Positions 1 to 54,126 of a stretch of DNA of 54,126 nt are shown piece after piece. The notes beneath the pieces are model-generated. The model searched no databases. It was not told the origin of the DNA and worked only from the letters and a program-made list of their open reading frames with translations. Within the stretch, counting starts at the first letter, position 1; each line of letters starts with the position of its first letter. The stretch spans positions 1 through 54,126 of the IMG/VR virus record IMGVR_UViG_3300027911_000017; one strand, written 5' to 3'. The position numbers and the translations under genes were made by a program. This DNA comes from a virus.

Positions 1-25
1 CGGATAACTAAGGACACACTAGAAA

Positions 26-1219
26 ATGGCATACACAACTTTCCCGAAGGTCAGTGACGTTATCAATGGTGTAAGCCAAGACATCCGACAGCAGTTATCG
101 GCTCAAGTTGGTACAACCGGACAGCCTATTCTAATTGACTATACGAATCGTATTCACAAGCAAATACTTCGTTTCAGTCGTTGGACATTTCTTAAGAGTG
201 AACCACAGTACTTCTTGACTCAAATGGGACAGTCATCCTATTGGGTTGGACCCACGGGAACCGGACCCGCTGGGGTGGTTGACACACAGCTTAATCTACA
301 AGACGTATACCAGTTTAAGAAAGACTCTGTAATGGACCTGTCTAATCAACAGGCTTTGAAGTGGCTTTTCACTTCACCACAGGGTCCAAATTTGATTGAT
401 CGTACAGGCATGGGACGACCCGGACTTCCGGCGGTATTTTGCCAAAGTCTTAACGACCCGAGTATCCTTCAGATATTCCCGCCTCCGAACAATCAGAATA
501 ACTCAACACCTTCTCCTCAAGTTCCCGTCGTGCAATCAACGGCAGGCGGGGCTCTTTCGGCACGGGTGTACTTGTTGAAGATTACTCTTGTTGACTCGCT
601 CGGCGGTGAGAGTACTTCAACAACTACTGGCGCACCTCTTTATATCCCGGCTGGTAACTTGGCAGTTGTCAAGAGCCCCGCAACAGGGTATTTCGGTATT
701 CTTCCGGATGCCACTTCTCAGGCTGGCGTTCAATATAACAGGTATAATGTGTATGCTGTTCAAGCTACACTGGTTAATGGTGTGCCTCAAAATGAAGGCT
801 CAGAGACGTTGCAGAACGCCTCTGGGCCTATTTCTTTTGGTAACGACTGGACTGAGCCGCTAACAGGATTGACAACTACAGGTAAATCCACCCCTATTAC
901 CAATACCATGCAGCCAATGGGTGCATATGTCATTAAGTTTGAATACTACAAGAACCGAGCTAAGCTTACAACTGCCGATCAGTTCTTGCAGGTTCCAGAT
1001 GACTATCTTGATGTAGTCATTGCGGGAGTTTCCGCGTATGCTTACAAGATCATGGGCAAACCACAAGATGCAGGGATGCAATGGGGTTTGTTTCAAGAAG
1101 GCCTGAAGTCCATGATTGCCGATAAGAATCAATTTCCAGAAGGTGTGGAGTACATACGGGCTGACTCTAATACGTATGTTAATACACAGATTCTGGGCTA
1201 CCTTGACCCGTTCTTTTAG
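26..1219 (+). CDS. Head-tail adaptor / tail tubular A-like protein
   Basis: 397 residues, first gene of the window and already inside the virion operon. The N-terminal part (residues 1-110) is helical and polar (VSDVINGVSQDIRQQL, TNRIHKQILRFSRW). The middle (about 150-300) is a Ser/Thr/Gly-rich beta insertion. The C-terminus returns to a helical adaptor-like stretch (DDYLDVVIAGVSAYAYKIMG). Position before the fibre, nozzle-like and ejection genes is where podoviruses place the adaptor joining portal to tail. The adaptor call rests on context and general look, not on a diagnostic motif; another tail-tube protein is possible. Confidence 0.55.
   Translation: MAYTTFPKVSDVINGVSQDIRQQLSAQVGTTGQPILIDYTNRIHKQILRFSRWTFLKSEPQYFLTQMGQSSYWVGPTGTGPAGVVDTQLNLQDVYQFKKDSVMDLSNQQALKWLFTSPQGPNLIDRTGMGRPGLPAVFCQSLNDPSILQIFPPPNNQNNSTPSPQVPVVQSTAGGALSARVYLLKITLVDSLGGESTSTTTGAPLYIPAGNLAVVKSPATGYFGILPDATSQAGVQYNRYNVYAVQATLVNGVPQNEGSETLQNASGPISFGNDWTEPLTGLTTTGKSTPITNTMQPMGAYVIKFEYYKNRAKLTTADQFLQVPDDYLDVVIAGVSAYAYKIMGKPQDAGMQWGLFQEGLKSMIADKNQFPEGVEYIRADSNTYVNTQILGYLDPFF
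263..278 (+). repeat. GGACCC-N-GGGTGG hairpin motif, copy 1
   Basis: First of 18 copies of GGACCC-N(3-6)-GGGTGG found by eye on both strands. The ACCC and GGGT arms can pair, leaving GG on each outer side. Loop here is GCTG. It lies inside the adaptor-like gene. With equal base frequencies about 0.03 copies would be expected in the window. Confidence 0.8.
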
Positions 1220-1241
1220 AAAGAGCCTTAGGAGGGCTACC

Positions 1242-1406
1242 ATGAATACGAAAGAACTAATTGCTAATATGTTGCAGTTCTCGATTCAACAGCATGAGGT
1301 TAAAGATAATATCATTGCTGACTTGAAGGCAAAGCTTGCTCAGTATGAGCAAGTACATGAACAGAAACCCGAAAAGCCTAAGAAAGTTAATCCTGTAGCT
1401 AACTAA
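1242..1406 (+). CDS. Small coiled-coil hypothetical protein
   Basis: 54 residues, starting MNTKELIANML after a strong AGGAGGG ribosome site (1230-1236). The reading frame continues open upstream, but this is the only start with a Shine-Dalgarno sequence and it follows the adaptor stop by about 20 bases. Composition is a charged amphipathic helix (residues 5-40) followed by a Lys/Pro-rich tail. It lies directly before the fibre gene, so a small structural or chaperone role is possible. No family recognised. Confidence 0.7.
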   Translation: MNTKELIANMLQFSIQQHEVKDNIIADLKAKLAQYEQVHEQKPEKPKKVNPVAN

Positions 1407-1407
1407 A

Positions 1408-3300
1408 ATGCCTACTCCCATTACAGTATCCGTTAATTTTATTGACCTTACAGGTAGCGCAATCAATGGCTACATGACGGCTAATCTGATCTCCCCGACA
1501 GGGATAAATAACCTGTATGTTGCAGGTACAGGTATCATTGCACCTAAGCTCTCTACGAGTAGCACAGGTACAAATGTCTCTGTATCTATTTGGGGAAACG
1601 ATGTTGTAGTGGATGCGGCAGATGGTGCAACAGATACGTATTATACCGTTAATTTATACAACACTTCTAATACACTTATCTGGTCTGCGGCATATGCTTT
1701 TACGGGGGCTGGACCTATAAATCTTGTTGGTTTTCCCTCACTAGTTACAGTACCAGTACCTTCTTTTCCTTTTGCTGCAAGAGCTTCAGGAGTAAATGGG
1801 TCTGTTCAGTTTGCTAGTGGGGGATACTTTGCTTCTGATATAGGTCTTCTATACAGTACGAGTACGGAATCTCTTTATTCTCAAACTAACGCTTCAACCT
1901 TTGTAGTAACTGTATCTAATGTAGGTACACCCGGAGCAGGTAGTTATTCTTATACGGTAGTAGCTAAACGTGGTTCGATTGAGATCGCTATAGGAACTGG
2001 AAGTACTGCTACAGGTAATGCTACACTTTCAGGAGCTAATTATAACTCACTTTCTTGGCCCTCGATAGGTGGAGCTACTTCCTATGATGTGTATGTAGTC
2101 TATAATGTATCTCCTACACTTCTTTTACGAAATGGATTTTTAGCTACCACATCTTCCTTGGCCTATAACGATCAAGGTACGATGGGTACTATTGGTATAT
2201 CTAATGGAGGTCCTACTTCTCCTGAAGATGGTTTTATTGCCATTACAAATGGTCTTCTCGTTTATAACAGTAACCCAAATACTGTACAATCTCATTTTGG
2301 GGATTCAAGTGGTAAGTTAAACCTAGGTGGCTACTTCTCGACCTTGGTAACTTCAGGTCCTCCCGATGGACGTAATGAATTTATAACAGCCGCAAGTAGT
2401 CGAAGTACCTCTTCTCCCTTTGCTACTGTTTCCATTGCTGCTTCCGATAGTTCCTATAATGCTCTTCAAGTCTTCAACTTTGTTAACAATACATTTAATG
2501 GGTATGGAGCATGTGCAGGCAGCTTTATCTCGCTTGCTAATAAGATTACTGATGCAGCTAATGGTCCGGTAGGAGTATTAGTAGAAGGTATAGCACAAGA
2601 TTGTAATCTCACTGGTTTTGCTCAAGACTACGATCATGGAACTGTTTTAGGTGGGTTTTTAACAGCGCAATTTCTTTCCACTACTACAAACTCTCACGCC
2701 GATGCTGTTGTTGGTTCTTTTTCACAAGCAGTAGCAAGTACTTCTGGCGGTTTTACGGGGACTGTAACTTATCTTGTAGGTGCTGCGGGCGCTCTCCAAG
2801 TGGGAAATGATGGAGGAGCAACCGTTCCATCTATTACAAATGGATACGATTTTAAATCAGGTCCTATAGATAATCTTAATGGAGTTGCCGCTACTTTTAC
2901 AAATAAGTATGGTTTCTTTGCGGATAACCCTTCTATTGGTTCTCCTCAAATTGTAATTACAAATGCCTATGGCTTCTATGCTAAATCACAAGTTCCCGCG
3001 CATGGCGTGGGAACAATTACTTCTGCCTTTTATGCAGAAGATCAGGGTAATGCTGCTGGCTCATGGGCTTTATTTACCGCAGGTACAACTCCCTCAAAGT
3101 TTGGGGGTTCCGTTACCGCAGCTTCTAGTATCTTAACAGCAGCAACACCTACTGTGGCTGCTGCACAAATTGGACTAGGTACATCTACAGCTACTTCCGC
3201 AACTGCTGGGGCAAATGGAGCAGTTCCAGCACAAGTTGTAGGCTACATGATCGTGAATATCGCAGGTACAAACTACAAGGTTCCTTACTTTAACAACTAA
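1408..3300 (+). CDS. Tail fibre protein
   Basis: 630 residues, rich in Ser, Thr, Gly, Ala and Asn with little charge, as in beta-structured phage fibres. The N-terminus is a compact beta domain (residues 1-110), followed by fibronectin-like stretches (about 160-270, ending SYDVYVVYNV). The C-terminus GYMIVNIAGTNYKVPYFNN is the tail motif commonly seen at the end of phage fibre and receptor-binding proteins. It starts one base after the preceding stop. It probably forms the host-contacting appendage with the next gene product. Confidence 0.7.
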   Translation: MPTPITVSVNFIDLTGSAINGYMTANLISPTGINNLYVAGTGIIAPKLSTSSTGTNVSVSIWGNDVVVDAADGATDTYYTVNLYNTSNTLIWSAAYAFTGAGPINLVGFPSLVTVPVPSFPFAARASGVNGSVQFASGGYFASDIGLLYSTSTESLYSQTNASTFVVTVSNVGTPGAGSYSYTVVAKRGSIEIAIGTGSTATGNATLSGANYNSLSWPSIGGATSYDVYVVYNVSPTLLLRNGFLATTSSLAYNDQGTMGTIGISNGGPTSPEDGFIAITNGLLVYNSNPNTVQSHFGDSSGKLNLGGYFSTLVTSGPPDGRNEFITAASSRSTSSPFATVSIAASDSSYNALQVFNFVNNTFNGYGACAGSFISLANKITDAANGPVGVLVEGIAQDCNLTGFAQDYDHGTVLGGFLTAQFLSTTTNSHADAVVGSFSQAVASTSGGFTGTVTYLVGAAGALQVGNDGGATVPSITNGYDFKSGPIDNLNGVAATFTNKYGFFADNPSIGSPQIVITNAYGFYAKSQVPAHGVGTITSAFYAEDQGNAAGSWALFTAGTTPSKFGGSVTAASSILTAATPTVAAAQIGLGTSTATSATAGANGAVPAQVVGYMIVNIAGTNYKVPYFNN

Positions 3301-3301
3301 C

Positions 3302-6244
3302 ATGCCTGAACTGACAATCATAGGTGCAAAGGAAGATAATAGATACTTTCCTTACCAGAATGCCTTTCGCGTCATGCGGAAGACTTTCTATCAGGCAGGG
3401 CAGGATAGTTTTACTGCGCCTCCTGCACAGAATCCTGATTCGTTTCAGTCTCTTGTAAATATCGAGCCTGTGACTAAGGGTATTTTGAACAGACGCCGGG
3501 GATACTCCTTGTTGTCAAGTCAATCTCCTGCTACTCCCTATAAAGAAGGGTATAGCTTTAGAAGTGAGAGCAAGAGTTTACGTAGTCAAGTATGGACCTC
3601 TACATCAAATGTTCTAGTGCTAAACGAAGATGGAAGTCCTAACATCAATACGCTATTTGCACCTTCTATTAACGCTAAGTTTGCTCCTCGTATGGTGCTT
3701 AGTAATAACTATGGATACTTTGCAGACGGTCTTTTAGCTGATTATCAAAAATGGGACGGCACATCTGTTGCGGGAAACTTGACTAACTGGGGCATTGATA
3801 TTAACAATGTCACGGGATTTTCCTTTGGTCCGAATGGTCCGGGTACGGCTACCGATTTGGGGGGAGGTCCCTCTAACTTTACCGCAGGTCCTAATACAGG
3901 TAGTTCTGTTGCTTATAACATACCAGCTCCTTCTGGAACACAAGCTTGGACAAGCCTTGGTGGTGGTGTAGGAAGCGTTCAAATAGACAATGGTAGTGGT
4001 TCTCTTTTCTCAGATTACCTTAGAATAACCAATTTTGGATTTGCGCTTCCTACAACAGCAACAGTTACAGGTGTTTTAGTTACAGTTAATAGAGATGCTT
4101 CAAAAGCCAATGAAGCGTATGATAACTCTGTTAGACTTGTTGTAGGTTTAAATGAGGTTGGAACAGAGCACGCCTCTGGAAATCCTTGGCCTGTATCCTC
4201 TGCAAATGCAACCTATGGTTCCTCTTCAGACACATGGGTTGGTGGATTGCTGTACTCTGATGTGAACTCGTCAGCCTTTGGTATTGCTTTTTCTGTTTTT
4301 GGATTAGGGAATTACACAAGTGCGTATGCTAACATTCGTTCAGTTACAATTACTGTATACTACTCTGCTCCTAGTGCAGGAAGCTGGACGAACCCCAATA
4401 ACATCAAGTTAAACGATGGGGCAGTTGCTACTGCTACTGCTACTGTAGCTGCTTCTTCTTTTCTACAAGCAACGAATTTTGCTTTGGCTCCTACAGGTAC
4501 GCCTATAGGAATTCAAGTAGACATCAAGTGTTCTACGTCTTCTGGAACTCCATCCATTAACCCTGTGTTGGTAAAGGGAGGTAATGCCTTTGGTACACCC
4601 AAGACTGCTACCATTTCCAGCAACTCTCTTGGTTTCATTTCCTTCGGAGGTCCTAATGATCTCTGGGGCGGTCTGTGGGGCGTAGGAGATATCAACGGTT
4701 CAACTACTTTTGGTGTTCAGTTCTCTATAAACGCACTAACAGGTTCTCCTGTAGTTAGTGTAGATTATGTTCGCATTACTGTATATACACTTGCCGGAGC
4801 TCCCTCGGTTGCTATTTCTGGGGTAGGCATTACCCTACTTAGCGGTAGAGTCTACGCAATCGCTTTTCAAAATTCCTCTACAGGTCATGTCAGCCACTTC
4901 TCTGGCTTTTCTGCCAGCACAGGAGCTCTTACCAATCAGGGAATTTCAGTAACCAACATTCCTGTATCTCTCGATTCACAGGTGGATACCAAGCTTATTC
5001 TAGCTACTGCGGATGGTGGAGATACGACTACTCTTTATCTTATCGCCACAATCCCTAATGCGACAACGAGTTACGCAGATACAATGACAGATAGTACGTT
5101 GTTAACTCAACCGATATATCAGCAAACGAATCAAGATGGGACCCTTCACGGGGTGGCAAATAACAAACGGCCACCTGCGATTAACTACCCCACGAAGCAT
5201 AAGGGTCGTATTTATGGGTCTATTCAAGGTACGTTATACTTCAGCAAGAATTTAGATGAAGTAACTACTTCCACAGGGACCATTACCTCGAAGTGGGAGG
5301 AAGCGTGGCCTGCTACGAATGCAATGGATGTCAGTGAAACCGCTGAAACAATCCAAGGTATTATGAGCGATGGAGAAACGCTTTGGCTCGCTACAGAGCG
5401 TTGTATTCGTCGTCTAATCGGAGACTCTCCTAGCAACTTCCAGAAGCCTGAGATTCAATTCAACGAAGCTGGCTTGCTTAACATGGACAGTTGGAAGATC
5501 ACATTCAAGGAAGATAATCCTATAGGTACGATGTGGATTACTCCGGACTTTCGAGTTATGTGGTCAGACTTCAACACGTATCAGGATGTTGGGGCTCCTA
5601 TTCAGAATCTGTTGAACAGCATAAATCTTTCTGCTGTGTCACAGATACATGGCTGCTTCGTTGCCAAGGGTCCTGCGGAATACTACATGTTATACCTTCC
5701 GACAGGAACTAATGCATATCCGGATACTGTTTGTGTGTATAACTTGAAAAGTGCTAAGTGGTTTATTTGGAAGCCTACCGATTTTGTATCCAGTAGCTTA
5801 TACTTCATAGATGCTTCAGGTATACCACGCTGGACCTTCGCCACCCAAGCCGGGTCCTTGTATGAGTGGAAAGATACTATCACACAGGACAGGGTTAACA
5901 ATACAGCGGTAAGTTATTCAGCTACAATGATAACTCCTTGGTTGGACTTTGGGGATGAAGGTCTCACAAAGGCCTTTAATAAAATGATCGTCACAACTTC
6001 AGATACAACCATGACGATTGGCATTCAAGGAGCTATCCGAGATACTGACTTGGACTCGGGGGGTGTTACAGTTCTTCCTCCTACGCTTTTGCAACCGGAG
6101 ATTTTCGGTGATCTCTTTATTCCATTAGTAGGTTCTCCCGGATTTTACAAGTGGTATCAGATCACATTCACAAGTCCTGTGAATGCCATTGTAGATGTGC
6201 TTGATGGCTTTGACATTGAAATTATGCCATCCATGAGGATGTAA
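3302..6244 (+). CDS. Large tail protein, nozzle / DNA-stabilisation-like
   Basis: 980 residues. The N-terminal (1-170) and C-terminal (about 590-980) parts resemble the beta-propeller tail proteins of podoviruses (T7 gp12 nozzle, P22 gp10), with short strands around aromatic residues (GYFADG, TLWLATERCIRRLIG, SAKWFIWKP). Between them sit two tandem beta-sandwich modules at about 185-353 and 358-497. Each ends in the same pattern: D-W-GG-L...D(V/I)N...FG(I/V)(A/Q)FS...(V/I)TVY. The call is by position and overall pattern. The inserted modules are probably carbohydrate- or host-contact decorations. Confidence 0.6.
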   Translation: MPELTIIGAKEDNRYFPYQNAFRVMRKTFYQAGQDSFTAPPAQNPDSFQSLVNIEPVTKGILNRRRGYSLLSSQSPATPYKEGYSFRSESKSLRSQVWTSTSNVLVLNEDGSPNINTLFAPSINAKFAPRMVLSNNYGYFADGLLADYQKWDGTSVAGNLTNWGIDINNVTGFSFGPNGPGTATDLGGGPSNFTAGPNTGSSVAYNIPAPSGTQAWTSLGGGVGSVQIDNGSGSLFSDYLRITNFGFALPTTATVTGVLVTVNRDASKANEAYDNSVRLVVGLNEVGTEHASGNPWPVSSANATYGSSSDTWVGGLLYSDVNSSAFGIAFSVFGLGNYTSAYANIRSVTITVYYSAPSAGSWTNPNNIKLNDGAVATATATVAASSFLQATNFALAPTGTPIGIQVDIKCSTSSGTPSINPVLVKGGNAFGTPKTATISSNSLGFISFGGPNDLWGGLWGVGDINGSTTFGVQFSINALTGSPVVSVDYVRITVYTLAGAPSVAISGVGITLLSGRVYAIAFQNSSTGHVSHFSGFSASTGALTNQGISVTNIPVSLDSQVDTKLILATADGGDTTTLYLIATIPNATTSYADTMTDSTLLTQPIYQQTNQDGTLHGVANNKRPPAINYPTKHKGRIYGSIQGTLYFSKNLDEVTTSTGTITSKWEEAWPATNAMDVSETAETIQGIMSDGETLWLATERCIRRLIGDSPSNFQKPEIQFNEAGLLNMDSWKITFKEDNPIGTMWITPDFRVMWSDFNTYQDVGAPIQNLLNSINLSAVSQIHGCFVAKGPAEYYMLYLPTGTNAYPDTVCVYNLKSAKWFIWKPTDFVSSSLYFIDASGIPRWTFATQAGSLYEWKDTITQDRVNNTAVSYSATMITPWLDFGDEGLTKAFNKMIVTTSDTTMTIGIQGAIRDTDLDSGGVTVLPPTLLQPEIFGDLFIPLVGSPGFYKWYQITFTSPVNAIVDVLDGFDIEIMPSMRM
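5139..5156 (+). repeat. GGACCC-N-GGGTGG hairpin motif, copy 2
   Basis: Loop TTCACG (6 bases), inside the nozzle-like gene. Confidence 0.75.
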
Positions 6245-6618
6245 TGCCAAGCCGACCAGCACGAATTACTGATCTCTCTAGTCCTGATGCTGTCCATGTT
6301 ATCAATCAACTTTTTGCAGAGTATGCAAAAAGGATTGACGATGTGAACAAACTGGCTACCCCTAAACGACTTGCCAGCCGATCTTTCCTTAAGTTTGGAA
6401 CAGTAGGAGCTAATAGTTGTGTAGAAGCTACTGTAAACCTTCTTGGGGCAAGTACAAATCTAGTTGCCCACGCCAACCCTGTATTACCTTTAGGTAGTAC
6501 TAATCTTACATGGACTGCCTATGTTTCGGCGGCCAACCAAGTTAAAGTACGTGTATGTAATCCTACCGCTGCGGGAATCGCAGTCAATACTGTAGAATGG
6601 AATATACTGGTCGCATAA
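6244..6618 (+). CDS. Small virion-operon protein, beta-rich
   Basis: 124 residues. The start overlaps the stop of the nozzle-like gene as TAATG, which implies translational coupling. The N-terminal 45 residues are helical and charged (VINQLFAEYAKRIDDVNKL), the rest a beta domain ending VRVCNPTAAGIAVNTVEWNI. That two-part architecture is common in small phage tail or fibre-assembly proteins. No specific family can be named. Confidence 0.55.
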   Translation: MPSRPARITDLSSPDAVHVINQLFAEYAKRIDDVNKLATPKRLASRSFLKFGTVGANSCVEATVNLLGASTNLVAHANPVLPLGSTNLTWTAYVSAANQVKVRVCNPTAAGIAVNTVEWNILVA

Positions 6619-6619
6619 A

Positions 6620-6868
6620 ATGGAAATAAGCGAACAAACACTCGTTGATCTTGTCAAAGGACAAGCCACTGTAGCGCAAGCCCTAAAAGACCTAACGACC
6701 ACTGTAGGAAGTGCGCTTCCTGCTTTGGTTGAAGAAGATAAGCGTTTGGAACGGCATATTACAAAGGTGGAACGAAAGGAATGGTATATGGCAGGAGCAG
6801 GAACAGTAATTGGGTTCTTGCTTTCCAAGTATGCTGAACCTTATATTACTTTATTTGGAGGGAAGTAA
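6620..6868 (+). CDS. Holin-like small membrane protein
   Basis: 82 residues. Residues 1-50 form an amphipathic, partly coiled-coil helix (LVEEDKRLERHITKVERKEW). One hydrophobic segment follows (about 54-78, MAGAGTVIGFLLSKYAEPYITLF), with a short polar end. One C-terminal membrane helix behind a coiled coil fits small phage holin-like or membrane-anchor proteins. The ribosome site is weak. No endolysin lies next to it; the only peptidoglycan enzyme seen is at 15549-16145. Holin is an inference. Confidence 0.45.
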   Translation: MEISEQTLVDLVKGQATVAQALKDLTTTVGSALPALVEEDKRLERHITKVERKEWYMAGAGTVIGFLLSKYAEPYITLFGGK

Positions 6869-7212
6869 TGAATAGGATTCGAGTAGCTACCAAGGAAGAA
6901 GTTGAAGGAATCGCCGCGTATAGCGACTGTCAGGGTTGCATGGTGCTGGCATTGGATACAAAGGAAGGAACAGCCTTTGCTGTAGTGAGGACCTGTGTAG
7001 AGGTTGATCCTGTGATCTACCCTGAAGGCTATCAACCACGTTTAATGGCTATGTTTCAGCGAGACGTGGAGACTGTACTTGCTGCACAAGGGGCCACGAA
7101 GTATTATTTTAATGTACATGCTACGAATGAAAAGATGTTGCATGTAGCAGAGACACTTGGAGCAATCAAGCAATCCACGGAACCGGAATACAGATTCGTA
7201 AAGGTCCTATAA
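6868..7212 (+). CDS. GNAT-fold-like protein, T7 gp13 position
   Basis: 114 residues, start overlapping the previous stop (TAATG). Sequence layout follows a compact GNAT fold: N-terminal RVATKEEVEGIAAY, a strand pair (GCMVLALDTKEGTAFAVVRT), a helix (PRLMAMFQRDVETVLAAQG), then YYFNVHATNEKMLHVAETLGA, the usual GNAT end in which a helix carries the substrate-site residues. T7 gp13, encoded at the same place before the ejection proteins, has this kind of sequence. It probably acts in virion assembly; enzymatic activity is uncertain. Confidence 0.55.
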   Translation: MNRIRVATKEEVEGIAAYSDCQGCMVLALDTKEGTAFAVVRTCVEVDPVIYPEGYQPRLMAMFQRDVETVLAAQGATKYYFNVHATNEKMLHVAETLGAIKQSTEPEYRFVKVL

Positions 7213-7215
7213 ACT

Positions 7216-7896
7216 ATGAGTACTAAAACACAAACGACTACCCAGAATCAGTACGATCCAACTGCCATGAATACCTATCAAGGTCTTCAGGGAGGGCTTG
7301 GTTCAAGTATCAGTGGGTACATGAACAATCCCTTTAGCAATCCCTTCTTTCAAACCCAACAACAGATGGGAAATAATCAAGCCAATCTGTATGGTGGAAC
7401 TGCCATGTCTAACATCACTCGTAATATGAATCTGATGGGTATGGGAGGGGGAAACAACGCGGCTGCTATGGAAATGATGAACAATCAGCAGCGTGGGAAT
7501 ACCAACATGAGAGCTAACCTTGGCTTTCTTAATCCTGTTCAGAATGCCTTTACTGCACAGCAGAATGCTATGGGACTTGCCTCGCAGTATCGTCCGCTGC
7601 AAACAGGTGGAACGCAGACTCAGACTAAGAGTGGACTTGGAACATGGCTGCCGCAGTTAGCTGGAGGGGCTTTGAGTTTGGCAACAGGCGGTATGTTCAA
7701 GGGTGGAGGTGGCGGTCCTCAGCAGCAATCCGATGCCCAGATGGCGAATGTTTGGAATTCTGGTGCAATGACCAACATGCCTACAGGCGGAGGGGCCTAT
7801 AATAACCCGTTCACTTCACAGCTTCCTAACTTTGGAATGACAGGTGGATATAACATTCCGACAGGCCCTAGTCCTTTCTCAATGCAGAATCCGTAA
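7216..7896 (+). CDS. Internal virion protein, gp14-like
   Basis: 226 residues, very rich in Gln, Asn, Met and Gly with few charges. One hydrophobic glycine-rich stretch lies near 143-165 (WLPQLAGGALSLATGGMFKG), suited to insert in a membrane. It is first of three consecutive large polar proteins ending with the 2004-residue one, matching the order gp14-gp15-gp16 in T7-like phages, where they form the DNA ejection conduit through the cell envelope. The assignment is by order and composition. Confidence 0.6.
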   Translation: MSTKTQTTTQNQYDPTAMNTYQGLQGGLGSSISGYMNNPFSNPFFQTQQQMGNNQANLYGGTAMSNITRNMNLMGMGGGNNAAAMEMMNNQQRGNTNMRANLGFLNPVQNAFTAQQNAMGLASQYRPLQTGGTQTQTKSGLGTWLPQLAGGALSLATGGMFKGGGGGPQQQSDAQMANVWNSGAMTNMPTGGGAYNNPFTSQLPNFGMTGGYNIPTGPSPFSMQNP

Positions 7897-7910
7897 TCCT
7901 AAGGAACAAC

Positions 7911-9140
7911 ATGGCACCCTTTAATAATGATCCTAATCAACCACAGCAAGGTCAAGCACCTTGGAGTGGGGACTATTCTGCTCGCTTAAATGAGATGCTT
8001 GCGCCGTATCAACAAATGGCTCAGCAGTTTCAAAGTCCTTATGCCACAATGAGACCTAATAGTTGGATAGCTCAGAACCATCCACAACTAGCTCAGAAGT
8101 TGGATAACGCCTTCCTTACTATGGGTATGACTCCAGACTCTCAAGGTCCTGAAGGTGTAGGTGGAGGCATCTCTCGAACTATGCAAGGTTTGATAGGAGC
8201 ACAGCAATTCCATCGTCAGCAGATGATGCAGAATGCCATGCTTCCCTATCAGATGATGATGCCACAGTTACAGGCACAGGACATGGTTGCTCAGATGGAT
8301 GCCCGTAGAGCAACCGCCATGCGAGAGCAAGACTATCATGAAATGATTACAGATAGGTATGGTCCCGCAGGATTGCAAGCTCAAAGAAACGCAATGGAGC
8401 AACAAAAGATAGAGGCCTTTCTAAATCCTTCCATGCTCGACCATCGCAGGGCACTGGCAAAGGCAGGATTACCCGCTAATGCTGATATCAGCAATGTGCC
8501 TCCAGAAAAACTTGAATTGTACAATCAAGCGTATCAAGGCTTCCAAAGAGAACGGCAGCGTTCAGCTCCCGCAGGTTCTTATGAAGAGCAAATTGAAAAC
8601 ATGCGACTTAATGAGGACCCTGCTGTAAGAGCACAAGGCGAACGTCGTTGGGCTGACCACCTTCAAGTACTTGGACTTCAAGCGGGTAGAGTAGCTGGAG
8701 CTAAAGTGGAAGCTGAACAACCTGTAAAAGATCAAGAGACCTTCCTTAAGGAAGAGACTGCTAACGCCTATAAGGACATTCAACCGCCTAAGCCTTTCGA
8801 TCAGTGGCTCGGGGAGCAGGGTCAGTTTGCCAGAGAGGACGTTCAGACTGATCTTACAGGTGCGCAAAAGAAGATATACGAAGCCAAGTGGACCCAAGCT
8901 CAAAAAGACTACGAACAAGCTAACGCCCAAAGGGGAAGTGAAGTACAACAATGGAAGCAGAGTGCTGCTAAACAGGGTATACCTTTTATGACATGGCGTG
9001 CTGACCCTAGTAAGTATGCTCAACAGGGACCGGGAGTTAAATCTGCTCCTGCTCCAACCAGAATGTCAACTACACCCACAACTGCCCCAGCTAGCACTAA
9101 AGCACTTGTCTTTAATCCCGCTACAGGAAAACTTGAATAA
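7911..9140 (+). CDS. Internal virion protein, gp15-like
   Basis: 409 residues, Gln- and Met-rich at the N-terminus (residues 1-140 with repeated QQM and QMM runs). A long alpha-helical charged middle part (170-350) follows, then a Ser/Thr/Pro linker ending ALVFNPATGKLE, an ending seen on other phage ejection-type proteins. Its stop overlaps the next start (TAATG). Second member of the ejection triplet and probably part of the periplasmic tube or core stack. No catalytic motif seen. Confidence 0.6.
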   Translation: MAPFNNDPNQPQQGQAPWSGDYSARLNEMLAPYQQMAQQFQSPYATMRPNSWIAQNHPQLAQKLDNAFLTMGMTPDSQGPEGVGGGISRTMQGLIGAQQFHRQQMMQNAMLPYQMMMPQLQAQDMVAQMDARRATAMREQDYHEMITDRYGPAGLQAQRNAMEQQKIEAFLNPSMLDHRRALAKAGLPANADISNVPPEKLELYNQAYQGFQRERQRSAPAGSYEEQIENMRLNEDPAVRAQGERRWADHLQVLGLQAGRVAGAKVEAEQPVKDQETFLKEETANAYKDIQPPKPFDQWLGEQGQFAREDVQTDLTGAQKKIYEAKWTQAQKDYEQANAQRGSEVQQWKQSAAKQGIPFMTWRADPSKYAQQGPGVKSAPAPTRMSTTPTTAPASTKALVFNPATGKLE

Positions 9141-12100
9141 TGCCTGACATCAAGGTTCAATTACCGGATGGGAATACCGCAAGCTTCCCAGATGGAACAG
9201 CCCATGATGTAATGGAACGAGCGATTCAACAGCACCTAGGCTGGAAGAGTCCTCAAACACAAGCTGCTGCGAATACGAATAGTAATCCAGCGGCACAGGG
9301 AGAGGTGCGTCCGTCCGCTCCTGCTACTCAAGGAACCTTTGAGCGGGGTAATTTTTCAACACTGGATCGTACTAGAGCTATGTTTCAACCTCTAGTAGAT
9401 CATCTGCAAGGACGCCAATACTCCTCTACTACAGGAGCACCTATAGGAGGAAATTTAGCAGATTTTAAGCAATACTACACCTCTCAAGAAAATGAGCACC
9501 GTCCTATTGGACGAGCCATAGATGACTTTGCCAGTGACTTAACTAACGCCCCCGGTCTTATAACCATTGCAGGTATGAAGTATGTACCCGGAGCACTAGG
9601 TAAAGTTCTGGATGCTCACTTTCGAGCAAGCATGATTGAAGGGGTCGTTGACAGATTTCCTGCCTTAAAAGAAGCATGGCAGAAAAATGACCACGATGCT
9701 TTTTGGTATAATCTTACTCATATAGTACTAGGTACTGCTAGTGCCAAGTTTGGTGGAGATGTAGACGCGGCTGCTAAAGATGTTGCAGGAAAAGGTGAGG
9801 TAAAACCAGCTACTACCACAAGTGAAAAGATGAAGGCTGCTGGTGTTCTTCCTGAAGCTAAATCACAGCTTGCAGAACCTTTCTCCTTTAACAGTAAGCC
9901 CCCCACTGAAGCTCAAGCACCTAAGACATCCATTGCTGCCAAGTCAGTTGAGATCACAAAAGTCGCAGCAGCTCCCGGTCCTCCCTCACCTGTAAAAGAA
10001 GATGAGAAAACACAGGCTCTAATCGCTCCTCTTCCTTCTATTACTGATGGCTACGCAGGAACTCCTGTGCCTCTGACTCGTTTCCCTAAGTCTATTAGAG
10101 ACGATCTTGCACAGCAAGGGCAAACCAAGGGTCTTGGCAAGGTTGACTTATTCAAACCCAAACCCCCAGTACCTGTAGATAATGTAACCGTACAGGCCAG
10201 AGCCACAGAAATCCTACGCCAGAGTTCCGGTAATCGAACCAAAGCAGATGCCATAGAACAGGCTAAGACTGAGCTAGCTCAAAAGGTCGAAGAGCCCAAG
10301 GCTCCCAAAGTTCTTCCTGCCACTCCTAAAGAAGAGGTAGTTGCAAAGGCCCCGGAGCCACAAGCCACCCCCGAGGGTCCCAGTACTCCACAAGACCTCT
10401 TAACTAAACTCACTGACATTCACACACGCATGGCTAATCATACCCAGCTCATTGACGGAGCAGAGAATGATTCCCATGCGGCGGACTTGCAGGCCTATAG
10501 AGATAAGCTAGAAGATGCTGCACGCACAACTCTTCATCAGGGCCTCTTGGGTCTTTCAACCAAGGATATTCCTGTGTTTAGGGATACTCTTACCAAGACC
10601 GCAGAACGCTATGAAGCCCAAGCTAAGGCTATCACAGAGCTTACCGATACTACTGTAAAGTCACGCGGCATCAACAAAGAACTATCTGAGATGCTGGCTA
10701 TTGGTGGCCCAGCACGCGAGATCGTAGCTCCTGACGGTACACGGGCTTACATGAAACCGGATGCTGAAGTTAAGGGAGGGCTTCGCTTCCTTATTCAAAC
10801 TCTTCGTGGAGAGAAGCCTCGATTTGAATATAAGCTTAATGGTACACCAGATGGACGTAATCCTGAAGAGTTCATGCAAGAACTCCTTCCACAACTTCAA
10901 CGACGAGAAGAAGTAGTTGACAGCTTTAAGGACATTGTAGAACACGCGAAAGACCTTGGAATAAGTGTCCAAGAAGCTGCCGATCATAAAGGTACTAGCC
11001 TTCAAGAACTACAAGAAGAAATGGAAGGTATTGATTCCCGATATGGAAAGTTCTACAATCAAGAACCCGCTAAGCGTGCAGTCCTTAACAAGCCACGTGT
11101 AGGACCAGACGGTAAAGAGACCATGCTGGGTTCCGGTATTGGTCGCCGTCCAAAGGCTCCCATTGAGCTAGATGAACATGGGATGCCCAAGTCTCAAGGA
11201 CCCTTGGACGGGTGGACCGATGCCAAGATGAAGGCTGTCTTTGGCGGTAAGTACAAACAAATCAAGGGTAACGAAGAAGCCTTCTACAAGGAAGCCGATC
11301 AGCTTTCTGAACGTGGACAACTGATGCGGCAGGCTGCTGCTGATGCCGATAAAGAAATTCTAACTCGTAAACAAGCGAGTCAGGGTGGCTTTATAGGTGA
11401 TGGCCCCCGTGTGCCCGGACGAGTTCGTGGGGATGTAGAAAGAGCTAAACTAGCCCCACAATCGGATGACTTTCTCGCCAAGTCTAAAGCTTTCTTTAAG
11501 GGTATGCCGGAGTCGCTACAACCACGTGTTTTGAAACCCGGAGAGCAGGGAGGTTACATTGGGTTTCTTGTACTTGACAGTAAAGGACAAACTAATTGGG
11601 TTGGTATACCTAGAACCCATTCCGAATTTGCCGAAGCCCTTTATCCTGAGTTAAAGCACGCTACTAAAGATACAGCTTTACAAACGGTATTGGCTAATCC
11701 AAACATCGTGCGTAAAGCCCATATGAGTTCATATGAAATCCACGACACAACAAACCGTGGCGCAGTTCATATGATTGATATGGATACCCTAGCAGATCGT
11801 GTAACAAATCGAGAGTTGTATATAGATACTAAAGATAGAATAGGAGCTGTTCGAACTCTTACCATTCCTCCAGAATGGAACAAGCTTCATGAAGCTATAG
11901 AGATAGCTAGAAATAAAGATATTACTTTTCGTCTTCCTTCCGAACGCGGCAGTACAGGTGTACAGCGGCTAACTGGAATGGCTGCTGGAGGTGTTGCTGG
12001 AGGTGTTGCGGGAACTGCCATTGGCGGACCTATAGGTGGAGCTATTGGTGCAGGAGCTGGCATGATTGTGGGTGCAACTGCCCATGATATCATGACTAGT

Positions 12101-15100
12101 CCACGCATGGATAAGTTTCTGAATAACTTCATAGTCAGTATTCATAATACAGGTATGTCCTTAAACACCTTTCTCAAGGGAGCCCCTGAACCCGATATTG
12201 CTTCTCCTGAGATTAAAGCTATTCGTCAAGCGCAAGACATGCACCAAAATCGAGGGGCTCAAACTTGGATGGACCGTTTTCATACCCTTGCACAGAACTA
12301 CGCAAAGGGTGTTGATCCATTTGCAATGATTGCTGATCCCGCGAATCAAAGTTTTCTAAATCGCGCCATTCTTAAGATGGGCGAAGGGACAACTGCGTTT
12401 AACAAGCTTAAGCTTCCAGATGAACAGAGTCTTTATCTAGCTGCCAAGGATGCCAAGGGTGTCGCTCTTGGTGGACGAGCAGATATGAAGATGACGTATA
12501 ACGCTGTTATGCGTGAAGCCAAACAAGCTGGCTTGTATGAACGAACGACTGACTGGGGTCGAATGCTTCAGTTGAAGCGTGGCTTCGATGTTATTCAAGA
12601 GCACATGCAAACTCTTGATGGAGAGATACAAAAAGCCCAACAAGGACTCTCTAATCCTAACAATACAGTTGTAGAAGACGCAGCCTTTCAAGCTAAAATA
12701 AAGGAATTACAAGGCTATAAAGATGCCGTTCAGAAGCGCGTAGATCAGGGTAAAGCCGCGCCTGAAGGGATTACACCACAAAAACTACAGCAAATGATGT
12801 CGGACTTTCAAGGCAATCTCAATGTAAATGATCGAATGAAGATCAATCAATATTGGGATAGGGTGTTCTCTGCGCGTGAGAAGATTCTTGACATGCTGCA
12901 TAACAATGGCTTAGTCTCTACTGAAGCATATCAAACCTATAAAGCACGCGGTAAGGAATACATTCCCCTTGATCGTATTATGGATGATCTTGCGGATAAT
13001 AAGTTTCACTCTTCTGCTGATCCTTTGAATGTGAAACAACAAACAGTCATTCGTGAACTAGAAGGTAGCGAAAGAATTCCTGTTGATCCATGGGAAGCTT
13101 TATCTAAAGCAGACTCTAAAGCTTTCAATCAACTTGTTCGTAATGAGGTCATGCGACATGCTGTATCTCTTGCTCAAGCCTATCCACAACAACTAGGTGC
13201 TGAGTTTAAGAAAGTAAGCGATACCTACAGACCAAAGCAAGGTGAACAGATTGTCGGACAGTATATAGATGGCAAGCCTGTTAAGTATGCCGTACCTGAT
13301 TACCTAGGGGACGTACTCAACGGCTATCCACAAGCTGCCAAGACAGCTATGAGTATCTATGCAAAGTGGGCAGCCTCTGCTTTTAAGAGAAGTGCTACTG
13401 TTGCTAATCTATCCTTTCAACTGGCAAGCTTGTCTACTCATGCTTTATCAGCCTTGGCTCTTGGAGAGAGTAACAGTAAGGATGTTGGACGCTTTGCTAC
13501 CAGTTGGCTTTCTAGTGCTAAGTCCGTGCTCACTCAAGATGCCGAGTTTAGAGAATTAGTAAGAAGTGGGGCAACCTTTGGTGGAATGCAAGCACAGCTT
13601 GATCCAGAGTATTTCTCTAGTCCCTCAGACTTAGGCTGGAAAGAGAAGCTGGCAAAGAGACAGATTCTTAACGTGGCGGAAGATGCCGCAGCTACATTAG
13701 AGAATATCAATCGCCTTACTACGTTTAAGAATGCTCGACTGGATGGACACAGTATCAGAGCTTCAGCTATTGAAGCGAAGTACCGTGGAGGTGCGCCTGA
13801 TTTCTCTCGCGTGGGTGATGCTACAAGTTCCTTTGGCAAGCTGTTTATGTTTATGACAGCGCATATGGCTTACGCTAAACAGTTTGGGGATGTCATTAGA
13901 AAAGACCCCGCACGGATCGGCGGCATCATGTTGGCTTCCGCAGGAGCAACGATGGCTCTTGCTTATTGGAATAGTCAACAAAAGGACTCGGATGGCAACC
14001 CTCTTATGCGTAAGGTTAGTACAGAGGAGAGGTTACGTAACTGGGTATTACTTACTCCCTTTCATTACAGGGATACAGTTACAGGTGTAGAGCGTGCTTA
14101 TCAGGTTAACTTTCCTAAGCCCTTCTATGGGCAAGCTGCTATCAATCCTATAGAGCAGGCCTTCTCTAATGTTATTAGTAAAGAAGATCGTACAGGTACA
14201 CAGCAAGCTTTAGATGTGCTGGGTCACATGAGTCCAGTACCTTTGCGTTTAGAGCAAGGTAACTTGGCAAGCTCTGGGGCTACTAGTCTTGTAGCCTCCA
14301 TGCATCCTATATTGAAAACAGGCATTCAACAGTTCGCAAATCAAGACGACTTTGGACATCCTATTGTCCCTCAAAGTCAACAAAAGATTGACCCCTCTCA
14401 GCAAATTGGTCTTCACACAACTTCAACGGCTCAGTATGTAGGGCAGGGTGGAACCAAGGGAGCCTTAGGTGGAGGTGTGCTTGGGGCAGTTGTTGGAGGT
14501 CTTGTTGGAGGAAAAGAGGGAGCAGCGGTGGGTGGGACCCTTGGGGTGGCCATTGGGCAGCACGGCATTTCCCCACGACGTATTGATGCCGGAATGCGGT
14601 CCATGTTCGCCAGTTCTGCCACACAGACTGAGTCCTATCTTAACCCCTTCTTTGAGTCGCATGATAGCTCTAAGGTAAGTCAGACACCTCTTGACATAGC
14701 TAAGTCAGCTCCTATTATCGGGCCTACGATACGTAAGTACATGGGCTCTGGTATAGATCAAGAGGGTATGACAAGGCAGAAGAACTTTGAGCGTGTTACG
14801 GAGTCGGGTAAGCAGGCGGCTGCTACATTTGCCCACCTTCAACAAGCCGATCCTGCCCACGCCGCTCAGTACTATGTCGCCCACCGCAATGATATATACA
14901 TGGGTACCATTGCGGATAAGTTACAGAAAGAGGTACAAGATATAGATAAGTACATGAGCCACCTACGGGTTCAACCTGTAGGGGGTCCGGATTCCGGATT
15001 AACTTCTGAAACACAACGACTGGACATGCTACAAGAGGCATACAAAAGAAAGCAGAACATGCTTGATCTTGGCTTAAAGCTGTTCAAGGAAGGTCCTCCA

Positions 15101-15154
15101 TCTTTAGGAAGTACGGTAGCTTCACCCGGACAGGGCCAAGGTAACGCCAGATAA
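9140..15154 (+). CDS. Giant internal virion / ejection protein, gp16-like
   Basis: 2004 residues, by far the largest protein here. The N-terminus has the short LPDG-FPDGT motif followed by VMERAIQQH, seen at the start of many phage ejection proteins. A Pro/Ala/Lys-rich disordered region spans about 210-420. Two glycine-zipper membrane-like segments lie at about 944-985 and 1771-1810 (alternating GG, AGG, GVAGG). Residues about 1390-1720 resemble the large-polyvalent-protein type helical domain (SFQLASLSTH, FGKLFMFMTAHMAY, then a KPFYGQAA region). No lysozyme or transglycosylase motif was recognised, unlike T7 gp16. It should be packaged and injected with the DNA. Confidence 0.65.
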   Translation: MPDIKVQLPDGNTASFPDGTAHDVMERAIQQHLGWKSPQTQAAANTNSNPAAQGEVRPSAPATQGTFERGNFSTLDRTRAMFQPLVDHLQGRQYSSTTGAPIGGNLADFKQYYTSQENEHRPIGRAIDDFASDLTNAPGLITIAGMKYVPGALGKVLDAHFRASMIEGVVDRFPALKEAWQKNDHDAFWYNLTHIVLGTASAKFGGDVDAAAKDVAGKGEVKPATTTSEKMKAAGVLPEAKSQLAEPFSFNSKPPTEAQAPKTSIAAKSVEITKVAAAPGPPSPVKEDEKTQALIAPLPSITDGYAGTPVPLTRFPKSIRDDLAQQGQTKGLGKVDLFKPKPPVPVDNVTVQARATEILRQSSGNRTKADAIEQAKTELAQKVEEPKAPKVLPATPKEEVVAKAPEPQATPEGPSTPQDLLTKLTDIHTRMANHTQLIDGAENDSHAADLQAYRDKLEDAARTTLHQGLLGLSTKDIPVFRDTLTKTAERYEAQAKAITELTDTTVKSRGINKELSEMLAIGGPAREIVAPDGTRAYMKPDAEVKGGLRFLIQTLRGEKPRFEYKLNGTPDGRNPEEFMQELLPQLQRREEVVDSFKDIVEHAKDLGISVQEAADHKGTSLQELQEEMEGIDSRYGKFYNQEPAKRAVLNKPRVGPDGKETMLGSGIGRRPKAPIELDEHGMPKSQGPLDGWTDAKMKAVFGGKYKQIKGNEEAFYKEADQLSERGQLMRQAAADADKEILTRKQASQGGFIGDGPRVPGRVRGDVERAKLAPQSDDFLAKSKAFFKGMPESLQPRVLKPGEQGGYIGFLVLDSKGQTNWVGIPRTHSEFAEALYPELKHATKDTALQTVLANPNIVRKAHMSSYEIHDTTNRGAVHMIDMDTLADRVTNRELYIDTKDRIGAVRTLTIPPEWNKLHEAIEIARNKDITFRLPSERGSTGVQRLTGMAAGGVAGGVAGTAIGGPIGGAIGAGAGMIVGATAHDIMTSPRMDKFLNNFIVSIHNTGMSLNTFLKGAPEPDIASPEIKAIRQAQDMHQNRGAQTWMDRFHTLAQNYAKGVDPFAMIADPANQSFLNRAILKMGEGTTAFNKLKLPDEQSLYLAAKDAKGVALGGRADMKMTYNAVMREAKQAGLYERTTDWGRMLQLKRGFDVIQEHMQTLDGEIQKAQQGLSNPNNTVVEDAAFQAKIKELQGYKDAVQKRVDQGKAAPEGITPQKLQQMMSDFQGNLNVNDRMKINQYWDRVFSAREKILDMLHNNGLVSTEAYQTYKARGKEYIPLDRIMDDLADNKFHSSADPLNVKQQTVIRELEGSERIPVDPWEALSKADSKAFNQLVRNEVMRHAVSLAQAYPQQLGAEFKKVSDTYRPKQGEQIVGQYIDGKPVKYAVPDYLGDVLNGYPQAAKTAMSIYAKWAASAFKRSATVANLSFQLASLSTHALSALALGESNSKDVGRFATSWLSSAKSVLTQDAEFRELVRSGATFGGMQAQLDPEYFSSPSDLGWKEKLAKRQILNVAEDAAATLENINRLTTFKNARLDGHSIRASAIEAKYRGGAPDFSRVGDATSSFGKLFMFMTAHMAYAKQFGDVIRKDPARIGGIMLASAGATMALAYWNSQQKDSDGNPLMRKVSTEERLRNWVLLTPFHYRDTVTGVERAYQVNFPKPFYGQAAINPIEQAFSNVISKEDRTGTQQALDVLGHMSPVPLRLEQGNLASSGATSLVASMHPILKTGIQQFANQDDFGHPIVPQSQQKIDPSQQIGLHTTSTAQYVGQGGTKGALGGGVLGAVVGGLVGGKEGAAVGGTLGVAIGQHGISPRRIDAGMRSMFASSATQTESYLNPFFESHDSSKVSQTPLDIAKSAPIIGPTIRKYMGSGIDQEGMTRQKNFERVTESGKQAAATFAHLQQADPAHAAQYYVAHRNDIYMGTIADKLQKEVQDIDKYMSHLRVQPVGGPDSGLTSETQRLDMLQEAYKRKQNMLDLGLKLFKEGPPSLGSTVASPGQGQGNAR
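10365..10380 (-). repeat. GGACCC-N-GGGTGG hairpin motif, copy 3
   Basis: Reverse orientation, loop TCGG on the minus strand, inside the giant ejection protein gene. Confidence 0.75.
11198..11215 (+). repeat. GGACCC-N-GGGTGG hairpin motif, copy 4
   Basis: Loop TTGGAC, inside the giant ejection protein gene, preceded by CAA and followed by ACC. Confidence 0.75.
14535..14549 (+). repeat. GGACCC-N-GGGTGG hairpin motif, copy 5
   Basis: Loop TTG, inside the second glycine-zipper coding stretch of the giant ejection protein. Confidence 0.7.
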
Positions 15155-15164
15155 GTGAGGGCTC

Positions 15165-15887
15165 ATGGGCAATAAAAAACCGAGATACCCTATTAGGGAG
15201 TATCTCGGCAAGTATGGACGTTGGGTTCTAGTAATGAAAGGAAGAGCGTGGTGGAAGTTTACCAGCACTACTCTTGACCGACTACAAGAGATGTTTCCTA
15301 CCCACTTGGGTGTAGAGCATTTTACAAGTGTTGAGCTAGCCGACTACAGAGCCGTTCGTCTCAGGCATGGAATAGCTTCCACAACCTTACGGTTGGAGTT
15401 CATGGTCTTTAACCAGTTCTGGACTTGGCTAAGAGAAGATCGTGGCTTGATGCTTAACAATCCAGCTAGGGCTGTACTCAAGTCCATAGCTAAGCCCAAA
15501 GGTACCAAAGCAATCGGTGGCTTTAGTCTACAAGCTGTTGAACAACTCCTAGCGGAATGCCCTACCAATGTAGAGAAGCGGTTCGTACTGGGTATTCTTA
15601 CCGGGGGTCCTTTGCCAACCGGAAGAGCATACAGAGAGATTAAGAACGCCGCACTTCGTATCGGATGGCTTGGCTTTAGCTTTAAGGAACTTCGTGTGCG
15701 CTCTCGTAGCAGGTTTGCGCTGGATGTAATTAAGGCGTACTGCCAGCAAGTCTTGGATTCCCTTACTCCTGAACCCCAACCGGAGAGCAACCCCTTCAGA
15801 ACAATCGAGAGTACGCCCCTTGATGAAGGGGCCACGGTCAGTGACTACAGCCACGACACTCCGGTGGTTCACGGGGTTAATCAATAA
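15165..15887 (+). CDS. Degenerate tyrosine-recombinase-like protein
   Basis: 240 residues, last gene of the plus-strand virion block, with a GTGAGGG ribosome site. Residues 35-110 look like the SAM-like core-binding domain of tyrosine recombinases (SVELADYRAVRLRHGIAS, FNQFWTWLRED, NNPARAV). Residues 121-200 look like a shortened catalytic domain: VLGILTGG stands where the first catalytic Arg motif should be, and only about 20 residues later GFSFKELRVRS replaces the usual FTFHDLRHT box. The His-x-x-Arg motif, the beta-sheet module and the nucleophilic Tyr are not recognisable, so it should not be an active integrase. The last 339 bases overlap the RlpA-like gene on the other strand. Confidence 0.55.
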   Translation: MGNKKPRYPIREYLGKYGRWVLVMKGRAWWKFTSTTLDRLQEMFPTHLGVEHFTSVELADYRAVRLRHGIASTTLRLEFMVFNQFWTWLREDRGLMLNNPARAVLKSIAKPKGTKAIGGFSLQAVEQLLAECPTNVEKRFVLGILTGGPLPTGRAYREIKNAALRIGWLGFSFKELRVRSRSRFALDVIKAYCQQVLDSLTPEPQPESNPFRTIESTPLDEGATVSDYSHDTPVVHGVNQ

Positions 15888-16145
15888 CAACCTTGTGCCG
15901 AAGGGCAGAGTCTTGTGAGCTACTGTCATAGCCATAGGGTTATAGGGCCTCCCATTAGCCATAGTGGAACCCATCTCTGCCCCGTACCAGCTACTTCGCA
16001 TCACCTCTCTTGAAGGGATGAAGACTTGAACCACCCAAAGGGTCCTAGGACTAACCCCATGCGTAGGGGCCTTCATCATCGTTGAAGCCTGTAGCATCGG
16101 AGTTAAGAGAAGGCAGAACAAGGGAATGATCTTCTTCAAGGTCAT
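15549..16145 (-). CDS. RlpA-like lytic transglycosylase, secreted
   Basis: 198 residues from the ATG at 16145, which has an AGGAG site 7 bases upstream. The N-terminus is a Sec signal peptide (LKKIIPLFCLLLTPMLQAS). The double-psi beta-barrel follows at about residues 51-142: SSWYG, then VAHKTLPFGT with His77, then VVTDRGPF with Asp103. These match the His and Asp needed for activity in bacterial RlpA, which cleaves peptidoglycan lacking stem peptides. It is probably this phage's cell-wall-degrading or lysis enzyme; no classical endolysin was seen. Its first 95 bases overlap the dNMP kinase gene in another frame, and its 3' half overlaps the recombinase-like gene antisense. Confidence 0.75.
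   Translation of the reverse strand: MTLKKIIPLFCLLLTPMLQASTMMKAPTHGVSPRTLWVVQVFIPSREVMRSSWYGAEMGSTMANGRPYNPMAMTVAHKTLPFGTRLLLINPVNHRSVVAVVTDRGPFIKGRTLDCSEGVALRLGFRSKGIQDLLAVRLNYIQRKPATRAHTKFLKAKAKPSDTKCGVLNLSVCSSGWQRTPGKNTQYEPLLYIGRAFR
16031..16046 (-). repeat. GGACCC-N-GGGTGG hairpin motif, copy 6
   Basis: Reverse orientation, loop CTTT/TTT region, within the signal-to-barrel linker of the RlpA-like gene, just past the end of the kinase gene. Confidence 0.75.
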
Positions 16146-16734
16146 TAAAGTCTCCTGTAATAATGTTCCATACTCCTGTAGCCTTCTTTTTAAGATCACG
16201 CAGGTCCCCATCTTTAACGTCAATTTCAAAGTCCCATCCCTTATAGTTATCTAAGGCGATTTCACTTAGATGATTAGGATCACGGGTGGGGTCTTGATAC
16301 AATGAACCATCTTTCATGCGGCGGATTACCTTAATCAGGTGTCCGCCGTTTTGCTTTATGTACTCAGCTTCGTTAGGATAACGAACATCTGCTACGATAG
16401 CTACGTCTGGATTCTCTTTCTTGATACGTGCGGCTAATGTTGTCACCCATATGTCCGGATTACGTTTGCGAGCTACTTCAGTTCCATACCACTGTAAAAT
16501 CTTTGTATAGCCGTAAATTGGATCGTCTTTGCAGGCTGGAATTTGTTTAGTCTGGTGAGCAAGCTGCCATTGAGGAAGAAGTTCATTATGATGGTCTCGA
16601 CAATAGAGTTTGAGTTCATCAGCGAAGCCATAGATACGTGCGACAGCATCTGAGGCTCGCGCAAGGTCCTTGAGGTACTCAGCTACTAGGTTCTTACCTT
16701 GACGCGCTTTGTGGGCTATACCTATGCGGATCAT
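16051..16734 (-). CDS. Deoxynucleoside monophosphate kinase
   Basis: 227 residues. The N-terminus IGIAHKARQGKN is the P-loop of the phage dNMP kinase family (usual form G-x-x-x-A-R-x-G-K-D). The middle contains the family's IVADVRYPNEAEYI box, which resembles the region around the acceptor site. It converts dNMPs to dNDPs for phage DNA synthesis in the cytoplasm. The start overlaps the HAD nucleotidase stop as ATGA, so the two nucleotide enzymes are translationally coupled. Confidence 0.75.
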   Translation of the reverse strand: MIRIGIAHKARQGKNLVAEYLKDLARASDAVARIYGFADELKLYCRDHHNELLPQWQLAHQTKQIPACKDDPIYGYTKILQWYGTEVARKRNPDIWVTTLAARIKKENPDVAIVADVRYPNEAEYIKQNGGHLIKVIRRMKDGSLYQDPTRDPNHLSEIALDNYKGWDFEIDVKDGDLRDLKKKATGVWNIITGDFNDLEEDHSLVLPSLNSDATGFNDDEGPYAWG

Positions 16735-17315
16735 TGTGCTGCCTCCTGAATAAGCAATGCAAACTCATCGAAACTCTTAACGCGAGGGATCACCCAAGCA
16801 CCTGTGTCCTGATTGTAGGTAGCGTCATACAGATACGTCTTGGTTTGAGGACTAGTCTGATGCACATCTATACAGTTCTTTGGTCTATCGTCTATGAAGT
16901 AATTGAGATTTAGTCCAGCAGCTATTGGGCCTTTACGATCCGATATAATTACCGTAGGGTTGTAAAGTCCATAGTTTCGTTTAAGCCATATTTTAGTCTG
17001 TTCTTCAATCGGATAACCGGAGCCATCCTTGCGATTGGTGATAAAAATAACTCGATGTTTCTCTGCCATGGAGACGAGCTTATCAGTAGCTGGCATCTTG
17101 GCATGATTAAGCCACCAGTTAGGAATGCCATCAATAGCTTTCCACATGTTATTCTCTTGTTCCTTTGAAACACCAATGGATTCAAAAGACCAGCCTGTTT
17201 GGACTTTATCATAGGTATCTATTCCAAAGTTTTCCCATAACAGCTTACGAGCGGCTGTTGTAAAATCGGCAATAACTCCATCTACATCTACCCCTACATT
17301 AAATCTTTTTGCCAT
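16731..17315 (-). CDS. HAD-family 5'(3')-deoxyribonucleotidase-like phosphatase
   Basis: 194 residues from the ATG at 17315, which follows a GGGGGT site; longer in-frame starts at 17330 (ATG) and 17336 (TTG) exist. HAD motifs are in order: D10-V-D12-G-V (nucleophile and acid), FITNRKD near 91-97, Lys128 in SDRKGP, and FIDDRPKN with Asp142-Asp143. The layout matches the small NT5C-type nucleotidases that dephosphorylate dNMPs. Its coupling to a dNMP kinase suggests pool adjustment. The N-terminal 17 bases overlap the metallophosphoesterase gene. Confidence 0.7.
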   Translation of the reverse strand: MAKRFNVGVDVDGVIADFTTAARKLLWENFGIDTYDKVQTGWSFESIGVSKEQENNMWKAIDGIPNWWLNHAKMPATDKLVSMAEKHRVIFITNRKDGSGYPIEEQTKIWLKRNYGLYNPTVIISDRKGPIAAGLNLNYFIDDRPKNCIDVHQTSPQTKTYLYDATYNQDTGAWVIPRVKSFDEFALLIQEAAQ

Positions 17316-18075
17316 ACACTTTACCCCCATAGGCAAACCGACCCTTATGAATTACAACAGAGTAGTAGTTAAACTGCCCGTCAGGAAAGACATTGATTAT
17401 ATTGATTCCATGCAACCATGCCGTAGGACGGTTACGTAAATACCCCGGATTGACATTTCCAGTAGTAGGCGAAATGTATCCCTGCCATTTATTGATATGT
17501 TCAACAGGAGATATCTTCGTGAAGGTTTGAGGGGAATGAGTGTGTCCCGCCAATACGTTACAGGCGTAGGTTTCGACTGCTTTCTTAGCAGGCATAGTTC
17601 CAGCTTGGTTCCCAATCCCACTAAGCACCTCTCCGTGAATGACCTTGAGCTTCCCGAGGGAGTATGCATGTCCCAGTGGAATAATCTTCCATCCCCGTTC
17701 AATAAGTTTAAGATTAGCCACATGATCTATAACACCTTCCAGTTCAGGGTGTTCCTCGATCAAATCTTGTTCAAAGCGTTCGTGATTGCCGATGATCCAA
17801 ACCTTCTCACAAGTCTTGGGAAGAACTTTCTCAAGTGGTGTTAGAATGTCATGTTCAAAACCCTTGATTGAATTGGCATAAGCCCTTCGAGTACGAAACA
17901 AAGGCTTACCTTTTGTATGGTGGGAGATTTCATCAAAGTGAAATTGATCGCCCCCGAAGATATAGACATCAGGAGGATTGGCTTTGAGAAAGTCAAGTTC
18001 AGCCTCCCATGTTGGTTTATCATACAAAGGGTAATGCTTATCGAAATCTGCTACTGCTGTGCGAATTTTATCCAC
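17299..18075 (-). CDS. Calcineurin-like metallophosphoesterase
   Basis: 258 residues from a GTG at 18075 behind a GGGAG site, giving an 8-base overlap with the helicase gene; an ATG at 18132 would overlap it by 65 bases. Metal-binding motifs are complete: D-K-H at residues 12-14, GGDQ at 41-44, GNHE at 96-99, IHGE at about 146-149 and GHTH at 177-180. Phage members of this family act on nucleotides or DNA ends. The place between helicase and nucleotide-metabolism genes suggests a replication-linked nuclease or phosphatase. Confidence 0.75.
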   Translation of the reverse strand: MDKIRTAVADFDKHYPLYDKPTWEAELDFLKANPPDVYIFGGDQFHFDEISHHTKGKPLFRTRRAYANSIKGFEHDILTPLEKVLPKTCEKVWIIGNHERFEQDLIEEHPELEGVIDHVANLKLIERGWKIIPLGHAYSLGKLKVIHGEVLSGIGNQAGTMPAKKAVETYACNVLAGHTHSPQTFTKISPVEHINKWQGYISPTTGNVNPGYLRNRPTAWLHGINIINVFPDGQFNYYSVVIHKGRFAYGGKVYGKKI

Positions 18076-18934
18076 GATATGGTTCTCCCGTTGTGAAGGA
18101 AGGATAGAGTATCTCCCGATATCCATCTTCACCTAAACATAGAGTCTTCTCCTGTCCATGCAAATAACGACCGAAGAAAGAGAACTGTCGCTTAGTGGAC
18201 TTATCCGGAGAATTCATAAAGATTAAGTGCCCTCCGCCTCCTACGAATGCGCTTGAACCCCGTGCTGCATTGATGTTAAGATTAGAACCCTTGTCGTCTA
18301 ATTTCTTTCTGTTGTGATGCGTCAGGACCACTGACAGGTAACGATTCTTGAAAAGGGAGTTCAATTTGTTGATTTGGTTCTGAATCGTTGCTGCGTCGTT
18401 CTCTCCGTTCGGTGGTAGCTTCGCTAGACCCCCGAAGGTATCCACTACCAGTATCTTCGCTTTGGTGACTTCCAGCATACGTTCCGCGAATGTTATAGTA
18501 TCCTCCCATGTCTTTATCTCCTGTGGTGTCTCCTCTGCGAGGAGTACATAGAAATTTTTATTTCCAATCAAGCCCTTGACCTCACATATCTGACGCTTAA
18601 ACTCCTGCTCAGTTTGTTCTGTGAGATAAAGGACCCTTGTGGGTGGGCATTCCTTGCCTAAAAACTTCCCGCCCTCTGTTACCGCTTTTAACATATGGAA
18701 CAATAGAATGGTCTTACCTGTCTTAGGTTCGGCTGATAAGATGGTCTTAGCACCTACAGGAATCCAGTCCGGGCAGTACCATTCTATTTCCAAGTCAGGG
18801 CGTTTGGCTAATTGTTCAAGGTTGATTAAGGGAGACCAGTTCTCCGGTTTCTCGCTCCACTTCTCATTCTCATAGTCTCGAAAGGCTATCTCTGCTTCTT
18901 CGACTTTATGAACAGGATATTCTTCGTAGTTCAA
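18068..18934 (-). CDS. RepA/AAA_25-type RecA-fold helicase
   Basis: 288 residues starting at TTG 18934, supported by an AGGAG site five bases upstream; no ATG fits. Walker A is SAEPKTGKT (67-75), Walker B ILVVDTF (161-167), and the motif 3 region is VVLTHHNRK (202-210), typical of hexameric RepA/DnaB-like AAA_25 ATPases. It should be the replicative helicase moving with the polymerase encoded upstream in the same operon. No primase was recognised in the window. Confidence 0.75.
   Translation of the reverse strand: MNYEEYPVHKVEEAEIAFRDYENEKWSEKPENWSPLINLEQLAKRPDLEIEWYCPDWIPVGAKTILSAEPKTGKTILLFHMLKAVTEGGKFLGKECPPTRVLYLTEQTEQEFKRQICEVKGLIGNKNFYVLLAEETPQEIKTWEDTITFAERMLEVTKAKILVVDTFGGLAKLPPNGENDAATIQNQINKLNSLFKNRYLSVVLTHHNRKKLDDKGSNLNINAARGSSAFVGGGGHLIFMNSPDKSTKRQFSFFGRYLHGQEKTLCLGEDGYREILYPSFTTGEPYRG
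18631..18646 (+). repeat. GGACCC-N-GGGTGG hairpin motif, copy 7
   Basis: Loop TTGT, inside the helicase gene and antisense to it. Confidence 0.75.
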
Positions 18935-18942
18935 GCGGGCTC

Positions 18943-19233
18943 CTAGTTAACCATTGGATTGTTTGATTTGCGCTTCTCCGCGTCCATTTCTGCAATTTTT
19001 TCTGTGGCGACATTCTGGGCTTTGATCTTCAGGACCATGTCATTTGCCTCACGCAGATAATGCGCTTCTATTGTTTCAAGTTCAAAGTCTTGAAATACTT
19101 CATTTGAGTGGGAGATGCCTGCGCGTCCAGAGATAGGGCGGCGAACTGCTGTACCCTCGGGCACTGTTCCCAAAACCATAACCAGCTCTCCAGTTAATTT
19201 CAAGCACAAGATCATTCCGGGTTCAATTTGCAT
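18943..19233 (-). CDS. Hypothetical replication-operon protein
   Basis: 96 residues. The N-terminal half is beta-rich with short strands (GMILCLKLTGELVMVLGTVPEG), the C-terminal half helical and charged. The start overlaps the preceding stop (TAATG) with GGAGGAG upstream, and the helicase starts nine bases after its stop. Always between polymerase and helicase here, so a replisome accessory role is a guess. No family recognised. Confidence 0.6.
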   Translation of the reverse strand: MQIEPGMILCLKLTGELVMVLGTVPEGTAVRRPISGRAGISHSNEVFQDFELETIEAHYLREANDMVLKIKAQNVATEKIAEMDAEKRKSNNPMVN

Positions 19234-19394
19234 TACTCCTCCAGTTTCCAGACATGTAAAAGACGCTTAGGATAGGCTATACCGTGTTCCTCGAAAAGTC
19301 CCGTTCGATAGATACACTTCCACCCCTTAAGCATCCAGTCCTTCTCTACCTGATTCCTCTCCTCGTCCGTACAAACAGAGTAGTCTATTTTCAT
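19233..19394 (-). CDS. Small hypothetical protein between polymerase and 96-residue gene
   Basis: 53 residues (starts MKIDYSVCTDEERN, ends LLHVWKLEE). It is linked on both sides: ATGA overlap with the polymerase stop and TAATG with the next start. Tight coupling and normal protein composition (aromatic, charged) support a real gene. Function unknown. Confidence 0.65.
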   Translation of the reverse strand: MKIDYSVCTDEERNQVEKDWMLKGWKCIYRTGLFEEHGIAYPKRLLHVWKLEE

Positions 19395-21901
19395 GCCACC
19401 TCCTTGTAGGGTTTAGTTTCACCCCAGCTTGCACCGGGGGCTGCTACGCTGAACTCCGCTGGAACATAGAACCCGCCCATTGCTTGATGCGGTTGCGTCA
19501 TTACAGCTTTGAGACATTGAACTACTTCCTTTACCATTTCCTTTGGACATTCAACTACAAGAGAGTCATGGACTTGTAGGAGTAGCTTCGCTGGATAGGG
19601 AAGCGGAGCCAGTACCGGGGAAACCTTGAGAGCCAACTCGACAGGCCATCCGATACGTTCATACATGAGTCCAATCATTCCCCGAAAGCAAATGTCTGCC
19701 AAGGTACTTTGAGGGAGGAAACTTAGAGATTCACCGTAGAGCCGATCCGTCCAGAACCAACGCTTACGGCCAAATACATTTGTCAGTACCCCTTCTTTGG
19801 ACGCTTGACCAGAGACACGCTCCTGAAAAGCTACTGTAGGTCCATTAGCTAGCTTCCACTTAAAGAGCCATTCACGTACATCTTTCTCGGGAAGGTCCAG
19901 AGTCATTGCTATTTTTCGAGGACCTTCCCCGTAGTTGATTCCATGCGTAAGCTTCTTTGCTCGTCCATAAGGAGCATCTTGGCTGTTGTCTTTAACAACT
20001 TCATTGTAAGGTATGTCGAAGAAGATGGAGGCATTGAGCTTGTGCTCACTGAATCCCGGCTTAGAAAGATTCTCAAGGCGTTGTTTGTCATCTGCATACC
20101 ATGCGGTTAATCGGTTCTCTCCCTGACTGAAATCAGCTTCAACAATGCACCATTCAGGGTCAGAGGGTACGTATATGTATCTAGCAGCGGGTGGTTGGTT
20201 CTGCATGTTGGGGCCGCTGCTTGAAAGCCTACCGCTGTTTGTCCCAAAGGGGGAGAAGTGAGGAGCCACTCTTCCATCCTTGATTGCCACGTCCTTTCCA
20301 TCTTCATCCTTGACACCCTTCACGAAGCTGGAAGCTAACTCATCCAAACTACGTAGTTTACGTAAGGCTTGAAGTATTCTCTTGATCTCCGGGTCTTTAG
20401 ACTTGTTAATCAACCGTTCAATAGCTACTTTGTCCGTGGACACTTTTTTAGTTTTGGTATGGAGTTGCTCAGGAAGTCCGAGGGTTTCATACAGATACAC
20501 GCCGACCCTTGCTGGGCTACTCCACGGAGTAACTCGTTCACTACTTGGAACATGTATGAATTTAACTGGTTTTCCAGATTTGCCAACTGTTCCCTTTGGA
20601 GCAGGTTGCCTGACACGGATGGATTTATCATAAGGCTTAAGTCCCTCTGGAAGTGCTTCTTCAAGTTCCTTGATCTCAGCCAATAGCTTTACACGAATAG
20701 CCTGAGCTCGTTCGCCACTTGTGTGAATGCCTGTGGTTTCCATCAAGTGACATATCTTTGCCAGCGGGACCTGAGTATACTTGTATAGGTCCAAAAGATT
20801 TTGACTAGCTAAGATTGGGTGCATCGCACGAAAGGCTTGGTCAGTAACATCCACGTCACGCGCACAGTAGAGTTCTTTATCTTCGTGGCTTAAGTGCTTC
20901 CAAGCTGGTTTGTTGGAAAAAATAGAGCCAATGTACTCAAGGTCATGGGGAGCATCCGGGGATATCAAGTGATGCATCAAAACGGTATCCCAGATTTGAG
21001 CTTCGGGATTTAACTTGACACCTACTTCATCCAGATGTGGCAGGTCAAACATGATAATGTTTTGACCAACTATTTGATGGGCTTCTCGAAAAATGCGCTT
21101 GATCTCGTCAATGTAAGCCCCCCGAAAAGGGACTACGAGTACTTTATACGGTTGGGCACAGAGACCAATCATTGTAATCTGATTGGTGAACATGTTGGTT
21201 TCTATGTCGAATGTGAACTTAGGAAAGCGAAAGTCTATTAAGTCTTGAATGGTGGGGTTAAGGTTGTAGTTCTCAGGCGGTTGCGCTGTACCCTTCTTCA
21301 AATCAGATATGACCGCCGGAATCATTCCCTGACCATACTGCATGATGAAGCTGGGATGCAACGTGGGAACTACTCTTGGGTTTCGTTCTCCTCGAAGAGG
21401 AAGGGGGGAGCCCCGCCATTTTTGAATTCCCTCAGTCTTTCCTGTAAGGATATTAAGAGCGTGTGCTCCAAGAGCGTTAATGCGCTCCCACGGGCGACTT
21501 TGCAAAACAGGTCGAACATGGTGTTCATAGCAATGGTTAACAGCTTTTGCTGCGTCAGACTCTGATATGTATTTTCGTCCCCCTGCATCTGTTGGAAAGA
21601 CATTGTTAGGGGGTCTACAGTTGATACAGTTGATGATAGAGAGGTCATCACGTTTGATACCAGCCTTTCTAGCCAAGCTGTCAAAGAACTTCCCGGCTGT
21701 ACCTACAAGGGGCTTGCCTTCAAAGCTTTCAGTTTCCCCCGGTGCTTCAGCCACTACTAGGCGTAGGGAAGGACCCCGTTGGGGTGGGACGAAGTTTTGC
21801 TCTGCTCCTATGTGTTGAATGGTACGATTCTGCTTAACATAGGTCGTATCCACCTTTAACATGGGACAGCCTTGACAACCGGGATTGTTTTTAACCTTCA
21901 T
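19391..21901 (-). CDS. Uracil-DNA glycosylase - 3'-5' exonuclease - DNA polymerase A fusion
   Basis: 836 residues with three domains. Residues 1-215 are a family-4-type uracil-DNA glycosylase: Cys9, Cys12, Cys95 and Cys124 stand where the 4Fe-4S ligands belong, motif A is AEAPGETESFEGKPLVG (51-67), and the second motif is TLHPS (180-184). Residues 225-390 are a DnaQ-like proofreading exonuclease: FDIETN (Asp232, Glu234), NIIMFD and YCARDVD. The rest is polymerase A: motif A EADFSQGENR near 585, motif B RAKKLTHGINYG near 650, motif C QVHDS near 776. All catalytic residues look intact. It should replicate the phage genome and may detect or remove uracil in template or product. Confidence 0.85.
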   Translation of the reverse strand: MKVKNNPGCQGCPMLKVDTTYVKQNRTIQHIGAEQNFVPPQRGPSLRLVVAEAPGETESFEGKPLVGTAGKFFDSLARKAGIKRDDLSIINCINCRPPNNVFPTDAGGRKYISESDAAKAVNHCYEHHVRPVLQSRPWERINALGAHALNILTGKTEGIQKWRGSPLPLRGERNPRVVPTLHPSFIMQYGQGMIPAVISDLKKGTAQPPENYNLNPTIQDLIDFRFPKFTFDIETNMFTNQITMIGLCAQPYKVLVVPFRGAYIDEIKRIFREAHQIVGQNIIMFDLPHLDEVGVKLNPEAQIWDTVLMHHLISPDAPHDLEYIGSIFSNKPAWKHLSHEDKELYCARDVDVTDQAFRAMHPILASQNLLDLYKYTQVPLAKICHLMETTGIHTSGERAQAIRVKLLAEIKELEEALPEGLKPYDKSIRVRQPAPKGTVGKSGKPVKFIHVPSSERVTPWSSPARVGVYLYETLGLPEQLHTKTKKVSTDKVAIERLINKSKDPEIKRILQALRKLRSLDELASSFVKGVKDEDGKDVAIKDGRVAPHFSPFGTNSGRLSSSGPNMQNQPPAARYIYVPSDPEWCIVEADFSQGENRLTAWYADDKQRLENLSKPGFSEHKLNASIFFDIPYNEVVKDNSQDAPYGRAKKLTHGINYGEGPRKIAMTLDLPEKDVREWLFKWKLANGPTVAFQERVSGQASKEGVLTNVFGRKRWFWTDRLYGESLSFLPQSTLADICFRGMIGLMYERIGWPVELALKVSPVLAPLPYPAKLLLQVHDSLVVECPKEMVKEVVQCLKAVMTQPHQAMGGFYVPAEFSVAAPGASWGETKPYKEVA
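21771..21787 (+). repeat. GGACCC-N-GGGTGG hairpin motif, copy 8
   Basis: Loop CGTTG, within the UDG-domain coding part of the polymerase gene; stem extended by one C-G pair. Confidence 0.75.
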
Positions 21902-22116
21902 TAACTCTCCCTCGAAACCTTCTCAATCTCTGCCGCTGTATCCCGATACCACTTGCGTCCTGCTTCGGTGATCTCATATACTGTGCGACTTTGTACGAAC
22001 CCACGTTCCTCCAACGGTACAAGCTTAGCTTGATCTACTGGAAGCCCTGTAGCTACTGCCGCTAGAACACAGTGATCCTCAAACCTCTTGCTATCTGCTT
22101 TCGTCCACTTTGTCAT
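21901..22116 (-). CDS. Small winged-helix-like hypothetical protein
   Basis: 71 residues, strong AGGAGGGG site, stop overlapping the polymerase start (TAATG). The pattern of helices followed by a short beta wing (LEERGFVQSRTVYEITEAGRKW) resembles a minimal winged helix-turn-helix. It could bind DNA and regulate or assist the polymerase operon. No family assigned. Confidence 0.55.
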   Translation of the reverse strand: MTKWTKADSKRFEDHCVLAAVATGLPVDQAKLVPLEERGFVQSRTVYEITEAGRKWYRDTAAEIEKVSRES

Positions 22117-22124
22117 TACCCCTC

Positions 22125-22211
22125 CTAGTGCTTTAATCTCATGTATAACCAGAGTATCAGTAATGTGACCCAGCCAAGAGTCACAATGGTACTACGCAGA
22201 GTGTTAGCCAT
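22125..22211 (-). CDS. 28-residue single-span membrane peptide
   Basis: Starts MANTLRSTIVTLGW and is mostly one hydrophobic helix (TIVTLGWVTLLILWLYM) ending RLKH. A GAGGG site lies five bases upstream, and its stop codon overlaps the AGGAGGGG site of the next gene. It is the first gene after the terminator at 22222-22256. One of several tiny membrane proteins in this block. Confidence 0.55.
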   Translation of the reverse strand: MANTLRSTIVTLGWVTLLILWLYMRLKH

Positions 22212-22221
22212 TTAACCCTCT

Positions 22222-22256
22222 CTTAAAAGTAAAGGGGCAGTTTTAGGCTGCCCCTT
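22222..22256 (-). terminator. Rho-independent terminator after DUF669-like gene
   Basis: Nine-base-pair stem AAGGGGCAG / CTGCCCCTT (22232-22240 and 22248-22256) with a 7-base loop. On the minus strand it is followed by CTTTTACTTTT. It sits about 25 bases after the stop at 22282 and separates the recombination genes from the polymerase operon. Confidence 0.8.
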
Positions 22257-22281
22257 CGGTAATTTAGTAACGTGGATTGTG

Positions 22282-22740
22282 TTACGCGGCTGGTCCAACA
22301 GTGAAGATACCGAAGAACGGGTCTTCTGTCTTTTCCTCATTTGTCTTTGAATCCTTGTAGACTTTGCCCGGAATCACATCTGCCGTGATTCGAGCATTGC
22401 CGTTCAAGGCTACTCGGTTGAGGTATCCGGAAGGATTTTCCCCCGGAAGTGCATCCACTCCCAAAGAGATTTCAAGCTTCTTAAGGGCTTGAGCACTCCA
22501 TGCAAGGGACTTGCCTGACTTGGTAACTGCTGTTGGGTCAGGATATGTGGCGAACATAGGCCTGCCTGCGTATTCGCCTTCGGTAACATCGAAGCGAACA
22601 TTAAGCTCTTCGATGCCATTGTACGGATTGATACGAATACTGGCTCCGGGCTGCAAGGTAAAGACATATCCCTTGCCTGCTGGAACTGGCGCTGGCCTTT
22701 CGATTTTTGTATCGCTAAGCGATACGGACTCCCATCCCAT
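22282..22740 (-). CDS. DUF669-like protein, probable ssDNA-binding role
   Basis: 152 residues, GAGGAAG ribosome site. Pattern PAPVPAGKGYVFTL, then ELNVRFDVTEGEYAGRPMFATY, then a helical end, as in the DUF669 family of phage replication proteins. These are usually encoded next to Sak-type recombinases and are thought to act like single-stranded DNA-binding proteins. The Sak4-like ATPase gene lies just upstream, which supports a recombination or replication role. Followed by a terminator. Confidence 0.6.
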   Translation of the reverse strand: MGWESVSLSDTKIERPAPVPAGKGYVFTLQPGASIRINPYNGIEELNVRFDVTEGEYAGRPMFATYPDPTAVTKSGKSLAWSAQALKKLEISLGVDALPGENPSGYLNRVALNGNARITADVIPGKVYKDSKTNEEKTEDPFFGIFTVGPAA

Positions 22741-22779
22741 AGTGTACTTCCTCCGTTGTGTAGTTTACTTCGATTAAAC

Positions 22780-23052
22780 TTAGGTGCGTGTAATACCTGT
22801 TGAATGCGGGTCATACTGCCCCGGAGCTAGTCTAGGTAAGACTGGATGAACATTAGGGTCCGGAAGAGGTAAGGGAGTAATCAACGGTTGTTGTACTCCC
22901 GGCCTCACGTCAGGCAGAATCTCATCCCTTGCATGTGGGATAGTCATATCCAAAGGTTGCCCTTGACGCGGGTCCAATGGTTGAATATCCATATGAGATG
23001 ATCCAGATTCCGGATTGTACTTGCTTAGTGGTACAGGCTTGTCATTAGGCAT
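22780..23052 (-). CDS. Pro-rich hypothetical protein, uncertain
   Basis: 90 residues, about one fifth Pro, with Asp and His and no clear secondary structure (PLDPRQGQPLD, PLITPLPLPDP). No Shine-Dalgarno sequence precedes the ATG; the upstream bases instead form the structured region 23062-23165. It may be a disordered linker protein or a chance frame. Existence as a gene is uncertain. Confidence 0.4.
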   Translation of the reverse strand: MPNDKPVPLSKYNPESGSSHMDIQPLDPRQGQPLDMTIPHARDEILPDVRPGVQQPLITPLPLPDPNVHPVLPRLAPGQYDPHSTGITRT

Positions 23053-23061
23053 AAGAGGGTG

Positions 23062-23165
23062 AGGCTTTCTCGCTCGAAGAAAGCGAAGGTAGCCTCTGAC
23101 CTAGGGAGGAGGTACTCGGCACATCCTCTTTGCAGAGGACGCCACCCACTGGGTCGCGGGTCAGA
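23062..23165 (-). ncRNA. Structured RNA element upstream of 23052
   Basis: In a 155-base gene-free gap. Four stems: TCTGACC/GGTCAGA closing 23095-23165; ACCC/GGGT at 23144-23154; a TCCTCT/AGAGGA stem with a GCAA tetraloop on the minus strand (23124-23139); GCTTTCT/AGAAAGC at 23064-23084. An alternative pairing GAGGCT (23061-23066) with AGCCTC (23091-23096) conflicts with two of these, so a switch is possible. It contains a one-mismatch copy of the GGACCC/GGGTGG motif. No known RNA family recognised. Confidence 0.45.
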
Positions 23166-23207
23166 CGTTGCCCAGATTTATATTGCCTTTCCCTTCTCCC
23201 AAACTTG

Positions 23208-24053
23208 TTAAACCGCTTTAGCTGCTTGAGGATTCTCCATCAAGAACTTGGTATAAGTATCAGTAGCTTGCTTCAATATCCAATCAAATGTCCCCGTACC
23301 TTTCTCTAGGTCAAGGATCACTTCAGGTGGAAGGAAGCTAAGGCCTTTATTACTTACAGACAATCTGTTCTTGGAGAGAATTCCTCCTGTGTTCTCTGTA
23401 ACAAAGTACCGTTCGTTGTATCTACTCTTGGCATCTCTGGGATCGCGTAAGACGGACCTTGTGCGTAGGCAGAGAACAAGGTCAAACATAGCGGTTGACC
23501 CAAGAAACATCTGTCCCGGTAAGTCGGGTCCAACGAGTGTCTCGCCTCCGTTGTCTGCATCGGGTTTATCTATTCTTAAGGTGGAAGTTACAATGATGTG
23601 CTTAGGTTGATCTAAGAGCTTTTGAATCAGCTTTCGAGTTAACTCCGCCATAGTACCATAGTCATCTAGCTCTGGTACTCCCAAGGCCCTCTTCTGGGAC
23701 TCACCTTTAGTACGTGGTAGAGATAGAGCCTTGTCCTTTACGAAGGTCTTATTAGCCCAACTCAAGGAATCCAAGCCTACTATATCATAGGGCTTTCCGG
23801 GGTTTCCTGTACAGAACTCTTCGAAGTCCGCATAGTTGTTAAGCTCACAGTAGTCGAAGCCAGCATGAGCTACGGATAAGAGACCTCTCCCGTGTCCAGT
23901 CTCACAAGAGCCTACAAGCAACTTATGAGCGGGAGAGTTAGCCGTAGATAGGAAGGTAGTCTTACCGGACCCCGGAAACCCGTAAATCAGTATCTTTAAC
24001 TTAAGCTTTTCGGGAGCTACTAACTCCCTTGTATTCTGTAGCTTTAAGGCCAT
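23208..24053 (-). CDS. Sak4-like RecA-fold ATPase (AAA_24)
   Basis: 281 residues, GAGAGGG site. Walker A YGFPGSGKTTF (24-34), Walker B YDIVGLDSLSW (about 89-99), and a sensor-like HIIVTSTLR. The compact single-domain RecA fold with this P-loop is typical of phage Sak4/AAA_24 proteins that promote single-strand annealing with an SSB partner. The DUF669-like gene follows, and a PD-(D/E)XK nuclease is in the same block, giving a likely recombination set. Confidence 0.7.
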   Translation of the reverse strand: MALKLQNTRELVAPEKLKLKILIYGFPGSGKTTFLSTANSPAHKLLVGSCETGHGRGLLSVAHAGFDYCELNNYADFEEFCTGNPGKPYDIVGLDSLSWANKTFVKDKALSLPRTKGESQKRALGVPELDDYGTMAELTRKLIQKLLDQPKHIIVTSTLRIDKPDADNGGETLVGPDLPGQMFLGSTAMFDLVLCLRTRSVLRDPRDAKSRYNERYFVTENTGGILSKNRLSVSNKGLSFLPPEVILDLEKGTGTFDWILKQATDTYTKFLMENPQAAKAV

Positions 24054-24287
24054 TTACCCTCTCAAGGATTTCAAATAGGCAGGATTCGCGTAGCGAAGTG
24101 CAAAGTGTAACCATAGCCATGTCAAGAAGGGCAACGTAACCCACCAAGGAACCCAACGACATGTAACTTGTGTCAATGGAGGAGTATACGGGTCCTGTCC
24201 CAAAACTCCCCATAGTTCATACCCGGCAAGTATGGTTAGAATAGCTATCCAACCAATGACATATTTATGATCCCAGATGGCTGACAT
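24054..24287 (-). CDS. Small membrane protein, two spans
   Basis: 77 residues with two hydrophobic segments (about 9-28 WIAILTILAGYELWGVLG and 46-68 WWVTLPFLTWLWLHFALRY) joined by a Pro/Thr loop. AGAGGG site, stop directly followed by the next start. Predicted inner-membrane protein of unknown role. It is the first gene left of the 24288-24573 control region. Confidence 0.6.
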   Translation of the reverse strand: MSAIWDHKYVIGWIAILTILAGYELWGVLGQDPYTPPLTQVTCRWVPWWVTLPFLTWLWLHFALRYANPAYLKSLRG

Positions 24288-24431
24288 AACTACCCTCTTA
24301 TCAATAGGTTGAGCGACCCGTATCTATAGTCCCGTCGGTGAATCTAGGCGAGTCGCCCTTGGAGCGAGGCTGATATGAACTCAATCATCATAGCCCCCTT
24401 CAAATCAGTCACGTTACGTGTCCAAATCGTT

Positions 24432-24469
24432 CTACAACAAAGTTACGTACACGCGGCGATTTTGTGACA
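24432..24469 (-). promoter_or_regulatory. Control module B (minus orientation)
   Basis: Minus strand reads TGTCACAAAA (24469-24460), an 11-base spacer, ACGTAACTT (24448-24440), then TGTTGTAG. An A/T-rich tract lies upstream. Same order and spacing as modules A and C. It faces the replication genes beginning at 24287, so it may be their promoter or operator. Lies in the gene-free stretch 24288-24573, whose remaining part (24288-24400) shows nothing certain. Confidence 0.5.
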
Positions 24470-24489
24470 GATTTTTTGAAAATAAATGT

Positions 24490-24556
24490 AAAAATATTTT
24501 GTCACAAAACACCCCCGGCAAACGTAACTTCGTTGTAGCCCAACGGAAACGAAGTT
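24490..24556 (+). promoter_or_regulatory. Control module A (plus orientation)
   Basis: A 20-base block at 24490-24509 ending TTTTGTCACAAAA is identical to that at 42949-42968. It is followed by a 12-base spacer, ACGTAACTT (24522-24530) and CGTTGTAG. AACTTCGTT (24526-24534) can pair with AACGAAGTT (24548-24556). With module B it makes a divergent pair whose TTTTGTGACA and TGTCACAAAA ends form an inverted repeat across 24460-24509. Confidence 0.5.
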
Positions 24557-24573
24557 AACCCGTAGGGGTGTGT

Positions 24574-24690
24574 TTAATGAATAGAATGGAAGTAGTTGTA
24601 AACAAGGTAGATAAGTCCCCAAATAGCCCCAATGACCGTTATCTCCAATAGAAACAACACGATAGATACTGCTGTCTCGAATTTTGACAT
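24574..24690 (-). CDS. 38-residue single-span membrane peptide
   Basis: Starts MSKFETAVSIVLF and is one long hydrophobic helix (ETAVSIVLFLLEITVIGAIW) with an aromatic end (YLVYNYFHSIH). TAGGAGAACA stands directly before the ATG. Neighbour of another peptide of nearly the same size and design. Confidence 0.6.
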   Translation of the reverse strand: MSKFETAVSIVLFLLEITVIGAIWGLIYLVYNYFHSIH

Positions 24691-24721
24691 TGTTCTCCTA
24701 TATACTTACACTAGAATAATT

Positions 24722-24841
24722 TTAGTCTCCTATGAGAAAGCTATAAAGAAAGCCTACCCAAGCCATCAACCCTAAAACTACAAGGGGTATCCCAAAAAGA
24801 ATTAAAACAGCTAATGCAACACTTTCAACTATGTTCATCAT
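24722..24841 (-). CDS. 39-residue single-span membrane peptide
   Basis: MMNIVESVALAVLILFG onward, hydrophobic to the end (MAWVGFLYSFLIGD). Perfect AAGGAGGAAGA ribosome site. Could be holin-, antiholin- or toxin-like; no motif decides. Separated by about 30 bases from the next peptide gene. Confidence 0.6.
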   Translation of the reverse strand: MMNIVESVALAVLILFGIPLVVLGLMAWVGFLYSFLIGD

Positions 24842-24855
24842 TCTTCCTCCTTATC

Positions 24856-24882
24856 GCCCTGCGCGGCTCACGCCGCTAGGGC
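24856..24882 (-). other. Strong GC-rich hairpin
   Basis: GCCCT/AGGGC plus GCGGC/GCCGC stems around a four-base loop, between the sigma-factor stop and the ribosome site at 24842-24850. No U-tract, so not a classical terminator; it may protect or attenuate the mRNA. A second small hairpin (CCCGTAGGG on the minus strand) lies beside it. Confidence 0.55.
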
Positions 24883-24920
24883 ACGAACGCCCTACGGGTA
24901 TGGTGTACTGAGGTAGACTA

Positions 24921-24935
24921 GGACCCTTTGGGTGG
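24921..24935 (+). repeat. GGACCC-N-GGGTGG hairpin motif, copy 9
   Basis: Loop TTT, in the gap just after the sigma-factor stop; only 38 bases from copy 10, which has the opposite orientation. Confidence 0.8.
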
Positions 24936-24936
24936 A

Positions 24937-25473
24937 TTATTCTGTTGTAAAAGTAGTCCCACCCACAAGGGTCCTTAGCTTCTGTAATATCCGGCTATAC
25001 CGCTTCCTACGATGCTCATCGGAGATACCTAAGTACCTGTTTATCTCCTCTTTGTCTTCTACGTGAAGATGCGTGAGGACGAACTCCCGATCTTCTAAGT
25101 CTAGTTTACTCAACAGATTACCTAGAAGAAGATGCCCCGACTCTCTTGAGTAGGCTTTAACATCCTTATCCTCAGCTCCGGATAATCGTTGTTCTTTTAA
25201 GGTTTGTGAATGACGCAGCATGTCTATGCAGACATTGGAGGCGATAGCGTAAACCCAAACAGCAAAGCTACCATTCTTTTCATCGTAGCTATCGAGGTTC
25301 TTAATAATCCTATGTGCCGCTTCTCCTACGGCATCTTCAAGATAATAGAACCTGTTACCGAATTGAGAGGCGATGATGGCTTTTATGTAACGAAAGAGGG
25401 CTTCCCCAAATATAGCGTAAGTTTCCGGGGATAAATTATCTTTATAAGCCCTGTATGCGTCATTTATTTTCAT
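24937..25473 (-). CDS. ECF-type RNA polymerase sigma factor
   Basis: 178 residues from ATG 25473 (GGGGA upstream; an ATG at 25503 adds ten residues). Region 2 is clear at about 20-82: YYLEDAVGEAAHRIIKNL, then FAVWVYAIASNVCIDMLRH, the core-binding and -10 recognition helix pattern. Region 4 is at about 118-170 (LEDREFVLTHLHVEDKEEI, then a helix-turn-helix LGISDEHRRKRY). There is no region 1.1 or 3, as in ECF sigma factors. It should redirect host RNA polymerase to phage middle or late promoters, as the phiEco32 sigma factor does. Confidence 0.8.
   Translation of the reverse strand: MKINDAYRAYKDNLSPETYAIFGEALFRYIKAIIASQFGNRFYYLEDAVGEAAHRIIKNLDSYDEKNGSFAVWVYAIASNVCIDMLRHSQTLKEQRLSGAEDKDVKAYSRESGHLLLGNLLSKLDLEDREFVLTHLHVEDKEEINRYLGISDEHRRKRYSRILQKLRTLVGGTTFTTE
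24959..24974 (-). repeat. GGACCC-N-GGGTGG hairpin motif, copy 10
   Basis: Reverse orientation, loop TTGT on the minus strand, in the last codons of the sigma factor gene. Confidence 0.75.
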
Positions 25474-25726
25474 GGTCTTCCCCGGCGTGCTCGAACCAAT
25501 CATCTCTAGGTTCGGGAACAGTTTCTTCTACCTCTTGCGTATAGAGATTTGGGTCAGGGTTATCCAAGAAGTTTTCCTCTATCGCAATAACTGCATCGAG
25601 ATAACTTAATTGATGCTTAAGGTCTTGTGCTCGTTTTGAGGCGGGAAATTCATTCGGATATTCTTGTCGTAGACGAGCTACCGTTTGTTTCCATGTTATG
25701 TTTACTGGGGGGTCTGGTCGAGGCAT
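25460..25726 (-). CDS. Hypothetical protein upstream of sigma factor
   Basis: 88 residues, AAGGAGAAGT site. Helical N-terminal two thirds (WKQTVARLRQEYPNEF, AQDLKHQLSYLDAVIAIEEN), then an acidic tail (EPRDDWFEHAGEDHENK). It overlaps the sigma start by 14 bases. The acidic tail and coupling make a sigma partner or regulator possible; no homology is recognised. Confidence 0.6.
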   Translation of the reverse strand: MPRPDPPVNITWKQTVARLRQEYPNEFPASKRAQDLKHQLSYLDAVIAIEENFLDNPDPNLYTQEVEETVPEPRDDWFEHAGEDHENK

Positions 25727-25753
25727 ACTTCTCCTTTTAAGGTGGGTAGTTAC

Positions 25754-25927
25754 TTACTTGACAATACCGTGTTCTGGATTCCTCTTGGCAGGAATACTAA
25801 ACTCTTTCCTTTCCATCTTTGCGTTACATATTTCACAAACAGGAGCTTGAAAGTCCTCCGGATTACCGTGAATAAACCGCTCGCGTGTGTTGAGGCATCT
25901 GGAACATTCATATTCAAATATGGGCAT
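25754..25927 (-). CDS. FmdB-like zinc-ribbon protein
   Basis: 57 residues with AAGGAG upstream. MPIFEYECSRC is the classic start of FmdB-type zinc ribbons; the second knuckle is CEIC (Cys31, Cys34) after Cys8 and Cys11. A nucleic-acid or protein-binding regulator is likely. The first bases overlap the HNH gene end by 14. Confidence 0.7.
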   Translation of the reverse strand: MPIFEYECSRCLNTRERFIHGNPEDFQAPVCEICNAKMERKEFSIPAKRNPEHGIVK

Positions 25928-26243
25928 GTACACTCCTTCTATTCAACGTATATGCAGTATTTATAACCTTCAGCTTTTCAGGCGGTAACTTAAGGGCAAA
26001 CGCATAGCGAAGAGTACTCTGACAACCCTTCTTATGATTACACTCATAGCAACAGGTTACTGTGAACAGATGGCAGGTTCTCCCTTTCATATACTGTTGC
26101 AAGCTGATTCTACGTAAAGGCTTAGGAATAATATGATCCCGCGTATAGGTATGCGCTACACACTTATGACCTGTACGATACGTCTCCCGATTACAGTAGA
26201 AGCACTTACCCATTGCCCATTGAGTAAAGAGAGGGTTCCTCAT
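25914..26243 (-). CDS. HNH endonuclease
   Basis: 109 residues. Zinc pair CFYC (14-17), catalytic DHIIPKP (Asp36-His37), and second zinc group CCYECNHKKG (64-73) with the HNH Asn69 and His70. Start overlaps the nuclease stop (ATGA). Being inside an operon and not in an intron, it may serve packaging, recombination or host DNA breakdown; homing is an alternative. Confidence 0.75.
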   Translation of the reverse strand: MRNPLFTQWAMGKCFYCNRETYRTGHKCVAHTYTRDHIIPKPLRRISLQQYMKGRTCHLFTVTCCYECNHKKGCQSTLRYAFALKLPPEKLKVINTAYTLNRRSVHAHI

Positions 26244-27208
26244 TGAATTATAGGTACGTCTCCCAAGTCTAAATAGGGTGTTTGAGGCTGAAACTTCTGT
26301 TTAAGAATATCATCGGACCAGCCATAGGTATGAGGCAAATAGAATTCACACTTACCCCAACCTTGCACACAGGCATTACGTTTAGCAGGCCAGAGAGTAT
26401 TCTTAAAGAGTTGTTCATGCCGTTCAATCTCATCTGCGGTGAATACCAAGTCCCTAATGGCGATCTTAATCTGTTCCTCCGACCGTTCTAGTCGTTGCCT
26501 ATCAGGAAACATAGGACCTTCTTGCATTTTGTCACTGGGACGAGTCAAGACATTAACAAAGAAGTTGCCAATTTCTTCCTTATATATCTTAGATGCTGCC
26601 CATAGATACAGAGTTGCTTGATCGTCGGCTGCCCATTTCTCAGGGCTGTTACTCCTAGACCTGCGCTTCTCTGTCTTATGATCCATAATGTTGAGGACAT
26701 TACCCTTACCTGCTATTTCCTTACGAAAGGTGAGGTCAATTTTACCGGAGTAAACATGTCTATCGCCCGGATAACTATAGTGACACTTTTCACAATAAAA
26801 CCAGCGCACTCCAAGAGGTTCTTTGAACCGTTCTTCATATTGTTTATTGACGCCATCCTCAATTCCTTGAGTATAACATTGAGGACATAGGTCAGGCAAA
26901 GCTACCTTAAACGTCCTTTCCACATCAACAATCTCAAAGTCCTCCACAGGATACTTCTGCCTGTAGGCAGAAATAATCATATACGCCTCTAACTCAAGAG
27001 CTTCATTGGGGCTAGGACTATGCGGAGCTACCTGTTCCCCTTTAAGTTCCTTGTAGAACTCCTCAAGTAACTCATGTACCCGTGAACCCAGTCCAAGAGA
27101 TGTTACCTCATTTACTTGAGACTTGGGTTCTAGCTTTGCTATGCGCTTCTCAAAGTACAGAAGTGGACACAGTCTAAATTCATTTGCCGCGCTATTATCA
27201 ATTATCAT
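26240..27208 (-). CDS. PD-(D/E)XK (RecB/Cas4-like) nuclease with zinc-ribbon insertion
   Basis: 322 residues from ATG 27208 (GAGG upstream). Catalytic set: GSRVHELLEEF (His45), VERTF (Glu97), SGKIDLTF (Asp158), MDHKTEKR (Asp176, Lys178), and DDQATLYLWA (Gln197). A CPQC...CEKC pair (108/111, 139/142) is inserted inside the fold. Cys14 and a C-terminal pair in RNACVQGWGKCEF could bind a further metal or Fe-S cluster as in Cas4/AddB. Probably the exonuclease partner of the Sak4-like protein. Confidence 0.75.
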   Translation of the reverse strand: MIIDNSAANEFRLCPLLYFEKRIAKLEPKSQVNEVTSLGLGSRVHELLEEFYKELKGEQVAPHSPSPNEALELEAYMIISAYRQKYPVEDFEIVDVERTFKVALPDLCPQCYTQGIEDGVNKQYEERFKEPLGVRWFYCEKCHYSYPGDRHVYSGKIDLTFRKEIAGKGNVLNIMDHKTEKRRSRSNSPEKWAADDQATLYLWAASKIYKEEIGNFFVNVLTRPSDKMQEGPMFPDRQRLERSEEQIKIAIRDLVFTADEIERHEQLFKNTLWPAKRNACVQGWGKCEFYLPHTYGWSDDILKQKFQPQTPYLDLGDVPIIQ

Positions 27209-28004
27209 CCGGAACCTCATCTCCACATTTCTCTGCACCCCATTGTTGTTTGGAAGTGTTAAAGAAAGCGAATTCTTTATGTATATCATAGGTTGCGGGA
27301 TCCCACCCGTTAACCCAATACTCTGCTTCTGTTCCAGTGTCTACATGCTTATAGTTATGAGTCTTAAGTGTCTCTAAGACCTCAGGCGGACTATTCAACG
27401 GGATACGATAAAGTGTAAAGAATCTGTAAAATTGATTCCTGCGAAAAGGCAGTTCTCCAATTTTGAAACCGCACCCACTGTGCGCGGTAGTGAGATGATG
27501 GTAGTGTTCTAAACCACGTCCCGATTTACCTTCGTAGTATAAAGGGTTATCCATCCAAACCTGTCGCCGGGGTCGTGGATGCCGCTGAAAGTCATTATTT
27601 CGCTTCCACCATAAAGTTAGTGGCCTTATCTCCCCGTGGTGCGAAGGCCACCAATTATTCATTCTAGCTATTGGAACGAATCCACAGGAGCTAAAGAGGC
27701 CTTCCGCCTGATGAGCACCTGCCGCCAGATAAAAAACAAATTCAGTTTTTATCCTGTTAACTTCAGGGTTAGGCTGAGAACCCTCCGGACGAAAAGGACT
27801 TTCTGAATCCACCTCGATCAAATCAGGATAATGAGCAACCGTCCCATATATCGGTTCATCTTTCTTTGAAGCTTCAGGTAGCCCGTTGAGTGCCAAAGCT
27901 ACAGGCTGCCAAGCGGCTGCCACAACTCGCCCTGCAACTCGATCCTTCACAGGGATAACATCACTCTCAGGCAAAAAGGGGTCTTCATCCACCCATTTCC
28001 TCAT
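27198..28004 (-). CDS. Unknown protein at edge of amidoligase cluster
   Basis: 268 residues from ATG 28004, after AGAGAGGAGG. Start overlaps the preceding stop (ATGA). Rich in Trp, His, Pro and Arg (NNWWPSHHGEIRP, LTLWWKRNN, EHYHHLTTAHSGCGF), with an Asp/Glu-rich end. Clustered His and Cys suggest a metal enzyme. No family recognised. It is coupled to the 92-residue and ATP-grasp genes and so probably belongs to their pathway. Confidence 0.6.
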   Translation of the reverse strand: MRKWVDEDPFLPESDVIPVKDRVAGRVVAAAWQPVALALNGLPEASKKDEPIYGTVAHYPDLIEVDSESPFRPEGSQPNPEVNRIKTEFVFYLAAGAHQAEGLFSSCGFVPIARMNNWWPSHHGEIRPLTLWWKRNNDFQRHPRPRRQVWMDNPLYYEGKSGRGLEHYHHLTTAHSGCGFKIGELPFRRNQFYRFFTLYRIPLNSPPEVLETLKTHNYKHVDTGTEAEYWVNGWDPATYDIHKEFAFFNTSKQQWGAEKCGDEVPDDN

Positions 28005-28279
28005 AGAACACCTCCTCTCTGTATAATTCTCTGATACAACGAACGTGTTATTCGCGTCCTCTTTGGCTCCTGACAAATATACAGATACCAACCTGCGGGA
28101 AGCTTTGTTCGTGCAAGGTATTCCAACTTTGCACTACGAGAAATACCCGGAACTTGGAGTAAGGCTACATTAAAAACAGGATCATCCATACATAGCTTTG
28201 TCAAATACGTCAAAGCCCGTACTCCTGTATATGTCCTTATCCCTTTCTGCACTAAAACTATCCGTGTTCTTGTGCTCAC
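28001..28279 (-). CDS. Small hypothetical protein of amidoligase cluster
   Basis: 92 residues from GTG 28279, which overlaps the ATP-grasp stop as GTGA behind GGAGGG. Basic, mixed alpha/beta (TYLTKLCMDDPVFNVALLQV, GWYLYICQEPKRTR). Coupled on both sides. Function unknown. Confidence 0.6.
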   Translation of the reverse strand: MSTRTRIVLVQKGIRTYTGVRALTYLTKLCMDDPVFNVALLQVPGISRSAKLEYLARTKLPAGWYLYICQEPKRTRITRSLYQRIIQRGGVL

Positions 28280-29040
28280 AAACCCTCCGCCCAATTGGAG
28301 ATAGCTTTTGCCAGTCGAACGCCCGAACTACGAGCGGGCTTATCTATATGGGGCATGGAATTAACCTCCAATACATAAAGTAAACCATCCTTGCCTAACA
28401 ACAGATCAACGGCACCCCAATCCATTTCAAGGGCTGATACAGCTTGTATGGCAGGTACTGTTATAGCCTTATGAGTACGAAGTTCATCCTTCTTTTCAAA
28501 CTTAAAACCAAATCTTCGATTCCGGCAATAGCCTTGATACTCACCCTCACCTTTGTAGACCTTTTCATACATGGCCAAGGCCTTATTTTGAAAGACCCAT
28601 ACCCGATATTCCGTCTGAGTAGGGATAAAGACAGAGAAGAAGTCGTGGTTGCCTTCGGCAATAACCCGATACACTTCCTCTGAAGTCTCACACACAGCAA
28701 TGTCCTTTCCTTTCGTGTGATGTACCCTTCGCGCAAGCCAAGGCAGACTAGGACCATCGTTGGGGTGGAGTTCCGCATCTCTCATGCCCACGGTAACAGG
28801 GCACCGAACACCCGCTCGACCAAAAGCCTCAAAAGCAGAGTATTTATCGTACCGATTTACCATGGCATTAAGGGCTGGTTTATTTCCCTCGTAGGAAATA
28901 CCCCAGCGTAAGGTGACATCCCACCCCTCAGGGTCCTTTGCATCCCTAGTAACCCTATGTCCAAGGTTTTCCAGATGCCCTTTTACAATGTTAATCGCGG
29001 TATTACTACGCTTACCTCCTGCAATGTAAATAGACTTCAT
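28276..29040 (-). CDS. ATP-grasp ligase (RimK-like)
   Basis: 254 residues. N-terminal pre-ATP-grasp domain, then the ATP-grasp fold: Lys in HHTKGKDIAV, EYRVWVF (Arg146), MDWGAVDLLL (Asp212), and the metal-binding pair LEVNS (Glu225, Asn227). Such enzymes join a carboxylate to an amine through an acyl phosphate. Directly after a glutamine amidotransferase and near two COOH-NH2 ligases, it fits the phage amidoligase systems predicted from comparative genomics. Substrate unknown. Confidence 0.8.
   Translation of the reverse strand: MKSIYIAGGKRSNTAINIVKGHLENLGHRVTRDAKDPEGWDVTLRWGISYEGNKPALNAMVNRYDKYSAFEAFGRAGVRCPVTVGMRDAELHPNDGPSLPWLARRVHHTKGKDIAVCETSEEVYRVIAEGNHDFFSVFIPTQTEYRVWVFQNKALAMYEKVYKGEGEYQGYCRNRRFGFKFEKKDELRTHKAITVPAIQAVSALEMDWGAVDLLLGKDGLLYVLEVNSMPHIDKPARSSGVRLAKAISNWAEGL
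28921..28936 (-). repeat. GGACCC-N-GGGTGG hairpin motif, copy 11
   Basis: Reverse orientation, loop TGAG, in the ATP-grasp gene. Confidence 0.75.
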
Positions 29041-30041
29041 TAGTTTACCTTCTCCTTCTTGACACGAAACTCAGGAGGCGGCCACAGTCTACCTCCACAT
29101 CCTTTTTTCTCTTTTGGACAATTAAAGTTCATATACTGTCCATCCTTAGGAATTAACCACATCTTGTTGCACGTGTGACACCAAGCGTCCTTGCGTTCTT
29201 CTACTCCCTGTTTCTGAGTAGCCGCATCCCATTTCGCTTGTCGTTTTGCGTATTCTTCATAAGTCTTACGCCAAGGTTCACTAAAGTTGCCCCCTGATAT
29301 TTGGCAGGGACGCTTGAGTTCAATGCCCCCAAGACTAAGAATCCAACCCGTATTATCAGGCATGTTAGTAAAAGCTACATCCGGCTTCTGTGCCTGAAAC
29401 CAGATACCCTTACGTTCAACAAAGGGTCTACACGCTTTATGTAAGGTATTCTTCTCACTTGAAAAGAAGAAGAAATCTTCATTGCTGGCTAATACAAGTG
29501 GATTTCCACTTCGTATCAGCATAAGCTTATCTGGATGTTCTGGATGGATAGCTGCGATAGCTCCACTACCTGAAGCTCGACCAAGTTGTTGCATAGTCGT
29601 TTCCCTGAATCCAAATTCATCCACAATGGCTCGAATGACATCGGAATCGGTATCCGCTTTGCGCTCTAGTTTAAGTTGCTCAAATAACCATTTATCATTT
29701 CGAATAACTCCATTGTGGATGATGGCAGCTTTTCCTGCGTACATAGGGTGATTGTTATTATTATCCCGTGGATTCCCCTGAGAAGCCCCTCTTGCATGAA
29801 TAAGAGCACATCTCGTATCGGGTTTAAGATGATCTCGAATAAACGTAGTATACTCATGTGAGCCCACTAACGTCCATCCGGGTACATCTTTCTTGAGAAT
29901 GGAAATAGAGCCGTCAGCCTGCTGAAGCGCAATGCCTGACGCATCGTTACCCCTGTGTTCATTCCCTACAAGAAGAATACCTATTGTTTCTTCTTCAATA
30001 GGTTTATCCCCCCATCGAACTATTCCTGCTATACCGCACAT
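29040..30041 (-). CDS. Class II glutamine amidotransferase with zinc ribbon
   Basis: 333 residues beginning Met-Cys, giving the N-terminal nucleophile Cys2 (CGIAGIVRWG). Further Ntn-amidotransferase boxes: GNEHRGNDASG, IHARGASQGN, IIHNGVIRN, and TDSDVIRAI. The C-terminus carries a zinc ribbon (CHTCNKMW then CPKEKKGC). It releases ammonia from glutamine for a ligase partner. The next gene (ATP-grasp) overlaps its stop as TAATG, pointing to a joint reaction. Confidence 0.8.
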   Translation of the reverse strand: MCGIAGIVRWGDKPIEEETIGILLVGNEHRGNDASGIALQQADGSISILKKDVPGWTLVGSHEYTTFIRDHLKPDTRCALIHARGASQGNPRDNNNNHPMYAGKAAIIHNGVIRNDKWLFEQLKLERKADTDSDVIRAIVDEFGFRETTMQQLGRASGSGAIAAIHPEHPDKLMLIRSGNPLVLASNEDFFFFSSEKNTLHKACRPFVERKGIWFQAQKPDVAFTNMPDNTGWILSLGGIELKRPCQISGGNFSEPWRKTYEEYAKRQAKWDAATQKQGVEERKDAWCHTCNKMWLIPKDGQYMNFNCPKEKKGCGGRLWPPPEFRVKKEKVN

Positions 30042-30063
30042 TTAGTCATAACCTCCTTTAAGC

Positions 30064-31629
30064 TTAGAAGCCATCATCTCTACGAATCACACGTTTCTTT
30101 CGTCTCTGAACTGGATTCACGTAATCAGGTATCCCTGCTCTAGCAGGCCTTCCGGGATATGGAGGCACAGGATCATATCTCACATTGTCTACTACATGTT
30201 CCTCTGGTAGATTGAATATATCTCTTGGTCCTACCTCTTTCGCCACCTCCTTTTTACCAACTTGTTCTACGCCTTGTTCACCCATGATGAGTTTGACAAC
30301 TCGCCCTAATTTAGAGGGGGCTTGAACCTCATTCTTTTTGAAGACTTCTACTTTATCCCATTTAGTCCAATCTGTCGTGTGAAACTCACTTGCCCTACAC
30401 AAGGGTAACAAACTCGAATTTGCCAAAAGTTTATTGAACGTCTTACAGCTTTTTAAGCAAGTATTTATATAGCTAGGCACGTGTAAAGTAGCCACTCCTA
30501 AGTTATTAGATACGGGGAAGAGAGAGAGCCTAAACCCTTCAGCAGCAAATGCCTTAACTAAGGCATTTCTATCCAGCGGATAGGAATGATACAATGTAGG
30601 CGTAGCCACGGAAGGAGTCATCTCTACTCCAAAAGAAAATCTATAGCTCAGCAACTCCGCTCCTACATCTGGTAAATGCCCTAAACTGTGCGGTTGTATA
30701 TGCACAAGAGAAACGTCCTTAGGTAAGGTGTAGGGTGCCCACGTAACAGAAGGTGCTTTATAACTTACAAAAGGCATTCCATGTACAAAATGATTGAACA
30801 ACCCCCTACATGTCTCAAAAGAGGGGGCTAAAGCACTTGGAATAAAGTAATGAGAAGAATCAGAACAAATACCCACATTACCTGACCAGACACCCCAACG
30901 ATACTTAAAATCAGTCATGTCTTCCTTCGGTTTACCTATTCGTTTAACTGTTTCAAAGGCAATAGCCGCGTCTTGATCTTTATCTTTGTACCTTTCAAGC
31001 AAAGTAGCGGAGTCTGGAAGAGAAGCAGCCCCTATGCCTGCAAATAGCTTTCCATCATGTACTGCAAGCTTTGCTACCGTTAAAACATAAAAGGTAAGCC
31101 ACGGACTTGCCAGATATGTAGGGGTAGTTCTATACTCATACCCATATACCTGTGCGCGAAAGTCACCCCACTTTCCGTATTTTGTACCCTGCCGTCTTGC
31201 CAAAAAATAATTTTTAAGTAGCACCCCTTCAGCCATCAATCGAGAAGTCAGATTATCCATAATACGGATTTCTGTATCTCTCGTCGGACGCCTACGACCA
31301 AAGTGTATATGGCCTCCACAGCCATCCTTACCGTTGAAGGCAGTAGCCATCCAGTGTAAGTTCATGACTTCATCTTTATGGAAAGCTCCCATCCATTGCA
31401 AGGCTTCTGCTAAGGAAGCAGTAACCTCTAACGCAGAACGGGAAGGAATCGTGCGTAACTCTGCTTGCCGTCCCGCCATATCACAACCAAAAGCTCTGGT
31501 AGTGTTCAAACCTAGAGTTTCAGCGTGTATATACGAACCCGCAGCATTTACAAGGATAAACTCAGGATCTGCTCCTATCTTAAAATGGTTCACTAACCTT
31601 GGATGCTGCGTGTAGGACGTTAACCGCAT
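30064..31629 (-). CDS. COOH-NH2 ligase type 2 (glutamine-synthetase-like amidoligase) 1
   Basis: 521 residues. GADPEF (19-24), GCGGHIHFG (103-111) and YGYEYRT (162-168) are the signature boxes of phiEco32-type COOH-NH2 ligases: acidic metal ligands, the HxH glycine loop, and the substrate-binding E-x-R. These enzymes have a glutamine-synthetase-like fold and form amide or peptide bonds with ATP. The C-terminal 150 residues are an extra basic tail. First of two ligases in this cluster; 22 bases separate it from the amidotransferase gene. Confidence 0.8.
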   Translation of the reverse strand: MRLTSYTQHPRLVNHFKIGADPEFILVNAAGSYIHAETLGLNTTRAFGCDMAGRQAELRTIPSRSALEVTASLAEALQWMGAFHKDEVMNLHWMATAFNGKDGCGGHIHFGRRRPTRDTEIRIMDNLTSRLMAEGVLLKNYFLARRQGTKYGKWGDFRAQVYGYEYRTTPTYLASPWLTFYVLTVAKLAVHDGKLFAGIGAASLPDSATLLERYKDKDQDAAIAFETVKRIGKPKEDMTDFKYRWGVWSGNVGICSDSSHYFIPSALAPSFETCRGLFNHFVHGMPFVSYKAPSVTWAPYTLPKDVSLVHIQPHSLGHLPDVGAELLSYRFSFGVEMTPSVATPTLYHSYPLDRNALVKAFAAEGFRLSLFPVSNNLGVATLHVPSYINTCLKSCKTFNKLLANSSLLPLCRASEFHTTDWTKWDKVEVFKKNEVQAPSKLGRVVKLIMGEQGVEQVGKKEVAKEVGPRDIFNLPEEHVVDNVRYDPVPPYPGRPARAGIPDYVNPVQRRKKRVIRRDDGF

Positions 31630-32159
31630 TACTTAACCCCCTTTTTAACCAATTCTAAAGCCCCAGCTAATGCACTCGGCTGTGCTTCTGACTCACACCA
31701 TACCTGTTGACATCCTTTAGTACACAAAGGAACGCCCCACTTAGTTCGTGTAGTCTTAAAATCACAAATAACACACATTGAATCTCGATCAAGCAGAGCA
31801 AATGCAGCTACCAAGACTTGATAGCATCCTTGTTTGTCGTTATGCTCTTTTCTAGCAGCAGGATTCTCGCAATCTGTATTTCCGCAACAACGACACTCCG
31901 CTATCAATCCGGGCATAGGACCAGACCACGTTGTTAGACACCAAAATCTATACTCCCAAAACTCGAAATCAGGCCCACTATACGGAGTATACTCTAGTGT
32001 GTGCCACCCCAATCTACCAGAAGTATCCAAAGGCATTGTAAAACTCTTAAACTGACTGACAACAGGAGGAATAACCAAGACAGGCTTGGGGCTTGTCCTC
32101 CACCCATGAGGCATCATTTTCTGTGTAATAACTGATCTTGGTAATCTTATCTCAGCCAC
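31629..32159 (-). CDS. Cys-rich zinc-binding hypothetical protein
   Basis: 176 residues from GTG 32159 (GGAGG upstream). The second half has many Cys/His: CRCCGNTDC, then CVIC and CTKGCQQVWC, suggesting two or more zinc sites. The first half is Trp/Tyr-rich. Its stop overlaps the ligase start (TAATG). It could carry or hold a substrate of the ligases; unproven. Confidence 0.6.
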   Translation of the reverse strand: MAEIRLPRSVITQKMMPHGWRTSPKPVLVIPPVVSQFKSFTMPLDTSGRLGWHTLEYTPYSGPDFEFWEYRFWCLTTWSGPMPGLIAECRCCGNTDCENPAARKEHNDKQGCYQVLVAAFALLDRDSMCVICDFKTTRTKWGVPLCTKGCQQVWCESEAQPSALAGALELVKKGVK

Positions 32160-32431
32160 ATTGCCTCCAAAAAGTCTTAGGGGCTTACCCTCCCACTTAC
32201 AGATAAGCCCTCCCTAAGTCACCGCTTCCCTTTCTTTTTCGGGCCATGTTCGTCAACACAGTAGGAAGTTAGGCTGCTTTGAGTTCCCTAAGGAACATAC
32301 AAGCTTCATACCCTAGTAAAGCTCGTCAGTTACCCAAGCTTTACACTACATCACCCCGCATAAACGTCTACTCATTGGCTTGAGCGACGCAGGGTGAATC
32401 TCTTAATAGAAGGATTAGACTCAATCCTTGC
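32160..32431 (-). other. Gene-free structured 272-base region
   Basis: Minus-strand leader of the Cys-rich protein and ligase genes. Stems: AAGGATT/AATCCTT just after the 32432 stop; GTAAAGCT/AGCTTTAC with a 13-base loop; GTTCC/GGAAC; GGGCTTA/TAAGCCC just before the ribosome site. A 16-codon frame starting MARKRKGSG lies inside but has no ribosome site. No tRNA features found. Possibly a regulatory leader. Confidence 0.45.
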
Positions 32432-32932
32432 CTATACATCAAACTCCAACCCCGGCATCTTGTGTTCATGCCCCATGTTTTTAGTTAAGTACACAACCTC
32501 ATTACCCGACTTGGCATTTCTAAACAATTCGCTTGCCTGCCAGCCTCTCTTAAGACCCAAAGACCACCAGTAGCCCTGCAAGCCCCGTTCAGGACGAACC
32601 ACCTGTGTCATAAGTAGGCTGCCAAATCCCGAAGTATAGGTGGCTTCTTCAATAATCTTCAGTGCTGCGTCATAGTTCTGTTCAGTTGCAGGGGCGACGT
32701 TGATGTACCCAATAACCAAAACCGCGCAACACGCGGGCATTTGCTGTGCCCTAAAGTGTACGGTAAAGTCCTTTGTAGCAAACGCACAAGATATTTGCTC
32801 CCAATCTAGGCTAGGTTTAGATGCGCTAGGCACTGTCTCACATTCAAACCCTCTATCTTCACACAGCTTCTTCAACACATCCACAAACACGTTGGGATGC
32901 AAAACACCATTTATTGCTGGATGTAAATCCAT
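32432..32932 (-). CDS. Hypothetical protein
   Basis: 166 residues from ATG 32932, overlapping the GGCT stop as TGATG. Mixed alpha/beta with ACCAVLVIGYIN and a Trp-rich GLQGYWWSLGLKRGW. It is coupled to the cyclotransferase gene and followed by the structured gap. No family recognised. Confidence 0.55.
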   Translation of the reverse strand: MDLHPAINGVLHPNVFVDVLKKLCEDRGFECETVPSASKPSLDWEQISCAFATKDFTVHFRAQQMPACCAVLVIGYINVAPATEQNYDAALKIIEEATYTSGFGSLLMTQVVRPERGLQGYWWSLGLKRGWQASELFRNAKSGNEVVYLTKNMGHEHKMPGLEFDV

Positions 32933-33321
32933 CAAAACCTCCCATTCTTAATCACGTTTTCTTGCGGAAAATGTCTATAGGTATGCTCATAAACCCAAGC
33001 AGAGGCAAACTCATCATCCACAAGCTTTCGAGTATAGGTAATCCCATTGTTCTCGATTTGGTCAAGCCACGGCCAGAGCTTCTCAGGAATTTCCCAAAGC
33101 TCCCCGTGTACCTTATCCTCAAGATTGGCAGTAAACCTTAAGCCAACTCCGCTATACTCTCTGCCATCATTGGGATGCCCTTCATGGTCCCAGCGTCGGC
33201 CAATGCCGTAGAGAACAGCGCTATTAAGCGTGGCCTCTTGGAGGAACTTAGCTCCATAATGCGATACGTCCAGCTCGTATCCGCGCTTTAGAATGCCGTA
33301 AACGAATAGCCTGTTGTTCAT
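32932..33321 (-). CDS. Gamma-glutamylcyclotransferase-like (GGCT/AIG2) protein
   Basis: 129 residues from ATG 33321 (AAAGGAAAAC upstream). The family's FVYGILKRG (6-14) forms the substrate-binding loop, VHGELWEI (71-78) follows, and WLDQIE ends with Glu90 in the place of the catalytic Glu. GGCT enzymes release pyroglutamate from gamma-glutamyl amides. In amidoligase clusters they are thought to trim or reverse the ligated product. Confidence 0.8.
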   Translation of the reverse strand: MNNRLFVYGILKRGYELDVSHYGAKFLQEATLNSAVLYGIGRRWDHEGHPNDGREYSGVGLRFTANLEDKVHGELWEIPEKLWPWLDQIENNGITYTRKLVDDEFASAWVYEHTYRHFPQENVIKNGRF

Positions 33322-33339
33322 TGTTTTCCTTTCCATACC

Positions 33340-33659
33340 CCACAGACTCATACAGACCGTCACTTACAAGGTTGTGTCCTAATTTGTCCTACACCAGAGT
33401 TATGTATTTGCCCCGCCGGACAGCTATTGATCCCTTACTATAAACGCGCGTGAACGGAGTTACTGGTACTAAGTACGTTCACAAAGTCACGCTCATAAGG
33501 GTAGTCTCCGCACTTTAATGTTGACAAGTCACCCTCCCTGACTCAGAAGATAAGTTGCTCCAAGAAGGTGTTAACCTCCTCCCAACCCGTAAGGGCCGCT
33601 GGAACAGTTATCGCAAATTGCGTTAGCATCCTGAAATGACGGTCTGTATCAGTCTATGG
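33340..33659 (-). ncRNA. Candidate large structured RNA closed by a 23-base inverted repeat
   Basis: Arms at 33340-33362 and 33637-33659 match in 21 of 23 positions. On the minus-strand transcript one of the two differences becomes a G-U pair, favouring RNA pairing in that direction. The enclosed 274 bases hold GTGAACG/CGTTCAC with an inner GTAC/GTAC hairpin (33450-33482), AGTCA/TGACT (33527-33543), CCC-GTAA-GGG, and a TGTCCTA direct repeat. No open frame of note. It could be a regulatory RNA, an intron relic or a small mobile repeat. Confidence 0.45.
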
Positions 33660-33875
33660 AGTTCCTTTCTCACATTTGGCAGCGGCTATATGACATTCTG
33701 CCCGCGTGCAAACATGGATACCCTTCATTTCTAATACCGCAGGTCTACCACACGTACAAGTCATGTCTGTGTCTAGCACACCTACCCCGGCACAGTAGTT
33801 ACACGCACCGTTCATAAAGTGGGCAAACACATCGCATATTTGCCTGCCTTTACACATTGGACATGGAAATTTCAC
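33654..33875 (-). CDS. Zinc-finger protein, DnaJ-type cysteine pattern
   Basis: 73 residues from GTG 33875, overlapping the ligase stop as GTGA after AGGGGG. Cys pairs: CPMC-KGRQIC, CNYC-AGVG, CTCG, then CTRAEC, resembling DnaJ-like zinc fingers. Coupled to the second ligase. Role unknown, possibly holding a ligation target. Confidence 0.6.
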   Translation of the reverse strand: MKFPCPMCKGRQICDVFAHFMNGACNYCAGVGVLDTDMTCTCGRPAVLEMKGIHVCTRAECHIAAAKCEKGTP

Positions 33876-34873
33876 AATCCCCCTTGATCCCACCTTGCCC
33901 AAGCTACTTTTGCATCGGGTATCCAGTCATCCTGAAAGTGCCAATTCCTTGCAAAATCTTCCGGGTAGGGCACAACAGCTTCCAAGCCAACATTGCATAA
34001 TGCAAAAACACGCTCTATACAGGCCTCTTCCGCAGCGGGATACGTCTGCTTCAACAGCCACGTAAACAAACCCCGATTCCGCCATATAATCCGGCGAGCT
34101 TGATCCACATCGCAGCTTTGAATCGTATGAATTGTCTCCTTCTCATCCCCCGCCCAAAGCTTCCAGTAACGCGAACGGGCAAACTGTACGCAAGTCCTGC
34201 CAATATCCCAAGTCAACTGCATAATCCGTGGAGAAGCCAACCACCAATTCGACAGAGTACGGTATTCAACTCCATATCCTGTGGCATAATTAGGTGCCCT
34301 GTACTCTCCCGGTAAGCCATAGAACTTCCGTCGAACAGGATCATCCCAGTTTTGAGCCACGCCTACCGCCCAGACGCCGAGAATCATATCCAATGTCTTG
34401 ATAATCTTCTCGTAATTTGGCTTAGTCCTCTTCCACGTTCCAAAGTGCATATGCCCACCCGCAAAGCGGAACTTCAACTGTCGAGCATTGGGTACCTTCA
34501 TTCCCGCTAAGTTATAGGCATTAAAACTCGGCTGACAACCAAGCTCTACGTGTGCGTGCTGTGCCGTTTGAAGTGTTTCTACTGGAATCTTAACCACATT
34601 CTTCAGAGTCAATCGTCCTTGCGGGTTAAACAGCTTAACCTTATCCGCCAACAGCATTAGCCGATCTCGCGTTTCTTTAATAAGATTATTCTGACAGTAA
34701 TGGGGCTGAAGATACTTCCATTCAGCTTGGAAGCCATCCCAATACAACAACGCACGACCCGTGTTGGGTGGCAGGAAGTTAAACGCGGGAATCAGCTCTT
34801 CCCCTGCCATAACAAACATCTCCGGGTCAGCCCCAAAGGTTAATTGCTTCCTTTTAGCTAGGACACCTTCCAT
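33872..34873 (-). CDS. COOH-NH2 ligase type 2 (amidoligase) 2
   Basis: 333 residues from ATG 34873 (AAGGTGAG upstream; an ATG at 34888 is in frame but has a weak site). GADPEMF (14-20), AGGHMHFG (138-145) and GYGVEYRT (199-206) repeat the three boxes of the ligase at 30064-31629. Apart from these boxes the two proteins are clearly different, so they probably use different substrates. It lacks the basic C-terminal extension. Confidence 0.8.
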   Translation of the reverse strand: MEGVLAKRKQLTFGADPEMFVMAGEELIPAFNFLPPNTGRALLYWDGFQAEWKYLQPHYCQNNLIKETRDRLMLLADKVKLFNPQGRLTLKNVVKIPVETLQTAQHAHVELGCQPSFNAYNLAGMKVPNARQLKFRFAGGHMHFGTWKRTKPNYEKIIKTLDMILGVWAVGVAQNWDDPVRRKFYGLPGEYRAPNYATGYGVEYRTLSNWWLASPRIMQLTWDIGRTCVQFARSRYWKLWAGDEKETIHTIQSCDVDQARRIIWRNRGLFTWLLKQTYPAAEEACIERVFALCNVGLEAVVPYPEDFARNWHFQDDWIPDAKVAWARWDQGGL

Positions 34874-34899
34874 ACTCTCACCTTCCATTCTTGGCTAAA

Positions 34900-35547
34900 T
34901 TAGTGCTTCCCAAAGCTGTACATCAGCCTTAGTTGCACATTACCCGATACTGCCGTATTCCTTGCGCATGTGACGGGGCCTAAGCTACCATCACACGCTG
35001 GATTGCCCTGCTCAAGGATACGTCCCAGTTCATTAACCAAGCCAAAATGTAAGCACCCGTGATTAGAACAGCCAAGAGTAGTGTCAACTTCAAAAACTCC
35101 CCCGCGAAAGTGCGATGTTTCAAGCCCATTTCTCACCCCGTTGTGAAACTCTTGCTGATAAGCAAAGGTAAGCTGCGTATCAGAGCCTACTTTAACAGTC
35201 ACTCCACCGAGTACATAATCCGCGTGCTTCTTAGCTAAAGTTACCTGATATCGGGTATTTTCGTATCCGGATGTCAGGCCTAGCTTGGAAGCCACCCAGA
35301 GGGTCCCAGTAGAGATAGATTCATTAGCCCATCCATTGCCAAGAGCTATGTGATTCTCTAGGCTAAGAGTATCTCTACTCAAGAAAGTTATGCGCTTGAT
35401 TGCAGCACTTATCTCCACACTAGGACCCAAGCTAAGATTTGGTCCTATTTGACCCTGAGCACCGACGGCTAATTTAACTTGTCCGTATGTAGGGCAGGCA
35501 GCTAGAACACTAGCAATCATTCCAAGTAGAAGCTTTTTCTTGGTCAT
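34900..35547 (-). CDS. Exported beta-rich protein, possible lipoprotein
   Basis: 215 residues from ATG 35547 (ATGA overlap with the previous stop). Signal peptide KKKLLLGMIASVLAACPTYG, containing a possible LAAC lipobox; cleavage after TYG is the alternative. The rest alternates hydrophobic and polar residues like outer-membrane strands and ends LRLMYSFGKH, an aromatic end typical of beta barrels. It may alter the host surface (superinfection exclusion) or be an envelope target of the nearby ligases. Confidence 0.55.
   Translation of the reverse strand: MTKKKLLLGMIASVLAACPTYGQVKLAVGAQGQIGPNLSLGPSVEISAAIKRITFLSRDTLSLENHIALGNGWANESISTGTLWVASKLGLTSGYENTRYQVTLAKKHADYVLGGVTVKVGSDTQLTFAYQQEFHNGVRNGLETSHFRGGVFEVDTTLGCSNHGCLHFGLVNELGRILEQGNPACDGSLGPVTCARNTAVSGNVQLRLMYSFGKH
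35292..35306 (-). repeat. GGACCC-N-GGGTGG hairpin motif, copy 12
   Basis: Reverse orientation, loop TCT, in the exported beta-rich protein gene. Confidence 0.75.
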
Positions 35548-35738
35548 TTCTCCCATTTCACTTTCCCGGTGCCGTGGCAGTCGGGGCAATCAGTAGGCCC
35601 CCGGTAAAATCCTAGGAATCCTGCTCCACCGCACGTCCCGCACACCGCTTCCGGCTGCGATTTAACATCTACTTTAAGGAACCGTTGTGGATTGAATCTC
35701 ATGCAAGTTTCACATCCGCAACTAGAGTCGTGCATCAT
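35544..35738 (-). CDS. Small zinc-finger protein, DnaJ-like
   Basis: 64 residues from ATG 35738 (AAGGAG upstream, ATGA overlap). CGCETC at the start, then CGTCGGAGF and CPDCHGTGKV, the C-x-x-C-x-G-x-G repeat of DnaJ zinc fingers. Likely RNA- or protein-binding; no partner known. Confidence 0.6.
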   Translation of the reverse strand: MMHDSSCGCETCMRFNPQRFLKVDVKSQPEAVCGTCGGAGFLGFYRGPTDCPDCHGTGKVKWEK

Positions 35739-35932
35739 GGCTTCTCCTTCGGCTGCGCTGGCCTGACGCACTTAACTGGCGCATATTTCCTAAGACGGTG
35801 CTTTGTTTCCCCGACATGATGCTTGCTGAACATCTTCATAATTCTATCGGCAGATGATTTCCAATACTCGACACGAAGAATCCGCCACCGCTTTTCTTTG
35901 GGAGCACGGCACTCGATGACCCACAAATTCAT
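35735..35932 (-). CDS. Small basic hypothetical protein
   Basis: 65 residues from ATG 35932 (AAGGA upstream, ATGA overlap). Starts NLWVIECRAPKEKRW, beta then helix, ends PAQPKEKP. That ending and its DNA nearly repeat the end of the next upstream gene (PAQPKDQI). Function unknown. Confidence 0.55.
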   Translation of the reverse strand: MNLWVIECRAPKEKRWRILRVEYWKSSADRIMKMFSKHHVGETKHRLRKYAPVKCVRPAQPKEKP

Positions 35933-36459
35933 ATTTGATCCTTCGGCTGCGCCGGCTCGGCTGCGGCACGGAGTTCTTTGATGCGCTCCGATTCCCACAA
36001 CGGCCAATTCTCTCTATCTATCTGCCACAACAGAGCCTCTTCCAGCCTCACCCTCACATCCCTGCGCTCCATTGCCTCCGCAATATCCTCGCCATGTGTC
36101 TCAGCAAATTCCTTCCGCGTCATGCGCTCGTAGTCATTGAGATAACACAGGAAATCCTTGTACTCCTTTTCCTGAATGATACGTTTATCCCTGCGCTCAA
36201 GCTCTGCGGCTGCTGGGGCGGGGATGAGGGAGAGGATGGCTTTTCGTATCTGTTTATTATTGTCGTAACAGTGTGTTTTGAAATGTTCAGCCGCTCGCGT
36301 CAGCGCACTCGCCACAGCAGCGTCTAGCTCGGCTTGGCTATAGGTGCGCTCAGGCATATGCTCGGCAGCCAACTTGCGAAGTTTTTCTTCAGCTATCACC
36401 AGACAGCGTATACAGCCCTGTTCCGAAAGATAATAAGATTGGTGCTTTTCACAGAACAT
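35929..36459 (-). CDS. Helical hypothetical protein with N-terminal zinc knuckle
   Basis: 176 residues from ATG 36459 (TGATG overlap). CEKH and CIRC near the start can bind zinc; the rest is a long charged helix series (ELERRDKRIIQEKEYKDF, ERMTRKEFAETHGEDIAEAMERRD). No family recognised; probably a small adaptor protein. Confidence 0.55.
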   Translation of the reverse strand: MFCEKHQSYYLSEQGCIRCLVIAEEKLRKLAAEHMPERTYSQAELDAAVASALTRAAEHFKTHCYDNNKQIRKAILSLIPAPAAAELERRDKRIIQEKEYKDFLCYLNDYERMTRKEFAETHGEDIAEAMERRDVRVRLEEALLWQIDRENWPLWESERIKELRAAAEPAQPKDQI

Positions 36460-36737
36460 CACTCACCTTCCTTTAGGATCGCGTCGAGTTCCATTGCACA
36501 CGTAGCTTGCGCCCTATCCCATTGTGTCTCGTCCATGTGTGCATACTGTCCAGTAGGCAGGTCTGAGGTCCACTTCGCGCTCAACTCCCTCAGCTTCTGC
36601 ACCAGCTCCGCGTGGCGGGATTCGATGGCGTCTATGGTGTCAAGCAGATTGTACTGAGCGTAAATGCTTAGGCTCATAGTTCTGCCATTCTCCAAATCAT
36701 CTCGCAGAAATTTCACCTGTTCCTTCGTCAACTTCAT
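36459..36737 (-). CDS. Small helical hypothetical protein
   Basis: 92 residues from ATG 36737, which has GGGGGAGG upstream; the longer open frame before it has no ribosome site. All-helical (KLTKEQVKFLRDDLENGR, AIESRHAELVQKLREL). Coupled to its neighbours. Function unknown. Confidence 0.6.
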   Translation of the reverse strand: MKLTKEQVKFLRDDLENGRTMSLSIYAQYNLLDTIDAIESRHAELVQKLRELSAKWTSDLPTGQYAHMDETQWDRAQATCAMELDAILKEGE

Positions 36738-36738
36738 G

Positions 36739-37077
36739 TTATTCCTCCCCCAGTAGCCGTAGGGCGCGGATATCAGCCGCCAGCCCAACATGATCGTCCC
36801 TATCAGCCTCAATAGCAGCCCTCTCCCGCATCTCCCTTGCGCCCTCCTTGCGGGCCTCACTCTTCTGAATATCACACCATTCCAAGTCGTGATTCATGCG
36901 GTACCATTCCAAATCCGCAATCCGCTTATCCTTCTCGGCCATCAACTCGCTCGCGCTGGCGGCTCCGGCTTCAAAGGCTGCCTCTACCTCAGCCTCAAAA
37001 AATCTTTCATCGTTTCCATCATCCCAATCATGATCTTCACGTGTCCAATTCCAGCGCACGAACGCTTCGTTACTCAT
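36739..37077 (-). CDS. Acidic coiled-coil hypothetical protein
   Basis: 112 residues from ATG 37077 (GAGGAAAGCG, ATGA overlap). WNWTREDHDWDDGNDE start, then Ala/Glu-rich coiled coil (FFEAEVEAAFEAGAAS, EMRERAAIEADRDD). Role unknown. Confidence 0.55.
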   Translation of the reverse strand: MSNEAFVRWNWTREDHDWDDGNDERFFEAEVEAAFEAGAASASELMAEKDKRIADLEWYRMNHDLEWCDIQKSEARKEGAREMRERAAIEADRDDHVGLAADIRALRLLGEE

Positions 37078-37277
37078 CGCTTTCCTCGCTTTGGTCGTGG
37101 GCCGATCTCTCGGGTTGTGAGGGGGCGAAGATGAGATGTTAAGTAATATGAACCGTCGGAAAGAGCACAATAATACCCAAGTTTACTGACTTTCGTCACG
37201 ACCAAATGTTTCGGCAAACTCCCGTTAGTTCTGCACACCACCTGCCCAACTCTAAACTTCGGCTTTGGCTTTCTCAT
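37074..37277 (-). CDS. Small basic SH3-like hypothetical protein
   Basis: 67 residues. FRVGQVVCRTNG...LVVTKVSKLGYYCALSDGSYYL has the strand spacing of a small SH3-like barrel, with basic ends. It has the same GAGGAAAGCGATGAG start context as the following gene. No family assigned. Confidence 0.55.
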   Translation of the reverse strand: MRKPKPKFRVGQVVCRTNGSLPKHLVVTKVSKLGYYCALSDGSYYLTSHLRPLTTREIGPRPKRGKR

Positions 37278-37337
37278 CGCTTTCCTCCCTCACCATAATC
37301 CGGGATGCTCCCTTGTTGAACTTAAGAATGCTTTATA

Positions 37338-37362
37338 GAGAAGCCAATTTGATTGGCCTCTC
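37338..37362 (-). terminator. Hairpin after lipoprotein gene
   Basis: GAGAGGCCAA/TTGGCTTCTC on the minus strand (ten pairs, one G-U), five-base loop, about 30 bases past the 37392 stop. No long U-tract follows, so it may be a weak terminator or an mRNA 3' protector. Confidence 0.45.
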
Positions 37363-37391
37363 GAAAAACACCTTTCTAAACAACTATTCTA

Positions 37392-37928
37392 CTACTTAGC
37401 TTTGTACTCCCCTGTACTGTTCAAAGGAAATGGACTTACAATTACTCTTGGTTCCACATAAACAGGATCAGGTTCACCTTTTGGGCCTGCACAGATTACC
37501 CATGTGCCTTCCGCTGTGGGTGGCATAAATAAGCCATTGGGTTCAGCCTGTGGCATAGCGTGGGAACGAACATTAGCAGCAGCTACCTGCCAATACTGCG
37601 GATTCGAAAATTGAACTCCATAAGGTAATCCATACCCAATGGAGTCACAAAGATGCCATAATTTGCCATTCATATCCGGTACATAAGCAAATGTAGCAAG
37701 GTTACTGTCCCGCATTTCATAGAGCTTGCGAACCAGCTTCATTTCCGTAAAATTTGTTATTCCCGGCATACCTACTTGTTTACTAGCTTCTGACAGCATA
37801 CTTGCTTGTTGCTGAGATACTTTTTCGTCGGTGGAGGGACTTTTACCACATCCAATTAGACTAAAAGCTACAGCGCAAGCCAACGCTAATCCTAGACTAG
37901 TCAATAACGACTTTTTTGTCTTCATCAT
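37392..37928 (-). CDS. Lipoprotein
   Basis: 178 residues. Signal peptide with lipobox LIGC-GK at about 24-29, so the mature protein should carry lipid at that Cys. The mature domain has a conserved-looking core MPGITNFTEMKLVRKLYEMRD and YGLPYGVQFSNPQYW, then a Pro-rich end. Coupled (ATGA) to a one-span membrane protein, so a spanin-like or envelope pair is possible; the globular size speaks against a simple o-spanin. Confidence 0.6.
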   Translation of the reverse strand: MMKTKKSLLTSLGLALACAVAFSLIGCGKSPSTDEKVSQQQASMLSEASKQVGMPGITNFTEMKLVRKLYEMRDSNLATFAYVPDMNGKLWHLCDSIGYGLPYGVQFSNPQYWQVAAANVRSHAMPQAEPNGLFMPPTAEGTWVICAGPKGEPDPVYVEPRVIVSPFPLNSTGEYKAK

Positions 37929-38302
37929 CGCTCCGTCTGCAAACGAAGCAAGAAACTCTGCAAATTCTCAGGCAGCTTTGTCTCATCCACCTGACTTGCT
38001 TCGGTTAGAATAGTCTGTCGTAAAGCCGCTTTTTGATCTCCTATAGCTGAATCATAAGCTAAACGAAGTCGTGTAAGATACTCCGTTTTACCTTGAATAT
38101 AGCTCGCGGTATTTACAAAGACTTCCCGTTCAGCATTAGCCCGCTTAGGTGCCCAGAACTTATAGGTGAACAAATCCCCACCCGTTGCCAAGAATCCAAG
38201 CCCAAAAGTAACTACGCCTATTGCAAGAACTCCACCAACTATACGTGGTAGCGTCCACATAGCCTCTTTCGAAACATCCCGAAAGTCATCCCTATAAGTC
38301 AT
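37925..38302 (-). CDS. Single-span membrane protein with periplasmic helical domain
   Basis: 125 residues. Membrane segment about 20-41 (IVGGVLAIGVVTFGLGFLA), then a helical domain REVFVNTASYIQGKTEYLTRLRLAY...LPENLQSFLLRL. This domain pattern (TxxYxxGK then helices) recurs in small phage and bacterial membrane proteins of unknown role. Partner of the lipoprotein gene by ATGA coupling. Confidence 0.6.
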   Translation of the reverse strand: MTYRDDFRDVSKEAMWTLPRIVGGVLAIGVVTFGLGFLATGGDLFTYKFWAPKRANAEREVFVNTASYIQGKTEYLTRLRLAYDSAIGDQKAALRQTILTEASQVDETKLPENLQSFLLRLQTER

Positions 38303-38491
38303 CTATCCTCCCTCTCCCCCAACATCAAAATACAATCCATCAAGACATTGGGATACAAAGTCATCCACTTCTGAAGCTACTTCCTGTTCTTCAACCTCAG
38401 GCTTCGGCTTTGGGCTGAACCTGTCCCTCAGCTCCCGCATCCTGCGCCTGATTTCGCTCAATGGCGTTTCCAGCGGCATTCTTTTCGCCAT
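38303..38491 (-). CDS. Small hypothetical protein overlapping 38397-38612
   Basis: 62 residues from ATG 38491 with AGGGAGG upstream. Basic N-terminal half (SEIRRRMRELRDRFSPKPKP), acidic C-terminal half. It shares 95 bases with the preceding gene in another frame; both have good ribosome sites. Function unknown. Confidence 0.55.
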   Translation of the reverse strand: MAKRMPLETPLSEIRRRMRELRDRFSPKPKPEVEEQEVASEVDDFVSQCLDGLYFDVGGEGG

Positions 38492-38612
38492 TAAAACCTC
38501 CCTTTGATTTGTGAAACAACCGCTTGAGTAACTGCCTTTTCCTGCGCTCATCGGCCCGCTTAATCACACGTTCTTCGGTCAAATGAGGAAAGCCAATGAA
38601 TTCATAGGCCAT
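38397..38612 (-). CDS. Small basic hypothetical protein
   Basis: 71 residues, GGAGGC site. Strongly basic middle (ERVIKRADERRKRQLLKRLFHKS), then a low-complexity Ala/Gln/Gly end lying in the 95-base overlap. Possibly nucleic-acid binding. The low-complexity end suggests that the downstream frame drives selection there. Confidence 0.55.
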   Translation of the reverse strand: MAYEFIGFPHLTEERVIKRADERRKRQLLKRLFHKSKGGFNGEKNAAGNAIERNQAQDAGAEGQVQPKAEA

Positions 38613-38613
38613 C

Positions 38614-38871
38614 TTACGCCTCCACCCCTGTAGCTAAGGACCCTGCGGGTGGGTTGACCTCAAGGACTTCCTCAACCGTATTAAGCACCTTAGGCGGGTA
38701 AGCCACGACAAACTCCGTGTGCCACCCTTGTTCACTCTTAAGTGCCTCACTGTACTTCACGACATGCGGGTGAGTCTTGCGCAGCAACTCCCACCGTGCA
38801 TTACGCTCTTCTACAGTGTTGAATGTTTCCCGAACAAAGCTCACTGACACCTCCCGTAAATTAAATTTCAC
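38614..38871 (-). CDS. Hypothetical protein
   Basis: 85 residues, start overlapping the preceding gene end by 11 bases. Compact alpha/beta (VSVSFVRETFNTVEERNARW, TEFVVAYPPKVLNTVEEV). It is next to copy 13 of the hairpin motif at 38638, which is inside its last codons. No family recognised. Confidence 0.5.
   Translation of the reverse strand: MKFNLREVSVSFVRETFNTVEERNARWELLRKTHPHVVKYSEALKSEQGWHTEFVVAYPPKVLNTVEEVLEVNPPAGSLATGVEA
38638..38652 (+). repeat. GGACCC-N-GGGTGG hairpin motif, copy 13
   Basis: Loop TGC, antisense in the end of the 85-residue gene. Confidence 0.75.
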
Positions 38872-39256
38872 CTCTACGTATGTGCCTGAGTACCACGGTG
38901 TTCTTTACCTTAGGGCTGCCCGCCTTCACTTTCCTTGCAGCATCCCTATCCTGCAACATAAGCCGTGTGCCGAACAGCTTGCCCTTCAGCTTACGGCGAA
39001 CTCTTTCAAAGGTTGCTGTCGCATTCAGCGAAGCCATGCCACCCAAAGGCTGTCCCTCTATCAAGGTAACAAACAGCCTGCCCACAGTAGTAGCATCCGG
39101 CCCTTGAAAGTAATCCATAACCTCATGCAAGGCCTCTATGTGTTGATCTAACCGCCCCACATACGGATCACCCAGAATAGCCGCAGAGAGGCAACCTTCA
39201 GCTCTGTCCACAGCCTCAAGATCAGCTTCATACTGTTCCCTTCCATAAATGCCCAT
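38861..39256 (-). CDS. Helical hypothetical protein
   Basis: 131 residues from ATG 39256 after GAGGGGG. Helical N-terminal half (YEADLEAVDRAEGCLSAAI, HIEALHEVMDYF), basic end (FERVRRKLKGKLFG). Typical small early phage protein; function unknown. Confidence 0.55.
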   Translation of the reverse strand: MGIYGREQYEADLEAVDRAEGCLSAAILGDPYVGRLDQHIEALHEVMDYFQGPDATTVGRLFVTLIEGQPLGGMASLNATATFERVRRKLKGKLFGTRLMLQDRDAARKVKAGSPKVKNTVVLRHIRRGEI

Positions 39257-39257
39257 G

Positions 39258-39464
39258 TTACACCCCCTCATAGGCAATCTGAAGCAATCGCCCGGTGTCA
39301 AACAGAGTCTTTTCCAACGCTACGTTCATATCCGCTGCCATTACACCAGCAGTAATCTCATCCTGTCCAACAGCCACAGGAGCAGCGAAAGACAACCCGT
39401 CATGCTTAGATCGAAGGATAACCAGCCAAGTTTCTTTAACCTTGAGTGCTTCAAATGTAGCCAT
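39258..39464 (-). CDS. Hypothetical protein
   Basis: 68 residues, GGAGGCC site. Starts with a beta hairpin (KETWLVILRSKHDGLSFAAPV), then a helix. First gene after promoter-like motif 39552-39577. Confidence 0.55.
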   Translation of the reverse strand: MATFEALKVKETWLVILRSKHDGLSFAAPVAVGQDEITAGVMAADMNVALEKTLFDTGRLLQIAYEGV

Positions 39465-39551
39465 GTGGCCTCCAGTGCAAAATTTTCCGCGCCGTGTAAA
39501 TTTTACCGACCGCCGCGTTATATTGATGCCGCCGAAAAACCGCCGATGCGG

Positions 39552-39577
39552 TCGCCGTTTATATTTTTCCGGCCCCT
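39552..39577 (-). promoter_or_regulatory. Promoter-like motif, GGGGCCGG-AAAAATATAAA
   Basis: Minus strand, in the 116-base gap before the gene starting at 39464. It resembles the motif at 42257-42280 (GGGCCGCC-GAAAAATTATAAG), which precedes the first gene of the minus block. TATAAA may be a -10 box. Nearby CGGCGG repeats and A/T tracts make the gap unlike coding DNA. Confidence 0.4.
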
Positions 39578-39580
39578 ATA

Positions 39581-39766
39581 TCAGGGCACATACACACATT
39601 TATCACCCTCACAACAAACTCTTCGCAAGCTCCCGTCAGGGGAACGCTCAAGGTCACAGTATACCTGCGGCCCACTCACATGATAGGTTGTGCTGGATGC
39701 GGCACAACCCGTCATTAAGCCACTCAGTATACTAATCAGTAATACTCTGATACGTTTAGCTGTCAT
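39581..39766 (-). CDS. Small lipoprotein
   Basis: 61 residues from ATG 39766 (AGGATAGGAA upstream). Signal peptide with lipobox LMTGC-AAS; the mature part is about 38 residues with three further Cys (VYCDLE, CCEGDKC) that may form disulphides. An outer-membrane exclusion factor or o-spanin-like role is possible. Confidence 0.6.
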   Translation of the reverse strand: MTAKRIRVLLISILSGLMTGCAASSTTYHVSGPQVYCDLERSPDGSLRRVCCEGDKCVYVP

Positions 39767-39876
39767 GTTCCTATCCTTAAGCAATCGCTCACCTCTCCCC
39801 AAGGGACTGATTAGAGCGAAAGCTTGAAGATATAACAAGTCTTTACCTTGAGCACTCCTATTGTATTACCTGCTCC

Positions 39877-40030
39877 AACTCCCACTCCCACTCCAACTCC
39901 TACTCCTACTCCTACTCCCACTCCAACTCCCACTCCTACTCCAACTCCTACTCCTACTCCTACTCCCACTCCAACTCCCACTCCTACTCCTACTCCAACT
40001 CCCACTCCCACTCCAACTCCCACTCTCACT
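39877..40030. repeat. Hexanucleotide tandem repeat (ACTCCN)
   Basis: About 25 uninterrupted copies of a six-base unit, ACTCCC, ACTCCA or ACTCCT, ending with one ACTCTC. The only differences are at the last base. On the plus strand it would encode Pro-Thr repeats, on the minus strand Gly-Val repeats. Neither frame has a ribosome site and both flanks are ordinary minus-strand sequence, so it is treated as non-coding. Copy number should vary by slippage. Confidence 0.9.
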
Positions 40031-40063
40031 CAGGCGGATATACCTGTTTCGCCTGCTGCGCAA

Positions 40064-40321
40064 TTACTTTCCAACTCCAAAGGACTCTATTGCCTGTGTT
40101 TGAATATACCACGTTTCCGCATGGAGCTTTTGTTCGTCTTTGAAAACCTTTGCGCCGTACTCCCCAGTCTCGAACACAATGGCGGGATCAGTCAAAAGCA
40201 CAAAGGTTGCATTAACTCCCGTCAGTACCCCAGAATAGAAGTAATTCGCGCACATAATCAATACGCGCTTTCCTATCAAGGATTCCAACCCTTTCTCATC
40301 CACTTCAACTATCTTTTTCAT
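40064..40321 (-). CDS. Small Sm/SH3-like hypothetical protein
   Basis: 85 residues, AAGGAGAGAAC site. [36 protein letters not shown] has the strand lengths and turn pattern of an Sm- or SH3-like barrel that can bind RNA or DNA. The fold call is by eye. It ends just before the tandem repeat. Confidence 0.55.
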
Positions 40322-40330
40322 GTTCTCTCC

Positions 40331-40474
40331 TTAAACCTTAATCTTCTGTATTGTCTCCCATCCTGCTTCCCACATACTCTGATTCTTCTGCCTATAACAG
40401 AACTCAAAGTATATCTTCAGCAGAATCTCTGCAATTACCTTGTCAATATCCTTAGGACTTCGTTGGGTTATCAT
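40331..40474 (-). CDS. Small helical hypothetical protein
   Basis: 47 residues ([18 protein letters not shown]..., ending ETIQKIKV), GGGAGC ribosome site, overlapping the upstream gene end by 23 bases. Its stop lies directly beside the next ribosome site. Amphipathic helices; function unknown. Confidence 0.55.
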
Positions 40475-40655
40475 GTTTAAGCTCCCTATCAAGCAATAAA
40501 CACTTCCTACAGCGTTTGAAGAATCTGCAATTAGCCGTTGTCCGGCCCTTCACTGGTGCATGTGCCCAATCTTTCTTACACTCAGGACACTCATGCCAAC
40601 AGACATCAGCGCGGGTTAATGCCAATACTGGATTTAGCGATAAGTCTTTGTTCAT
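40452..40655 (-). CDS. Small zinc-ribbon protein
   Basis: 67 residues. [12 protein letters not shown] and [10 protein letters not shown] give two Cys pairs of a zinc ribbon with basic surroundings, suited to nucleic-acid binding. A GGGAGC site lies upstream at long spacing. It overlaps the next upstream frame by 50 bases. Confidence 0.55.
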
Positions 40656-40779
40656 GGCTCAGCAGCTCCCTACAGCAGGTTAGGTAATAAATCATGTGTG
40701 CATCGGCCTCAAGGTTCCGAAAAGACTCAGGTGAACGCCTAATATCCCAAGTGGCCTCAATGTAGCTATTGTTTTTCAA
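40606..40779 (-). CDS. Small hypothetical protein, TTG start
   Basis: 57 residues from TTG 40779 (AGGTGG upstream), overlapping the preceding stop by 14 bases. Contains SPESFRNLEADAHMIYYLTCC, a helix with two Cys. The start is uncertain, and the gene is weaker than its neighbours. Confidence 0.4.
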   Translation of the reverse strand: MKNNSYIEATWDIRRSPESFRNLEADAHMIYYLTCCRELLSHEQRLIAKSSIGINPR

Positions 40780-41041
40780 GGTAAGCCACCTGTATTGCTT
40801 CGTATACCTCATTCGGAAGCTCAGCTTGCAGCGGTTCCTGATAGATATACCAGCCCTCTCGATCATAGTACAAACCCACTTCGAGCGGAGCCGCAACTAC
40901 AAACTCAGCTCCAAAGTAAACCTTCACCTGCTTGTTAGGCAGTAACTCACAGACAGCAGCCTGATCTACCTTGCCCTCATCAATCCATCGTTCCGTTTTA
41001 GGCAAGGCTGTAACAAACTTGGTGCCCACTTCCACATGCAT
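40766..41041 (-). CDS. Hypothetical beta-rich protein
   Basis: 91 residues from ATG 41041 (GAAGGA upstream). Barrel-like strand pattern HVEVGTKFVTALP, QAAVCELLPNKQVKVYFGAEFVV, GWYIYQEPL, then a C-terminal helix. It is the first gene after the ribozyme and hairpin region, so its mRNA would carry the ribozyme's 3' product as leader. Function unknown. Confidence 0.55.
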   Translation of the reverse strand: MHVEVGTKFVTALPKTERWIDEGKVDQAAVCELLPNKQVKVYFGAEFVVAAPLEVGLYYDREGWYIYQEPLQAELPNEVYEAIQVAYLEKQ

Positions 41042-41086
41042 CTTATCCTTCACCTTGTTTGCCTCCCTCTGTGACTGGCTGTAAGA

Positions 41087-41159
41087 CCAGAGCAAACAGC
41101 GCGTCCTACGGTGAAGTCCACTTGCAAGCCTTAGAGTTACCGTAGGCAGTTTGCTCTGG
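41087..41159 (-). ncRNA. Long two-part hairpin next to hammerhead ribozyme
   Basis: Perfect 11-pair outer stem CCAGAGCAAAC/GTTTGCTCTGG (41087-41097, 41149-41159) and perfect 8-pair inner stem CCTACGGT/ACCGTAGG (41105-41112, 41139-41146). Its outer stem shares bases 41158-41159 with stem II of the ribozyme, so the two structures compete at that point. It lies in the leader of the gene starting at 41041. Confidence 0.7.
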
Positions 41160-41221
41160 CCTCATCAGCTAGTGTGTTACACTAGGACTAGGTACAGTGT
41201 CATCTGTACCTAGTTTCGGCC
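41158..41221 (-). ncRNA. Type II hammerhead ribozyme
   Basis: Minus strand, in order: GGCC, GAA, stem III of 11 pairs (ACTAGGTACAG / CTGTACCTAGT, loop ATGACA), cleavage base C (41186), stem I of 7 pairs (CTAGTGT / ACACTAG, loop AAC), core CTGATGA (41168-41162), GGCC. The two GGCC tracts pair as stem II, which is the open stem, giving the type II permutation. Every conserved core position (CUGAUGA, GAA, A15.1-U16.1, H17=C) is present. Predicted cut is between 41186 and 41185. It begins one base after the TAA of the 72-residue gene. Confidence 0.9.
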
Positions 41222-41440
41222 TTACTTACTCGCAACCTCCGCGATGCCCCCGCATGACACCATCACAGCCGTTGGTGTGAGATGCTTAAACGTGGGATCA
41301 CCGCCATTCTGGCAGGTAATCACCGCTTCAGTCACACTCAGATGCGTAAGTTTATACATGTACTTCAGCTTAGGCGTCTGAGCATAGGCTGTCGCACCAA
41401 ACAACGCGATAGCCAGCCAGAGATATGCTCGTTTCTTCAT
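41222..41440 (-). CDS. Small secreted protein
   Basis: 72 residues, GGGAGG site. Signal peptide KRAYLWLAIALFGATAYA with cleavage before QTP; mature part about 52 residues with two Cys (ITCQNGG, VSCGG) that can form a disulphide. Periplasmic; function unknown. The hammerhead ribozyme follows its stop codon directly. Confidence 0.65.
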   Translation of the reverse strand: MKKRAYLWLAIALFGATAYAQTPKLKYMYKLTHLSVTEAVITCQNGGDPTFKHLTPTAVMVSCGGIAEVASK

Positions 41441-41461
41441 GCTTTTCCTCCCTTAGTGATC

Positions 41462-41519
41462 TAGGTACATCCCCAAGGGCATAGACTGTATCAGCAGTTA
41501 TGCCCTTGAGAGATACCTA
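41462..41519 (-). ncRNA. Stable multi-stem hairpin between small genes
   Basis: Stacked stems: TAGGTA/TACCTA (41462-41467, 41514-41519), perfect 10-pair CAAGGGCATA/TATGCCCTTG (41474-41483, 41499-41508), inner ACTG/CAGT. It fills the whole gap between two genes and includes the upstream stop codon. No U-tract; a processing or stability element is likely. Confidence 0.6.
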
Positions 41520-41753
41520 CATCAACTCACAAGCTAGCTTGACGGTAAACTCTACCGCCTCAGCCTTAACCTGATACAACTTCGCCATGCTTCGCAACAC
41601 AGCCATGTCCCGTGCCTTAGCTAACACGGCAATTCTCTTTGCCATGCGCCTAGCATATGCTAGGTTACTGCGAACAAGCCGCACACGCAATGCCTCTGCA
41701 TGATTAGCAACACTCACGTCAGACCTTAGCCCTGCTCTGTAACTGGCGATCAT
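41517..41753 (-). CDS. Small basic helical protein
   Basis: 78 residues, GAGAGGTG site. Nearly all helix, Arg/Ala-rich (LRVRLVRSNLAYARRMAKRI, KARDMAVLRSMAKLYQVKAEAV). May bind nucleic acid or a host protein. Its stop codon lies inside the stem at 41514-41519. Confidence 0.6.
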   Translation of the reverse strand: MIASYRAGLRSDVSVANHAEALRVRLVRSNLAYARRMAKRIAVLAKARDMAVLRSMAKLYQVKAEAVEFTVKLACELM

Positions 41754-41760
41754 GGTACAC

Positions 41761-41834
41761 CTCTCACGTAGGATTAAACTAAGCGTACAATGAGAGGCAC
41801 AGGTATTATCCTGTGCCCCTGATGTAAGCTCAGG
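41761..41834 (-). ncRNA. Triple-hairpin inter-gene region
   Basis: Three stems fill the gap: CTCTCA/TGAGAG (41761-41766, 41791-41796), perfect 8-pair GGCACAGG/CCTGTGCC (41796-41803, 41810-41817), CCTGA/TCAGG (41818-41822, 41830-41834). Same design as the next two downstream gaps, each packed with stems. Confidence 0.5.
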
Positions 41835-42158
41835 TTATTCAGCAGCCTGAGTAGAAGCCTTGATTCCCAGTTCAAGAATGCCATTCTTGAATGAGAGCAA
41901 GTGTTGGTTCTCGACAATGAAGCGTACCATCGGTGTGTCCTTGAGCTGATCTACGGGCAAGCCCGTAGCGAACACCAGCAGCTTAACCCATGTCTCGGCA
42001 TAGTTCGTCGTGGGGAAGCGGCCAGTACCGTACACCGATATTCCACCCTTTTCCCCGATCTTCATGCTGAGTCCGGGGGTATTGCGCTTCGTCTTAGCCT
42101 CAAGCTCCAGAATGTATGCCTGAAGTTCAGCCGTTGTCATGCCAGTAGTGTCTCTCAT
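41835..42158 (-). CDS. First gene of minus block, hypothetical
   Basis: 107 residues, GGAGTAAC site. Helical start (MTTAELQAYILELEAKTKR), then a beta stretch (KIGEKGGISVYGTGRFPTTNY) and helices. First gene downstream of the divergent control region, so probably an early host-takeover protein. The short SVYGTGRFP stretch resembles patterns in other small early phage proteins, but no family is named. Confidence 0.6.
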   Translation of the reverse strand: MRDTTGMTTAELQAYILELEAKTKRNTPGLSMKIGEKGGISVYGTGRFPTTNYAETWVKLLVFATGLPVDQLKDTPMVRFIVENQHLLSFKNGILELGIKASTQAAE

Positions 42159-42256
42159 GTTACTCCATTGCGGTAAGACTAACAGGGCAATGTCACGTTC
42201 GGTGCTGCTGTTGGTCGCCGTGGTGATGTGCCGCGTTGCCGTTTGCCGCTTGCACC

Positions 42257-42280
42257 CCTTATAATTTTTCGGCGGCCCGC
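42257..42280 (-). promoter_or_regulatory. Probable early promoter of minus block
   Basis: Minus strand: TAGACG, 16 bases, TATAAG, about 90 bases before the first gene at 42158. The GGGCCGCC-GAAAAATTATAA core matches the motif at 39552-39577. Confidence 0.45.
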
Positions 42281-42476
42281 GTCTAGCGCAAAGAATGGAA
42301 TTGGGAAAAGTATCGGCTTAGAGGATTCCTTTGATGGGGATTATAGATGGTGCAGCCCCGGCAAAATATTGAAAAATCAGAACTTAGCTCCCATTATCGT
42401 GCTCATTATAGGGCACTTAAAGGTACTTATTATCAACAAGTTACGGGCGCGAGTAGGTACGAGTTACTCAGACGTG

Positions 42477-42491
42477 GGACCCGAGGGGTGG
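42477..42491 (+). repeat. GGACCC-N-GGGTGG hairpin motif, copy 14
   Basis: Loop GAG, non-coding, in the divergent control region. Confidence 0.8.
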
Positions 42492-42656
42492 AAAGGGTGG
42501 TAGGCCCTCATGTATCTCATTCTAAAGGACATAACTCTGTGAATGTGGGTCCCATCTATATGCCCCTATGTCATTGAATGCATGGGACTTACCTAGCCCC
42601 GGAGCCTCTTAGCCCCTGAAATAGCCCCAAAGTATCATCCGGATTACTCCCCGGAG

Positions 42657-42684
42657 GGTTTCGGGCAAAAACCGCACCGAAACC
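42657..42684. other. Perfect 8-pair hairpin
   Basis: GGTTTCGG/CCGAAACC with a 12-base loop, three bases before motif copy 15. Non-coding. Confidence 0.5.
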
Positions 42685-42686
42685 TA

Positions 42687-42701
42687 CCACCCCAAGGGTC
42701 C
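42687..42701 (-). repeat. GGACCC-N-GGGTGG hairpin motif, copy 15
   Basis: Reverse orientation, loop TTG, non-coding, 210 bases from copy 14 with opposite orientation. Confidence 0.8.
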
Positions 42702-42948
42702 TGATCTTCCCTTAGCTTGCATTGCCGTAGGCAAACCACGTGGGCTGCCGGAGCGCCAGCGGAGGGCAGACCGATTTGGCTAGAATTTTTCTAGAGCTAG
42801 TATAGCGCAAGCCGTGCGCAGGTCATGCGCTAGTTAAGGTGTACTAGGATTCTAAAGGAGTTAAAGTCCTTTAGATTCAAATAGTTAACTTTTTCTGAAA
42901 TTTCGCTAAAAATAATTTTACTTTTGTTGATTCTAAAGGACTTATTTG

Positions 42949-42996
42949 AAAAATATTTTGTCACAAAATGCTCGCTAGAACGTAACTTTGGTGTAG
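42949..42996 (+). promoter_or_regulatory. Control module C (plus orientation)
   Basis: The 20-base block 42949-42968 is identical to 24490-24509. It is followed by an 11-base spacer, ACGTAACTT (42980-42988) and TGGTGTAG. It faces the terminase and virion genes, about 280 bases upstream of their first start, so it is a candidate late promoter for the phage sigma factor. Confidence 0.55.
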
Positions 42997-43094
42997 ACCA
43001 AAAGTTACTACGAGTCGCACGCAACCGCCGCTTGGTGCGGCGATGCTGTTGCGGCCCCAAGCCGACTCTACGTAAAAACGTCTACACCTAGTTA
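42983..43094 (+). ncRNA. Rod-like nested hairpin upstream of terminase
   Basis: Nested pairs: TAACT/AGTTA, perfect 9-pair GGTGTAGAC/GTCTACACC (42990-42998, 43080-43088), GAGTCG/CGACTC (43012-43017, 43063-43068), CGCAAC/GTTGCG (43020-43025, 43048-43053), GCCGC/GCGGC (43027-43031, 43037-43041). It could be a leader RNA or a DNA cruciform; it overlaps the second box of module C. Confidence 0.55.
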
Positions 43095-43270
43095 AGGCCC
43101 TCCGTGTGTCTACATGATAAGACTATATCATCTATGGACTTCTGAGAACCGGATGTTTAGCTTTGGCTTGGTCACATTTTACTTTATAGAAGGTTACTTT
43201 CAGTTTAAGTACGCAATGGGCTTCTCAGTTTGTAACTTTGGGGTTGAGGTAGCGTGGGGCGAAAGAGACT

Positions 43271-43711
43271 ATGGGAAGACCGGAGAAGCTAGAAAACTGG
43301 CTGATTGAGGCTGCGGAGGTTATGGCCCGTGAGGGTGTTACTCTTAGGGAAGCCGCAGGGATGCTTAATCAGGATGTCACCGCAGATGAGTGTGATGTCA
43401 TTGTACGCCGTAAGAGTTTCCATAGATTACTTTGGGAGTCTAGGTTAAGGTACTTTAATCAGTTAGCTGTTGACCCAAACTTTAAGAAAGATACTATAAT
43501 AGGCAAGCTCGTCACCCTAGCTCAACGGTTGGAAGACCGGGGAGACTATGATAAGGCAGCCGAAGCCATCCTTAAGGCTGCCAAGGTCGCTGGGTTCGTG
43601 GGTCCGGAATCAACTGTAAGTGTGTTTGGAGAGCTGAGTCAGGCTGATTTGGACAGTATTAGACGCAAAGTTGAAGAGGGTGCAATAGGTGTCAAGTCAA
43701 GACCGAACTGA
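43271..43711 (+). CDS. terS: Terminase small subunit
   Basis: 146 residues. N-terminal helix-turn-helix-like part (WLIEAAEVMAREGVTLREAAGML), then helices (LVTLAQRLEDRGDYDKAAEAILKAAKVAGF), a usual small-terminase arrangement of DNA binding plus oligomerisation. It precedes the large subunit with a 23-base overlap. It recognises phage DNA and starts packaging. Confidence 0.75.
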   Translation: MGRPEKLENWLIEAAEVMAREGVTLREAAGMLNQDVTADECDVIVRRKSFHRLLWESRLRYFNQLAVDPNFKKDTIIGKLVTLAQRLEDRGDYDKAAEAILKAAKVAGFVGPESTVSVFGELSQADLDSIRRKVEEGAIGVKSRPN

Positions 43712-45236
43712 AAAGATCACTCAAGCCCTCGGTGAACTTGAACGTATGTCCCCTCAGGAGCAGCTTGCTGCTCTAGACATCCTTCAGGAACGTAGGGTAA
43801 AGAAGAACTATATTCGTTACTTCCAACCGTGGGAGCCGGATCAGGCTGAGGCGGTTAAGCAGTTTACCCAAGACATTAAGGTATTTGGCTTGCTCGGGGG
43901 AAATAGAAGTGGAAAGACCATCCTCGGAGCTTTCATCTGTGTTGCGTGGTGTCTCGGAAAAGATTACTTCAAGGGCGAACCAGCTTGGAAATGGGTGGAA
44001 AATCTCCCTATTCCTAAGGGACCAGTCAACGTCTGGGTCGTTGGAGTGGACTTTCCTACTCTGCGCGATGTTATATGGCATGAAAAATTACGTTTTGGAA
44101 AGACCCATCCTGCTTTCCTCCCTGACGATTCCAATGTCGTTAGTAACATCAGGGACGGTGACTTCCAGATTTTCTTCAAGAATGGAACAATTCTTACAGG
44201 AAAGTCTGCGGAAGCTGGACGAGAAAAGTTTCAAGGGGCAAGCGTAGACCTCATTTGGATTGATGAAGAATGCGAAAAGGATGTCTACGATGAGTGCTAT
44301 CAGCGAACCATTGACTGTTCGGGCAAGATTCTTCTTACGCAGACACCCCTTACAGATATCAACTCTGGAGTACGAGAACCTTGGGTATTCGACCTCTATG
44401 AGGAATGGCTCGCAGGAGATAAGTCCCTTTGTTTCTGCCAGCTCTCAACTCTTAACAGCCCTTTTATCTCCGCTAAAGACAAAGAAGAAACACTAAAGAA
44501 GTGGGAAGGCACGCCAGAAGAAGGCGCACGGCTATATGGCAAGTTCGTTCGCAGATCAGGGCTTGTATACCCAAACTTTAGCAAAGCTGTCCATATTGTC
44601 AAGCCATTCTCGATACCACGATATTGGACGAGAGTCGTATCTATTGATCCCGCTGCTACTGGGATTACTGCTGGCCTGTGGCTCGCTATTAGTCCTGAGG
44701 GTGATTATTTTGCTTTCAGAGAGTACTATGAGCGGGAAAAGACAGTAATTGAACACGCCAAGAGTTTAATGATGCTCGTAGCTGGGGAGCCCATTGACTA
44801 TTGGTTACTGGACCCCACATGGGGTGGACAACGAAATGCCGAGAATCACAAGAATGGAGCACAGCTTTATCGAGAAGCTGGAATCCCCGTTAGACTGCCC
44901 GATGTTGGGAAAGACTTTGGACTCAATGTTAGCCGTGAGTACATCACCGCTACGGTCACTCCGGGCTCAAGACATCCGAAATTTTATTGTTTTGAAGGGC
45001 TTCCGAACTTTGAACATGAAATAACTCACTATACTTGGGATACTTTTGGTAAGGGTGAGCAGAAGGGGCTCAGCAAAGAAAAGCCTCGTAAACGGAATGA
45101 CCACCTCATTAACGCTATGCAGTATGCCATGTGCCTTCGTTTGAAGGGGGCAAAGCGACGAGGTGAAACGGATGGATGGTTTGGAATTGATCCTGAAGCT
45201 GCTAAGAAAAGAACAGCTTTAGTATCGTACACTTAA
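43689..45236 (+). CDS. terL: Terminase large subunit
   Basis: 515 residues from GTG 43689 (GAGGG upstream). ATPase: Walker A GGNRSGKT (70-77), Walker B VDLIWIDEE (187-195), coupling motif LLTQTP (215-220). Nuclease: RVVSIDPAATG with Asp320, YWLLDPTWGG with Asp375, and NDHLINAMQYA with Asp471. It drives DNA into the procapsid and cuts it. Copy 16 of the hairpin motif lies in the codons around Asp375. Confidence 0.92.
   Translation: MSSQDRTEKITQALGELERMSPQEQLAALDILQERRVKKNYIRYFQPWEPDQAEAVKQFTQDIKVFGLLGGNRSGKTILGAFICVAWCLGKDYFKGEPAWKWVENLPIPKGPVNVWVVGVDFPTLRDVIWHEKLRFGKTHPAFLPDDSNVVSNIRDGDFQIFFKNGTILTGKSAEAGREKFQGASVDLIWIDEECEKDVYDECYQRTIDCSGKILLTQTPLTDINSGVREPWVFDLYEEWLAGDKSLCFCQLSTLNSPFISAKDKEETLKKWEGTPEEGARLYGKFVRRSGLVYPNFSKAVHIVKPFSIPRYWTRVVSIDPAATGITAGLWLAISPEGDYFAFREYYEREKTVIEHAKSLMMLVAGEPIDYWLLDPTWGGQRNAENHKNGAQLYREAGIPVRLPDVGKDFGLNVSREYITATVTPGSRHPKFYCFEGLPNFEHEITHYTWDTFGKGEQKGLSKEKPRKRNDHLINAMQYAMCLRLKGAKRRGETDGWFGIDPEAAKKRTALVSYT
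44810..44827 (+). repeat. GGACCC-N-GGGTGG hairpin motif, copy 16
   Basis: Loop CACATG, stem extended by one C-G pair, in terL. Confidence 0.7.
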
Positions 45237-45245
45237 GGAGAGAAC

Positions 45246-45449
45246 ATGATTGTTTCATTTATTACTGGACAGGCTACTGGCTTGGCAATTGGTTTTGTAG
45301 CGGGAGCTTTCACTCCCAGTATTGGACGTAAGATTAAGTCCTTTTGGGTGAAGGAAACGCAGAGTGGCATCAAAGCAGTTGAAGCAAAGGCACAGGCTGT
45401 TTCTACGACTGTGAAGACTGATGTTTCAAAGGTTGCTTCTAAACTCTAA
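45246..45449 (+). CDS. Small membrane protein
   Basis: 67 residues, AAGGAGAG site. Glycine-containing hydrophobic N-terminus (FITGQATGLAIGFVAGAF), then a Lys-rich amphipathic helix (AVEAKAQAVSTTVKTDVSKV). One-span, holin- or anchor-like. Its stop overlaps the next start (TAATG). Confidence 0.55.
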   Translation: MIVSFITGQATGLAIGFVAGAFTPSIGRKIKSFWVKETQSGIKAVEAKAQAVSTTVKTDVSKVASKL

Positions 45450-46315
45450 TGTTTACACGTCTTTTACTGCTGAGTGGACTATTGCTAGGGGCTACGTGTC
45501 TTTCAAGTCCCTTAAAGGCACAGCAGCAGAGCTTCCCGGGTGGAGGTAGCGGAGGTTGTGGTACATTACCTACTACTCCTAATGGGGTGGCACAGGTGTG
45601 CACTTCTACGCCTTCTGGGGGTGTAGGGCAAGCAGGTGTTTTTACATTGGTAGGAACGGTAGGACGTACTGTTTCAGGGGCTTCCGATACGATTCTTTGT
45701 TCGGGTACCCCAAATGATAGTGGAAATTATGTACTGTACACCAATGCAGGGGCAGTAGCTGTTACACTTGGGCAGGCAGGTACGAGCTGCTTCACGAATA
45801 ATTTTCGGTTCGGAATCAAGACTGGAACAGGTGCTACAGCCACTATTACTCCCGGAGGTGGACAAATAGCCGGAAGTAATGGTACTTTAGGGGCTAACTT
45901 AGTTGTTCCTCCTTCAAGTACGGCAATTTGTTATAGCTGGGATAATGCGAATTGGCAATGTTCAGTCATTCCTCCCGGAGTTTCTCAACCGTTCAGCAGC
46001 TTGACCACTACCTGTGCAGGCGCACAGACGTGGGCGCTTGGCAGCGCGTGGGTAGCAAACGCTTCCATCACCATCACAGGAAGCTGCACGCTAAATCTAA
46101 CGAATCCACTCGCAGGCGGGAATTATGTGCTGGCAGTCACGCAAGGCTCGGGCGGTAGTCACACGCTGGCTCTTGGCACAGGTTGCATATGGAAAGTAAG
46201 TGGCGGCGGAGCGGGAGCAATCACTCCTAGTACGACGGCGGGAGCGATTGACGTGCTGGCATTCACCTACGACGGTACAAATTGCTATGCGAATTACAAC
46301 AAAAACTTTAATTAG
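45449..46315 (+). CDS. Exported Gly/Ser/Thr-rich beta protein
   Basis: 288 residues. Clear signal peptide (TRLLLLSGLLLGATCLSS, cleavage near KAQ), then low-charge beta sequence with many Gly, Thr, Ser and paired Cys (CGTLPTTPNG, ITGSCTLNLTNPL), like fibre proteins. A Sec signal on a fibre-like protein is unusual, since tail parts assemble in the cytoplasm. It may be a secreted adhesion or receptor-masking protein. Confidence 0.6.
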   Translation: MFTRLLLLSGLLLGATCLSSPLKAQQQSFPGGGSGGCGTLPTTPNGVAQVCTSTPSGGVGQAGVFTLVGTVGRTVSGASDTILCSGTPNDSGNYVLYTNAGAVAVTLGQAGTSCFTNNFRFGIKTGTGATATITPGGGQIAGSNGTLGANLVVPPSSTAICYSWDNANWQCSVIPPGVSQPFSSLTTTCAGAQTWALGSAWVANASITITGSCTLNLTNPLAGGNYVLAVTQGSGGSHTLALGTGCIWKVSGGGAGAITPSTTAGAIDVLAFTYDGTNCYANYNKNFN

Positions 46316-47015
46316 CCTGCTTTGCTGCCTGTTGACGGCCAACTGGACGCTGGCGCAGAACGCTGCGTTCTTTGGGTCGAATGTAGGGGTGGCGGGTGGG
46401 GGTGGATTTACTTATGTGCAATCTGTGGCTCCCGCGAGGGTCACAGGAACCTCAATCACATGCAATATGACATCCACCGTGGCGGGAAATTTAATCGGGA
46501 TAACAGCATTCACCCCCAGTGGAGGCGTAACCGGAAATTCTGTGACTGATAGTGCGAGCGAAACTTACATTTTCCCTTCCGGGCAGCATGGCTATCTATT
46601 CACTTATTTCAAGGAAAACAATGTTGGCGGCGTGACGACGATAACCTTCAGCAGCACTTCTAGCCAAATCACAGGAGCGATCTGCTTCGAATACAGCCCG
46701 GGAAGCGGTTCTCAAGATGGAAATTTAATTGATGGAAACCTGCAAAGCGGAACCACATACACAAGCGGAGCACTGACTGGAACATCTGGAACGAGTGATC
46801 TACTTCTCGGATTCGTTATAAATCGAACTAGTTCTAGTGTGACGCTTACTCCCAACGCTCCATTTTCTGTCAGAAAGGAATATGTGGATGCAGGTGCTGG
46901 TGATCGCTACAGTATGGTTGATGCTCTAAATACATCTCCAACTAGTGTGGCAAACTCAGGAAGTTTTTCGAGTGGAACAAATTCTAATGACGCTTCGATT
47001 ATCGCTTTTAAGTAG
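46287..47015 (+). CDS. Exported beta-rich protein 2
   Basis: 242 residues from ATG 46287, overlapping the previous gene by 29 bases; weak ribosome site. Signal peptide ITTKTLISLLCCLLTANWTLA before QNA. The mature part is Ser/Thr/Gly-rich with a concanavalin-like strand pattern (TITFSSTSSQITGAICFEYS, SDLLLGFVINRTSSS). Second of three consecutive exported proteins. Base composition is more GC-rich than the flanking genes. Confidence 0.6.
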   Translation: MRITTKTLISLLCCLLTANWTLAQNAAFFGSNVGVAGGGGFTYVQSVAPARVTGTSITCNMTSTVAGNLIGITAFTPSGGVTGNSVTDSASETYIFPSGQHGYLFTYFKENNVGGVTTITFSSTSSQITGAICFEYSPGSGSQDGNLIDGNLQSGTTYTSGALTGTSGTSDLLLGFVINRTSSSVTLTPNAPFSVRKEYVDAGAGDRYSMVDALNTSPTSVANSGSFSSGTNSNDASIIAFK

Positions 47016-48612
47016 CCTTGTTATCTGTGCCCTTGCAGCCATTCCTGCGCGAGCACAGGTTGGCACCGTCCTCGGCGCACCGGGAACGTGTGTTCGTACA
47101 TTCTACATTGACTTTGCAACTGGCTCCGACGCAAACAATGGAACGGCAAAAGGAACTCCGTGGCAGCACAGTCCCTATATGACGGGATGGACGGGTACCT
47201 ACACTCACGCAGCAGGCGACTGCGAGATATTTAAGGGCGGCGTGACATGGACAAATGGAGCGATGCCGCTTTATGTGCAAGCGGCTGGAAGTTCCAGCCA
47301 CGAAGATTATTACGGCGTGGACCAGACGTGGTACACGGGTGGAGCGTGGGCTAGGCCAATCTTCGATTGCCAGAGCACGGTGGGATGCAATGTAGTCATT
47401 CATCAGGCAGGCGGAGAATCTTATATTACCTATGACAGCTTAGAGCTTCGCGGCGCGTGGCTTGCAGCCAATGTGAACGGCTGGACTTTCTATTCGAGTG
47501 ATGGTGCGGGAAACACGATCCTGAATAACCTCTACATCCACAACTGGAGAATGTCCCATACGTGGACAAATGATTCGGCAGTCGGTGGAATCTATTTCAA
47601 CACAGATACAGGCTCTTTCGATGGAAACATAGTCCAAAACACTCTCATTGATAATAGCGACGGTGGCTACATGGCAACTGGAGACGGTTCAGTTCAGACG
47701 GCCAGTGCTGGAGGTGTTGCGGTCAGATCGCCACAAGATTTAGTTTTTAACGAAATCCGCAATGTTAGTTCCTTCGTGCTGCACGGTGGAAGAAACGTGC
47801 ACGATAACTTCCTTCATGATTCGGTTTCTTCGTGGGATGGTACATATCACACGAATACTTTTTATATAGATTCTTGGCAGAACGGAACGATTACCATTCC
47901 TGAGTATGTATATCGTAATAGAATCGTAAACTCAAACGCAAATGCAGCAGAATTATACCCCAGTCCATGCTACTTTGCTTCTCAAGTATTGACAATCACG
48001 GAATACTATTTTGACAACGTGGTTATGCACTCATCTAATTACGGGGTAGATATTGATGCCAATCAAACTGGATGCGGTAATAACACAGCCAATCTATATT
48101 TTTATAATAACACAATTCAAATCCCTAGTTCTAATTTAACAGGCTGCGCCCGTGCGACGCCGCGATCTGGAACGAAGATCAACAATGTGATTTGGACGAA
48201 TAATCACTGTATCTATGACAGTGGTGGTGCGGTAGATTTCAGCAATGCCACTTCCAGCAGCCAGACAACCAGCATAATCGAGTCAAACGCTAACGCCACG
48301 ACCTACGGCTATTCCTTCGTCAGTACTGGCTCAACGCTTAATTACGCACCGACAAACGCAACCTGTAATGGCAACTCTGGCGCATCCACCTGCACAATTT
48401 CCAACGGCACCAATCTCAACTCCACATGCTCAGGATCGCCACTCAGCCCAAATCTGTGTGAGGACATTAATCTGGTTGGTAGACCTTCGGCGTGGGACAT
48501 TGGCGCGTATCAGTATTCATCCGGTGGTGGAGGCGGAGGGTGTCCGTGCGGCGTTCCGGTAACTTCTTTTCCTTATTGGGTAAAACAACCATTAGAAATT
48601 TGGGTACATTAA
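46987..48612 (+). CDS. Exported right-handed beta-helix protein
   Basis: 541 residues from ATG 46987 (overlap 29 bases). Signal peptide SLLSSLVICALAAIPARA before QVG. FYIDFATGSDANNGTAKGTPW is the usual opening of pectate-lyase-type parallel beta-helix proteins; Asn-rich coils follow (NTILNNLYIHNW, NIVQNTLIDNS, NNTANLYFYNNT). The C-terminus has a Gly run and CPCG. A polysaccharide lyase or depolymerase acting outside the cytoplasm is likely; catalytic residues cannot be named from sequence alone. Confidence 0.65.
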   Translation: MTLRLSLLSSLVICALAAIPARAQVGTVLGAPGTCVRTFYIDFATGSDANNGTAKGTPWQHSPYMTGWTGTYTHAAGDCEIFKGGVTWTNGAMPLYVQAAGSSSHEDYYGVDQTWYTGGAWARPIFDCQSTVGCNVVIHQAGGESYITYDSLELRGAWLAANVNGWTFYSSDGAGNTILNNLYIHNWRMSHTWTNDSAVGGIYFNTDTGSFDGNIVQNTLIDNSDGGYMATGDGSVQTASAGGVAVRSPQDLVFNEIRNVSSFVLHGGRNVHDNFLHDSVSSWDGTYHTNTFYIDSWQNGTITIPEYVYRNRIVNSNANAAELYPSPCYFASQVLTITEYYFDNVVMHSSNYGVDIDANQTGCGNNTANLYFYNNTIQIPSSNLTGCARATPRSGTKINNVIWTNNHCIYDSGGAVDFSNATSSSQTTSIIESNANATTYGYSFVSTGSTLNYAPTNATCNGNSGASTCTISNGTNLNSTCSGSPLSPNLCEDINLVGRPSAWDIGAYQYSSGGGGGGCPCGVPVTSFPYWVKQPLEIWVH

Positions 48613-49119
48613 ATGGCACTCTATAGAGGGGAGCATGTATATCCCCAAGTAGCTCATTTTCAAACGACGCAAGCCCCCTCTTTTCCAGTAGCAGGAGATG
48701 TCTGGTATGATGTATCTTCTAAGACTCTTCTAGCTAATATAAACGGAACGGTAGTAAGTCTTGGTGGAGGGGCTATTGCTTCTGTCAACCTAACAGGACA
48801 GACAGGGACAATAGGTAGTACAACCTTATTTGCTGTTCCTTCCAATGGAGCAGGTATCTATCAAGTCTTTGCCGATGTTATTGTCACTACCGCAGGTACA
48901 GGCGGAACCGTAGCAGTTAATGTGAGCTGGAACAATGGCACCACAACTGCGGGGTTAAACAGCGCAGCCTTCCCCCTAACCTCTCAAGGTGAACAAGCTG
49001 CCCTACTTGGAAACTTTTATTCAACGGGAAGTCAGAATATAACCTACAGTACTTCAGTTGTAGGAGCAACAGGAAGTCCAATCTACGCATTGAGACTGAG
49101 ACTGATCTATCTAGGATAA
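48613..49119 (+). CDS. Small fibre-like structural protein
   Basis: 168 residues, start directly after the preceding stop. N-terminal APSFPVAGDVWYDVSSKTLLANING is the short collar seen at the head of many fibre proteins; the rest is a beta sandwich ending ALRLRLIYLG. Probably a virion surface protein. Confidence 0.6.
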   Translation: MALYRGEHVYPQVAHFQTTQAPSFPVAGDVWYDVSSKTLLANINGTVVSLGGGAIASVNLTGQTGTIGSTTLFAVPSNGAGIYQVFADVIVTTAGTGGTVAVNVSWNNGTTTAGLNSAAFPLTSQGEQAALLGNFYSTGSQNITYSTSVVGATGSPIYALRLRLIYLG

Positions 49120-49122
49120 CAT

Positions 49123-49455
49123 GTGAAGCTAATCCGAATTCCATACTGGTACTTGCTGTTGGGTCCTACATTACTGGGAGCATTGGGCTTTCTCTTAAAT
49201 GCCTCGGTTATGGCGGCAAACCACGGCCAGATGCCTGTATTGATTCCGGGGGGCTGTGGAATGGATGTTACGGTAGCTGATGCGCTCCATTCCTGTATGA
49301 CTGCTACCACACACCTTAAGTTTCTCGCGGACTGGCTTGTCATTAAAGATATGGGAGTAGCGAGTCCGGGAGATTTTCTTGAATGGGCAGATGATGCAGC
49401 TTTAGTTCCTTGTTTAGCGGCATGGATAGCTCTGATTTTCAAAGAGTTAAACTAG
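49123..49455 (+). CDS. DUF5317-like membrane protein
   Basis: 110 residues from GTG 49123. Hydrophobic start (IPYWYLLLGPTLLGALGFLLN), GQMPVLIPGGC, then THLKFLADWLVI and a C-terminal hydrophobic helix. The order LLN...ANHGQMPV...THLKFLADW recalls DUF5317 membrane proteins. Two spans; function unknown. Confidence 0.5.
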   Translation: MKLIRIPYWYLLLGPTLLGALGFLLNASVMAANHGQMPVLIPGGCGMDVTVADALHSCMTATTHLKFLADWLVIKDMGVASPGDFLEWADDAALVPCLAAWIALIFKELN

Positions 49456-49463
49456 GAGAATAC

Positions 49464-50078
49464 ATGTCAGCTAGACCTATTGCATACTTTGTTCGGCATG
49501 GAGAAACTTCTGGAAATGCTGCGAATACCTTTAGGGGAAAGATTGACTTTCCTCTGACGGATGTGGGTAAGCAACAGGCTAAGGAAGTAGGAAAGTTCTT
49601 CAAGAGTCTTGCTATTAGTGCAGTATATGCTTCTCCTAAGAAACGCACTATGGACACCGCAGAAGCTATCGCACTTCCCAAGCAACTGAAGATTCAAACA
49701 GTAGAGGCCTTTAAGCCTATTGATGTTGGCTTTTTATCCGGTCAACCCAAAGATGAGCATACAGATGTAATGGATTACTTCGATAAGAATCCCCATGAAA
49801 AGATACCTATGGGAGAATCCATTAACGAGTTTCGAGCACGAACTCAACCGCCTCTTAAGAAACTATTAGTTGAGGGGGCTCAAGCAAAGGACCCCGTAGT
49901 TGGAGTTGTTCATTCCAGTATCATACATGAAGTCAATCATATTGTCTCTGGGGATCATAATCAAACTCTAGTCAAACCCGGAGGCATTATTGGCGTGTTT
50001 AAGCATCCAACTAAAGGTTTAGAGATCAAGGCCTTACTACATCCTGAAAAGGAAGAACAGGTACCTTATCATGGCTGA
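49464..50078 (+). CDS. Histidine phosphatase (phosphoglycerate-mutase-like)
   Basis: 204 residues from ATG 49464 (TAGGAGAATAC). FVRHGETSGN (9-18) with catalytic His12, Arg11, and the second His in VVHSSIIHEV (about 158). YASPKKRTMDTAEAI supplies the phosphate-pocket Arg. Acts on a phosphate ester or phosphoprotein in the cytoplasm. Odd in a virion module; it may be a metabolic cargo gene. Confidence 0.8.
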   Translation: MSARPIAYFVRHGETSGNAANTFRGKIDFPLTDVGKQQAKEVGKFFKSLAISAVYASPKKRTMDTAEAIALPKQLKIQTVEAFKPIDVGFLSGQPKDEHTDVMDYFDKNPHEKIPMGESINEFRARTQPPLKKLLVEGAQAKDPVVGVVHSSIIHEVNHIVSGDHNQTLVKPGGIIGVFKHPTKGLEIKALLHPEKEEQVPYHG

Positions 50079-50244
50079 GCCACAAATTGAATACCGTTTT
50101 ACTTCACTTGCACCCGATTGTGAAGGTAATCATAGATTTTATGCTCTCGAAGAACTGATAAGTGACGAGAGTACAAAGACTTCCCTCATTGCCTTGGCCT
50201 GTACTCAATGTGGAAGTTTGGTAATTCACAAAGTACACGCCTAA
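50071..50244 (+). CDS. Small hypothetical protein with CxxC
   Basis: 57 residues (MAEPQIEYRFTSLAPDC...), overlapping the phosphatase end by eight bases. Strand-rich with CTQCGS near the end and Cys17, possibly a zinc ribbon. Function unknown. Confidence 0.6.
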   Translation: MAEPQIEYRFTSLAPDCEGNHRFYALEELISDESTKTSLIALACTQCGSLVIHKVHA

Positions 50245-50263
50245 AGAAAAGGAAAAATAAAAT

Positions 50264-50902
50264 ATGGCTATTCCTGCACAGAACGTAACATGGTATGGAC
50301 CCGCCCTTGCTCAGGGTCAGCTTCAATCTCAGGGTGGTATTTCTGGATCGCAATCCAAGGCAGTTGTAGGTTCGGCTACCTTCGTGGGTGACGGGGCCAC
50401 GACTACGGCAACTTTGAACTGGATTGATGGTGTTCAGAAGCCCTTTCAGACAAACGTGGTTATTCCTGTATCCTCGGTTACAGCTCCGGCTACTATTGGG
50501 GGCGTAGCAAACCAAGCGGTGTATACAGGCGTTGGTGCCTATGGTCAGTTGAAGGTAGGTCAGTCTATTACCTTCGGTGGCTTCACTAACGCGGGTAACA
50601 ACGGTACATTCACGATCAACGCGCTTACAACCTCAACCATTCAAGTCACAAACGCCTCCTCTGTGGCAGAAAGCAATCCTGCTGCTACTGTGACGTTTGC
50701 TATCGCTACAAGTGCTCTTGTGGGTGGTGTTGTACTCGCTCGCGCCATCGCAGGACCTTCCGGTGTTGCGGATACCGCTGCCAATACGATTACCTGCACT
50801 ATCTCTACTCTAACTCAAACAGGCGGAATTGTGACCTTCAGTGCGGCTCCTGCTAACGCAGCGACTTGCTCTGTTATCGTCGAACTCTTCCCCAGTAACT
50901 AA
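50264..50902 (+). CDS. Structural protein, Ig-like
   Basis: 212 residues, low charge, Ala/Thr/Gly/Val-rich. GYGQLKVGQSITFGGFTNAGNNGTF type repeats point to Ig-like or head-fibre domains. AAAGGAAAAA site upstream. Probably a head decoration or fibre protein. Confidence 0.6.
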   Translation: MAIPAQNVTWYGPALAQGQLQSQGGISGSQSKAVVGSATFVGDGATTTATLNWIDGVQKPFQTNVVIPVSSVTAPATIGGVANQAVYTGVGAYGQLKVGQSITFGGFTNAGNNGTFTINALTTSTIQVTNASSVAESNPAATVTFAIATSALVGGVVLARAIAGPSGVADTAANTITCTISTLTQTGGIVTFSAAPANAATCSVIVELFPSN

Positions 50903-50931
50903 CGGATAAAGGACAAGGAGACTAAAAGACT

Positions 50932-51420
50932 ATGCCTTTATTTCGTGACGAAAATCCCGCACTGGGACCAACAACTACCGTCAAAGAACTTTCTGGCTAT
51001 GGCTCGGCCACACCTGTCGTAGCTTATTATAAACCCGGTACTAGGGAAATTCTTGACATTCCACTTGCTCCCGCTGGTACTATCACACAGTGGGCCTATC
51101 AAGCTCCCTTTACTTGTCAAGTTGTGGGAATGAGACTAAACTGGACCGTGCAATCAACAGGTGCTGCTAACCTGTCGGTGGTTCGTGTTACAGCGGACTC
51201 GCTTGCTCCACAGGCAGCTAATGGTACGACAGTCATTCTTCTGACCTCGGCTGTTGTATCCCTGCAAGGAACTGCCAATACTCGACAGAACTTGACGCTT
51301 TCAACGGCATCGGGTTCTCCCCTTATCCTCAATCCCGGAGATCAAATTGGCCTCTTCTCCTCAGCCTCGGCTGCTGGTCTAGTTGGCAACCTTCAGATTG
51401 AGCTTGCTCAAATCGGATAA
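50932..51420 (+). CDS. Jelly-roll structural protein, paralogue of 52560
   Basis: 162 residues, GGAG site. Residues 50-162 form a beta sandwich: WAYQAPFTCQVVGMRL, NLSVVRVTADS, NPGDQIGLFSS, LQIELAQIG. The same order of blocks (APF.C, strand run, GD.I/L, final V-x-hydrophobic) is found in the gene at 52560-52967, so the two are probably related. Likely head fibre or decoration subunit. Confidence 0.55.
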   Translation: MPLFRDENPALGPTTTVKELSGYGSATPVVAYYKPGTREILDIPLAPAGTITQWAYQAPFTCQVVGMRLNWTVQSTGAANLSVVRVTADSLAPQAANGTTVILLTSAVVSLQGTANTRQNLTLSTASGSPLILNPGDQIGLFSSASAAGLVGNLQIELAQIG

Positions 51421-51434
51421 TCATGACGCTTCGA

Positions 51435-51454
51435 GGGCTGTGCGATAACAGCCC
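51435..51454 (+). terminator. Hairpin after 51420
   Basis: Perfect GGGCTGT/ACAGCCC stem, six-base loop, 15 bases past the stop. Followed by AAAATTTAA, not a U-tract, so partial termination or mRNA protection. Confidence 0.5.
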
Positions 51455-51464
51455 CAAAATTTAA

Positions 51465-51872
51465 ATGATAATTCAAATCCTAGCCGCAGTGAACTGTGCT
51501 CTCGCTATTTATGATGCTAACTTAACACGTAGGCGCATACGAGACTTTGGTACAGGGTTTGAACTCAACAGACTGATTCGATGGCTGGCCACCCACACGG
51601 GTCCTGAGCTAGCGTCAGTCATAGGGATATTAGGACCCGTGGTCGGGTGGACCTACATCCTGAGCTATTTCAATCAACCTGTATTACTGGCTATTTGGGT
51701 TGGATATGCGTTAAAACGGTTTGAAATCCAGCTCTCTAGTGCGGTTTTTGAGAAGCGCGTTAGAGATATCAAGAAAATGCTGGAAGAATATCGCGGGGCC
51801 AACGAAGCCACCCTCCCTTCGGGCGAATCAACGCCTCCTGCCCCGCGTTCTATTTCAAGAGAGGGAAAGTAA
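51465..51872 (+). CDS. Membrane protein, DUF5658-like
   Basis: 135 residues. First helix includes NCALAIYDANLTRRRI, then GFELNRLIRW, a pattern of the DUF5658-like small membrane proteins; two more hydrophobic helices (ASVIGILGPVVGWTYILSYF, VLLAIWVGYALK), then a charged cytoplasmic tail. Carries motif copies 17 and 18. Function unknown. Confidence 0.5.
   Translation: MIIQILAAVNCALAIYDANLTRRRIRDFGTGFELNRLIRWLATHTGPELASVIGILGPVVGWTYILSYFNQPVLLAIWVGYALKRFEIQLSSAVFEKRVRDIKKMLEEYRGANEATLPSGESTPPAPRSISREGK
51589..51604 (-). repeat. GGACCC-N-GGGTGG hairpin motif, copy 17
   Basis: Reverse orientation, loop GTGT, in the DUF5658-like gene. Confidence 0.75.
51633..51650 (+). repeat. GGACCC-N-GGGTGG hairpin motif, copy 18
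   Basis: Loop GTGGTC, 44 bases from copy 17 with opposite orientation. Confidence 0.75.
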
Positions 51873-52201
51873 TGTCTATCATAAGTGAGAAGGACAGGGC
51901 TGATATACTTGCACTGGCAATGGACCCCAAGAAGGTTACATTGACCTGTGGGATTCATCATTATGCCTATGGAGGCAAGATGAAGCCTAACTTCAAGTGC
52001 AAGCGATGTATGTTCACTACCTTTATGGGTTTGATTGTAAATACTCCTCCTGATAAGCAACAAGAACAGCTAGAGATGCTTGAGTACTCTGTTCATGAGT
52101 TGATAGAAGCTGAAAAGAAAGGCTTGCTCAAGGACTTGCTTAAACATCCGGAAGTATACGTTAATGATGAACGCATTGGCGTTCCAAAGGAAGCAAACTA
52201 A
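51872..52201 (+). CDS. Small zinc-ribbon hypothetical protein
   Basis: 109 residues, TAATG overlap. LTCGIHHYAYGGKMKPNFKC and KRC form a Cys/His metal site; the C-terminal half is helical (QQEQLEMLEYSVHELIEAEK). A Cys-His-HHY pattern of this kind is frequent in phage virion operons; role unknown. Confidence 0.6.
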   Translation: MSIISEKDRADILALAMDPKKVTLTCGIHHYAYGGKMKPNFKCKRCMFTTFMGLIVNTPPDKQQEQLEMLEYSVHELIEAEKKGLLKDLLKHPEVYVNDERIGVPKEAN

Positions 52202-52203
52202 CA

Positions 52204-52560
52204 ATGGCAACACTTACTGGAATTTTTACTCCGGATTACGCCAATACTGTCACCATAACAGGGAATGAAGCTACACTTGCAGCTAACGCGGTAAGTGGCC
52301 CTATTACTCTAGGGCAGCATCGTCTATTCATGCTCTCTGTAAAGGACACGACAACTCCAGCTAGTATCTCTCAAGTTTCTTTCACAATGGGTCTTTCTAC
52401 TGGAACAGTCGCTCCTTCACCTACGGCCTCTTCCCCTTTCTTTAGTTTAACGCAAAATCTTGTGTTCGATACAGGAATGTATGACCAGATTAACCTCGGT
52501 AACTTTCACAATGGCGCGGATTCTATAGACTACTCTGTGGTTCTCTTGTCTAAATTCTAA
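52204..52560 (+). CDS. Small beta-rich structural protein
   Basis: 118 residues. NTVTITGNEATLAANAV, GPITLGQHRLFMLSVKD, DSIDYSVVLLSKF: jelly-roll or fibre-type strands. TAATG coupling with the next gene. Likely capsid-associated. Confidence 0.55.
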   Translation: MATLTGIFTPDYANTVTITGNEATLAANAVSGPITLGQHRLFMLSVKDTTTPASISQVSFTMGLSTGTVAPSPTASSPFFSLTQNLVFDTGMYDQINLGNFHNGADSIDYSVVLLSKF

Positions 52561-52967
52561 TGCCCTTTAACTTTGATGCAAACAACAATCTTGATGTTAC
52601 CATCCAGAATGTTAACACGGGGGCTGGTATCTTAATACTTGCCTTACCTTTTGCGCGTGGGGGAACCCTTCTTACTCCCACAGCCCCTGTTAACGTCATT
52701 GTATGGCGTGCTCCGTTTAACTGCACCGCAACCGCAGTAAAGGGCTATGTCTCAGGGTCTACGGGCACTACTATAAATGCTCGTCGTAATGGTTCCCTAC
52801 TCCTTCTTGCATCTGACTTAACCGTGAGTGCAGCAGATACTTGGATGGATGGAGGGGCTGTACAAAACACAGCTTTCTCCACCGGGGATAAGCTGGAAAT
52901 TATGTTTACAAGTATTGGTGGCGCACCCTCAGAAGCAGCAGTACAAGTTGAATTTACGAGGCCCTAA
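52560..52967 (+). CDS. Small jelly-roll structural protein
   Basis: 135 residues. VIVWRAPFNCTATAVKGYVSG, NARRNGSLLLLAS, and STGDKLEIMF: the same block order as the protein at 50932-51420. Probably a capsid fibre or decoration protein. The stop overlaps the next start (TAATG). Confidence 0.55.
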   Translation: MPFNFDANNNLDVTIQNVNTGAGILILALPFARGGTLLTPTAPVNVIVWRAPFNCTATAVKGYVSGSTGTTINARRNGSLLLLASDLTVSAADTWMDGGAVQNTAFSTGDKLEIMFTSIGGAPSEAAVQVEFTRP

Positions 52968-53317
52968 TGAGTACTCCATTAGCTTTACCTTCGTCTATTC
53001 CTACGCATAGAAAGTTCGATCACAGTCTCTCAGGTGCTGGTGCTCTTTGGATATACATATATTGCGCGAGTTGTGGGGCTGATGGCGGTAGAGTACTGGA
53101 AAATGACTATGACTTCGCCTTCTATTTATGTAATGACTGTGCGGATAAGTATGGTGATATAGATGGAATGTACATGGAGCCCGATCAGGTTTTTTGGAAT
53201 AAGCTATACAATGCTCAGATGGAAGAATACGGGCGGTTGCTTACCCCAGAAGAAATTGCAATAGAACTACAAGAGAAAACTAGTCTAATGACAAAGTTGA
53301 AAAAGGAGTTAGTGTAA
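52967..53317 (+). CDS. Zinc-ribbon protein of virion operon
   Basis: 116 residues. YCASCGADGGRVLE and FYLCNDCADKYG make a four-Cys ribbon, followed by an acidic helical end (PDQVFWNKLYNAQMEEYG). This zinc-ribbon type recurs in phage head modules. TAATG overlaps at both ends. Confidence 0.65.
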   Translation: MSTPLALPSSIPTHRKFDHSLSGAGALWIYIYCASCGADGGRVLENDYDFAFYLCNDCADKYGDIDGMYMEPDQVFWNKLYNAQMEEYGRLLTPEEIAIELQEKTSLMTKLKKELV

Positions 53318-53802
53318 TGCCAATGGTTTATACTTCATCTCTGGCGACGCCGGGGATTTCAACGTGTTCTGCTACTCCGAACACGGAAACTGATGCAATT
53401 TATCTCAAACCCGCTGCTAACGGACGAAGCGTAAACTTGCAGGCTGCTTACGTGATTGGACGAGCATCGGCCCTCACCACTATCTCAGGTATTGTCTTTC
53501 GTATTATGAAAGCCACAACTGCCTCAACTGTGGGTACAGCTACGACTCCTGCACCCAAGGATTCGGGTATGCAGGCGGCAACAGCTACTGCATCTACAGG
53601 GGGAACCGCTTCGTCTACTGGTCGAACCAACCATGTTATCTTTGGTTGCGGTGCGGCTGGTCCCGGAGGATGGGTTGCTCCAAACCCCGATTCAATGGTC
53701 TCTGTTCCAACGGCTGCGACGCTTCCTTCAGTGGATTTGCTTGCAGCTTCTGCAACTGCTTCACTGACGTATGAGTTCTCTGTAGAACATCAAGAATCGT
53801 AA
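53317..53802 (+). CDS. Structural protein
   Basis: 161 residues, Ala/Thr/Ser-rich. SVNLQAAYVIGRASALTTISGIVFRI and SVDLLAASATASLTYEFSVEH: strands of a virion surface protein. Followed by a hairpin. Confidence 0.55.
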   Translation: MPMVYTSSLATPGISTCSATPNTETDAIYLKPAANGRSVNLQAAYVIGRASALTTISGIVFRIMKATTASTVGTATTPAPKDSGMQAATATASTGGTASSTGRTNHVIFGCGAAGPGGWVAPNPDSMVSVPTAATLPSVDLLAASATASLTYEFSVEHQES

Positions 53803-53815
53803 TTTACTTCCTAAT

Positions 53816-53837
53816 GGGGAGTCGTAATAGGCTCCCC
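53816..53837 (+). terminator. Hairpin after 53802
   Basis: GGGGAG/CTCCCC stem with a ten-base loop. TAAAGG, then CTTTTCTG, follows. Weak terminator or spacer. Confidence 0.5.
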
Positions 53838-53852
53838 TAAAGGCTTTTCTGA

Positions 53853-54126
53853 ATGGCTATCTTTGGATTCGATTTCAGAAATACATCTGCCTATGTAACT
53901 GACCCATCTACTTCAACATTTCAGTTATGCCCAACAGGTACAGCTAATCCTGCTTATCCAACCACAAAATCCGTAAATGGACAGTCCATTACATTTGGTT
54001 GGGAGTCAGGAACGGCAAATGTGGATTCACGGGACAGAAATAGTGGAATAGATGCAAGACTGGCTGGAATTAACTTTGTACCAAGTACAGCAGGAGGTTC
54101 CGGCACTTGGAGAGTTGATCTACCTT
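53853..54126 (+). CDS. Structural protein, cut by window end
   Basis: At least 91 residues, open to the window edge. MAIFGFDFRNTSAYVTDPS, then SITFGWESGTANVDSRDRNS: beta-rich virion or fibre type. Size and identity cannot be judged. Confidence 0.6.
   Translation, partial: MAIFGFDFRNTSAYVTDPSTSTFQLCPTGTANPAYPTTKSVNGQSITFGWESGTANVDSRDRNSGIDARLAGINFVPSTAGGSGTWRVDLP

Follow-up and report, generated by a model that had tools for sequence, protein, structure and literature searches.

Background

Natural type II hammerhead ribozymes, including clusters of them in prophages, were described by Perreault et al. in 2011 (PMC3088659). The prophage clusters were found to cleave in vitro, and one of them in E. 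coli, and the same study proposed that hammerheads process long phage transcripts (PMC3088659). A tested intergenic hammerhead of Pseudomonas phage PaP3 carries a core variation (PMC3088659, Figure S6 legend). According to a later paper, it is still not known why bacterial hammerheads should be associated with phage genes (PMC10085705).

The hammerhead analysed here lies on the minus strand of a 54 kb virus contig, IMG/VR record IMGVR_UViG_3300027911_000017; the whole stretch of 54,126 nucleotides is referred to as the window. It resembles the elements of Perreault et al. in its core, its permutation with stem II open, its short stem II and its place between genes of a phage transcript, and its relatives, like theirs, form same-strand clusters. 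The consensus of Perreault et al. has a pseudoknot between loop I and the 3′ tail, whereas the subclass of the window instead has a near-invariant A directly 5′ of stem II, A(-1), and a near-invariant U in loop I. The main text of that paper nowhere uses the words "stop codon" (PMC3088659), while members of the present subclass are often fused to one; and the largest cluster tested there was a triple arrangement, compared with up to 11 copies in the arrays below. The window phage and PaP3 both have a rightward terminase, a leftward operon with amidoligase-type genes and an intergenic hammerhead. The PaP3 hammerhead was not located with our independent covariance model, Rfam or relaxed descriptors, and no sequence relation to the window copy emerged. 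A DNA similarity search of the locus against named phages gave no match.

Self-cleavage within an mRNA also occurs in the glmS ribozyme and other self-cleaving mRNA elements, with a fold unrelated to that of the window hammerhead. The glmS ribozyme is ligand-dependent and lies in a 5′ leader, whereas the window hammerhead lies at the 3′ end of a gene, between two genes.

Sequence and predicted fold of the ribozyme

Read on the minus strand from 41221 to 41158, the element is GGCC GAAA CTAGGTACAG ATGACA CTGTACCTAG T C CTAGTGT AAC ACACTAG CTGATGA GGCC. All core bases of a type II hammerhead are present at 41217-41162 (CUGANGA, GAA, the A15.1-U16.1 pair and H17 at the cut), and around them stand stems I, II and III of 7, 4 and 11 pairs, I and III closed by loops and II open. 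The 5′ strand of stem II, GGCC (41221-41218), is followed by the core GAA (41217-41215) and A15.1 (41214). Stem III, identified from the fold, is an 11-bp hairpin at 41214-41187, in which 41214-41204 pairs with 41197-41187; its strands are CTAGGTACAG and CTGTACCTAG, its 6-nt loop lies at 41203-41198, and U16.1 is at 41187. Alignment of the hammerhead core places the predicted cleavage site between C17 (41186) and N1.1 (41185). Downstream of it lie the 17-nt hairpin of stem I (41185-41169, CTAGTGT/ACACTAG), with 7 bp, or 6 bp and a 5-nt loop, and with the loop-I U at 41179; the core CUGAUGA (41168-41162); and the 3′ strand of stem II, GGCC (41161-41158). Both core segments were assigned from sequence and covariance model, and both strands of stem II from sequence and fold. 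A(-1), at 41222, is the last base of the TAA of the preceding gene.

The minimum-energy RNA fold of the 64 nucleotides is exactly the hammerhead structure (-28.4 kcal/mol, z -5.1), and none of 200 shuffles did as well. A descriptor covering the three hammerhead permutations matched the 54 kb window at one site, 41158-41221. In 100 dinucleotide shuffles of the window, the relaxed descriptor matched seven times, never with stems of at least 6/4/8 pairs.

An earlier note on this DNA had described a complete type II core with a stem I of 7 pairs, a stem III of 11 and an open GGCC/GGCC stem II. That description is borne out by sequence, fold and shuffles, and also by the independent model, covariation and relatives reported below; the cut predicted in it between 41186 and 41185 agrees with the core alignment. 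The single base placed there between the TAA and the ribozyme was an error, as the stop codon (41224-41222) directly abuts the ribozyme. Judged by its sequence, the element is a type II hammerhead and almost certainly self-cutting.

Covariance models

A search of the site against Rfam gave no match, and Hammerhead_II (RF02276, threshold 37 bits) found none in the whole record either. The earlier note had named the lack of a score with a type II hammerhead covariance model as a refutation of the site, and with the Rfam model that outcome did occur. RF02276 has the permutation and the core in common with the window copy and is nevertheless blind to it, and it recovered only 3 of 31 subclass relatives in ten loci and none of 21 in seventeen other loci. 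Since the Rfam model misses nearly all relatives of the subclass, its silence on the window reflects the model and does not count against the site.

An independent covariance model was built from 27 phage hammerheads, with the window left out. Covariation within this training set is partly built in, because the sequences had been picked for their stems. With filters off, the model found a single hammerhead in the window, with a score of 63.9 bits and an E-value of 8e-18 (its E-values are only approximate, unlike its bit scores); the next-best site reached 11.2 bits.

Relatives in viral contigs and their shared features

Relatives were collected by pattern scans. The first pattern specified the core and the two strands of stem II only (GGCCGAAA, 38-60 free bases, CTGATGAGGCC) and matched 102 stretches of IMG/VR DNA; stems I and III were also present in 73 of the 103 loci obtained when the window is counted in. 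Three such scans of viral contigs together yielded 213 distinct structured hammerheads in 182 loci, or 166 clusters once similar flanks were joined. In bacterial genomes 82 stretches fitted the pattern; only 7 distinct hits were structured and 74 were unstructured, the latter being used as a control.

The patterns put no constraint on the base 5′ of stem II or on the stem I loop, so that neither A(-1) nor the loop U was imposed by the search. The base directly 5′ of stem II was nevertheless A in 165 of the 166 clusters, compared with 26% of the unstructured bacterial-genome matches, and the first loop base was U in all 128 clusters whose stem I is 17 nt long. Both bases are present in the window. 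A pseudoknot between loop I and the 3′ tail would have 2-3 pairs in the window, and across the subclass the mean was 2.78 pairs against 2.83 with shuffled partners, which is no signal. The two near-invariant bases likely point to a tertiary contact of the stem I loop with the stem II region, and this contact is likely to run from the loop U to the A, a kind known from other hammerheads.

Hammerheads in terminase-related phages

As a landmark for finding related phages we used the divergent large subunit of the terminase (43689-45236, plus strand; phrog_2, E 2.9e-29), which shares 26-28% identity with its best matches among named phages, including Pseudomonas phage PaP4. When the contigs of terminase relatives were searched with the independent model, hammerheads were found in L106, L115/L420 (two), L004 and its near twin L040 (two each), L423, L424, L427 and L442 (two). 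L106 has a terminase 80% identical to that of the window, and two proteins encoded upstream of the window site resemble L106 genes (homologous by eye). L004 and L040 had been picked up by the pattern alone, ahead of the terminase search. The hammerheads of these relatives have the corresponding position in the leftward operon: they are encoded opposite to the terminase and lie about 1.3-3.3 kb upstream of its start, and in the window this distance is 2.5 kb; the immediate neighbour genes of the site differ among the related phages.

Across ten copies from the phage group of the window, both partners vary in 16 of 19 pairs, and pairing is kept in 97.4% of pair cells, compared with about 40% or less in a slid-partner control, in an alignment that was fitted to the covariance model and so leans towards it. 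The window copy scores above all but one of the related copies. Several terminase relatives, including the whole contigs L107, L117 and L122, gave no hammerhead in the covariance-model search; therefore, the element is not essential to this phage group.

Two of the related copies, L106 2552-2650 and L442 3942-4017, have an additional U inserted between the CUGAUGA core and stem II, and L442 also has a mismatch at A15.1. From their sequences, these variants are possibly weakened or decaying copies.

Gene context, stop-codon fusion and arrays

The window ribozyme sits between two genes of its own strand and interrupts neither. The upstream gene (41222-41440, minus strand), whose stop codon abuts the ribozyme, encodes a 72-aa small protein with a signal-peptide-like start. 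The window copy of this protein has no Pfam or PHROG match, and a pattern scan of viral contigs for its relatives confirmed none. A homologue 35% identical to it is encoded in L115 (1348-1563, minus strand), and both proteins have a C.NGGDPT stretch and a later VSCG. The downstream gene (40766-41053, minus strand) encodes 95 aa with no family match; it starts with a GTG at 41053, 105 nt past the last ribozyme base, and is preceded by a Shine-Dalgarno-like AGGGAGG at about 41068-41062. Promoter and terminator scans around the locus gave results close to those of shuffles.

The same arrangement recurs among the relatives. With ORFs of at least 40 codons called mechanically, so that exact percentages are soft, a same-strand ORF ends within 60 nt upstream in 86% of the first 85 distinct copies (random same-strand, 26%; antisense, 26%), and in 38%, versus 0.8% at random, a stop codon either runs right up to the ribozyme or, as TAG, supplies the first G of the ribozyme. 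In the three structured viral sets an upstream same-strand ORF end within 60 nt was found in 89-100% and a fused stop in 36-40%, compared with 23% and 0% for the 74 unstructured bacterial-genome matches. Unstructured viral matches, few in number (12-14 per set), were intermediate in context, probably because real hammerheads with other stem layouts are among them. The next ORF mostly starts within 40 nt downstream of the relatives' ribozymes.

Long arrays were found in L278 (eleven copies), L002 (nine), L273 (nine) and L257 (eight), each wholly on one strand. In these four contigs, L278 being covered whole, the spacing is mostly 250-900 nt, with nearly one ribozyme per small ORF, between successive ORFs. 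No description of stop-codon fusion or of arrays of such size was found in the literature, in a search that did not extend to most subscription journals or preprints.

On this pattern of sequence and context, the window element belongs to a large and largely unannotated set of phage hammerheads that lie between genes, often share the stop codon and sometimes follow nearly every gene of an operon. As the Rfam model misses this subclass, cut sites are probably present without annotation in many phage genomes, where they would mislead the interpretation of operons and RNA-seq data.

Proposed mechanism

A putative role as an operon-processing site, as suggested in the earlier note, is well supported by gene context, namely the stop-codon fusion and the same-strand arrays between genes. 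The idea of operon processing is not new, as it had already been put forward for clustered prophage hammerheads (PMC3088659); less expected are the stop fusion, the long arrays and, at this locus, the competing hairpin described below.

From the observed sequence, fold and relatedness, we infer a functional natural type II hammerhead that a tailed phage would transcribe as part of its leftward operon. After passage of RNA polymerase beyond 41158, the RNA would fold so that stem II stays open, loop I would dock beside stem II, probably using the conserved loop U together with the A directly 5′ of stem II, and self-cleavage would follow between 41186 and 41185. The mRNA upstream of the cut would then end 36 nt past the stop of the 72-aa gene, in the 11-bp hairpin of stem III and with a 2′,3′-cyclic phosphate; the downstream mRNA would begin with a 5′-OH and the 6-7-bp hairpin of stem I, followed by the leader of the 95-aa gene. 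With the site at the stop codon, the upstream reading frame would stay whole. Hairpins at 3′ or 5′ RNA ends generally slow bacterial RNA decay, and the two parts of the operon would gain separate ends and separate stabilities. We consider it likely that the site is of this kind, cutting the leftward mRNA in two by self-cleavage and leaving a hairpin on both new ends.

A wider reading, less likely than not, is offered tentatively: many phages may punctuate their operons gene by gene with a distinct, pseudoknot-free type II subclass fused to the stop codon, which would itself provide A(-1). Translation termination would then be linked to cleavage, and operons would be cut into single-gene mRNAs with hairpins at both ends, the window hairpin adding on/off control. 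What bacterial and phage hammerheads do biologically has been an open question since 2011, and the stop fusion, strict strand bias and arrays allow the processing hypothesis to be tested directly, with simple constructs.

Competing hairpin and alternative explanations

Directly downstream, the minus strand can form a strong hairpin at 41165-41084 (z -4.7), with arms at 41162-41146 and 41100-41084. Its outer stem takes in 41165-41158, that is, part of the core and the 3′ GGCC of stem II, and by folding prediction it therefore competes with the ribozyme fold. When growing transcripts were folded at equilibrium, the probability of stem II was 0.98 with the RNA end at 41090 and 0.002 at 41086; some intermediate lengths were also unfavourable to it. 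In the full leader, the hairpin that takes the GGCC is favoured over the ribozyme fold by about 8-10 kcal/mol in a nearest-neighbour model that excludes tertiary contacts, and the ribozyme may therefore act only briefly during transcription. Cleavage could thus take place during transcription, or the hairpin could act as a gate, or it could lock the downstream product after the cut. The second of these would make the hammerhead real but gated, a switch between cutting and non-cutting states in which cleavage depends on transcription speed, on pausing or on something that opens the hairpin. The strength of the hairpin and the steep fall in stem II probability agree with such a switch, as does the competing stem of 13 bp, longer than in any of 208 relatives measured (largest, 10). 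We think the switch unlikely all the same: the hairpin could equally act post-cleavage, holding the downstream product against reversal of the cut. Competing stems were also rejected as a family feature, with no excess in the relatives and downstream stems in related phages mostly within chance.

The remaining alternatives concern the nature of the element itself. It might be a hammerhead-like relic, once active and now reduced to stable hairpins that shield RNA ends or serve as spacers between genes, and some relatives do lack core or stem bases, as the extra U of L106 and the A15.1 mismatch and extra U of L442 illustrate. The window copy retains all core bases and both conserved contact bases and outscores all but one related copy, which makes a relic improbable here. 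Hammerheads elsewhere, in retrozymes and viroid-like RNAs, yield unit-length RNAs, and circular products have been considered for clustered prophage hammerheads (PMC3088659). That the window element is part of such a circular RNA or mobile element is highly improbable, as the single hammerhead found with filters off bounds no unit between two sites, and it has an ordinary small gene on either side. Phage genes often have hairpins between them, and two intergenic ones might by chance resemble a hammerhead core; the likelihood of this is negligible, and chance resemblance is refuted by the lack of stem-matched sites in the 100 shuffles, the out-of-sample covariance score (E 8e-18) and the homologous position in related phages.

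Other features of the genome

The leftward cluster at 28276-34888 encodes a glutamine amidotransferase, a RimK-like ATP-grasp protein and two COOH-NH2 ligases, as in PaP3-like phages. Also in the leftward operon, 39873-40031 consists of about 26 six-base units (CTCCCA/CTCCTA) that give low-complexity (VG)n or (TP)n frames. The divergent region ahead of the terminase genes contains overlapping long inverted repeats at 42848-42943, upstream of the first leftward gene; these may be a promoter, an origin or a regulatory site. Two nested inverted repeats, with arms of 17 and 18 nt, are located at 24432-24538.

Follow-up and report, generated by a model that had tools for sequence, protein, structure and literature searches.

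Three consecutive, overlapping genes behind the terminase of a podovirus-like phage very probably encode fibre- or spike-type proteins exported by Sec, a conclusion that is well supported. By analogy with sister cassettes in other phages, we further propose, tentatively, that these genes make up a tailspike or fibre cassette whose products join virions after export. The genome is an IMG/VR virus record of 54126 bases, all of which was analysed and is referred to here as the window. Established at the level of sequence are predicted signal peptides (SPs) on all three products, homology to fibres and to a beta-helix family, a cassette that recurs in unrelated phages, and a pattern in the cysteine content of the proteins concerned.

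A run of three signal-peptide genes behind the terminase

The slot that holds the three genes is bounded upstream by the gene for the terminase large subunit (43689..45236, plus strand), recognised through PF03237 and PF17289, both above cut-off, and PHROG 2 (E 2.9e-29), and downstream by a conserved membrane protein (49123..49455, plus strand) with homologues in the contigs L015, L017, L018, L026 and L027. Between them, also on the plus strand, a small YtxH-like protein (45246..45449; phmmer E 3e-10 to positions 3268-3450 of L015) flanks ORF1 (45449..46315, 288 aa), ORF2 (46287..47015, 242 aa) and ORF3 (46987..48612, 541 aa). ORF1 overlaps the stop of the preceding gene by 1 nt, and the ORF1/ORF2 and ORF2/ORF3 overlaps are 29 nt each, with the start of ORF2 set at 46287 (the GTG start at 46200 in the ORF list being unnecessary) and that of ORF3 at the ATG at 46987, not the GTG at 46945. 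Abutting ORF3 is the start of a gene for a 168-aa protein without an SP (48613..49119, plus strand), whose N-terminus, MALxxGExVYP..WYDxSSK, is similar by eye to large proteins of fibre-like type in relatives (L014 6378, L032 7805); a phmmer search returned no match. At the start of the window, an SU10-type adaptor (26-1219) adjoins a 630-aa, SP-less candidate tail fibre (1408..3300, plus strand), so designated from its position and composition, for which PHROGs and Pfam gave no family match. DNA polymerase A is encoded on the minus strand.

An earlier note on this DNA had placed the three genes between terminase and head genes; the terminase does lie upstream, but none of the window's genes could be identified as portal or capsid. 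The same note had called the three genes GC-richer than their neighbours. At 51.0% (ORF1), 47.3% (ORF2) and 48.2% (ORF3) they do exceed the window mean of 46.5%, but the difference is weak, with z > 2 in only two 300-nt stretches and equally GC-rich genes at 50264-51420 and 53317. A recent, GC-marked transfer found no support in the composition analysis.

When terminase relatives (57-85% identity) were compared, most had an SP gene directly after the terminase. Ten of these slot proteins were tested with Pfam, which identified eight trypsin-like proteases (PF13365 above cut-off), one DUF4148-like protein and one lipoprotein. In L015, a 4-kb contig with a terminase 85% identical to that of the window, the YtxH homologue is directly followed by the homologue of the gene at 49123, leaving an empty site. 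It follows that 45449-49119 was inserted into a slot for exported cargo and can be dispensed with there. Since the phage also encodes an SP-less candidate fibre of its own (1408-3300), free secretion stays a serious rival: ORF1-3 might be exported without becoming virion parts, acting free or surface-bound during infection, with fibre modules borrowed for binding. They may, for example, work as a polysaccharide depolymerase that aids the spread of progeny, or as a receptor cover against re-adsorption to debris and superinfection. The varied contents of the slot in this lineage (proteases, a DUF4148-like protein, a lipoprotein, or nothing) favour such free action and count against virion docking, as the exported proteases and lipoproteins are not obviously virion parts. 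The clean insertion boundaries relative to L015 would also fit a third explanation, in which the phage captured a host operon for exported surface proteins and carries it as moron passengers that play no part in the particle; for reasons given below, we regard this as improbable.

Signal peptides and cysteine content argue for export

All three proteins have the parts of a Sec and signal peptidase I substrate, namely an n-region, then a hydrophobic core of 10 residues (mean Kyte-Doolittle 2.5-2.8), and a c-region with a small-x-small site, followed by Q, and this arrangement is conserved in relatives. The predicted SPs cover aa 1-24 of ORF1 (45449-45520), aa 1-23 of ORF2 (46287-46355) and aa 1-23 of ORF3 (46987-47055), with cleavage expected at SSPLKA-QQQ, NWTLA-QNA and PARA-QVG, respectively (hyphens mark the cut). 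A tailspike or fibre assembled in the cytoplasm would carry no SP; here one is predicted on each ORF. The earlier note's description of three consecutive, overlapping ORFs with Sec signal peptides and A-Q sites was confirmed. For SP calling, a simple rule on N-termini was used in place of SignalP. Because this rule flags only 2.2% of shuffled N-termini of window genes (254/11800), and 8 of the 59 window genes themselves, three SP genes in a row are unusual. The SP of the beta-helix gene, moreover, has been retained among relatives about 20-30% identical, with hardly any exception where the 5' end is intact.

Cysteine content provides a second line of evidence. The mature forms of ORF1, ORF2 and ORF3 contain 10, 2 and 14 cysteines, and the other tail-side proteins of the phage mostly have less than 0.5% Cys. 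There are four cysteines in the C-terminal domain of ORF1, compared with 0, 0 and 1 in its SP-less homologues, and a tailspike N-terminal domain (discussed below) has two in its exported copies (a PCxGC pair) and none in its SP-less copies. Over all loci, the cysteine count is even in 52 of the 68 SP proteins that have at least two (p 1.4e-5, an optimistic value, as related proteins are not fully independent), while for non-SP proteins this is true of 53 of 100 (p 0.62). Disulfide formation following genuine export would be expected to leave just such an excess of even counts. In phage Milano, virion disulfides form without export (PMC10811340), but a mechanism of that type would not account for the difference in cysteines between SP and non-SP proteins.

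It could still be argued, given that the SPs were called heuristically and cleavage is a prediction, that the hydrophobic N-termini are non-functional as export signals, having arisen by chance or serving as internal hydrophobic plugs. The low false-positive rate, the conservation across divergent proteins, the occurrence of SP genes in runs, and the gain and parity of cysteines make this very unlikely. Export of ORF1-3 by Sec, as predicted from SPs kept in divergent relatives, extra cysteines and cysteine parity, is therefore well supported. The proposal in the earlier note that the proteins are secreted and act on host polysaccharide stands in so far as it concerns export; domain-profile searches gave no enzyme family match for ORF1-3.

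ORF1-3 combine a fibre-type protein, a beta-rich module and a probable beta-helix

Searches of Pfam, PHROGs and NCBIfam with ORF1-3 returned no match, revealing neither a virion-attachment domain at the N-terminus nor a muralytic or lysis domain. The lack of a recognised attachment domain, like the presence of the separate SP-less fibre candidate, counts against docking on virions and in favour of free action. Homology was nevertheless detectable by other means. In the case of ORF1, a beta-rich protein of fibre type, the C-terminal domain (aa ~180-288) is homologous to phage fibre-like proteins of C72C1 (E 8.7e-10), DSL-LC06 and LinZ_10; a 712-aa Leptospira phage protein is among such homologues. 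That these matches are to phage proteins, and that the one in C72C1 adjoins a DNA ejection gene, speaks against capture of ORF1-3 from a bacterium. For ORF2, the mature sequence on its own was compared with a beta-rich family of ~250 aa encoded, in other phages, ahead of the beta-helix gene (HMM E 0.002, hhalign E 1.9e-4; shuffles 0.06-0.87), giving moderate evidence that it belongs to this family. Direct scans of viral contigs found no relatives of ORF1 or ORF2, and isolate phages yielded no match to ORF2 or ORF3.

Distant relatives of ORF3 were first detected in viral contigs, and the set was then enlarged by alignment. An HMM built from 11 phage relatives, ORF3 itself excluded, found ORF3 over nearly its whole length at E 1.2e-27, and still at 2.4e-18 when its WDIGAYQY C-terminus was removed (shuffles, E about 50). 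This motif is followed by a Gly linker and a short C-terminal tail. Within the family, an invariant Asn recurs every ~30 residues (344, 374/375, 405/406 and 434). One relative, L036/L005, matches the choice-of-anchor Q family (NF041518) at 34 bits against a cut-off of 25, and L004 and L006 match it below cut-off; ORF3 itself had no match to it at E 0.1. The family homology, the Asn ladder and the relatives' choice-of-anchor Q matches make ORF3 a probable right-handed beta-helix, in line with the earlier note, which had one of the three proteins as a beta-helix. Structural analyses did not add to this: AlphaFold run on single sequences without alignment gave unusable models (pLDDT 32 for ORF3, 44 for ORF1), and a search of the PDB with family profiles gave no match of weight. 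The C-terminal domain of ORF1 and the family of ORF3 thus provide the fibre-type and beta-helix-type bodies of a tailspike.

The choice-of-anchor Q proteins, which share the WDIGAYQY C-terminal motif with ORF3, are also exported in bacterial contigs (L007-L012), which would suit a bacterial source; ORF3, however, is encoded in a phage cassette.

The cassette recurs in unrelated phages

The order of an SP-bearing fibre-like gene, an SP-bearing ORF2-like gene and an SP-bearing beta-helix gene was found again in L036, L041, L042, L046, L049 and L050; in L044 and L045 the order is similar but the middle protein differs, that of L044 having a laminin-G domain. The contigs with the recurring cassette are unrelated, and 3-7 consecutive SP genes are common. 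Summed over 23 loci, the longest SP runs come to 69, where 43.9 is expected and none of 5000 permutations exceeded a maximum of 56; as the loci were found through such genes, the figures characterise the cassette and should not be taken as an unbiased rate. In L044-L046 and G004 the SP genes adjoin terminase or portal-like genes (identified by eye), much as in the window. The best relatives lie in phages, and the few in bacterial genomes are more distant. The same ordered cassette turns up in many phages, with portal, adaptor and terminase genes around it, which is hard to square with bacterial passengers. The idea of a captured bacterial cassette reused as fibres, put forward in the earlier note, survives in its link to fibres, through the C-terminal domain of ORF1 and the fibres and tailspike domains of sister cassettes, but the bacterial capture is conjectural.

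As a separate observation, a C-terminal tail motif, xVxGxxTIK, occurs in 8 of 87 SP proteins and in none of 168 others. Because the pattern was picked after the sequences had been seen, it is not counted as evidence.

Exported relatives include tail fibres and tailspikes

Several exported proteins in sister cassettes are recognisably tail proteins. G004 (L060, 339-2273) encodes a 644-aa SP protein rich in tail-fibre repeats, with matches to PHROG tail protein (2.4e-7) and tail fiber (2.6e-6) profiles, next to a pectate-lyase-fold protein (PF12708 above cut-off) whose SP-like N-terminus, seen by eye, was missed by the rule. An SP protein of L068 also matches a PHROG tail fibre. Furthermore, in L067, L070 and L068 a tailspike N-terminal domain of ~90 residues directly follows the SP, whereas SP-less tailspikes such as that of Xanthomonas phage PBR31 have this domain from about residue 1-16 onwards. 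Other SP-less carriers are Rhodoferax phage P26218, the ctfPj964 colanidase, ctNMl277 and DSL-LC05. The N-terminal domain of such spikes is taken to bind the particle. Its retention behind an SP argues that the exported proteins still reach virions, and weighs against free action, as a free enzyme would have no need of it. PBR31-type podophage tailspikes, which share this domain with L067, L070 and L068, also have a beta-helix-type body comparable to ORF3; they differ in having neither an SP nor the Cys pair in the N-domain, and ORF1-3 for their part lack that domain.

A similar arrangement is present in a cultured phage. Five SP genes lie between 9754 and 22744 of Tunturi_2 (PP885685), a podophage that infects the acidobacterium Tunturiibacter psychrotolerans X5P2 (Acidobacteriota; PMC11924767); among their annotations are tail fiber, pectin lyase and virion structural protein. 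Its fibre block, gp12-gp17, resembles ORF1-3 in being a contiguous set of SP-bearing fibre, beta-helix (pectin lyase) and structural genes, but has no detectable sequence homology to them. Tunturi_2 gp12 stands in the same SP/N-domain relation, more weakly (E 5e-4), to the tailspike of Serratia phage MTx. The main text of the paper describing Tunturi_2 mentions neither signal peptides nor tail fibres (PMC11924767). No full-length SP-less fibre gene was recognised in Tunturi_2, where the 125-aa gp34 carries a tail fiber annotation, or in G002 and G004, and this too counts against exported proteins that act only outside the virion. The fibres of Tunturi_3 and Tunturi_4 have no SP. As Tunturi_3 grows on the same host strain as Tunturi_2, the SP belongs to the strategy of the phage and not to the host, and an SP as a general requirement of Tunturiibacter hosts was ruled out. 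By analogy, Acidobacteriota are a plausible host for the window phage.

Discussion

In the textbook view, tail spikes and fibres are virion parts assembled in the cytoplasm. The related phages with SP-bearing fibres and tailspike domains call into question the corresponding premise of the earlier note, that virion parts normally escape export. We found no earlier report of exported tail fibres in the open-access literature searched, an absence that proves nothing. One paper considered as a precedent for SP-bearing fibres (PMC13314943) was rejected, as its sole mention is a cited title on effector loading. Phage lysis proteins are known to use host Sec, including endolysins with an SP or SAR sequence and T4 RI (PMC6116005; PMC8385771). 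ORF1-3 would share this route, but those proteins execute or regulate lysis, whereas ORF1-3 are fibre-type proteins in which no lysis domain was found.

In the reading we favour, ORF1 (fibre-type), ORF2 (the ~250-aa beta-rich module) and ORF3 (beta-helix) would be co-produced from overlapping late-region genes, and host Sec would carry each of them out of the cytoplasm. Signal peptidase I would then cut off the SP, and disulfides would form from the paired cysteines in the periplasm. Once lysis breaches the inner membrane, the mature proteins could dock onto particles and serve as spikes that bind receptors or polysaccharide, which would divide the assembly of virions over two compartments. 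For the window phage this would make ORF1-3 accessory genes, exchangeable as a set and carried alongside the SP-less fibre candidate at 1408-3300. We hold this docking of ORF1-3 to be possible and a little short of probable; free action outside the cell is nearly as likely.

A broader and slightly more tentative suggestion is that soil phages of a widespread group, with Acidobacteriota as its probable main hosts, build heads and tails in the cytoplasm and have their spikes or fibres Sec-exported, trimmed, disulfide-bonded in the periplasm and attached at lysis. If this is true of a large phage group, the site at which receptor-binding proteins fold and are attached becomes a new question, as do the stabilisation of spikes by disulfides in acidic soil and the coating or stripping of the host surface by free spikes before lysis. 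Tunturi_1 and Tunturi_2 on Tunturiibacter psychrotolerans offer a cultured model pair. It would also call for caution in the annotation of soil viromes, where SP-bearing beta-helix genes may be spikes and not 'auxiliary metabolic' polysaccharide lyases.

Predicted exported proteins after the terminase and elsewhere

Among the terminase relatives that form the lineage of this phage (contigs L013-L032), exported genes of varying kind occupy the slot directly after the terminase. In most of them it holds trypsin-like proteases (PF13365) bearing a Sec signal peptide, as called by a simple rule; a lipoprotein and a DUF4148-like protein also occur there, and in L015 the slot is empty. The histidine phosphatase gene downstream of the slot (window 49410-50078; PF00300, E = 2.5e-32) is conserved in nearly all of these relatives.

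Elsewhere in the window, the signal-peptide protein encoded at 34900-35589 (minus strand) has the appearance of a small outer-membrane beta-barrel, as do signal-peptide proteins of two phages with related cassettes (L005, 11259-11915; L056, 17895-18566). A predicted lipoprotein with the lipobox IGC (37392-37928, minus strand) adjoins a membrane protein (37925-38302).

Further coding features of the window

DNA polymerase A (PF00476) and a uracil-DNA-glycosylase domain (PF03167) were found in a single minus-strand protein (19391-21901), where a 3'-5' exonuclease was also matched, weakly. At 39848-40030, an ORF begins with a long Pro-Thr dipeptide repeat (PTPTPT...). Judged by eye from the sequence, the minus-strand region 28276-34888 is a possible peptide-modification cluster, comprising ATP-grasp-like (28276), class II glutamine amidotransferase-like (29040), gamma-glutamyl cyclotransferase-like (32932) and two amidoligase-like (30064 and 33872) proteins.

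C-terminal motifs

Three neighbouring proteins of L027 (15353-19091), which differ in length and lack signal peptides, share a SLFxLYG-type C-terminal motif. The signal-peptide beta-helix proteins of five contigs (L036, L037, L042, L049 and L065) end in a Gly/Ser linker followed by a short strand-like tail, such as VQGSVTIK or VSGNATVR. This tail pattern, which was picked post hoc from sequences already inspected, occurred in 8 of 87 signal-peptide proteins versus 0 of 168 others, and the tail of the beta-helix proteins is possibly a docking strand.
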